This document shows positions 1 through 28,539 of a stretch of DNA of 28,539 nt, piece by piece. The stretch's first letter is position 1. Each line of letters opens with the position of its first letter. Position numbers and translations under genes: made by a program. Source of the DNA: a virus; the IMG/VR virus record IMGVR_UViG_3300020204_000283, positions 1 through 28,539 of that record. The stretch is one strand, 5' to 3'. The notes beneath the pieces are model-generated. The model did no database searches. It was not told the DNA's origin and saw nothing but the letters and a program-made list of their open reading frames with translations.

Positions 1-270
1 GCTGATTGGCAAGCGCTATTAGCTAAGTACGATATTAAACCCGGTCACAAAGCAACTAAATCTAAGTTGCCGTCTGATCCAGTAGTTATTCGTCGAGAAA
101 CTCCAAGCTATCCATCATTGAATAGCGGTGTTGGCTCGACAGCTAAAAAAGCATCACAACAATATACAGGTGATGCTATGATAGGTATCGGTCAGCTGCA
201 TAAATCCAATGCAGTTCCTATTTTCAAAGCCGAAGATGCAATAGACATTTCAAAAATGAGGAGAAACTAA
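1..270 (+). CDS. Conserved phage protein, C-terminal part (5' truncated)
   Basis: An open frame enters from the left edge and stops at 268-270, leaving 89 residues of a longer protein. There is no need to assume the internal TTG at 67 as a start. The visible part is polar, with no membrane segment. Its end reads H-K-S-N-A-V-P-I-F, then an acidic stretch, then D-I-S-K-M-R-R-N. I recall that ending from small conserved proteins of marine T4-like phages, but I know no function for it. The stop directly abuts the ATG of the lipoprotein at 271, and the sequence atgaggagaaacta before that ATG supplies its ribosome binding site. The two genes are therefore probably co-transcribed. Confidence 0.75.
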   Translation, partial: ADWQALLAKYDIKPGHKATKSKLPSDPVVIRRETPSYPSLNSGVGSTAKKASQQYTGDAMIGIGQLHKSNAVPIFKAEDAIDISKMRRN

Positions 271-939
271 ATGAAAGCTAAAAATTTATCAGCTCTTTTA
301 GCGTCATTACTATTAGTTGTTGGGTGTAGTTCTAATCCTAAAGTTGCAACTATTACTAATCCGTTAGAAGCAAAGCCAGATATTAAAAAACAAGAGGTCA
401 AGTTCCTTGAACAATATGGTCATGTGAAACTTGAGTTCGATGAAAACGGTGAAGAGTGGTTAACACTTGAATCTACAGGTACTGCTCCATTAAACTTCAA
501 TCATGCAAATTCTCGTGAAGAGGCGTTCATGGTTGCAAACATGAGAGCACAACGAAACCTAACAGAGTTCTTAAGCTCATCAGTCAAGTCTGATAAGGTT
601 ACTGACTCAATCTCTAAAGTAGTGTTAGATGATAACATCAACGGTTCAACTAGCGATACTAAAAAGCCAACACAAGGCTTAGATGCACTAGGTGAGATGG
701 TAGGTATTGACAAGACTGAAACTGCTTCTGAAAATACAGAGAAACGTAACCGTGCAAACAAAGTAGCACAGACAGTTAAAGAGACTATAAGTCAATCAGC
801 AAACGGTATCTTAAAAGGTACTATGATCGTAGAACGTAAGATCGATGCTGATGTGAACATGGTCGCTGTGACTATCAGAGTATCTAAGAAGTCAATCAAT
901 GCTTCACGTAAGATTAGAAACCAAATGGACGGTGTATAA
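271..939 (+). CDS. Phage lipoprotein, possibly LPP20-like
   Basis: This 222-residue protein starts with a typical lipoprotein signal: Lys-rich residues 2-4, a hydrophobic core at 7-17 and a lipobox V-V-G-C with Cys19 as the predicted lipidation site. It should be anchored in the periplasmic face of a membrane, most likely the outer one, as no Asp follows the Cys. The mature part is polar. Residues about 82-105 (E-E-A-F-M-V-A-N-M-R-A-Q) and the strand-rich end (V-A-V-T-I-R-V-S) resemble the LPP20/FlgT-type alpha-beta fold, but this is a weak, pattern-level match. The start has a good AGGAG-like site at 259-263. It is followed by three more envelope-directed genes, so a role in the cell envelope is likely. 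The exact function is unknown. Confidence 0.8.
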   Translation: MKAKNLSALLASLLLVVGCSSNPKVATITNPLEAKPDIKKQEVKFLEQYGHVKLEFDENGEEWLTLESTGTAPLNFNHANSREEAFMVANMRAQRNLTEFLSSSVKSDKVTDSISKVVLDDNINGSTSDTKKPTQGLDALGEMVGIDKTETASENTEKRNRANKVAQTVKETISQSANGILKGTMIVERKIDADVNMVAVTIRVSKKSINASRKIRNQMDGV

Positions 940-1067
940 TGATTAAATTTATAATCGGAGCGATCGTAGGCTTTTATATAGGTAGCATAGGTGTTGAAGC
1001 ATCTGTGGCTAAATTAAACACTGCTGTAGATACTGTACAAGAATGGTCTACTAGTGCGACTAAATAA
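939..1067 (+). CDS. Small single-pass membrane protein (42 aa)
   Basis: This 42-residue frame starts with an ATG at 939 that overlaps the TAA of the lipoprotein gene by one base. It ends 14 bases inside the next gene. Residues 3-19 (K-F-I-I-G-A-I-V-G-F-Y-I-G-S-I-G-V) form one short hydrophobic helix with GxxxG-like spacing, and the rest is polar. The tight overlaps on both sides and the membrane-like composition argue that it is real although very short. It probably works with the lipoprotein before it and the secreted protein after it. No family was recognised. Confidence 0.6.
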   Translation: MIKFIIGAIVGFYIGSIGVEASVAKLNTAVDTVQEWSTSATK

Positions 1068-2085
1068 ATTACTTTTAGCCGCACTAGCTTTTGCTGTTAA
1101 CGCTAACGCAGAAGTCGTAGTGGTCACAGGCTATGGTGATAGCTATGAAGCTGCACTTAAGAACGCTAAGATAGCTGCGCTTGAAAAAGTTGTTGGTACT
1201 TTCATCATATCAGACACGATATGGAGATCTAACGAAAATGTCTTCGAACAGATCAAGCAGTATAATGGTGGTGTCATCAAGTCTTATAAAGTAATTGATC
1301 AAAGACAAGGTCAAGTCACCATACAAGCAGACGTTGACGTTATTAAAAACAATAAGATGTTAGTTGAAAATGGTGCAACTTTAGACCAAGACCAACTAAA
1401 CTCTAAGATCGATGACTTTAATAATAAGTTGAATATAGTTCAGCACTTAGATGACCCTAAAAAGGCGTTCTATATAAAGCCAGTGCAAGTGCAAGCTATA
1501 CCAAAGGGCACACATGTATCTTTTAAGATAAACACACATGTGCAATGGCAGCCAAAATGGATATCAGATATCAAGTCATTTCACAGTTTAGTAGATGACA
1601 AAGGCAACACACATACTGACACAAGAGACAGGATCAATGGTGCTTTACTAAATAAAGCTATGACTACTAACCCATACTTAGCCATACTTGGGTCTTTAGC
1701 TTATAGTGGTACTCAGCAAACGTATCAAACATCACAAGACCCAATGTTATGTTTATCTGATAAAAGGACTAGTGGTGATGTGACATGCTATAACGTAGCA
1801 GGCGGACTTAATAACATGCCGTATCATGAGATGAAGGTAGAAGTCGCAGCTTATGATTTAAACGGCAAAGAACTATATAAGACTAATGTTGACGTACAAA
1901 ATGATATCATGTACGAATGGGTACAAGCTGGTCAAACAAAAAGATCTAGGTGGGGAGTAACACGAACCTTCGATCAACCAGCCATCATAGTTTATGAAAA
2001 TGAAGCCATGCGTTTCAATATAGACTTAACTATGCCGACTAATGTTGGAAAAAACGTTAACAATATAACCGTAAGGAGCATATGA
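1054..2085 (+). CDS. Secreted FlgT/LPP20-like periplasmic protein
   Basis: This 343-residue protein uses GTG at 1054. Only this start gives the full Sec signal peptide: Arg/Lys at 2-5, hydrophobic 6-14, then A-N-A-N-A with cleavage expected after Ala19. Mature residues 20-95 follow the pattern V-V-V-V-T-G-Y-G-D-S-Y-E-A-A-L-K-N-A, then A-L-E-K-V-V-G. That resembles the N-terminal domain of FlgT and related LPP20-fold proteins, which sit around envelope rings and pores. The remaining 250 residues are unrecognised, beta-rich and contain a Cys pair near 229-243 that could form a disulfide. The gene overlaps the small membrane protein before it and the membrane protein after it. A phage-made periplasmic assembly is a fair inference; receptor blocking or pore formation are alternatives. 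Confidence 0.7.
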   Translation: MRLNKLLLAALAFAVNANAEVVVVTGYGDSYEAALKNAKIAALEKVVGTFIISDTIWRSNENVFEQIKQYNGGVIKSYKVIDQRQGQVTIQADVDVIKNNKMLVENGATLDQDQLNSKIDDFNNKLNIVQHLDDPKKAFYIKPVQVQAIPKGTHVSFKINTHVQWQPKWISDIKSFHSLVDDKGNTHTDTRDRINGALLNKAMTTNPYLAILGSLAYSGTQQTYQTSQDPMLCLSDKRTSGDVTCYNVAGGLNNMPYHEMKVEVAAYDLNGKELYKTNVDVQNDIMYEWVQAGQTKRSRWGVTRTFDQPAIIVYENEAMRFNIDLTMPTNVGKNVNNITVRSI

Positions 2086-2306
2086 TGCCAGAAAAAGACA
2101 GGCGTACAGATAATTGGGGTGGTTACTGGGATTATAATCGAGATCCAAGACAGTATCACTTTCCACACAGTACTAGGGAAATTGGATGGGGCGAATATGA
2201 ACCTCAATTCAGTGGTCATAAAAAGCCAGCTGAACTCATAAACTGGTGGATGGTAGGATTCTTTGTCTTACTATTCTTATTACTACATAACTTAGGAATA
2301 ATTTAG
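2082..2306 (+). CDS. Tail-anchored membrane protein (74 aa)
   Basis: The ATG at 2082 overlaps the previous stop codon, and AAGGAG at 2074-2079 is placed close upstream; ATG 2085 is an equally possible start. The first 50 residues are polar and aromatic-rich (D-N-W-G-G-Y-W-D-Y). Residues about 54-73 form a single strong transmembrane helix (W-W-M-V-G-F-F-V-L-L-F-L-L-L). With no signal peptide and the helix at the very end, the protein is probably tail-anchored with its polar part in the cytoplasm. It ends the envelope gene group: its stop overlaps the GTG of the phosphoesterase gene. Function unknown. Confidence 0.7.
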   Translation: MMPEKDRRTDNWGGYWDYNRDPRQYHFPHSTREIGWGEYEPQFSGHKKPAELINWWMVGFFVLLFLLLHNLGII

Positions 2307-3091
2307 TGAAATTAGCATTCGCATCAGATCTACACTTAGAGTTTGAACCCATCACTCTCAATAATGACGAGAATGCTGATGTATTGGTGCTTGCCGGCGA
2401 TATATGCGTGGCGAAACACTTTGATTCAAGACCTAACCTAACAGAATCTTATAAACAATTCTTTGAGGATTGTAGTAAGAAGTTTAAGCATATCATTTAT
2501 GTGATAGGCAACCATGAGCATTATCATTATGTCTTTAATGATACTCACAAGCAATTACTTCAAAACCTAGGCCATGTGCCTAATATTCACATATTAAACA
2601 ATCAGACTGTTACCATAGATGACATCACCTTTGTGGGTGGTACCATGTGGACAAATATGAATGAAGAAGATTCAATGACTATGGGCGCTGTTACCGACTT
2701 CATGCCCGACTGGAGAATCATTAAGTATTTTGATGGAGTGAACTATCGTAAATATACACCTCAGCTATCCATACAAGAGTTTGATAGAACTGTCCAGTAT
2801 ATTAACATTGTCACCCAGCCAAAAGACAAGAAGTTTGTAGTGATTACACACCATAGCCCATCATTTCAATCCTGCCATGAGAAATGGTCTGGTGATATTG
2901 GTAATGGCGCCTTTCATACGAACCTTGATGATTTTATTGCCTATCGCCCACAGATTAAAGCCTGGGTCCATGGTCACACCCATGACCCTTGCGAATATGA
3001 TATAAGTACCACAAGAATCGTCTGTAACCCCCGTGGCTATCCAAAAGAAGGTGGTCATGGATCTTTTAAATTAAAATATGTGGAGGTTTAA
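2306..3091 (+). CDS. Calcineurin-like metallophosphoesterase
   Basis: This 261-residue protein has all motifs of the calcineurin-like two-metal phosphoesterases in order: S-D-L-H-L-E (Asp8, His10), G-D-I-C (Asp32), G-N-H-E-H (Asn69, His70), then T-H-H-S near residue 188 and H-G-H-T-H near 225. The metal ligands are complete, so an active hydrolase on a phosphodiester or phosphomonoester is expected. The substrate cannot be read from the sequence. The start is a GTG that overlaps the previous TAG. The length is that of a minimal single-domain family member without signal peptide, so it acts in the cytoplasm. Phage relatives have been linked to nucleotide or nucleic-acid processing, but nothing nearby settles this. 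Confidence 0.88.
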   Translation: MKLAFASDLHLEFEPITLNNDENADVLVLAGDICVAKHFDSRPNLTESYKQFFEDCSKKFKHIIYVIGNHEHYHYVFNDTHKQLLQNLGHVPNIHILNNQTVTIDDITFVGGTMWTNMNEEDSMTMGAVTDFMPDWRIIKYFDGVNYRKYTPQLSIQEFDRTVQYINIVTQPKDKKFVVITHHSPSFQSCHEKWSGDIGNGAFHTNLDDFIAYRPQIKAWVHGHTHDPCEYDISTTRIVCNPRGYPKEGGHGSFKLKYVEV

Positions 3092-3092
3092 A

Positions 3093-3278
3093 GTGAAAAA
3101 AAAGAACTATAATTTATTTACAACATCTTACGGTGAAACAGTCGTTAGGATTGAAAATCGTTTTGCGTTTCCTAAATGGGCTTTAAAAACATATGGTAAG
3201 AATTGGATCAATAACAAAATGTTGATCGGATCATACTCTAAAGAGCAAATGCTATTGTGTTTGAAGAATGCAAAATGA
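3093..3278 (+). CDS. Small basic hypothetical protein
   Basis: A 61-residue basic protein of no family I recognise. I chose GTG 3093 because GGAGG at 3082-3086 sits six bases before it and because it begins just after the previous stop. ATG 3078 in the same frame would have no such site and would overlap the phosphoesterase. The sequence begins M-K-K-K-N-Y-N-L-F and contains R-I-E-N-R-F-A-F-P-K-W-A-L-K. There is no membrane segment. Its end overlaps the ATG of the next gene in an ATGA junction. Confidence 0.6.
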   Translation: MKKKNYNLFTTSYGETVVRIENRFAFPKWALKTYGKNWINNKMLIGSYSKEQMLLCLKNAK

Positions 3279-3439
3279 TCATTAAACTAGATATAAATGA
3301 GATACCAGACGAAGTATATAACAAGCTTCTGATGGAGTTCGTAAAGAAAGCGATCATTGAAGGCATCGACGTACCTCGTGGTGCTAAGGTAGAGGATTGG
3401 AACTTAACTGCAGAGCTAATCATTCCAACTGTACATTAA
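3275..3439 (+). CDS. Small hypothetical protein (54 aa)
   Basis: This small acidic protein begins at an ATG at 3275 that overlaps the TGA of the previous gene, a translational-coupling junction. An upstream in-frame GTG at 3257 is possible but would overlap the previous gene by 22 bases. It starts M-I-I-K-L-D-I-N-E-I-P-D-E-V and is predicted alpha-beta without a membrane segment. The ribosome binding site is weak (gaagaa), as fits a coupled gene. No function is suggested by sequence or context. Confidence 0.55.
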   Translation: MIIKLDINEIPDEVYNKLLMEFVKKAIIEGIDVPRGAKVEDWNLTAELIIPTVH

Positions 3440-3675
3440 TGAACGAATATCGAATAGAAACATTCGTGCGCAGACTTAATAAATTAGGCATAGATGTAAC
3501 ATTTGCTGCCAATTATCCTTGGATTTATTTTGATACTATTAATGGTAAAGAAGTAACAGGAACATTTCATGCTAATCATGGATGGACTGCATTTTTTAGT
3601 CCTGTTGATTTACATGGTCAAGTTAAATTTAGTGATAGACGAGAAGTATTTAAAAAGGTAAGAAGCATGCTATGA
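3439..3675 (+). CDS. Conserved phage protein of unknown function (78 aa)
   Basis: The ATG at 3439 overlaps the TAA of the preceding gene (TAATG). The protein reads R-L-N-K-L-G-I-D near residues 11-18, then N-Y-P-W-I-Y-F-D, then N-H-G-W-T-A-F-F, and ends D-R-R-E-V-F-K-K-V-R. I recall this arrangement from a small family found in many tailed phages, always annotated as hypothetical. It is soluble and without Cys. Its stop overlaps the ATG of the next gene by four bases, so the run 3275-4307 is probably translated as a coupled unit. Confidence 0.7.
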   Translation: MNEYRIETFVRRLNKLGIDVTFAANYPWIYFDTINGKEVTGTFHANHGWTAFFSPVDLHGQVKFSDRREVFKKVRSML

Positions 3676-4307
3676 TAGTATATAAAAACAAACCAAAGAA
3701 CAGTTGGATATCTCCATATGAGATCGTCGATAAGTTAATCTTTTGGCGTGAGGTAGGCTATGATGAACCATTAGTTGAGAACATCGTCAAGTATACAAAA
3801 CTTGGTTGGTTCTGTGGTGTATTATATGACATTAGATCATTCTTTGAACGTGACATCAACTACGTTAAGATCGATCCATGGGATGCATGGTCAGTCGATA
3901 GTACCTTATCTCCTATCATCGCACCATTACTTAAAGAACTTAAACGTGTAAAACATGGATCTCCATTTGTAGAAGACGAAGATGTACCATTAAAATTAAG
4001 ACGCAATCAAAAAGGTAAAACATCTGCTCGATATCAGGATACCCATTCTACCGATGAGGATAATGATCCTATATTTCATAAACGATGGGACTATATACTT
4101 GATGAGATGATCTGGACATTTGAACAGTTATCTGATTGGGATCATGATGGTAAATTCTACGATCATACTAAATCTCGTAAAGAAAAGGATCTAAATAAAT
4201 CAGTACGTAAGATTAAAGTAGATAAAGTTGGTCTAAAGAAACACTGGGCGCGTATTGATAACGGTCTAAGACTATTTGGAAAATACTATAGAGCATTATG
4301 GGACTAG
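3672..4307 (+). CDS. Conserved phage protein of unknown function (211 aa)
   Basis: A soluble, charged 211-residue protein. It contains N-S-W-I-S-P-Y-E-I (10-18), F-W-R-E-V-G-Y-D-E-P (25-34), N-Y-V-K-I-D-P-W-D-A-W-S-V-D (63-76), K-H-G-S-P-F-V-E-D-E-D-V-P (96-108) and F-H-K-R-W-D-Y-I-L-D-E-M-I-W (about 135-148). I recall this set of motifs from a widespread family in T4-like and other phages, present in single copy and never assigned a function. The conserved His, Asp, Glu and Trp residues suggest a catalytic or nucleotide-binding role, but no known active-site signature is visible. Confidence 0.75.
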   Translation: MIVYKNKPKNSWISPYEIVDKLIFWREVGYDEPLVENIVKYTKLGWFCGVLYDIRSFFERDINYVKIDPWDAWSVDSTLSPIIAPLLKELKRVKHGSPFVEDEDVPLKLRRNQKGKTSARYQDTHSTDEDNDPIFHKRWDYILDEMIWTFEQLSDWDHDGKFYDHTKSRKEKDLNKSVRKIKVDKVGLKKHWARIDNGLRLFGKYYRALWD

Positions 4308-4471
4308 AAGAGATATGGAAGCAACTCTATGAATTCTATGGAGATCAACTGGCGCATCCTGAAGTTGAGCCTAAACGATTTGCTTATCAATGTAAGTTGT
4401 TTCGTTACATAAATAGTAATGGTCAAAAGCCTTTTAATAACATCCCACAAGGAAAAGAAAATGGAATTTAA
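4298..4471 (+). CDS. Small conserved-looking protein (57 aa)
   Basis: The frame begins at ATG 4298, ten bases inside the previous gene, and ends at TAA 4469-4471. It reads M-G-L-E-E-I-W-K-Q-L-Y-E-F-Y-G-D, then P-K-R-F-A-Y-Q-C-K-L-F-R-Y. This amphipathic, aromatic composition looks like a real small helical protein rather than chance. It fills what would otherwise be an unexplained 150-base gap. Overlaps on both sides fit the local gene packing. Function unknown. Confidence 0.55.
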   Translation: MGLEEIWKQLYEFYGDQLAHPEVEPKRFAYQCKLFRYINSNGQKPFNNIPQGKENGI

Positions 4472-4622
4472 AAATAAAGACGAAGTGGTCATCGTCGACG
4501 AAAAAGTAACCACAGTATTTGAAGCAAAACAAGTGGATCCTGTATATCCATGCGATGGTATAGGTAAAACAAAAATCCAATGCAGTAAGAGATGGATAGA
4601 ATCATTATCTGACTGCGCTTAA
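4461..4622 (+). CDS. Small hypothetical protein (53 aa)
   Basis: I chose ATG 4461 because AAGGAAAAG at 4449-4457 precedes it. An in-frame upstream GTG at 4419 lacks a site and would overlap the previous gene more deeply. The protein is acidic at its start (E-F-K-N-K-D-E-V-V-I-V-D-E-K) and carries two Cys near its end plus one in the middle (P-C-D-G, Q-C-S, D-C-A). That arrangement could bind a metal, but it matches no known motif. Function unknown. Confidence 0.5.
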   Translation: MEFKNKDEVVIVDEKVTTVFEAKQVDPVYPCDGIGKTKIQCSKRWIESLSDCA

Positions 4623-4637
4623 CTTAAGGAATATATT

Positions 4638-4802
4638 ATGGACGTAATTTTAATGATATTTGGTATGAGTTTTGTAGATAGCATGATATCTCCCCAGGCC
4701 CCACAAGCGATCGTGGTTGAGGTCGCTAAGTTTCAGCCTAAAAAAGATGAGCCGGACCCATATGCATGGCTTATTGCAGAACTAAATGAACCTTCCCAGT
4801 AA
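4638..4802 (+). CDS. Small hydrophobic N-terminus protein (54 aa)
   Basis: The ATG at 4638 follows AAGGA at 4625-4629. The first 18 residues (M-D-V-I-L-M-I-F-G-M-S-F-V-D-S-M-I-S) are hydrophobic but carry two Asp, so this is a marginal membrane segment. The remainder is polar and Pro-rich, ending D-P-Y-A-W-L-I-A-E-L. It is the last gene before a 194-base non-coding stretch. It could be a peripheral membrane peptide. Confidence comes only from the ribosome binding site and gene packing. Confidence 0.45.
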   Translation: MDVILMIFGMSFVDSMISPQAPQAIVVEVAKFQPKKDEPDPYAWLIAELNEPSQ

Positions 4803-4939
4803 TACAAACCTATTAGCTAGTAAGCAAACTATGTCCTAGGCTGTCCTGGGCAGCTCCCAGATAAAAGTCCAATGTAATCAAAGACTTATATATTATGCAA
4901 GTTATTGATCCATATAGCAATTTATTTTTAGCTCCGCTA
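4803..4939 (+). other. Non-coding stretch with GC-rich hairpin
   Basis: This is the longest gene-free stretch in the window. It includes a locally GC-rich segment at about 4831-4861 in which ctggg pairs with cccag around a five-base loop, with alternative pairing of gctg and cagc. No T-run follows, so it is not a standard terminator. It does not fit a tRNA, and no riboswitch consensus was recognised. Confidence 0.4.
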
Positions 4940-4968
4940 TGTACATTAATTAGCAAATACTATATAAT
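4940..4968 (+). promoter_or_regulatory. Early sigma70-type promoter
   Basis: TGTACATTAA begins at 4940 and TATAAT lies at 4963-4968. This gives a -35-like TGTACA with a 17-base spacer. The predicted transcript starts near 4975, 22 bases before the ATG at 4997, leaving room for the AAGGAGAG site. The same 10-base upstream element at the same distance occurs before the DNA polymerase and inside the gene before gp41. Confidence 0.75.
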
Positions 4969-4996
4969 GGTTCTATATTAATAAGGAGAGAGATTA

Positions 4997-5197
4997 ATGA
5001 TTACAAATATCACAGAAAAGCAAGCTTTAGATTATATCACAGCTTATGCTACACAAGATCATGATGGCGATTTTCTAGCTGCTATGATCCATATCAAAGA
5101 AAACATTTCAGATATTGCCGACATCAAGCTTCGTGTTTGCTTTGCGATAGCTTTTAACGGCTTTCAAAACTTCTTTGCTGAACCGGAGGCTGTATAA
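4997..5197 (+). CDS. Small hypothetical protein (66 aa)
   Basis: This is the first gene behind the early promoter at 4940-4968, with a strong AAGGAGAGAG ribosome binding site at 4983-4992. The protein is soluble and mainly helical (K-Q-A-L-D-Y-I-T-A-Y-A, then D-F-L-A-A-M-I-H-I-K-E-N). It ends with a TAATG junction to the next gene. Position and promoter imply early expression, which for T4-like phages often means host takeover or replication support. No family was recognised. Confidence 0.7.
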   Translation: MITNITEKQALDYITAYATQDHDGDFLAAMIHIKENISDIADIKLRVCFAIAFNGFQNFFAEPEAV

Positions 5198-5451
5198 TGA
5201 GAACATCAACCAGTTATGTAATGACAGTGGATCCATTATCTGCTGTGGACATGGAAAAGCTAGACGCTGTTCGTAAGACAGTATCTATGCTTAACAAGAA
5301 TTCACCTACTAAAAAATATGTTAAGCTTCATGGGCGTGGTCCTCGTATTTTACCAGCCTTTGCTGCAGGTAAAAGTATCAGTAGGTTCCAACAAGAATTG
5401 CCATTAGCTTATGCAGAACGTTTCGATGTCTATATTTACAGAAGGAGATAA
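5197..5451 (+). CDS. Small basic hypothetical protein (84 aa)
   Basis: The ATG at 5197 overlaps the preceding TAA by one base. The 84-residue product is basic, with a Gly/Arg-containing centre (K-L-H-G-R-G-P-R) and a tail ending R-F-D-V-Y-I-Y-R-R-R. Charge and the Arg-rich turn could fit nucleic-acid binding, but this is only an impression. It is followed after one base by the ATG of the next gene, so translation is coupled. Confidence 0.65.
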   Translation: MRTSTSYVMTVDPLSAVDMEKLDAVRKTVSMLNKNSPTKKYVKLHGRGPRILPAFAAGKSISRFQQELPLAYAERFDVYIYRRR

Positions 5452-5452
5452 T

Positions 5453-5692
5453 ATGACACAGCTAGACTTATTCAAAGACGAAGACCAACAAGTTAAGGAC
5501 TTCGTAGAAGCAAATTCGTTTCATCTGACTGATGACGTGGTTGACTATATCAACGAACGTCTTACTGAGATGTTTAACATCGACTATGATACTATACATG
5601 TGGATGACTTCGATACTAAGTGTGCCATGGCCGAAGCCATGATGAAGCAGATTGGTAAGAACTTACAGTCAACACCCGAGGAATGGATCTGA
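5453..5692 (+). CDS. Acidic hypothetical protein (79 aa)
   Basis: The ATG at 5453 has a full GAAGGAGAT site at 5441-5449, which decides against the in-frame upstream ATG at 5411. The protein is strongly acidic (D-L-F-K-D-E-D-Q-Q, D-D-V-V-D-Y-I, H-V-D-D-F-D-T-K) and helical. The start M-T-Q-L-D-L-F is a common opening in phage proteins but not diagnostic. It overlaps the ligase gene by ten bases. Such acidic small early proteins sometimes act as inhibitors or DNA mimics; nothing here proves that. Confidence 0.7.
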   Translation: MTQLDLFKDEDQQVKDFVEANSFHLTDDVVDYINERLTEMFNIDYDTIHVDDFDTKCAMAEAMMKQIGKNLQSTPEEWI

Positions 5693-6969
5693 CAGAAGTC
5701 TATGACATACTAGAAGATCTTGCAGCAAATCCTTCGCGGAACTATAAGATCGATCTACTAAAGAAACACGAGAACAACAAAGTGTTACGTGAAGTGGTTC
5801 GTCTAGCACTAGACCCTTTCACACAGTTTTATATTCGTAAGATCCCAAAGTACGAAGCAACTGGGAGTGGTTGCCTACTTGGTGCAATGGATCAACTGTT
5901 TGAGTTAAGCAGCCGTATCGTAACTGGTAATGCTGCCATAGAACACCTCACTCAGGTCCTTACTTCACTCTCTCCGAAAAATGCTAAGGTGCTTGAACGC
6001 ATCATAGCAAAGGACCTGAAATGTGGTGTATCTACTGCTACAGCCAACGATGTTTGGCTTGGCCTTATTTTAGATTATCCCTGTATGCTGGCTTCCCAAT
6101 ACGAACAGAAGCTTGTAGATAAGATCAATTGGCCAGCATACGTCCAATTAAAGATGGATGGCATGAGGTTTAATGCCGTTGTTCGTGATGATAAGTGCGA
6201 GTTCAAGTCTCGTAATGGTAAGACCATCGATCTACTTGGTAACCTTGAAAAAGAGTTTGTTAAGATGGCAAACGGTATGGACTGTGTGTTTGATGGTGAG
6301 CTGCTCGTCGCCGACGAAGATGGCTATCCATTGAATAGACAGACTGGTAACGGTATACTTAATAAAGCATTGAAAGGTACCATATCTGCTAAGGAAGCAG
6401 CAATGGTTCGTGCTACTGTATGGGACTTCATACCTTACATGTACTTTACATCAGGCGAATGTCCTACTCCGTACAAATCTAGGTTTGCACAGTTGGTTGA
6501 CTTACCCGAAAAGATCCAACTTGTGCCTAACTTCACTGTAGAGACCATTGAAGAGGCACAAGCAAAGTTTAAAGAGTATTACGACATTGGAGAGGAAGGC
6601 ATCATACTCAAAGATATGAACGCTCCATGGGAAAACAAACGATCTAAGTCACTTATTAAATTTAAGGGTGAGTTAGAGTGTGATTTAAAGATCGTCGATG
6701 TTGAAGACGGCACAGGTAAGTATGAAGGACTATTGGGAGCCCTCGTCTGTGAGTCAGATGATGGCATTATTAAAGTTAAAGTGGGGAGTGGATTTAACGA
6801 TGAAGATCGCGCGAAGATTAAAAAGCAAGATGTCGTTGGTAAGGTGGTGGCTGTCAGGTACAACGCTCGTATTAGGAGCAAACACGAAGGTGAGAGTTTA
6901 TTCCTCCCAATCTTTGTGGAGATCCGTGAAGACAAAGATAAAGCAGATTCGTCTGGGGCTATAAAATGA
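5683..6969 (+). CDS. 30: ATP-dependent DNA ligase (T4 gp30-like)
   Basis: This 428-residue enzyme seals nicks in duplex DNA using ATP and would join Okazaki fragments and close repair gaps in phage replication. The order of parts is a helical N-terminal region (1-130), a nucleotidyltransferase domain with motif I K-M-D-G (Lys157 takes the AMP, Asp159), the S-R-N-G box (177-180), motif III F-D-G-E-L-L (203-208), motif IV E-E-G-I-I-L-K near 305 and motif V L-I-K-F-K near 325, then an OB-fold domain to the end. T4 gp30 has its AMP lysine at 159 (K-A-D-G) and is a little longer at 487 residues. All catalytic residues seem present. The start overlaps the previous gene, and its ribosome binding site (gagg) is unusually close to the ATG, suggesting coupling. 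Confidence 0.95.
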   Translation: MDLTEVYDILEDLAANPSRNYKIDLLKKHENNKVLREVVRLALDPFTQFYIRKIPKYEATGSGCLLGAMDQLFELSSRIVTGNAAIEHLTQVLTSLSPKNAKVLERIIAKDLKCGVSTATANDVWLGLILDYPCMLASQYEQKLVDKINWPAYVQLKMDGMRFNAVVRDDKCEFKSRNGKTIDLLGNLEKEFVKMANGMDCVFDGELLVADEDGYPLNRQTGNGILNKALKGTISAKEAAMVRATVWDFIPYMYFTSGECPTPYKSRFAQLVDLPEKIQLVPNFTVETIEEAQAKFKEYYDIGEEGIILKDMNAPWENKRSKSLIKFKGELECDLKIVDVEDGTGKYEGLLGALVCESDDGIIKVKVGSGFNDEDRAKIKKQDVVGKVVAVRYNARIRSKHEGESLFLPIFVEIREDKDKADSSGAIK

Positions 6970-7205
6970 AAGTAGAGCAGCTTATTCAACAAGAGATGAA
7001 TAGAATATCAGATGAGCTCATAGACACATCAATTAAGCAGAGACAAAAGAATCGTTTATGGAGACTGTGGGCTAAAGCATTAGGTGAGAAAGCCTCTGAG
7101 TGTGATAGAGAGTCAGACAAGGTTACAGTTATCCGTACCATAGTGATTGGCGTTAACTTCATCACATGTCTATTCATTATTGCAGGCATTATAAGGCATT
7201 GGTAG
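6966..7205 (+). CDS. Small C-terminal membrane protein (79 aa)
   Basis: The ATG at 6966 overlaps the ligase stop in an ATGA junction. Residues 1-52 are charged and helical. Residues about 56-76 form one transmembrane helix (T-I-V-I-G-V-N-F-I-T-C-L-F-I-I-A-G-I-I), followed by R-H-W. The layout is that of a tail-anchored protein with a cytosolic helical domain. It could tether replication components to the membrane, but there is no direct evidence for that. Confidence 0.7.
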   Translation: MKVEQLIQQEMNRISDELIDTSIKQRQKNRLWRLWAKALGEKASECDRESDKVTVIRTIVIGVNFITCLFIIAGIIRHW

Positions 7206-7213
7206 CATAAATA
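7206..7213 (+). promoter_or_regulatory. Possible weak late promoter (CATAAATA)
   Basis: CATAAATA differs at one position from the T4 late box TATAAATA and lies 35 bases before GTG 7241, directly after a stop codon. It lacks the final A shared by the four better late boxes in this window, so it may be chance. Confidence 0.3.
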
Positions 7214-7240
7214 CTTAATTGCAACGTTAAGGAGCGCATC

Positions 7241-7594
7241 GTGAAGTATTTAGCGCTTTTATTATTATCGTTATCAGTTCAGGCAGCAGATCTTCCAAAA
7301 GAGTTGTATATGCCTAATGATGATAATGGGTTTGTAGTAGTAACAACTGAAGAGTGTAAAATTGATGAAGCAAAAAAAGAATATCTATATCGAGCTTATG
7401 CAACAGAAAACGATGGTACTATGCATGAAGGTTGCTGGAATGATCCAGACCTCCACAGTAAGCATCGTGACATTCCTGTATTTAATCTTACTTTTGGCCC
7501 AGGTCTAGTTGTTACCTATAAACAACACCTATTCTCGTCAGAAAAGAAAAGATGGGAAGTTGCTCCATCTATCGAGGTTAAACCACAATTATAA
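7241..7594 (+). CDS. Secreted small protein (117 aa)
   Basis: GTG 7241 follows AAGGAG at 7229-7234. The first 15 residues are a short signal peptide (M-K-Y-L-A-L-L-L-L-S-L-S-V-Q-A) with Ala-x-Ala-type cleavage expected after Ala15 or Ala16. The mature protein of about 100 residues has two Cys (T-E-E-C-K, E-G-C-W), enough for one disulfide, and is beta-rich at its end. I do not recognise a family. It sits between the ligase operon and the polymerase promoter and may have its own promoter. Periplasmic location suggests action on the host envelope. Confidence 0.7.
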   Translation: MKYLALLLLSLSVQAADLPKELYMPNDDNGFVVVTTEECKIDEAKKEYLYRAYATENDGTMHEGCWNDPDLHSKHRDIPVFNLTFGPGLVVTYKQHLFSSEKKRWEVAPSIEVKPQL

Positions 7595-7595
7595 G

Positions 7596-7624
7596 TGTAC
7601 TTTAAATATCTTTAATGGTATAAT
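7596..7624 (+). promoter_or_regulatory. Early promoter of the DNA polymerase gene
   Basis: TGTACTTTAA begins at 7596 and TATAAT lies at 7619-7624, the same 23-base offset as the promoter at 4940. TGG before TATAAT makes an extended -10. With standard spacing, transcription starts at 7631, exactly the A of the polymerase ATG, so the mRNA would have no leader. Confidence 0.75.
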
Positions 7625-7630
7625 TATATC

Positions 7631-10123
7631 ATGAGTAGATTCTATACAAACGTTGTCAAATACGGCAACCAGTTATTTTTGCGTTACGTTAATAATGGTC
7701 AGGCATTCAAAAGTAAAGTACCATTTCAACCTACATTATTTCAAGCTAGTAACACTGCCGATCAATCATCTATTTGGAAAACACTGGATGGTATTCCTGT
7801 CGTGCCTAAAAAGTTTGAGTCTATCAAAGCAGCCACTGAATATATAGACTTATACAAGGACGTAGAAGGTAAAGAGTTCTTTGGTAATACACAGTTTCAA
7901 TATCAATACATCACAGAGACTTATCCTAAGACCATAAACTGGGACAAAGACCTGATTAAGTTGTACTCGATCGACATCGAGACAGCAACAGAAGATGGGT
8001 TTCCTAGCATCAAAGAAGCAAACGAAGAAGTATTGCTTATCACCATCAAGGATAATAATCATAAGCAGATAGTGACCATCGGCTCTCGTCCGTACATGAC
8101 AGACCGAAAAGATGTTAAGTTCATGCATTGTAAAGACGAAGCAGACTTACTCAAAACCTTTGTAGTGTTTTGGTCTAATAATTATCCTGACGTGATCACA
8201 GGTTGGAACATCAACTCATTCGATATCCCATACTTAGTCAATAGGATACGCTTAGTAATAGGTGATGAGTATGTCAAACGACTATCACCATGGGGTGTTG
8301 TCAACGAGAAGTCTGCTTATGTTGGCAAAGGTGAGACAATACAATCATACTCGATCTTAGGCATATCAATCCTCGATTACTTAGACTTATACAAAAAGTT
8401 TACATACACGAACCAAGAATCATACAAGCTTGACTACATAGCACACATCGAGCTTGGTAAAAAGAAGCTTGAGAATCCTGAAGATAACTTCAAAGACTTC
8501 TATACAAATCATTGGAAGACGTTTGTCGATTACAACATCCATGATACCGAACTCGTAGACGAGCTAGAAGACAAGATGAAACTCATTGAGCTTGTGTTTA
8601 CCCTAGCATATAGCTCTAAGATCAACTATGAAGATGTATTCTCTCCTGTTCGTATGTGGGACATGATCATCTTTAACTATCTACATGAACGACGTATAGC
8701 CATACCACTTAAAGAAGAGTCTACAAAGTCTGCTGAGTTTGAAGGCGCATATGTTAAGGAACCACTTGTTGGTCCACATAGATGGGTTGCATCGTTCGAC
8801 TTGAACTCACTGTATCCACACCTTATCATGCAGTATAACATGAGTCCTGAAACAATCACTGACAAGAGGTTGAACATTAATGTGGATAAACTCTTAGCAC
8901 ATGAACCTATAGAAGTCCCAGTCGGACTGTCTACATCTGCTAATGGTTGGTGTTATACTAAAGACGAGAAAGGTTTCCTTCCAGCATTGATGGAAGAGAT
9001 GTACAACAATCGTTCTAAGTTTAAGAAACAAATGTTAAAAGCAGAACAAGAATACGAACATAATAAAGATCCTCAGCTTGTCAAAGATATATCTAAGCTT
9101 AAGAACCTACAGATGGCAATGAAGATCGCATTGAACTCAGCTTATGGTGCTATCGGTAATAAATACTTCCGTTATTACGACTTACGTATAGCTGAAGGTA
9201 TCACCATATCTGGTCAGCTATCCATTAGATGGATGGCAAACAAGCTTAACGACTTCATGAATAAGACCATGAAGACTGATAACAAAGACTATGTCATAGC
9301 TATCGATACCGATTCAATATACTTATCTCTCGAAGATCTTGTAGAAAAGGTATGTGTAGACAAGACTACTGAAGAGAAGGTGGCATTCATGGATAAGACA
9401 TGTGAACGTGTCATCCAACCATTCATCGATGGTGGTTATCAAGAACTTACAACATACATGAATGCATACTCACAAAAGATGCAGATGAAACGCGAAGTGC
9501 TTGCAGATAAAGCCATATGGATCGGCAAGAAAAGATATGTGTTAAACGTACATAATTCCGAAGGAGTACAATATGCGAAACCTAAGATTAAAGTTATGGG
9601 CCTTGAAATGGTTAAATCGTCGACACCTGCTGTTGTCCGCTCGAAACTCAAGGATGCATTGGAGGTCATCTTGCATCAGGACCAAAGTGCACTTCAGACA
9701 TTCGTCCAAGAATTCAAGAAAAAATTCTCCACGCTCTCTGTCTCTGATGTCGCATTTCCTCGATCGATTTCTGGATTAAAAGAATACAATACTGCTCAAT
9801 CGATCTACAAGAAAGGTACACCTATTCAAGTTCGAGGCGCTCTACTGTTTAACTACTATCTAAAACAAAAAGGTTTGACTAAGAAGTATGAGCCAATTAC
9901 GAATGGTGGTAAGATCAAGTTTGTTTACTTACGAACACCAAATCCAATAAACGAAAACGTCATAGCATTTAACTCTGTGTTACCTAAAGAGTTTGGATTA
10001 GATGACTACATAGATTATGATACACAGTTCGAGAAAGTATTCCTTGACGCATTGGAAAACGTCATCGAACCGTTAGGATGGCATGCTGAAGAGAAAGCTT
10101 CTCTTGAGTCTTTCTTTGGTTAG
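7631..10123 (+). CDS. 43: Family B DNA polymerase with 3'-5' exonuclease (T4 gp43-like)
   Basis: This 830-residue protein is the replicative polymerase. The exonuclease domain carries Exo I S-I-D-I-E-T (Asp115, Glu117), Exo II G-W-N-I-N-S-F-D-I-P near 192-201 and Exo III Y-N-I-H-D-T-E near 301-307. The polymerase domain carries motif A F-D-L-N-S-L-Y-P (Asp390), motif B K-I-A-L-N-S-A-Y-G near 498-506 and motif C I-D-T-D-S (Asp559, Asp561). All metal ligands are present, so both activities should be intact. T4 gp43 has 898 residues; the shortening is spread out and no domain is missing. There is no ribosome binding site, and the promoter places the transcript start on the ATG. The 3' end overlaps the start of a lipoprotein gene by 41 bases. 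Confidence 0.97.
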   Translation: MSRFYTNVVKYGNQLFLRYVNNGQAFKSKVPFQPTLFQASNTADQSSIWKTLDGIPVVPKKFESIKAATEYIDLYKDVEGKEFFGNTQFQYQYITETYPKTINWDKDLIKLYSIDIETATEDGFPSIKEANEEVLLITIKDNNHKQIVTIGSRPYMTDRKDVKFMHCKDEADLLKTFVVFWSNNYPDVITGWNINSFDIPYLVNRIRLVIGDEYVKRLSPWGVVNEKSAYVGKGETIQSYSILGISILDYLDLYKKFTYTNQESYKLDYIAHIELGKKKLENPEDNFKDFYTNHWKTFVDYNIHDTELVDELEDKMKLIELVFTLAYSSKINYEDVFSPVRMWDMIIFNYLHERRIAIPLKEESTKSAEFEGAYVKEPLVGPHRWVASFDLNSLYPHLIMQYNMSPETITDKRLNINVDKLLAHEPIEVPVGLSTSANGWCYTKDEKGFLPALMEEMYNNRSKFKKQMLKAEQEYEHNKDPQLVKDISKLKNLQMAMKIALNSAYGAIGNKYFRYYDLRIAEGITISGQLSIRWMANKLNDFMNKTMKTDNKDYVIAIDTDSIYLSLEDLVEKVCVDKTTEEKVAFMDKTCERVIQPFIDGGYQELTTYMNAYSQKMQMKREVLADKAIWIGKKRYVLNVHNSEGVQYAKPKIKVMGLEMVKSSTPAVVRSKLKDALEVILHQDQSALQTFVQEFKKKFSTLSVSDVAFPRSISGLKEYNTAQSIYKKGTPIQVRGALLFNYYLKQKGLTKKYEPITNGGKIKFVYLRTPNPINENVIAFNSVLPKEFGLDDYIDYDTQFEKVFLDALENVIEPLGWHAEEKASLESFFG

Positions 10124-10499
10124 TATACAAGGCTGTGCTATCTTAGGAGTCGGTGGTGCATATCAAACTATTGATAATGTATCTACTGGTGTAAACGTAG
10201 TATCGTATGGCGCTACAGGAAAAGGATTATCAGATCATGCTGCATCTACTATCACAGGCAAAGATTGCCAAATGTTTAACGTATTACAACATAAAAATAT
10301 TTGTAGGATAAGGAAAACTTATGAAGTGCGACATCTGCAAGAAGGAAATAAACAGCAGTTGCAAGTGGAAACCTTGCCAACTATTAAAGTACCTAAAGAA
10401 AGGAAAAAACTAAATGTCACAAGATTGGGTAAAAGACATGAACGACATGCACGCAAAGTTCGGTGTGCGAGAAGTCGTGTCAAAAATGGATGCAAATAA
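10083..10499 (+). CDS. Predicted lipoprotein overlapping the polymerase 3' end
   Basis: ATG 10083 opens a lipoprotein signal: M-L-K-R-K, hydrophobic residues 6-14, then S-I-Q-G-C with Cys18 as lipidation site. Residues 19-78 are Gly/Thr/Val-rich and carry G-K-D-C and N-I-C-R, a pattern I recall from small bacterial and phage lipoproteins of about 80 residues. The frame stays open to 10499, 138 residues in all. Its last 60 residues become very basic and overlap two better-supported genes (10321-10413 and the start of the 10414 gene), so the functional end may be near 10310-10320 and the rest a read-through or an assembly frameshift. It lies where T4 keeps imm, between genes 43 and 42. Confidence 0.6.
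   Translation: MLKRKLLLSLSLVSIQGCAILGVGGAYQTIDNVSTGVNVVSYGATGKGLSDHAASTITGKDCQMFNVLQHKNICRIRKTYEVRHLQEGNKQQLQVETLPTIKVPKERKKLNVTRLGKRHERHARKVRCARSRVKNGCK
10321..10413 (+). CDS. 30-residue Cys-rich peptide, possible zinc knuckle
   Basis: ATG 10321 follows AAGGAAAA at 10310-10317, and TAA 10411-10413 directly abuts the ATG of the next gene. The peptide starts M-K-C-D-I-C-K-K-E-I and has Cys at 3, 6, 14 and 19 with six Lys in its second half. A CxxC followed by two more Cys could bind one zinc ion. It overlaps the extended C-terminal frame of the lipoprotein. The ribosome binding site and perfect abutment favour a real gene; the length keeps confidence moderate. Confidence 0.5.
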   Translation: MKCDICKKEINSSCKWKPCQLLKYLKKGKN

Positions 10500-10815
10500 A
10501 CTATTGGACTTCTTACAGTTTCGTATAGGTTGTTTACAAGAAGAACTAGACGAACTCAAAGCGGCAAAGAATGGTGATGATGCAGTCGATGCATTGATCG
10601 ACCTATCTGTGTTTGCTATCGGTACATTAGATCTATTTGGTATCGATGCACACATGGCATGGGACCGAGTATATAAATCTAACATTACCAAGGAAGTTGG
10701 TATCAAGGAAGGTCGACCAAACCCACTAGGTTTGCCTGATCTTATCAAGCCTGAAGGATGGACAGCACCAACTCATAAAAATAACACAGGAGCATTCGAC
10801 AAGATTTATGACTAA
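10414..10815 (+). CDS. MazG-like nucleotide pyrophosphohydrolase
   Basis: This 133-residue protein has the helical MazG-type core: L-Q-E-E-L-D-E-L-K near residues 41-49 supplies the E-E-x-x-E/D metal site, and D-A-V-D-A-L-I-D-L-S-V-F-A-I-G-T near 57-72 supplies the second helix with acidic ligands. The C-terminal half (G-R-P-N-P-L-G-L-P-D-L-I-K-P) is typical of a phage subfamily that I recall being labelled MazG-like or phosphoribosyl-ATP pyrophosphohydrolase-like. It would hydrolyse a nucleoside triphosphate to the monophosphate. Beside gp42 and dCMP deaminase, a dNTP such as dCTP or dUTP (the role of T4 gp56) is attractive but unproven. GAAAGGAAAA before the start is a good ribosome binding site. 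Confidence 0.75.
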   Translation: MSQDWVKDMNDMHAKFGVREVVSKMDANKLLDFLQFRIGCLQEELDELKAAKNGDDAVDALIDLSVFAIGTLDLFGIDAHMAWDRVYKSNITKEVGIKEGRPNPLGLPDLIKPEGWTAPTHKNNTGAFDKIYD

Positions 10816-11401
10816 AGATAAGTATAATCAAATGTTACAATTTGCACAGATGCTTGCATCTGGTCCATGTAAAGTGTATAAAAAAGATGTGCATGAAGAT
10901 ATCTCAAAGATGGCTAAAGCTATCTATGAAAGTGATTATCAACAAAGCAAAAGACCACGTACATATGAAGAAGTATACGATGACTGTAAACATATAGTCA
11001 TAGAATATGCTTTAGCTGAACGCTTAAAAGGTATGAGAAATCCTAAAGAATTTGATAAGACTGATGCTGATTCTTATTATTGGGATGTGCTAGTAGAATT
11101 TATCATAGCAAATATACTATTTGAATGTAAGAGGCATAAAGAAAATGGTGGTGAAATGTTTTCATACTCAAATAAAGGTATGGAAACATTCTTTAAACAT
11201 AAAGATAAATTAGATTACGTGGTTACTGCGCGTGTGAATGATTTTGAAGATTATTATCTAGTAAATTTTACTTATATAATGGATGCTCCATCGTTTAAAA
11301 AATACTGGGAACCTAGTAAATATAAACCATTATGGGAATCTATGTATAATAACTTTAACAGCCTCAGGGAAAAAGCTTGTGTAAAAATAAATTTACTTTA
11401 A
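10808..11401 (+). CDS. Hypothetical protein (197 aa)
   Basis: The ATG at 10808 lies eight bases inside the previous gene, so the two are coupled. The 197-residue product is soluble and mixed alpha-beta, rich in Lys, Tyr and Asp. It contains Y-D-D-C-K-H-I-V-I-E-Y-A-L-A-E-R-L near residue 60 and a Phe/Tyr-rich second half. I recognise no family. Its end forms part of the next promoter: the -35 element begins ten bases before the stop codon ends. Confidence 0.65.
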   Translation: MTKDKYNQMLQFAQMLASGPCKVYKKDVHEDISKMAKAIYESDYQQSKRPRTYEEVYDDCKHIVIEYALAERLKGMRNPKEFDKTDADSYYWDVLVEFIIANILFECKRHKENGGEMFSYSNKGMETFFKHKDKLDYVVTARVNDFEDYYLVNFTYIMDAPSFKKYWEPSKYKPLWESMYNNFNSLREKACVKINLL

Positions 11402-11420
11402 TTATTAAATGTGGTATTAT
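11392..11420 (+). promoter_or_regulatory. Early promoter upstream of the nucleotide-modification genes
   Basis: TTTACTTTAA begins at 11392 and TATTAT lies at 11415-11420, again 23 bases apart, with TGG before the -10. It matches the polymerase promoter at eight or nine of the ten upstream positions. The transcript would start near 11427 and reach ATG 11446 with GGGAG in between. It overlaps the end of the previous gene. Confidence 0.65.
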
Positions 11421-11445
11421 ACTACTATAACATGGGAGTTATATT

Positions 11446-11793
11446 ATGAAACAATATTCAAGACCGTCAGCAAACATCTTATTAGAAGCCGCTGATATCC
11501 AAGAACGAAAAGGCAATGATTACAACAATGCCAATTCTCGAGTACAACAAGCAGATTATTATGAACACGGTGTCTGGACTATCCTTGACATCATGAAAGC
11601 AAAGTATCTCCGCATGGTCTCAGTGTTAGAAGCACAAGAGGCTGGAGGTATACCTAACTTTGAATCGGTCGAAGACTCAGCTCTTGACATGATCAACTAT
11701 GCATCGTTCTTAGTTGCGTACTGTCGTCATCAAGTCCCTGGTCAAGATCCTAATCGAGACATCTTTAACAAACCTAAGAAGGTGACAAAATGA
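11446..11793 (+). CDS. DUF1599-like (nucleotide modification associated) protein
   Basis: This 115-residue helical protein reads K-G-N-D-Y-N-N near 23-29, then W-T-I-L-D-I-M-K-A-K-Y-L-R-M near 43-56 and V-E-D-S-A-L-D-M-I-N-Y-A-S-F near 76-89. That order resembles the DUF1599 family, proposed by others to be associated with modified nucleotides (Nmad1) and built on an all-alpha NTP-pyrophosphatase-like scaffold with Asp/Glu ligands. The gene sits immediately upstream of gp42 with a four-base overlap and behind its own early promoter, so a role in making or guarding modified cytosine nucleotides is a reasonable inference. The family assignment is from memory of motifs. Confidence 0.6.
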   Translation: MKQYSRPSANILLEAADIQERKGNDYNNANSRVQQADYYEHGVWTILDIMKAKYLRMVSVLEAQEAGGIPNFESVEDSALDMINYASFLVAYCRHQVPGQDPNRDIFNKPKKVTK

Positions 11794-12485
11794 GTACAGT
11801 CTATGGTGTAAGTAATATCCGAAACATCTTTACCGAGAAGCTAAAGATGGGTGACTTCGTCATCGACAAGACTGGTGTTAAGACTATCGAGATCATGAAT
11901 GCAGCCTTCTTTGCAAATGCGCCGACTATATTTGGTACAGTCAACGAAGACTATGTTAAGCGTGAACTCGAATGGTATAACTCTAAGTCACGCAATGTGA
12001 ATGATATTCCAGGTGGAGCACCAGAGATATGGAAAATGGTATCATCAACAAAAGGTCGCATCAACTCTAACTATGGTTGGTGTATATACTCGTTTGAGAA
12101 TGGCGATCAATTTACTAAAGTAGTCGACGAACTTACAAATAATCCAGACTCTCGTAGAGCGGTCATGATCTATACAAGACCATCTATGCATTATGACTAT
12201 AACACTGACGGTATGTCTGACTTCATATGTACTAACACTGTACAATACATGATTAGAAATAATAAACTTCATTCTATGGTTTACATGAGATCTAACGATG
12301 CGGTGTTTGGCTATAAGAATGATTATGCATGGCAAAAGCATGTGTTACTAGAAGTATGGGAATACTTAAGACATGCACACAGTAAGTTTGATGACTTGCA
12401 ACTAGGTGATATCTATTGGAACGTAGCATCACTTCATATATACGAAAGGCACTTTAAGTTTATAAATGACCCTGCAGCCAACTAA
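11790..12485 (+). CDS. 42: dCMP hydroxymethylase (T4 gp42-like)
   Basis: This 231-residue enzyme is predicted to transfer a hydroxymethyl group from methylene-tetrahydrofolate to dCMP, making 5-hydroxymethyl-dCMP for DNA synthesis. Similarity to T4 gp42 runs over the whole length, including D-K-T-G-V-K-T-I-E-I, R-E-L-E-W-Y, I-N-S-N-Y-G-W, N-P-D-S-R-R and I-Y-T-R-P-S-M. The catalytic Cys is Cys147 in I-C-T-N-T-V-Q-Y. The position that is Asn in thymidylate synthases is Asp178 in Y-K-N-D-Y-A-W, as in T4 gp42 (Cys148 and Asp179), which favours dCMP over dUMP. It lies in T4 order between the polymerase and uvsX. A label of thymidylate synthase would be too general. Confidence 0.9.
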   Translation: MSTVYGVSNIRNIFTEKLKMGDFVIDKTGVKTIEIMNAAFFANAPTIFGTVNEDYVKRELEWYNSKSRNVNDIPGGAPEIWKMVSSTKGRINSNYGWCIYSFENGDQFTKVVDELTNNPDSRRAVMIYTRPSMHYDYNTDGMSDFICTNTVQYMIRNNKLHSMVYMRSNDAVFGYKNDYAWQKHVLLEVWEYLRHAHSKFDDLQLGDIYWNVASLHIYERHFKFINDPAAN

Positions 12486-12945
12486 GTGGAAAGATGTCGG
12501 TAAATGGTATAAGAGATACCTCAAGTTAGCTAAAGAGGTATCGACATGGTCTAAAGATCCTAGCACCCAAGTTGGTGCTGTCGTCGTTGGATCTAAAGGA
12601 CAGATATTGTCACAAGGATACAATGGGTTTCCACGTAATATAGCCGATACGCCCAGACGATTAAAAGACAGAAAAGTTAAGTTGTCACTCGTAGTGCATG
12701 CTGAGATGAACGCTATATATAATGCAACATACTCCGGAGTATCATTAGACGGTGCGACCATGTTTATCTATGGTTTACCAGCATGCTCTGAGTGTGCTAA
12801 GGGTATCATTCAAGTCGGGATAAGTAAAGTGGTAGTATCAAAACAATGTATAGAATCTCGCCCGCATTGGAACGAATCATGGAAAAGTTCTAAGGCCATG
12901 TTCGATGAGGCTGGAGTTAAAATTTTTGTAATCGATGAGGAGTAA
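12466..12945 (+). CDS. cd: Deoxycytidylate (dCMP) deaminase
   Basis: This 159-residue protein has the zinc site of cytidine/deoxycytidylate deaminases: H-A-E at 78-80 (His78 ligand, Glu80 catalytic) and P-A-C-S-E-C at 105-110 (Cys107 and Cys110 ligands). The preceding D-P-S-T-Q-V-G-A-V-V and G-Y-N-G-F-P boxes are family hallmarks. It converts dCMP to dUMP and thereby feeds dTMP synthesis. The gene overlaps gp42 by 20 bases; both enzymes use dCMP, so this pair splits the pool between dTTP and hydroxymethyl-dCTP. It lacks the extra zinc-binding insert of longer forms. Its ribosome binding site is weak, consistent with coupling. Confidence 0.93.
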   Translation: MTLQPTKWKDVGKWYKRYLKLAKEVSTWSKDPSTQVGAVVVGSKGQILSQGYNGFPRNIADTPRRLKDRKVKLSLVVHAEMNAIYNATYSGVSLDGATMFIYGLPACSECAKGIIQVGISKVVVSKQCIESRPHWNESWKSSKAMFDEAGVKIFVIDEE

Positions 12946-12947
12946 TC

Positions 12948-13169
12948 ATGGCACAACCAGGTAATAAAGCAAGAGTTCATCCAAGCAGAAGATATAATAA
13001 CCCAATGGTATATAAATCAGGCAAACCTAGATTACGACCATTGAACGTAAAACAATTAGCAGACTTATTAGATAAGACACAGCGAAACAAAGATAAACAA
13101 AAGATAGTTAGAGAGATGCGTCGTAAAGGTTTAATTCACATCAAAAAATATCATCCGGAAATTTTATAA
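12948..13169 (+). CDS. Small very basic phage protein (73 aa)
   Basis: GAGGAGT at 12938-12944 precedes ATG 12948. The 73-residue protein is strongly basic: P-S-R-R-Y-N-N-P-M-V-Y-K-S-G-K-P-R-L-R-P in the first half, then L-N-V-K-Q-L-A-D-L-L and a Lys/Arg-rich helix. I recall similar small proteins near uvsX in other marine T4-like phages. In T4 this location holds the beta-glucosyltransferase gene; this protein is far too small and unrelated. Nucleic-acid binding is likely from charge alone. Confidence 0.7.
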   Translation: MAQPGNKARVHPSRRYNNPMVYKSGKPRLRPLNVKQLADLLDKTQRNKDKQKIVREMRRKGLIHIKKYHPEIL

Positions 13170-13178
13170 GGAAAACAC

Positions 13179-14258
13179 ATGGGACTATTAGAAAAATTAA
13201 AAGGTAACTCAACGATCAAAGACACAGCTATCTTAGCTCAGTCCAAGTTCTTTACAAAGAAGGACATGATCCCAACATCCATTCCAGCAATCAACATTGC
13301 ATTGAGTGGTAAACTTGACGGCGGTTTAACACCAGGTCTAACGATGTGGGCAGGTCCATCAAAACACTTCAAGACAGCGTTCAGTTTATTGATGGCCAAG
13401 TCTTATATGGATAAGTATCCAGAATCTGTATTATTATTCTATGATTCAGAGTTTGGTACACCACAGTCTTACTTCCAATCCTTTAGTATCGACCAAGAAC
13501 GAGTGCTTCATACTCCTGTCACAGACGTAGAACAACTTAAGTTCGATATCATGAAGCAGATCGAAGGCATCGAGCGTGATGACAAGATCATGATCATCAT
13601 AGACTCTATCGGTAACCTTGCATCTAAGAAGGAAGTTGAAGATACCCTCGAAGGTAAGTCTGTCGCAGATATGTCAAGAGCAAAACAAATCAAATCATTA
13701 TTCCGTATGGTCACACCACACCTTACGCTTAAGGATATCCCAATGGTCGTAGTTAACCACACTTACATGACCATGGAGATGTACTCTAAGCCTGTAGTTG
13801 GTGGTGGTACTGGTTCATACTATTCAGCTGATAACATCTACATCCTTGGTCGTCAACAAGAGAAGGATGGTACTGAGTTATCTGGTTATAACTTTATTAT
13901 CAACGTGGAGAAATCAAGATATGTCAGAGAAAAATCTAAGATACCTGTTACTGTTCATTTTAATGGTGGTATTAGCAAGTGGAGTGGGTTGCTTGATATT
14001 GCTTTGGAAACTGGTCATGTGGTTAAGCCATCTGTTGGTTGGTTTGCTAGGGTAAACACAGAGACTGGCGAGATCGGTGAGAAGTTTAGGATCAAAGATA
14101 CCGATACCAAAGAGTTTTGGATGCCAATACTTATGGACAAATCTTTCCAAGATGCAGTCAAAAACAAGTACCAAGTCGCGCATGGTTCTATCATCAAAGA
14201 TGAAGACATCATGGATGAGTTAGAATCAATCGAGGACATCGATGCTACACAAGATTAA
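13179..14258 (+). CDS. uvsX: UvsX RecA-like recombinase
   Basis: This 359-residue ATPase forms filaments on single-stranded DNA and drives strand exchange for recombination-dependent replication. Walker A is G-P-S-K-H-F-K-T (59-66), close to the T4 UvsX form G-P-S-K-S-F-K-S rather than bacterial RecA. Walker B is I-M-I-I-I-D-S-I near 136-143. V-V-V-N-H-T-Y near 191-197 and G-G-G-T-G-S-Y-Y near 207-214 are the following family boxes. The acidic C-terminal tail (E-S-I-E-D-I-D-A-T) is also typical. Start ATG 13179 has AAGGAAAA at 13169-13176. It lies directly upstream of the gene-40-position frame and gp41, as in T4. Confidence 0.95.
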   Translation: MGLLEKLKGNSTIKDTAILAQSKFFTKKDMIPTSIPAINIALSGKLDGGLTPGLTMWAGPSKHFKTAFSLLMAKSYMDKYPESVLLFYDSEFGTPQSYFQSFSIDQERVLHTPVTDVEQLKFDIMKQIEGIERDDKIMIIIDSIGNLASKKEVEDTLEGKSVADMSRAKQIKSLFRMVTPHLTLKDIPMVVVNHTYMTMEMYSKPVVGGGTGSYYSADNIYILGRQQEKDGTELSGYNFIINVEKSRYVREKSKIPVTVHFNGGISKWSGLLDIALETGHVVKPSVGWFARVNTETGEIGEKFRIKDTDTKEFWMPILMDKSFQDAVKNKYQVAHGSIIKDEDIMDELESIEDIDATQD

Positions 14259-14538
14259 GTACGAGACTGGTCCATACGACGTCAACTCTTATTATATCAC
14301 ATACACAGAAGGCAAGTATGCAGGAGTAAAGATAGTACTAGGCGCAGTCAAGTTCGTTGAGAACGTAGAGAAAGATAACTGTACTTTAAAATATAACTAT
14401 GATATAATTGATGGTATAGTTGAAGAGTCTGATAAGAAGGACTTTGATATATACATTGGAGACACCTTGATGCAGATGTTATCTGACGGTGTTAAGAACA
14501 ACGATTTAGTTTATACAGGCGGTGTTGATGAGGATTGA
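14242..14538 (+). CDS. Hypothetical protein at the T4 gene 40 position
   Basis: A 98-residue acidic, beta-rich protein overlapping uvsX by 17 bases and gp41 by 11 bases. It contains S-Y-Y-I-T-Y-T-E-G-K-Y-A-G-V-K near 16-30 and K-K-D-F-D-I-Y-I-G-D-T-L near 65-76. T4 gene 40 occupies this position between uvsX and 41, but I see no convincing sequence match, so the correspondence is positional only. An early promoter (14380-14408) lies inside the gene and would serve gp41. Confidence 0.7.
   Translation: MLHKIKYETGPYDVNSYYITYTEGKYAGVKIVLGAVKFVENVEKDNCTLKYNYDIIDGIVEESDKKDFDIYIGDTLMQMLSDGVKNNDLVYTGGVDED
14380..14408 (+). promoter_or_regulatory. Internal early promoter for the gp41 helicase
   Basis: TGTACTTTAA begins at 14380 and TATAAT lies at 14403-14408, an exact copy of the polymerase promoter elements at the same spacing, with TGA as extended -10. 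The transcript would start near 14415, about 113 bases before gp41. Being inside a coding frame, its activity is less certain than the intergenic copies. Confidence 0.55.
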
Positions 14539-15916
14539 AGACACAATCTTAAGTAATTTGATTCACAACGAAGAGTACTGTCGTAAGGTATTGCCATTCC
14601 TTAAGAAGAGATACTTCTCTGAACGTAAGGATGCTATGGTGTTTGAAGAGATCAATAGGTTCTTTAACACTTACAATAAGCCAATCACCAACGAGATCCT
14701 TCAGATCGAGGTTGGCAATCGTAAGGACATGTCAGACACAGACTTTAATGAAACAATGATAGCTGTCAAGAACCTTACAAAACAAGATACAAATGAGGAG
14801 TGGTTGTTAAATGAAACGGAAACTTTTTGCAAGAAGAAAGCAGTATACAATGCCATACTCGACTCCATCGCGATCATTGATGGAAGAGATAAAGAAAGAC
14901 AAGATGACGCTATTCCATCGTTACTATCAGATGCTCTTGGCGTTAGTTTCGATAATCATGTTGGGCATTCCTATCTTGCTGATTCTGATGCACGCTATGA
15001 GTTCTATCATAAAGTAGAAGAGAAGGTTAGGTTCGACCTTGACATGTTGAATAAGATCACTAAGGGTGGTCTAAGTAACAAGACATTAAACGTAGTGCTT
15101 GCAGGCACAGGTGTAGGTAAGTCATTATTCATGTGTCATTGTGCCGCGGCAAACTTACTAGCAAATAAAAATGTATTGTATATAACCATGGAGATGGCTG
15201 AAGAACGTATCGCAGAACGTATCGATGCAAACTTACTTAACCTCTCTATGGATGAGTTAAAGGTGGTCGATAAACCCATCTTTGATAATCGGTTAGATAA
15301 GGTCAGGAAAAAGTCTGAAGGTAAACTTATCATCAAGGAATACCCAACTGCCGGTGCCCATGCTGGTCATTTTAGGGCATTACTTGAAGAGTTAAAGCTT
15401 AAACAAGAGTTTACTCCTGACATTATCTACATCGATTATCTAAATATATGTAGTTCACAACGACTTCGATATGGGGCTAACGTAAACAGTTATACCTATG
15501 TCAAGACGATTGCTGAAGAACTAAGGGGTTTGGCAGTTGAGTATAATGTACCTATAGTGAGTGCCACACAGACTACTCGGTCCGGTTTTACGAATTCCGA
15601 CCCAGGTCTTGAGGACACATCCGAATCCTTTGGTTTGCCAGCAACTGTTGATCTCATGTTAGCTTTGATATCTACAGAAGATCTTGAAGCTCTAGGTCAA
15701 ATCATGATCAAACAACTTAAGAATAGATACAACGACCCATCTTATTACAAACGATTCGTCATCGGTGTTGATAGGTCTAAGATGAAGCTATTTGACGTGG
15801 AAGTATCGGCACAGACTAACATAGCAGATGCAGGTCAAGACGATAAGCCTGTGTTTGATAAGTCTGAGTTTGGCCGGCGATCCAACGCCGAAGGGTTTAC
15901 TGGATTCAAGTTTTAA
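14528..15916 (+). CDS. 41: Replicative DNA helicase (T4 gp41, DnaB-like)
   Basis: This 462-residue hexameric helicase unwinds DNA 5' to 3' at the fork and works with a primase. The N-terminal helical domain (1-140) resembles that of T4 gp41, including I-L-S-N-L-I-H and the following F-L-K-K-R-Y-F. The RecA-type motor begins L-N-K-I-T-K-G-G and has Walker A A-G-T-G-V-G-K-S (192-199), then Y-I-T-M-E-M-A-E-E and Walker B I-I-Y-I-D-Y-L-N near 300-307, and S-A-T-Q-T-T-R near 345. The final residues G-F-K-F resemble the T4 ending E-L-K-F. I prefer ATG 14528 over GTG 14522 because it matches the T4 start (M-V-E-I-I-L). T4 gp41 has 475 residues. The terminator follows four bases after the stop. Confidence 0.94.
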   Translation: MRIEDTILSNLIHNEEYCRKVLPFLKKRYFSERKDAMVFEEINRFFNTYNKPITNEILQIEVGNRKDMSDTDFNETMIAVKNLTKQDTNEEWLLNETETFCKKKAVYNAILDSIAIIDGRDKERQDDAIPSLLSDALGVSFDNHVGHSYLADSDARYEFYHKVEEKVRFDLDMLNKITKGGLSNKTLNVVLAGTGVGKSLFMCHCAAANLLANKNVLYITMEMAEERIAERIDANLLNLSMDELKVVDKPIFDNRLDKVRKKSEGKLIIKEYPTAGAHAGHFRALLEELKLKQEFTPDIIYIDYLNICSSQRLRYGANVNSYTYVKTIAEELRGLAVEYNVPIVSATQTTRSGFTNSDPGLEDTSESFGLPATVDLMLALISTEDLEALGQIMIKQLKNRYNDPSYYKRFVIGVDRSKMKLFDVEVSAQTNIADAGQDDKPVFDKSEFGRRSNAEGFTGFKF

Positions 15917-15919
15917 ACA

Positions 15920-15940
15920 GGGAGCTACGGCTCCCTTTTT
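15920..15940 (+). terminator. Rho-independent terminator ending the replication block
   Basis: GGGAGC (15920-15925), a TACG tetraloop and GCTCCC (15930-15935) form a perfect 6-bp stem followed by five T. C(UACG)G loops are exceptionally stable. It stands right after gp41 and just before a late promoter, dividing early from late genes. Confidence 0.92.
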
Positions 15941-15944
15941 GTTA

Positions 15945-15953
15945 TATAAATAA
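15945..15953 (+). promoter_or_regulatory. T4-type late promoter
   Basis: TATAAATAA matches the T4 late consensus TATAAATA recognised by gp55 with the host polymerase. It lies five bases after the terminator and four before ATG 15957. The transcript would begin at or within a few bases of the ATG, so the gene at 15957 would be leaderless or translated from another start. Confidence 0.7.
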
Positions 15954-15956
15954 CCA

Positions 15957-16946
15957 ATGGACATCATATCATTTATAAAAAAATCTCTAGCACAAGTTAC
16001 AGTAACTGCAGATAAAAAAGATATTGTAGTTAAATCAAAGGATAGAGAAAAGACTAAAGCAGCTCTAGAGAAGGCTCTTAAAGCCAAGAACATAAAGTTT
16101 AAGAGTGTATTTAAGAAAAGTAAATCTTCAAGCTTAGACGTGCTTGAGGTCTCTGGCTATGCTGGCGATATCATATTTAAACCAATCATTCAAAAGGGAG
16201 CTGGAGGGGTTGGTTTCGAAAAAGAACTTAAACTCGATCTTGAAAACTACTTTAATGGTGCAAATAAAAAAGACCTAAAACATGGAGATGTTTTAGCTGA
16301 GCTAGAAAAAGTATTAAAGATGACCCAGCGTTCAGGATACAAAGTAATCCATGAAGGATCTAAAAATCAAAAGAGACTATTAACATATTCTCCAGGTAAA
16401 CTATCAGTAAGTAACTCGACAGGAGTTACACTAACAGACTTAACTTTAGAAAAGGCTGGCAAAAAAGTATACCTATCTCTTAAGATGTCTAAGTCATACT
16501 ATATCTTATCAGCATCTATATTCAATTACTTTTTAGATAAAAAACTTAACTCATCACTATGCGAGTATTTAGGACTTGATGGGGCAATGATGGGTGGGTT
16601 TGGTAAAGAGTATTATTGTGTTACTAAAAAACCAAACTATAATAGAGTAAGAGCAAACATAGAAAAATTCTTGTCTGTAGCTTATGGTTCAAACGTAGTT
16701 ATAGTTCACAAGAAGATGATGAACAATGTCATGGTATCTGATATCAAGTCATCAGCTTCAGTTAAGGTATCAGATCTTGATGCTGAATCATATATCTATC
16801 CTGAAGTAGGTAAACGTAAGTATGCTGCCATCAAATTTAACGCTGACATCAATAAGCATAAATATATAGTTAATTTCCAATTTCGTGGAACCACGGCCAC
16901 TGACACGGGCCCTAAATACCTCAGGATTTTAATGGAAAGGTTGTAA
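15957..16946 (+). CDS. Unknown late protein, possible PD-(D/E)XK-like nuclease fold
   Basis: This 329-residue protein is not a family I can name with certainty. Three conserved-looking boxes occur in the order expected for a restriction-endonuclease-like fold: G-F-E-K-E-L (Glu88/Glu90) in a helix, T-D-L-T-L-E (Asp161) in a strand, and V-Y-L-S-L-K (Ser174, Lys176) in the next strand. In the classical site the SxK serine would be Asp or Glu, so activity is doubtful or the metal site is altered. The end R-G-T-T-A-T-D-T-G-P-K-Y also looks motif-like. The first 50 residues are basic. There is no ribosome binding site; a late promoter sits immediately upstream. It begins the late block and could process DNA ends or be a virion protein. 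Confidence 0.5.
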   Translation: MDIISFIKKSLAQVTVTADKKDIVVKSKDREKTKAALEKALKAKNIKFKSVFKKSKSSSLDVLEVSGYAGDIIFKPIIQKGAGGVGFEKELKLDLENYFNGANKKDLKHGDVLAELEKVLKMTQRSGYKVIHEGSKNQKRLLTYSPGKLSVSNSTGVTLTDLTLEKAGKKVYLSLKMSKSYYILSASIFNYFLDKKLNSSLCEYLGLDGAMMGGFGKEYYCVTKKPNYNRVRANIEKFLSVAYGSNVVIVHKKMMNNVMVSDIKSSASVKVSDLDAESYIYPEVGKRKYAAIKFNADINKHKYIVNFQFRGTTATDTGPKYLRILMERL

Positions 16947-16979
16947 CAATTCGTTACAAACTGTTACAATTTGGTAACA
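16941..16979 (+). repeat. Paired inverted repeats of GTAAC/GTTAC at 10-base phasing
   Basis: Four copies of GTAAC or GTTAC start at 16943, 16953, 16963 and 16974. They form two inverted repeats: TTGTAAC (16941-16947) with GTTACAA (16953-16959), and TGTTAC (16962-16967) with GTAACA (16974-16979). The copies recur about once per helical turn and stand immediately upstream of the promoter before 17023. They look like an operator for a dimeric or stacked binding protein. No T-run follows either hairpin. Confidence 0.7.
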
Positions 16980-16981
16980 CC

Positions 16982-17005
16982 TTTAATTAAGATGTATGGT
17001 ATAAT
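16982..17005 (+). promoter_or_regulatory. Possible early-type promoter before the HAD gene
   Basis: TTTAA at 16982-16986 and TATAAT at 17000-17005 have the same relative position as in the early promoters, and TGG gives an extended -10. The -35 hexamer (ACACCT) does not match TGTACT, so this promoter may depend on an activator or be repressed through the adjacent GTTAC repeats. The predicted start is near 17012. Confidence 0.5.
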
Positions 17006-17022
17006 AAGAATATAGAGAATTT

Positions 17023-17640
17023 ATGCTCAATTTTAAAGAATATATAAAAGAACAACAGGAATTTAAGCCAGGTTACCTAACCATATTTGACATAGATGAC
17101 ACTCTATTCCATACGACTGCCAAGATCATAATACGTAAGTCTGGTAAGGCTATAAAGAAGCTTACTAGTGGTGAGTTTAATACCTATAAATTAGGTCCTG
17201 GAGAGTCCCCAGACTTCTATGAGTTCGAAGATGCAGAGAAGTTCAATAAAGAATCTAAGCCAATCACTAAGATGTTTAATAAGGCTAAGGCCCTCTTAGC
17301 TGATACCAAGAAGCATCCAAACAACAAAGTAATCATAGTCACAGCAAGGCCAAACCTAGACGATAGGGAAACCTTCTTAAATACATTTAGGAAGTTTAAC
17401 TTTGACATCGATAAGGTTCGAGTAGAAAGGGCTGGAAGGATCAGTTCTTTAAACGCGGCCCAAAGTAAAGCTGTCATCATCAATAACTACTTGAAAACAA
17501 AACAGTTTGACAAAGTTAGGCTGTTTGACGATAGTATAAATAATCTTAATGAGTTTCTCAAGTTAGAGAAACATTTCCCAAGCATTAAATTTACTGCTTG
17601 GCATGCACATACAGATGGGACAGTGAGACAAGTCAAATGA
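17023..17640 (+). CDS. HAD-superfamily phosphatase with capsid-targeting-like N-terminus
   Basis: This 205-residue protein has the haloacid dehalogenase motifs: F-D-I-D-D-T-L-F (Asp23 nucleophile, Asp25 acid/base), I-V-T-A-R-P near 105-110 as motif II, Lys in S-K-A-V-I-I-N-N near 150, and L-F-D-D-S-I-N-N near 172-179 as the acidic motif IV. It should be a magnesium-dependent phosphatase; the substrate is unknown, and 3'-phosphate ends of nucleic acids or nucleotides are possible. The first ten residues, M-L-N-F-K-E-Y-I-K-E, form the leader shared by neighbouring late genes and resembling the T4 capsid-targeting peptide M-K-T-Y-Q-E-F-I-A-E. The stop overlaps the ATG of the ligase-like gene, so the two are made together. 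Confidence 0.85.
   Translation: MLNFKEYIKEQQEFKPGYLTIFDIDDTLFHTTAKIIIRKSGKAIKKLTSGEFNTYKLGPGESPDFYEFEDAEKFNKESKPITKMFNKAKALLADTKKHPNNKVIIVTARPNLDDRETFLNTFRKFNFDIDKVRVERAGRISSLNAAQSKAVIINNYLKTKQFDKVRLFDDSINNLNEFLKLEKHFPSIKFTAWHAHTDGTVRQVK
17535..17543 (+). promoter_or_regulatory. Possible late promoter inside the HAD gene
   Basis: TATAAATAA is an exact late box, about 95 bases before ATG 17637. It lies in the codons of the D-S-I-N-N motif, so the sequence could be dictated by the protein. The flanks resemble those of the late boxes at 20278 and 26063. Confidence 0.4.
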
Positions 17641-18821
17641 TTAAGTTTACAGAATTCTTAACAGAAGCCGCAGATGACGGCAAATTAAAGCATATCCACC
17701 ATCCAGAGGATCGTCCACTGATGCATGGTAAAAAGGGGTTTGAACATGCCTTTGGTGCTTTAAGTCAAGCACATGAACACTTAAAGTCTGGTAAGAAGAG
17801 CACTGATATGACCATGAAGTATGATGGCTCTCCAGCTATTGTATTCGGTCATCACCCAAAGACAGGTAAGTTCTTCGTAGCTTCTAAGTCTGCATTCAAC
17901 AAGAACCCAAAGATTAACTATTCTTTAGAAGACATCGAACGTAATCACGGTCATGCTCTAGGTCTTGTACAAAAACTATCTGCAGCATTAGAACACCTAC
18001 CTAAAGTATCACCTAAGAAGGGTGTATTCCAAGGTGACATGATGTTTAGTCACGGAGATGTGGTGCATAACCCAAACGGATCAGCTTCATTTACACCGAA
18101 CACCATCACTTACTCTGCTCATGGTACAGAAGCTAACAATATTAAGAAAGCAAAGGTTGGTGTAGTCGTACACCAACAGTATCGTGGATTAGATTTACAT
18201 ACTATGAAGGCTAGTCCTAATATCGAACATAAGTTTAAAGCACATCCAGATGTATGGCATAAAGGTGCAGAACATGATACATCGTTCACTAACTACTCGC
18301 CTAAGTCACAACTAGAATTTAATAAACACATGGAGAAAGCTAAGGCTATCCATGATACACATCATAAGACGATGTATCCGCTTACAGAGCCTCATCATGG
18401 AGAAGGCGGCCATCTAGCTACATATATAAACAAAACGGTCAGGAACGATGAGAAGCCAACACCACGTGGCTTTCAACAGCATATCCTTGACAGATCACAA
18501 GCATCACAAGATAAACTTAAGACTGCTGCAGCTGCACAGAAGAAACAAGCTGAGGCAAGATCACACGTTGATCATATACAGAAAAACAAAGAACACTATG
18601 ATAATTTATTGAAGATGCACCAGCATCTAGCAGCGGCAAAGAACACGTTGGTGTCAGCGCTTAATGCCCATCCCGGTACATTAAGTCATCATATCAATGG
18701 TAAACCAACTGCACCTGAAGGTTTTGTAGTACACCATCAGAACGAGCCAACTAAGTTGGTTAATCGAGCAGAGTTTAGTAAAGCAAACCTTTTAAAAGGA
18801 AAAAAGAATGTTAACATTTAA
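17637..18821 (+). CDS. KxDG nucleotidyltransferase-like protein (RNA/DNA ligase-like), packaged-protein leader
   Basis: ATG 17637 (ATGA junction with the HAD gene) gives a 394-residue protein starting M-I-K-F-T-E-F-L-T-E-A-A, a capsid-targeting-like leader with a canonical L-x-E|A cleavage site. The next part looks like a ligase-type nucleotidyltransferase domain: K-Y-D-G-S-P-A-I-V-F-G with Lys61 as candidate nucleotide-accepting lysine, F-V-A-S-K-S-A-F at 80-87, F-Q-G-D-M-M-F at 131-137 where ligase motif III reads F-D-G-E-L, and K-V-G-V-V-V at 173-178 as a motif IV-like strand. I recall a phage family of unknown function (DUF6267) with these boxes. The Lys/His-rich C-terminal 200 residues are unrecognised. 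Adenylyl transfer to RNA or DNA ends is an inference. Confidence 0.65.
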   Translation: MIKFTEFLTEAADDGKLKHIHHPEDRPLMHGKKGFEHAFGALSQAHEHLKSGKKSTDMTMKYDGSPAIVFGHHPKTGKFFVASKSAFNKNPKINYSLEDIERNHGHALGLVQKLSAALEHLPKVSPKKGVFQGDMMFSHGDVVHNPNGSASFTPNTITYSAHGTEANNIKKAKVGVVVHQQYRGLDLHTMKASPNIEHKFKAHPDVWHKGAEHDTSFTNYSPKSQLEFNKHMEKAKAIHDTHHKTMYPLTEPHHGEGGHLATYINKTVRNDEKPTPRGFQQHILDRSQASQDKLKTAAAAQKKQAEARSHVDHIQKNKEHYDNLLKMHQHLAAAKNTLVSALNAHPGTLSHHINGKPTAPEGFVVHHQNEPTKLVNRAEFSKANLLKGKKNVNI

Positions 18822-19098
18822 AGAGTATCTATTAGAGTATGCGATCGACGCTAAAGGTCATAAGTCTTCTACAGGCGGGTTGACTAAGAAAGGTGTTGAT
18901 GCATACAACAGAGAAAACCCTGGCAGCAACTTAAAGATGGCCGTAACTACAAAACCATCTAAGTTAAAACCTGGAAGCAAAGCAGCAGGCCGACGTAAGT
19001 CATTCTGTGCTCGTATGGGTGGAGTCAAAGGCCCAATGAAGGACGAGAACGGTAAACCAACAAGGAAGGCACTTGCCTTAAGGAAATGGAATTGCTAA
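18808..19098 (+). CDS. Small basic phage protein with packaged-protein leader (96 aa)
   Basis: AAAAGGAAAA at 18796-18805 precedes ATG 18808, which overlaps the previous gene by 14 bases. The first residues M-L-T-F-K-E-Y-L-L-E repeat the capsid-targeting-like leader. The rest is strongly basic: G-G-L-T-K-K-G-V-D-A-Y-N-R-E-N-P, then R-R-K-S-F-C-A-R-M-G-G-V-K-G-P-M-K and a C-terminal L-R-K-W-N-C. I recall this last box from a small family of unknown function in marine phages and large viruses (DUF6321 or similar). High charge and two Cys would suit DNA binding in the head. Confidence 0.75.
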   Translation: MLTFKEYLLEYAIDAKGHKSSTGGLTKKGVDAYNRENPGSNLKMAVTTKPSKLKPGSKAAGRRKSFCARMGGVKGPMKDENGKPTRKALALRKWNC

Positions 19099-19697
19099 AC
19101 TTTAAAGAATACTTAAAAGAAGAAACTGATGCTAAGCACCATGTCTTAGCATTTGGTCGTATGAACCCACCTACAACTGGTCATATGAAGGTGATTGATA
19201 AGGTGCACGATGTTGCGGCTAAACATAGCGCTAGTCATGGCGTCGTTACTTCACATAGCCAAGACAAGAAGAAAAACCCTTTGACTGCTGCACAAAAGTT
19301 GAAACATTTAAAACGTTATTCTCCACAGACAAACTTTAAAGCATCATCTCCTGAGAGTCCAACTATACTACATCATGCTGCTGATCTACATAAGAAAGGT
19401 ATAACACACTTACATGTGGTGGTTGGTTCTGATCGTAAGAAAGAGATGCATGATTTACTACATAAGTATAATAATAAAGAATCTGGTCATGGTCATTATA
19501 ACTTTAAGAAGATAACTGTACATTCTGCAGGTAGTAGAGACCCAGATGCTGAAGGTACTAGTGGAGTATCAGGTACTAAACAAAGAGAACATGCCGCGAT
19601 AAAACACTTTGACAAGTTTAAGAAGGGCGTGCCTTCACATGTATCAGATGCACACGCTAAAGAATTAATGCACGACGTACACCATGGGATGAAATAA
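19092..19697 (+). CDS. HxGH-superfamily nucleotidylyltransferase with packaged-protein leader
   Basis: I place the start at TTG 19092, not ATG 19086: AAGGA at 19080-19084 is seven bases before the TTG but only one before the ATG, and the TTG start yields M-L-N-F-K-E-Y-L-K-E, the shared leader. The 201-residue protein carries F-G-R-M-N-P-P-T-T-G-H at 21-31, the cytidylyltransferase/NMN adenylyltransferase signature with Thr in place of the first His, and V-S-G-T-K-Q-R at 159-165, the S-x-T-x-x-R nucleotide-binding box. It should transfer a nucleotide from an NTP to a phosphate group; NMN, phosphopantetheine or a sugar phosphate are candidates. Unusually many His and Lys occur in it. Confidence 0.8.
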   Translation: MLNFKEYLKEETDAKHHVLAFGRMNPPTTGHMKVIDKVHDVAAKHSASHGVVTSHSQDKKKNPLTAAQKLKHLKRYSPQTNFKASSPESPTILHHAADLHKKGITHLHVVVGSDRKKEMHDLLHKYNNKESGHGHYNFKKITVHSAGSRDPDAEGTSGVSGTKQREHAAIKHFDKFKKGVPSHVSDAHAKELMHDVHHGMK

Positions 19698-20044
19698 TGA
19701 AACAACTAATCTTAGCATCACTATTATTAACTGGCTGTAGCTTCATCATGCCAGTACCACATGATCCAGCCGAAGCTGCAAAGCTCGTGGATGTTAAACA
19801 GAAGATGGAGACTCTAACCTGTGATGCTACAAAGGACTTCCCAAGATGGCAGTCAACCGTAGACGACCTTAGATGGTTAAACCTATACACAGAGTTTAGA
19901 GCAGACCCACAAGCAAAGACTATTGAGGAACTATATTTCGCAATCCAAAAGGCTAGGGACGGTTCAGTACCTTACTGTGAAGCCGCTTTAAAACTACAAA
20001 AGACTCGTATTCAAGTAATCGAGAAAGCATGGAAAGGAAGGTAA
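19697..20044 (+). CDS. Phage lipoprotein (115 aa)
   Basis: The ATG at 19697 overlaps the preceding TAA. M-K-Q-L-I-L-A-S-L-L-L-T-G-C is a compact lipoprotein signal with Cys14 lipidated; the +2 residue is Ser, which favours the outer membrane. The mature protein is helical, with two further Cys (L-T-C-D, Y-C-E-A) that could pair, and a Lys-rich tail. I recall similar short lipoproteins in T4-like marine phages but no function. It lacks the packaging leader of its neighbours. An outer-membrane spanin or an exclusion factor are possible roles. Confidence 0.72.
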   Translation: MKQLILASLLLTGCSFIMPVPHDPAEAAKLVDVKQKMETLTCDATKDFPRWQSTVDDLRWLNLYTEFRADPQAKTIEELYFAIQKARDGSVPYCEAALKLQKTRIQVIEKAWKGR

Positions 20045-20045
20045 T

Positions 20046-20282
20046 ATGTCAGTATTAGACGACTTAAGAACGGCAATGAAAGAGCCAGGCATCAAAGGTG
20101 CATTGGCCCAACAACTACATGACATCACAGAACAATACAATGATGGCATCCTTACAGAAGCTGAATTTAAAGACTTGGTAGAACAGATTGCTGATGTCCA
20201 AGCTAACGATGAGCTTGCAGGAGATGAGGTAACTTCAAGATGGGTCGTAAATATAACTAAAGTGATTCTCTCGGCCGTATAA
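20046..20282 (+). CDS. Small acidic helical protein (78 aa)
   Basis: AAGGAAGG at 20034-20041 precedes ATG 20046. The protein is almost entirely helical and acidic (M-S-V-L-D-D-L-R-T-A-M-K, then L-T-E-A-E-F-K-D-L-V-E-Q-I), ending in a short hydrophobic V-V-N-I-T-K-V-I-L-S-A-V. The L-T-E-A-E-F part resembles the short C-terminal helical hairpins often seen in small bacterial proteins, which is not specific. The stop codon TAA lies inside the TATAAATAA late promoter of the next gene. Confidence 0.7.
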   Translation: MSVLDDLRTAMKEPGIKGALAQQLHDITEQYNDGILTEAEFKDLVEQIADVQANDELAGDEVTSRWVVNITKVILSAV

Positions 20283-20286
20283 ATAA
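20278..20286 (+). promoter_or_regulatory. T4-type late promoter
   Basis: TATAAATAA at 20278-20286 is an exact late box. The transcript would start near 20291, 24 bases before ATG 20315, with a weak ATGGAATA site in between. The box contains the TAA stop codon of the preceding gene. Confidence 0.8.
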
Positions 20287-20314
20287 TAGTAATACCTTAT
20301 ATAGATGGAATAAA

Positions 20315-21988
20315 ATGAAGAACTATAGACAGCTTATCAAAGAACTGCCTTCCAAGACGCTTATAATGTCTGTTGGAAGCTTTAACCCGCCTACTCTCCA
20401 AAGCGAGATGGCTTTCAAGCTAGTCGAGAAGCTAGTTGAGACTCATAATGCTGACCATGTCATATACGTGACAGAGGAAGCAAACAACCTCCCAGTAGAC
20501 AGAAAGATACACTTCCTTGATCTCATGTTCAATAAGTTAAACTTTCGTCCATTGTCAGAGGAGAAGCTAGTATCAGAGATCGGTAAGTTAAAGTCAAGGT
20601 ATAAGAACGTCATCGTAGTTACTTCAGAAGACAAGTCTAAGCTATACGAGTCAATGCAAGTGGTATCCACAGGATACCCTGACGTAGAAACACCTAAGCT
20701 CCGTTCAATGGTTACCAAAGGTGACTATCAAACATTTAAGAAAAACCTCCCGTCCTCAGTAAGAGACATCGATGCAAGACGCATGATGAACGAAATGAGA
20801 CAAGCTCAAGGGCTTGAGTTCATCAAGGAAGACGTTAAGTTCTCTGTAGACATGTTAAGAGACAAGTACTTTAAAGGTGAGATCTACCACATCGGTGACA
20901 TCGTTGAGTCTGCTGGACAACAATATGAAATCATGGACCGTGGATCAAACTACCTAGTGGTCGTCAATAACACAGGTGACTTATCACGTAAATGGGTAAA
21001 AGACGTGACTCTAGTCGAAGCATGCTGGAAAGGCTATAAAGCAAAAGGCCTCAAGAAAAAGGGCAACAAGATGGTGCCTAACTGTGTACCTGAGGAAGTC
21101 AAAGAAGACACAGACCCACAAGTATCCTATAAAGGATACACTACAAAGAACATGCATCACAGCGCTGACTTAGCTAAGACATTCAAGCTCGCTTCAGCAG
21201 ACGCTAAGGATCCAATAGCTATGCTTAATGCTATCAAGACTACAGACACATACTTAGAGCTACATAACGATAGAGGTGATAATCCTACACTCGACCAGCT
21301 CAAGACATGGAAACATGCACACATCAAAGCTAAAGAAGCCTTACAAAAGATCGGTCACTTTGATGCACACCAAGAACACTGGCTACAAAGCTCAGAAGCT
21401 CTAGACAAGATGTTGATACCTCATGCTTCGAAGTTAAGAGAAGAGTTAGACATCGGTAAGCATAGTAATCAAAACATCGAGCGTTCTGTAACCATGTTCC
21501 AAAACTTCATGAAGATGGGTAAAAAAGAACCTGGCTTCATCAAAGACCCTAAATCAGGCGACTTAGCTAAACCTATAGAGCCAAACGTTAGTCAACAGAT
21601 AGATGACTTAGAGCCAAATTGGCCAAGACATGTACAGACAAAAGTTGGTCATACGTTAGCTACGCGAGACCACCTTCGCAGACAAAAAGTGCAATACGCT
21701 ACAGAATCTACAAACATATTGGTAGGTGACATGATGGATGAGGACTTTGCTGTTAAGTTTTCTGAAAGTCATGGCGGAGAAGTAGGAGACGGTATAGGAG
21801 ATGAAGACATAACGAAAGTTAAGTCGATACCACCACACCTTGTACCTAAAAAAGAATTCGGTGATGTTTCTAAACAAAAGGGTAAAGGGTTCTCTGCATT
21901 GTTTAATGGCAAAGAGAACGTGGACTTTGACTTTCAAACATTTAAAAACTATAGGTTGCAAAGAGAACAAGGAAAAAAGAATAAATAG
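20315..21988 (+). CDS. Virion-associated multidomain protein with degenerate nucleotidylyltransferase domain
   Basis: This 557-residue protein starts M-K-N-Y-R-Q-L-I-K-E, which fits the capsid-targeting pattern. Residues 15-170 keep the nucleotidylyltransferase fold (S-V-G-S-F-N-P-P-T, then P-V-D-R-K-I-H-F-L), but the H-x-G-H site reads T-L-Q-S (27-30), so catalysis is probably lost. Residues 185-230 resemble a small beta-barrel (G-Q-Q-Y-E-I-M-D-R-G). Then comes L-V-E|A-C-W-K-G-Y-K (233-242) with K-K-K-G-N-K-M-V-P-N-C-V, a box I recall from many marine phage head-associated proteins; L-V-E|A fits a gp21 protease site. The remainder is charged, helical and unrecognised. A late promoter lies directly upstream. 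I infer an internal head protein cut into pieces. Confidence 0.65.
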   Translation: MKNYRQLIKELPSKTLIMSVGSFNPPTLQSEMAFKLVEKLVETHNADHVIYVTEEANNLPVDRKIHFLDLMFNKLNFRPLSEEKLVSEIGKLKSRYKNVIVVTSEDKSKLYESMQVVSTGYPDVETPKLRSMVTKGDYQTFKKNLPSSVRDIDARRMMNEMRQAQGLEFIKEDVKFSVDMLRDKYFKGEIYHIGDIVESAGQQYEIMDRGSNYLVVVNNTGDLSRKWVKDVTLVEACWKGYKAKGLKKKGNKMVPNCVPEEVKEDTDPQVSYKGYTTKNMHHSADLAKTFKLASADAKDPIAMLNAIKTTDTYLELHNDRGDNPTLDQLKTWKHAHIKAKEALQKIGHFDAHQEHWLQSSEALDKMLIPHASKLREELDIGKHSNQNIERSVTMFQNFMKMGKKEPGFIKDPKSGDLAKPIEPNVSQQIDDLEPNWPRHVQTKVGHTLATRDHLRRQKVQYATESTNILVGDMMDEDFAVKFSESHGGEVGDGIGDEDITKVKSIPPHLVPKKEFGDVSKQKGKGFSALFNGKENVDFDFQTFKNYRLQREQGKKNK

Positions 21989-21991
21989 AAA

Positions 21992-22444
21992 ATGGACAAA
22001 CTAATAGCATCTTTAAAAGTAATCCTTGGTAATACGTTCGTCATGTATTTCAAGACCCATTCATATCATTGGAACGTTGAAGGCATAAACTTCAGTCAGT
22101 ATCATGACTTCTTTGCCACGATCTATGAAGACTTATATGGTGCTGTAGACCCATTTGCAGAAGAGATTAGAAAGCTAGATACTTATGCTCCTATCAGCTT
22201 GATGGAGTTATATAACTATAAGACTATCACAGAAGACGCTACAAAACCAACAACTATCCATGAGATGTTAGTCAACTTGTTGATGGCAAACACAGAATTA
22301 TTATCTGCTTTGTCTGCAGCCTTTGATACAGCTACAGCTGAAAAACAACAAGGCCTTGCAAACTACATAGCAGATCGTATGGCCGCACATAAGAAACATG
22401 AATGGATGTTAACAGCATCACTTAAGAACATTGGAGGAGTGTAA
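21992..22444 (+). CDS. Dps-family ferritin-like protein
   Basis: This 150-residue protein has the Dps signature H-S-Y-H-W-N-V-E-G (23-31), F-S-Q-Y-H-D-F-F (34-41), then Y-E-D-L, and D-P-F-A-E-E-I-R (53-60). The ferroxidase ligands are all present: His26, His38, Asp53 and Glu57, matching His51, His63, Asp78 and Glu82 of E. coli Dps. Dps dodecamers oxidise and store iron and protect DNA from peroxide; many bind DNA through a Lys-rich N-terminal tail, which is very short here. It lies between two predicted internal head proteins and has no targeting leader. It could act in the infected cell or be enclosed with the DNA. The ribosome binding site is weak and the stop overlaps the next ATG. Confidence 0.9.
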   Translation: MDKLIASLKVILGNTFVMYFKTHSYHWNVEGINFSQYHDFFATIYEDLYGAVDPFAEEIRKLDTYAPISLMELYNYKTITEDATKPTTIHEMLVNLLMANTELLSALSAAFDTATAEKQQGLANYIADRMAAHKKHEWMLTASLKNIGGV

Positions 22445-25400
22445 TGAAGACGCTAAAAGAGTTTAACTTACAGATAAACGAAGTATTAAGAGCATCTGAT
22501 CCCATTGATAAATGGATCTCAGACTTCGTACACTCTAAGAATGCTAAGTTTGCTGGTAAGACTACTAAAGAACGCATCGAGATGGCAAAAGGTGCATACT
22601 ATGGTGCACAAAAACATAGGATGACTAGAATGGAATCGGTAGCAGTATCGCAAAATAGTGCAGCTAAAGTAGATATGAGAGAAGCCGCGCGTGAACATTT
22701 AGTACATGTTAACGATGGTTCTAAGTATGACGAAGAGCCTCATGAAAAAGATGTAGAGCATATCATGGCTGGTGTTAAACAACATGGTGGTGAACACGCT
22801 GGTGCATCTGACAAAGGTGTATTCTTTAAGTTCAAATCAAAAGAACATGCTGATGCATTTAAAGCTCATGCCAATAAATGTCCTAATAAATCATGCGACG
22901 CAGAGCATGTTACAGAAGGATATGAGAATGACATGGCTGATAAGAAAAAGGTATTGAACCCTCCAATTCCACTAACACAAAAGAAAAAGGCTGTTAAAGA
23001 CTTCCTCAAGAAAGAGGAAGCAGAACTAGACGAAGGTAAAGTATACGACCCTATCACTAAGAAGATGGTAGCTAGTAAACCTATCAAAGTTCAAGCTGGT
23101 GGAGGTGCTACAAGAAACGGTGTTCCTGTAGAGACTGGTCCATCTAAATACAAGAGTAAGCTGCCTATGAGTAAAGCTGCTGCAGTATTAGCTGCAGAAG
23201 AGATAGGAATAGATGAAGGCGATAACGGTTTAGCAGCAAAAGCTAAGAAGTCTGGTGTATCCTTATCTACACTCAAGACAGTATACAAGAGAGGCGTAGC
23301 CGCATGGAACTCCGGTCATCGTCCAGGTACAACGCCTGCACAATGGGGTATGGCACGCGTTAACTCATACATCACAAAGGGTAAAGGTACATATCACGGA
23401 GCCGATAAAGACCTACGTGAAGACGCACGTCTTGATAAGAAAGAATACCATAAAGGTATGAGTGCTGCTACCGCAAAAGCTCGTGTAGCACATTGGAAAA
23501 AAGCAGATAAGATGTCTGACAGCAATCCAAAGGCATATAAGCCAGCACCTGGTGACAAGACTGCAAAGACTACACCAAGCGTACATACTAAGAAGTACCA
23601 TGCTATGTACGGAGAAGCTAAAGAAGGTAAAAATAAGTGGCACATCTATGATACTAAGACAAGAGAAGTTCATAGTACATATAATAATAAGAATGTAGCC
23701 ATACGTAAGTATGAAGAACTAAACGATAAGCATAAGGGTTATGATAGTCCAGGTGGTTTAGTACACTCTAAATATGGTCTTAGACAAGAGCTACAGAAAG
23801 AAGAGACAGAGATCAATGAGATATCTAAATATACATTAGCTAGATATATCGATAAGGCTGCACAAGACGTACATGATAAAGCTTTAGCTGCTGGTTCACA
23901 TCATGGCGGTAAGAGCTATAAAGAATTCATGAAGAACTATACTAAGTCTGGTAAAAGACAAGCTGGTATCACTAGAGCTGCAGTTAAGCTTGCTACACAA
24001 AAAGAAGAGGTACAAGTAGACGAAGCTATCGCTAAGAAGTTGCCAGTACAGCATGCAGTGAATGCTGTAACTAAGACATTAGGTTCACAAGCTGCTACAA
24101 GGTTCTTAGGTCATCTAAAACCTGGTACAGATAAACATACATCATGGGATAAAGTAAACGATGCTTTGATGAAGCAAGGTGTACAAACACATCACATCGC
24201 TTCTATAGCACAAAAGACTTCTCATGAAAACATGAATGAATCAAGAGGTCATAAAGTATTAGCAACGTTCTTTAAGAACAGAGAAGTTGCACAAAGAGCT
24301 TTTACTGGCCAAAATCAACCTAAAGCTGCTGAACCAAAAGAAACTGATAAAAATAAGTTGCCTATGAGTAAAGCTGCAGCAGTATTAGCAGCAGAAGATC
24401 AATACACTTCAGAGTATAAGATCAAGTATTATGTAGACCCGATTACTGGTGAGAACAAACAAAGAAAGATTAGGCCTCACCGTGTCAACTTTAAAAACAG
24501 TAAGATGCATGGAGAACCAGTACAACAAGATGCACAAGCAGATTACGGCATGAAAGAAGGATATGTAGCAGAAGGTGGTTTCGATAACTATCATGAGATA
24601 GCTAAGGAACTTGTTAAACGTCATGGTAAGAACGTTGATTCTGGTCATATCAATGACATAGCTGGCGAGAGAGATACTCACAGAGGTCTTGATCATTCCG
24701 AAGTCATGCATCATGTTAACAAGATACTAAACAAAGAAGTTAAAGAAGGTGATGAGTATGATGAAGTATGGAAAGAATACAAAGGAAAAACATTTAAAAA
24801 GGAAAGTCGTATGATTAATTTTAAAGACTACTTAAAAGAAGCTTTATCAGCTAAACAAAAGAAGATCGCTGCTATCGCTGGCGATAAAGATAAGATCGAT
24901 GCTGATGATCTAGCTGCTTTAAGAGCTGGTAAGAAGCCTGTAGAAGAAGCTAAGAAGTGCATGGACGAAGATGACATGGACGAATCAGGTCTTCGTATGG
25001 CTGCACACGCGGCTCATAAAGCTGGTAAGAAAGAGTTTGAGTTTCAAGGCAAGACTTATCCAGTTAAAGTACAAAAAGAAGGCGTGTTAAAGCCTGAACT
25101 TGAAAAAGGTTTCCCTGCACGTGGTGTAAAGACTGGTGCTTCTGCCCCAAAAGGTACAACATACATGCCTAAGAAAAATGTTAAAGAAGAAGTAGAACAG
25201 ATCGACGAGTTATCTAAGAAGACACTAGGTTCTTATGCGCATAAAGCTGTCGATGACACGCAAGATAAAGTTCATGATGCTTATGATTCAGGAACACCAA
25301 CAAGACATGAACTTGAGGTGCAAGGTGGAAAAAATAATGATGGAAAATACGGATATAAACCTCTTCAAAATAGATTAACTGGTGTAGCAAGAGCTGCAAA

Positions 25401-26067
25401 AAGATTAGGTGATAAAGAAATTTCTAAGCGCACTGAAAAATCAGTAGCTCACCATCTTAAACAAAGATATCATTATGATAATATGGATGATAGAAAGGCA
25501 GCCAATTCTGATAATGCTGCACGTCATCAATATTATCGCGCAAAAGATCATATTGAAAAAGCTTCAGGAGTTAAAGAAGAAGTAGAGTTAGACGAAGGTC
25601 GCATGAAAGAACTTGCAATGGATCTTAAAGATATGAGCCATGACGAGTTTCATAAACATTATGGTAAGCCTAAATCATACTATGATCCATTAAACTTCAA
25701 GAAGCCAGTACAAAAAGGCCATGAAATGGATCGTGCTAAAGCTTTAGCTCAACGTGGTATCCAATCTTTATCTAAAGAAGAAGTAGAACAAGAAATGTCA
25801 CCATACCTAAAAGCAACACTTGCAGTTATGGATGAATCAAAGTACGACGATTATAAAGATGCATTAAGATCTAAGAAAGCTACTCAATCTGCATATGATA
25901 AAGACTTTAAGCCAGACACAACTCATCCACATATTCAAGTGGTTAAGGGTACACAGTATGGCGGAGAGAACCAAAAAGATGATGACTATGATGAGAAGCC
26001 TGATGAACCAAAAGAGAAGCGCGGACGTGGCAGACCAGCGGGATCTAAGTCAGGTGCTAGAGTATAA
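22444..26067 (+). CDS. Giant internal-head polyprotein (1207 aa)
   Basis: This is a very charged, Lys/Glu/His-rich mosaic. It starts M-K-T-L-K-E-F-N-L-Q-I-N-E, a divergent targeting leader. Modules in order: D-P-I-D-K-W-I-S-D-F-V-H-S (about 19-31); a DUF5824-like helical part (262-325, with K-R-G-V-A-A-W-N-S-G-H-R-P-G); K-A-R-V-A-H-W-K-K (about 345-353) through K-A-Y-K-P-A-P-G-D; two related helical repeats starting I-N-E-I-S-K-Y-T-L (about 456) and I-D-E-L-S-K-K-T-L (about 919); and a second leader M-I-N-F-K-D-Y-L-K-E-A at 790-800. Sites of the T4 gp21 type occur at L-D-E|G (195-198), I-D-E|G (256-259), L-K-E|A (797-800) and L-D-E|G (1049-1052), with looser ones between. I infer that it is cut into several head peptides. 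Family names are from memory. Confidence 0.7.
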   Translation: MKTLKEFNLQINEVLRASDPIDKWISDFVHSKNAKFAGKTTKERIEMAKGAYYGAQKHRMTRMESVAVSQNSAAKVDMREAAREHLVHVNDGSKYDEEPHEKDVEHIMAGVKQHGGEHAGASDKGVFFKFKSKEHADAFKAHANKCPNKSCDAEHVTEGYENDMADKKKVLNPPIPLTQKKKAVKDFLKKEEAELDEGKVYDPITKKMVASKPIKVQAGGGATRNGVPVETGPSKYKSKLPMSKAAAVLAAEEIGIDEGDNGLAAKAKKSGVSLSTLKTVYKRGVAAWNSGHRPGTTPAQWGMARVNSYITKGKGTYHGADKDLREDARLDKKEYHKGMSAATAKARVAHWKKADKMSDSNPKAYKPAPGDKTAKTTPSVHTKKYHAMYGEAKEGKNKWHIYDTKTREVHSTYNNKNVAIRKYEELNDKHKGYDSPGGLVHSKYGLRQELQKEETEINEISKYTLARYIDKAAQDVHDKALAAGSHHGGKSYKEFMKNYTKSGKRQAGITRAAVKLATQKEEVQVDEAIAKKLPVQHAVNAVTKTLGSQAATRFLGHLKPGTDKHTSWDKVNDALMKQGVQTHHIASIAQKTSHENMNESRGHKVLATFFKNREVAQRAFTGQNQPKAAEPKETDKNKLPMSKAAAVLAAEDQYTSEYKIKYYVDPITGENKQRKIRPHRVNFKNSKMHGEPVQQDAQADYGMKEGYVAEGGFDNYHEIAKELVKRHGKNVDSGHINDIAGERDTHRGLDHSEVMHHVNKILNKEVKEGDEYDEVWKEYKGKTFKKESRMINFKDYLKEALSAKQKKIAAIAGDKDKIDADDLAALRAGKKPVEEAKKCMDEDDMDESGLRMAAHAAHKAGKKEFEFQGKTYPVKVQKEGVLKPELEKGFPARGVKTGASAPKGTTYMPKKNVKEEVEQIDELSKKTLGSYAHKAVDDTQDKVHDAYDSGTPTRHELEVQGGKNNDGKYGYKPLQNRLTGVARAAKRLGDKEISKRTEKSVAHHLKQRYHYDNMDDRKAANSDNAARHQYYRAKDHIEKASGVKEEVELDEGRMKELAMDLKDMSHDEFHKHYGKPKSYYDPLNFKKPVQKGHEMDRAKALAQRGIQSLSKEEVEQEMSPYLKATLAVMDESKYDDYKDALRSKKATQSAYDKDFKPDTTHPHIQVVKGTQYGGENQKDDDYDEKPDEPKEKRGRGRPAGSKSGARV
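23158..23199 (+). repeat. In-frame repeat, copy 1 (KLPMSKAAAVLAAE)
   Basis: This 42-base segment encodes the same 14 residues as 24355-24396. The two differ at a few silent positions (ctg/ttg, gct/gca), so the repeat is kept at protein level. Here it precedes the I-D-E|G site. Confidence 0.85.
24355..24396 (+). repeat. In-frame repeat, copy 2 (KLPMSKAAAVLAAE)
   Basis: Second copy of the 14-residue segment of 23158-23199. It is followed by D-Q-Y-T-S-E instead of a clean cleavage site. Silent differences from copy 1 show that it is not a recent exact duplication. Confidence 0.85.
24799..24813 (+). promoter_or_regulatory. Internal ribosome binding site and start in the polyprotein
   Basis: AAGGAAAG lies about five bases before an in-frame ATG at 24811. 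That ATG begins M-I-N-F-K-D-Y-L-K-E-A, a near-perfect copy of the leaders that begin separate genes at 17023, 17637, 18808 and 19092. Internal initiation would make a 418-residue C-terminal protein with its own leader. Confidence 0.55.
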
Positions 26068-26071
26068 ATAA
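26063..26071 (+). promoter_or_regulatory. T4-type late promoter
   Basis: TATAAATAA is an exact late box that contains the TAA stop of the polyprotein gene. The transcript would start near 26076 and carry AAGGAG (26084-26089) ahead of ATG 26097, the best late promoter and ribosome site pair in the window. Confidence 0.85.
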
Positions 26072-26096
26072 CTAATTACATTTAAGGAGTAATAAA

Positions 26097-27023
26097 ATGG
26101 CTTTATGGGGAAAATCAGATACTTTAGCGGCATCGCCAAAGTATGTAACTAGAAAGGCGGTGTTCGATGCGCAGAGCAAAGTTAGTTCAGCAAATGACAC
26201 TATCGATCTATCAAGTGCAAATACAAATTTTTCAACAGGTGATGGCGTTGTTTACACTGGTGCTAGCGGCATTGGTTTAACACAAGACACATCATACTAT
26301 GTGATGAGACAAACAGATAACACAATTAAGTTAGCAACTACAGAAGCTGGCGCTAAAGCTGGTGCAACTGGTATTAACCTAACAGCTGGTGCAACAGGTG
26401 CTATTGGTTTCTTACAACGTAATGCTGAAGGTAATGAATCTACTGCAGCAGGTAACGGCGACCATATCAACAACGGAAGCGACCTCTACTTCATCGATGC
26501 TGACGAAGCTCAACAAGCAGAGAACAAAGCTCGCGGATTAACAGGTCCTGGTTGGTGGTTATATCGTTCATGGACAAATGCAGACGGTTCAGTACAACAT
26601 AGAGCAGAATGCTTGATCGCTATGGGCGCATACTCAGGTGCTACAGGTGTTGGTACATACCAAGCTCAAACTGGTGATGCTTCAGATGATTCAGTTTTAG
26701 TAGATGCTACAGTATCTATTACTACACAACCATCTAATGTTTCTGTAACTGCTCCAGCTACAGCTTCATTCTCAATAGTTGCTGCAATTGCTGGCGCTGG
26801 TTCATTGACATATCAATGGCAAATCCAACAATCAGGTGTTGGTGCATTTGCTGACGTAACTACTGGTTCAGGTGGCACAACTGCTACATATACAACTGCT
26901 GCAACTGCAGTAGCTGCAGGAGCTGGTGCTACAAACGGTGATAAGTTCCGTTGTATCGTTGGTGCTTCAACAGGTAATACAGACGTTACATCTAATGCTG
27001 TAACATTAACAGTAACAGCTTAA
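26097..27023 (+). CDS. Virion structural protein with C-terminal Ig-like domain
   Basis: This 308-residue protein is poor in charge and rich in Gly, Ala, Thr and Ser, as phage surface proteins are. Residues 1-12 (M-A-L-W-G-K-S-D-T-L-A-A) are an opening I recall from marine T4-like virion proteins. Residues 30-110 hold repetitive Thr/Gly beta segments. The last hundred residues (about 206-307) form an Ig-like domain: I-T-T-Q-P-S-N-V-S-V, then L-T-Y-Q-W-Q-I-Q-Q-S and D-K-F-R-C-I-V-G-A with the core Trp and Cys. Such domains decorate phage capsids and may bind carbohydrates. It has its own late promoter and a strong terminator, so it is probably made in large amounts. It may be a head decoration protein. 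Confidence 0.8.
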   Translation: MALWGKSDTLAASPKYVTRKAVFDAQSKVSSANDTIDLSSANTNFSTGDGVVYTGASGIGLTQDTSYYVMRQTDNTIKLATTEAGAKAGATGINLTAGATGAIGFLQRNAEGNESTAAGNGDHINNGSDLYFIDADEAQQAENKARGLTGPGWWLYRSWTNADGSVQHRAECLIAMGAYSGATGVGTYQAQTGDASDDSVLVDATVSITTQPSNVSVTAPATASFSIVAAIAGAGSLTYQWQIQQSGVGAFADVTTGSGGTTATYTTAATAVAAGAGATNGDKFRCIVGASTGNTDVTSNAVTLTVTA

Positions 27024-27030
27024 TAGAGTA

Positions 27031-27054
27031 GGGGAGGAAACTCCCCCCTCTTTT
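27031..27054 (+). terminator. Rho-independent terminator after the Ig-domain gene
   Basis: GGGGAG (27031-27036), GAAA tetraloop and CTCCCC (27041-27046) form a perfect 6-bp stem followed by cctctttt. It lies seven bases after the stop codon and just before the next ATG at 27058. Confidence 0.85.
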
Positions 27055-27057
27055 AAT

Positions 27058-27435
27058 ATGAACCAAGTGTTGACAGAAGATAATTTTTTACAGTATGCTA
27101 TGCATCATTATGACAATAGCCAATGTTATTCGTTGGAAGAGTTTAATGATGACTTAAAGAGGTTTTTATATCTTAAGAAGTTGTTTAGTAGATATAAACA
27201 TGAGTGTGATTTAAAAGAGAACTTAATACTAAATCATCTCATAGTAATCTATAACATATTTGGAGATAGTTCTACTAATATGTTGTTCTTTAAGATAGAG
27301 GAAGAGTATTGGGACACATTAGTAACTTTCTTGGTATTCCTTAACAGGATGCCTGAAGATATACCTCAATACGGAATAAAATTATCAGAGATTAAACTTG
27401 ACGATCATATTATACAAACGCTTAGGAAGATTTAA
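27058..27435 (+). CDS. Conserved T4-like phage protein (125 aa)
   Basis: This 125-residue helical protein reads N-F-L-Q-Y-A-M-H-H-Y-D-N near 9-20, E-F-N-D-D-L-K-R-F-L-Y near 28-38, and L-I-L-N-H-L-I-V-I-Y-N-I-F-G near 56-69. I recall this family from cyanophages and marine T4-like phages as a conserved protein of unknown function. No ribosome binding site is visible: the ATG follows the T-run of the terminator by only a few bases. Either read-through transcripts or a non-standard start are needed. The stop overlaps the ATG of the next gene. Confidence 0.75.
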   Translation: MNQVLTEDNFLQYAMHHYDNSQCYSLEEFNDDLKRFLYLKKLFSRYKHECDLKENLILNHLIVIYNIFGDSSTNMLFFKIEEEYWDTLVTFLVFLNRMPEDIPQYGIKLSEIKLDDHIIQTLRKI

Positions 27436-28013
27436 TGTCGCAAGTAATAGATAACATAATAGCTTACAAAGTACTCACCATGTTGGTTAAACCCTTCAGG
27501 GAGACTGATGCCTATAGATTGGGCATCATCGATGCAAAAGGAAAAAATCTCATAAAGCCTTCTGTTCTTTCCTCACAGGAAGAAAAGAACTCTTACACGT
27601 TCCTACATCGATTAGTCTTTAACATGAAAAAGATAATCAACAAACTGCCGGGTGGAGAAAGTAAATTAAAGAGTCTAGCTGCGGCTTTCTTTTTAATCAA
27701 AGAATACTATGAAAATAATACTCGTTCTACATCGATGATGGAGGAAAAGTATAATAAACTAATAGAGTCTAATGCGATACTAGCAGAAGAAACTATTATC
27801 ATAGAGAAGTACATGAAAGACATAGATGAAGATGGTGGTGCGGGTGGTGTTTCTGGAGGAGGTGGAGCTAGCGCTGCTCCAGTTGCAAACGTAACAGGCT
27901 CGATGGTATCTACAGACATCCCATTACCTAAAAAGAAAGATTTAGAAAAATACAAGAAGACGAATCAAGCTGGTGTTGTAGCTATGACTCGTCGTAACAA
28001 TAAGGTGTTATAA
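27435..28013 (+). CDS. Conserved T4-like phage protein (192 aa)
   Basis: The ATG overlaps the preceding TAA by one base. Residues 1-125 are conserved-looking: D-N-I-I-A-Y-K-V-L-T-M-L-V-K-P-F, G-I-I-D-A-K-G-K, H-R-L-V-F-N-M-K-K-I-I-N-K-L-P-G-G-E-S-K-L. I recall this as a common protein of marine T4-like phages, without known function. Residues 132-155 are a Gly/Ala-rich linker, and the end is basic (K-K-K-D-L-E-K-Y-K-K, T-R-R-N-N-K). The location among late genes suggests a virion or assembly role. I see no motif for a definite activity. Confidence 0.75.
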   Translation: MSQVIDNIIAYKVLTMLVKPFRETDAYRLGIIDAKGKNLIKPSVLSSQEEKNSYTFLHRLVFNMKKIINKLPGGESKLKSLAAAFFLIKEYYENNTRSTSMMEEKYNKLIESNAILAEETIIIEKYMKDIDEDGGAGGVSGGGGASAAPVANVTGSMVSTDIPLPKKKDLEKYKKTNQAGVVAMTRRNNKVL

Positions 28014-28014
28014 T

Positions 28015-28539
28015 ATGTGGTTATTGAGCTTATTACCAGATAGTTTACTCTATGGATTTATCCTATCTGTCATGGGTATCGGAGCAGCACTCTTTATATT
28101 TGGTACGTTTACAGTATTCCTGCCTCTAGTTAAAGGTTGGGGTATGTTGATGAGAACGATCGGTACATTACTATTGATAGGTAGCGTATACTTATATGGT
28201 GGTTATGGTACAGAGATGAAGTGGAGAGCTGAAGCCGCTAAACTAAAAGCAGATATGGATCGTAAGGTTGCATTATCTGAAAAGAATTCAAAACAAGTAG
28301 TCACAAAGTATATTGAAAAAGTAAAGGTAGTTAAGGAGAAAGGTAATGTCATTATTAAAGAAGTCCCTAAATATATCACTAAAGATGCTGACGCTAACTG
28401 CGTTGTGCCTAAATCTTTTGTCTTGCTCCACGATTCTGCCGCAAAAAATGAAGTTCCCGACTCCACCCAAGGAGTTGATGGAGCCGCCAGCGGAACTAAA
28501 CTCTCTACCATCGGAGAAACAATAACGATCAACTACAAT
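28015..28539 (+). CDS. Inner-membrane spanin-like protein (3' truncated by the window)
   Basis: ATG 28015 opens a frame that is still open at the right edge (175 codons). Two hydrophobic stretches (about 10-38 and 44-61) are followed by a long charged coiled-coil (about 65-112: E-A-A-K-L-K-A-D-M-D-R-K, then V-V-T-K-Y-I-E-K-V-K-V-V). The C-terminal part C-V-V-P-K-S-F-V-L-L-H-D-S-A-A and S-G-T-K-L-S-T-I-G-E-T is a box I recall from Rz-like and other lysis-associated phage proteins. An inner-membrane spanin that helps to disrupt the outer membrane at lysis fits, although two membrane segments are more than the usual one. AAGG at 28001-28004 is the likely ribosome binding site. Confidence 0.65.
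   Translation, partial: MWLLSLLPDSLLYGFILSVMGIGAALFIFGTFTVFLPLVKGWGMLMRTIGTLLLIGSVYLYGGYGTEMKWRAEAAKLKADMDRKVALSEKNSKQVVTKYIEKVKVVKEKGNVIIKEVPKYITKDADANCVVPKSFVLLHDSAAKNEVPDSTQGVDGAASGTKLSTIGETITINYN

Follow-up and report, generated by a model that had tools for sequence, protein, structure and literature searches.

A T4-type leader on unrelated phage proteins probably marks enzymes packed into the head

The window, i.e. the whole 28,539-nucleotide stretch of DNA analysed here, from an uncultured T4-related phage (IMG/VR record IMGVR_UViG_3300020204_000283), harbours a run of genes whose unrelated products begin with variants of one short leader (Table 1), as the initial annotation had claimed and as direct reading of the N-termini confirmed. 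We consider it very likely that this leader is a capsid-targeting sequence (CTS) of the T4 type, through which cargo would be docked, cut by gp21, kept in the head and delivered, and that the 1207-aa modular protein encoded at 22444 would be treated likewise. By analogy, the tag probably marks enzymes packed with the DNA and delivered to the host, because it is the same ten-residue tag as that of T4 and because tagged proteins of relatives were found in purified particles. The T4 capsid-targeting system would thus probably reach well outside the T-even phages, with enzymes and a polyprotein as its cargo.

Table 1 Leader-bearing genes, predicted cleavage sites and late promoter sequences in the window
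Feature	Positions	Strand	Leader or remark
HAD-type phosphatase-like gene	17023..17640	+	MLNFKEYIKE (17023-17052); weak member
DUF6267, predicted RNA-ligase-like fold	17637..18821	+	MIKFTEFLTE (17637-17666)
DUF6321 small basic protein	18808..19098	+	MLTFKEYLLE (18808-18837)
Cytidylyltransferase-like protein, TTG start	19092..19697	+	(M)LNFKEYLKE (19092-19121)
TATAAATA, T4-type late promoter sequence	20278..20285	+	29 bases upstream of 20315
Second nucleotidylyltransferase-like protein	20315..21988	+	leader-like MKNYRQLIKE; weak member
1207-aa modular polyprotein	22444..26067	+	MKTLKEFNLQINE (22444-22482), 13 residues
Predicted gp21-type site LDE197/GKVYDP	23026..23034	+	
Predicted gp21-type site IDE258/GDNGLAAK	23209..23217	+	DUF5824 module start
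Predicted gp21-type site INE459/ISKYTLARY	23812..23820	+	
Internal leader MINFKDYLKE	24811..24840	+	AAGGA seven bases upstream of ATG
Predicted gp21-type site IDE922/LSKKTLGSY	25201..25209	+	
Predicted gp21-type site LDE1051/GRMKELAMDL	25588..25596	+	
TATAAATA, late promoter sequence	26063..26070	+	26 bases upstream of head-protein gene
Head protein (phrog_613)	26097..27023	+	without leader; context only

The pattern M-x-x-[FY]-x-x-[FYL]-[LI]-x-E starts 5 of the 39 window genes, against 0.037 expected from its occurrence in 8 of 8540 10-mers taken from the interior of these proteins (P=4e-10), and the leader stands before non-homologous proteins at seven places in the window. Four positions, 4, 7, 8 and 10, are invariant or nearly so and are followed by a variable spacer; these are the positions singled out by mutational data on T4 IPIII, where residues 4 and 7 control capsid targeting and residues 8 and 10 gp21 processing (PMC9026906). 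MKTYQEFIAE, quoted initially as the T4 counterpart, is indeed present on two T4 internal proteins. If cut after the first [LI]xE, the leaders of 17023, 17637, 18808, 19092 and 20315 would measure 10 residues, in agreement with the equal length first proposed, but that of 22444 would be longer; all lie within the 10-19 residues of an N-terminal CTS propeptide. The claim of common aromatic positions likewise holds for most leaders, best of all in DUF6267, but 20315 has Leu at position 7 and 22444 Leu at position 4.

The initial descriptions of the proteins behind the leader were upheld: the ligase-like protein is DUF6267, the small basic one DUF6321, and those at 19092 and 20315 cytidylyltransferases, with HAD at 17023. 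In the ORF list the DUF6267 gene starts at an upstream TTG (17598), whereas the ATG at 17637 is conserved in 43 of 43 distinct orthologue N-termini, as are F4, F/Y7, L/I8 and E10 (43/43 each); the leader is missing from the S-SM1 protein. A gp21-type cut is predicted just before AADDG. The model of this protein (pLDDT 87) suggests a nucleotidyltransferase fold similar to that of RNA ligases: VIA-align gave a best Z of 8.8 (rmsd 3.8 over 182 residues), with ligases in 50 of 50 among the matches listed, and the lysine of the ATP-dependent RNA/DNA ligase superfamily is found in a motif I KxDG (K61-x-D63-G64) invariant in 31 sequences. Foldseek returned no significant match (best E 0.2) and a PDB sequence search found nothing. 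DUF6321 is preceded by [LI]xE in 27 of 28 distinct contexts, provided either by a leader or by an internal linker; the distance from site to module is 7-8 residues in 16 of 17 internal contexts and 2-9 residues with N-terminal leaders, and because of this variable spacing we claim no fixed register. The start of 19092 is a TTG (LLNFKEYLKE) with AAGGA seven bases upstream, and use of the ATG at 19086 would instead yield MELLNFKEYLKE; across its family F4 is found in 41 and E10 in 43 of 49 sequences, position 7 often being L or I.

Two genes, 20315 and 17023, are weaker members, the leader being incomplete in many of their orthologues. The former was assigned as a cytidylyltransferase by a PHROG match and its predicted fold, and its family has E10 in 9 of 13 sequences (G or Q in the other 4) and lacks the variable spacer. 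The latter was assigned to the HAD group by a DIDDTL motif and a weak polynucleotide kinase PHROG match (E=2.3e-6); it does begin with the leader, as first noted, but the complete form, with the L/I8 and E10 of processing, is confined to 4 of 14 distinct orthologue N-termini; FKE[YF] without LxE is retained in several others, and some have no leader. These two families, in which the motif persists as a conserved N-terminus without spacer (20315) or as FKEY that has lost LxE (HAD), together with the fact that ten residues are few, would fit a motif that marks some other trait common to late proteins, for example efficient translation or the binding of another partner, with its likeness to T4 a convergence. 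We hold this to be highly improbable given the association with gp21 and the detection in virions described below; moreover, a translation signal fails as an explanation because one and the same module has [LI]xE in front of it at internal positions too.

Among public viral contigs the leader was found on at least 76 protein families (single-linkage), almost always at gene starts and in most cases on a contig that also encodes gp21. A scrambled-order control rejected chance or codon composition as its origin: the scrambled pattern matched 28 times in the whole collection against at least 120 for the leader pattern, and 12 of those 28 matches lay at gene starts, compared with 119 of 126 for the leader. 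The initial annotation had proposed looking for a gp21-type protease elsewhere. No gp21 gene was found in the 28.5 kb window fragment, but each of the 6 T4-related relatives whose whole genomes were examined encodes gp21 and gp22, and gp21 is present in 13 of 15 further long contigs with the leader versus 1 of 9 controls. In most of these relatives the major-capsid precursor has an [FL]-[LI]-x-E/A ending like that of the leader; the endings read FLTE/T, FLSE/A, LLTE/A, YITE/T or ALFE/A where T4 gp23 has FLTE/A, the site of HTVC008M, FLGE, being less clear. The strict regular expression had no matches in HTVC008M and Melnitz, yet N-termini in their cluster are similar (MQGFKTFLSE, MKKFSELTSE, MKTLKELLRK), so the leader is looser in these two phages.

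The profile scan suggested at the outset was carried out with a leader profile built without T4 or S-CREM2 sequences. Of 2020 candidate starts in T4 it placed gp24 second, IPIII and IPII third and fourth and IPI eighth; of 219 S-CREM2 proteins, the top 4 and 6 of the top 8 had been detected in the virion. The published S-CREM2 virion proteome contains 5 of 5 clean-leader proteins (P=6.5e-4; P=4.4e-5 among proteins not named structural). Relatives of the 19092-type cytidylyltransferase with a leader were detected by published MS in both S-CREM2 and S-SM1 virions, the S-SM1 protein starting MKKFSAFLNE. The S-CREM2 authors allowed for contamination by abundant non-structural proteins. Over all non-structural S-CREM2 proteins the leader score did not separate virion from non-virion proteins (Mann-Whitney P=0.13), so that the leader was rejected as a general virion predictor; it marks a subset, and most virion proteins do not carry it. 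All the computable checks suggested at the outset favoured the initial interpretation. The packaging first proposed for the window phage is supported, and we infer it from these relatives, as we infer leader cleavage and delivery from T4 and the conservation of the site.

The leader could instead bring scaffold-like helpers to the prohead core for assembly, these being then removed or left as structural filler and never delivered to the host. T4 gp22 and gp67 are core proteins of this kind, digested by gp21 into pieces that mostly leave the head (PMC9026906), and several pieces of the 1207-aa protein are small and basic, with no enzyme domain. We judge this unlikely, since the proteins with the best leaders are enzymes and the leaders found elsewhere belong to SAM lyase, ADP-ribosyltransferase, GNAT, methyltransferase and J-domain proteins, as would fit host-directed cargo.

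The internal leader at 24811, noticed in the initial annotation, was confirmed; it has a ribosome-binding site of its own and coincides with the position where relative G001 begins a separate gene (MLKFNDFLKE). Within the 1207-aa protein [LI][DEN]E is enriched (6 occurrences versus 1.4 expected, P=0.0025), as it is in G001 (7 versus 1.1 and 9 versus 1.5). The modules that the motif precedes are unrelated (GRMKELA, GKVYDP, DUF5824, DUF6321, KWIDDFVHS), and other phages have some of them as genes of their own with a leader. In the 1207-aa protein [LI][DNE]E recurs between modules which in other places stand behind an N-terminal leader, suggesting that gp21 cuts this protein into pieces. The linkers might otherwise be uncut, inherited parts of repeats in one long structural or tape-like protein: several lie within homologous repeats of the LSKKTLGSY family and are therefore not independent, and plain [LI]xE shows no significant enrichment (9 versus 7.4 expected). 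This explanation seems to us rather doubtful in view of the enrichment of the narrower motif and of the unrelated modules that the linkers lead.

Under the proposed mechanism, the cargo proteins would be made late in infection, leader residues 4 and 7 would attach them to the prohead core, and a gp21-type (S77) prohead protease would cut after [L/I]-x-E (residues 8-10) during head maturation. The freed RNA-ligase-like enzyme, cytidylyltransferase, small basic protein and probably others would stay beside the DNA inside the head and pass with it into the next host; the 1207-aa protein would be loaded in the same way and broken into several pieces by cuts at its repeated [LI][DNE]E linkers. The cargo perhaps serves nucleic-acid repair or counter-defence at entry. 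The sequences themselves show the leader and how well it is conserved, the gp21 genes of relatives, the late promoter sequences and the swapping of modules. In the window taken by itself TATAAATA is no more frequent than expected by chance, and a copy at 15945 was rejected as a promoter as it is too near its gene. Gene 15957 has no leader and was dropped as candidate cargo, direct comparison with a leader-bearing protein supposedly of the same PHROG having given no match.

Among the closest known systems is that of the T4 internal proteins IPI, IPII and IPIII (Tequatrovirus), which share with the window a 10-residue N-terminal leader with key positions 4, 7, 8 and 10, the [L/I]-x-E site, unrelated proteins behind the leader and a gp21-type protease (here in relatives). 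The window phage, however, lies far outside Tequatrovirus, its gene cluster is longer, its leader also occurs at an internal polyprotein junction, and its putative cargo consists of enzymes (ligase-like, nucleotidylyltransferase) whereas the T4 proteins are small restriction inhibitors. T4 Alt, an ADP-ribosyltransferase, is a packaged and injected enzyme; a leader-bearing protein of ADP-ribosyltransferase fold occurs in the wider contig set, but none of the window proteins was recognised as a homologue of Alt. The inner-body and ejection proteins of phiKZ and SPN3US offer a further parallel in that a large set of head proteins is cut by a gp21-related protease, many being delivered with the DNA (PMC9026906; PMC10052503); phiKZ cuts after S/A-X-E, whereas position 8 of the window leaders is L, I or V. 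Polyvalent proteins, multi-domain polypeptides thought to be packaged, delivered and possibly cut into parts (PMC5512222), resemble what we propose for the 1207-aa protein, but they join at least two disparate enzyme domains and in some cases include an internal peptidase, whereas here DUF5824 was the only domain recognised, among small modules of unknown function with repeated sites of the prohead-protease type.

Beyond this phage, we lean towards the view that a broad range of environmental T4-related phages use one transferable address of ten residues, in essence the T4 CTS, to bring dozens of unrelated protein families, in many cases enzymes, into their heads, and that in some of these phages polyproteins cut by gp21 release many small effectors. 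If so, the leader alone would predict delivered phage proteins from sequence, providing a rule with which to find them in abundant aquatic phages whose genes are mostly unknown, and would make testable which enzymes accompany the DNA into the host. Cytidylyltransferases, kinases, SAM hydrolase and a Cas9-like nuclease in cyanophage virion proteomes have been unexplained or regarded as possible contaminants; a common targeting leader would give a reason for such enzymes in virions, and may be a general signal for packing foreign proteins into heads outside T4.

The initial annotation had proposed that unrelated late genes of the window share an N-terminal leader, and this was borne out: the exact pattern M-x-x-[FYL]-x-x-[FYLW]-[LIVFM]-x-E opened 5 of the 39 window genes, where the internal 10-mers of these proteins predict 0.037 (P = 4e-10). 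The window, 28.5 kb long, is part of the genome of an uncultured phage related to T4. Its closest annotated genomes, all distant, are Kyanoviridae (e.g. HTVC008M, Melnitz and phage C48C1), and these three show a similar gene order around the cluster of presumed head-packed (cargo) genes. IMG/VR holds partial but close relatives, and the cytidylyltransferase of G001, a 160 kb IMG/VR contig, is 76% identical to that of the window. In six-frame scans, leader matches were confined to the cargo cluster (49-61 kb) in G001 and to 137-141 kb in G003, another of the relatives; a looser pattern added two matches beyond the G001 cluster, both at starts within or against other frames. When orthologues were gathered with leader-less queries, the leader, followed by a spacer variable in length and sequence, stood on all 43 distinct N-termini of DUF6267 and on 44 of the 49 from the cytidylyltransferase. 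Residues 1-15 of the predicted DUF6267 structure had pLDDT below 50, as would be expected of an added tag. Membership of the leader set is weak for the second nucleotidylyltransferase (20315), whose N-terminus is conserved without a spacer, does not keep E10 and was modelled with middling confidence over its first ten residues, and for the HAD gene (17023), few of whose orthologues have a complete leader. By the T4 rule, proteins with F4 and F7 but without LxE would be packed and left uncut.

T4 propeptides are 10-19 residues long and gp21, the prohead protease, cuts after L/I-X-E; in IPIII, residues 4 and 7 control targeting, and 8 and 10 processing (PMC9026906). The positions fixed in the DUF6267 leader, in the window and its orthologues, are exactly 4, 7, 8 and 10. 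A weight matrix trained on environmental leaders only, the kind of profile scan that had been suggested, put gp24 (a gp21 substrate per T4 annotation) in second place among 2020 candidate T4 starts, with IPIII third, IPII fourth and IPI eighth; the internal protein genes were identified by length and sequence. Internal proteins with a capsid-targeting sequence were already known in T-even phages (PMC12373910, PMC3012670); in the open literature we found no paper describing such a leader for cyanophages or further aquatic relatives of T4, for enzymes of this type, or within a polyprotein.

Two degenerate DNA leader patterns each matched at least 120 stretches in IMG/VR, and among the matches listed 119/126 and 119/122 were at gene starts, lying no more than 30 codons from a stop codon. 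When the order of the pattern was scrambled as a control, the whole collection gave 28 matches, 12 of them at gene starts (Fisher P = 2e-9 against 119/126). With the leader removed, the proteins fell into at least 76 single-linkage families, whose domains include S-adenosylmethionine lyase, ADP-ribosyltransferase, GNAT, methyltransferase, RimK ATP-grasp, DnaJ and chitinase/lysozyme. A pooled Pfam scan of the leader-bearing proteins gave one ADPrib_exo_Tox match, the member not being named; the ADP-ribosyltransferase-like proteins of contig L194 (Table) are functionally reminiscent of T4 Alt. An S77 (gp21-type) protease was encoded by 13 of 15 long leader contigs against 1 of 9 control contigs, which were shorter on average (P = 5e-4), and by 0 of 4 controls of at least 58 kb (P = 0.004 against leader contigs).

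A gp21-type protease, for which the initial annotation had proposed a test, is encoded along with a gp22 relative by all six T4-related relatives examined as whole genomes (HTVC008M, Melnitz, C48C1, S-CREM2, G001 and G003). Around residues 50-60, their major capsid precursors read FLSE/A (Melnitz), FLTE/T (C48C1), LLTE/A (S-CREM2), ALFE/A (G001) and YITE/T (G003), the HTVC008M site, FLGE, being less clear; the place matches that of the T4 gp23 cut site, FLTE/A. By sequence, these putative sites have the same endings as the leaders.

The published S-CREM2 virion proteome comprises 52 proteins (PMC10665884). All five clean-leader proteins among the 219 annotated were virion-detected (P = 6.5e-4, or 4.4e-5 when proteins named as structural are set aside), as were 4/4 once gp154, which is orthologous to a training family, was left out (P = 2.7e-3; 3.1e-4 likewise restricted), all these P values being optimistic since the pattern was picked after the N-termini had been inspected. 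A slightly looser pattern also takes gp30 (MNFKKWFKE), which is absent from the virion list. With a weight matrix trained without S-CREM2, the four top scorers were all virion-detected (P = 2.9e-3). The Cas9-like gp12 has RFASFMAE slightly inside its annotated start, and the undetected neighbours (gp8-gp11 and others) are without a leader; OR473000 3837-13331 looks like a second cargo locus. The S-CREM2 authors discussed cargo as well as contamination, and make no mention of a leader in that discussion (PMC10665884). The cytidylyltransferase detected in S-SM1 virions (PMC3037559) begins MKKFSAFLNE.

Leader-bearing genes and associated features in the window, in other phages and in T4
Source	Location or gene	Feature	N-terminus	Virion
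S-CREM2	gp6	SAM hydrolase	MKDFDSFLEE	detected
S-CREM2	gp13		MKDLHSFLTE	detected
S-CREM2	gp14	kinase	VKRFDAFLTE	detected
S-CREM2	gp136		MQTFSMFFSE	detected
S-CREM2	gp154	cytidylyltransferase	MKNFSSFLTE	detected
S-CREM2	OR473000 3837-13331 (-)	SAM hydrolase, Cas9-like nuclease, APH-like kinase, two small proteins	leader in nearly all	all detected
S-CREM2	gp156	small nucleotidyltransferase-like protein	MKKLISE (shorter, leader-like)	detected
G001	46178 (-)	small nucleotidyltransferase-like protein	MKYAQYISE (shorter, leader-like)	
L194 (uncultured phage)	8966-10207 (-)	ADP-ribosyltransferase-like by eye (WRG/YRG motif)	leader	
L194 (uncultured phage)	5283-5924 (-)	ADP-ribosyltransferase-like by eye (WRG/YRG motif)	leader	
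L014	11228-11827	GIY-YIG-like endonuclease gene (by sequence alone), inserted directly before the second nucleotidylyltransferase gene in the relative G001		
Window	21992-22444	ferritin/Dps-like gene within the cargo cluster	no leader	
T4	NC_000866 114210-114440 (+)	highest-scoring T4 match to the profile of environmental leaders; internal ATG preceded by GGAG, within annotated uvsW (UvsW.1 region)	MLLEFKQFLYEASIDEF	

The 1207-aa polyprotein (22444) begins MKTLKEFNLQINE. Its G001 counterpart is two genes, the second beginning MLKFNDFLKE; in the window the two are fused, and position 24811 keeps the second leader behind a good ribosome-binding site, so that a separate product may still be made from there. 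Linkers of the KEEVEQIDE/ type connect the modules of the window protein, which contains 6 copies of [LI][DEN]E where 1.4 would be expected (P = 0.0025); the two G001 proteins contain 7 (1.1 expected) and 9 (1.5 expected). The modules recur in other phages after an N-terminal leader or a different linker: in its four settings DUF5824 is preceded by LEE, IDE, IDE and LDE, and one of these settings is a free C48C1 gene with the leader MITFKKYLEE; of 28 distinct contexts of DUF6321, 27 place it after [LI]xE (11 leaders, 16 internal linkers); and a DUF6267-cytidylyltransferase fusion in one contig has IKE at the junction. This interchange of leader and linker before the same modules is the strongest argument that the conserved element is a cut site, and we infer that the linkers are cut.

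In G001 the T4 late promoter sequence, TATAAATA, lies 24-60 bases upstream of the tail sheath-, tail tube- and scaffold-like genes, of the gene that opens the cargo cluster and of the head gene that comes after it, and in the window 29 bases upstream of 20315 and 26 upstream of the head protein gene at 26097; its count within the window alone was not above chance. This placement before cargo and head genes suggests that the cargo is probably expressed late, together with the head. As to what the cargo might do, ligases made up 50 of 50 structural matches listed for DUF6267 (best Z 8.8) and its motif I lysine is invariant, while a Foldseek search with the DUF6267 model gave no significant match; the modelled fold is probably RNA ligase-like, which assigns a fold and not a function. 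The HAD protein is related to polynucleotide kinase profiles, and it is possible, as a guess, that the two belong to a set of proteins for repairing nucleic acids that reaches the host as the phage enters.
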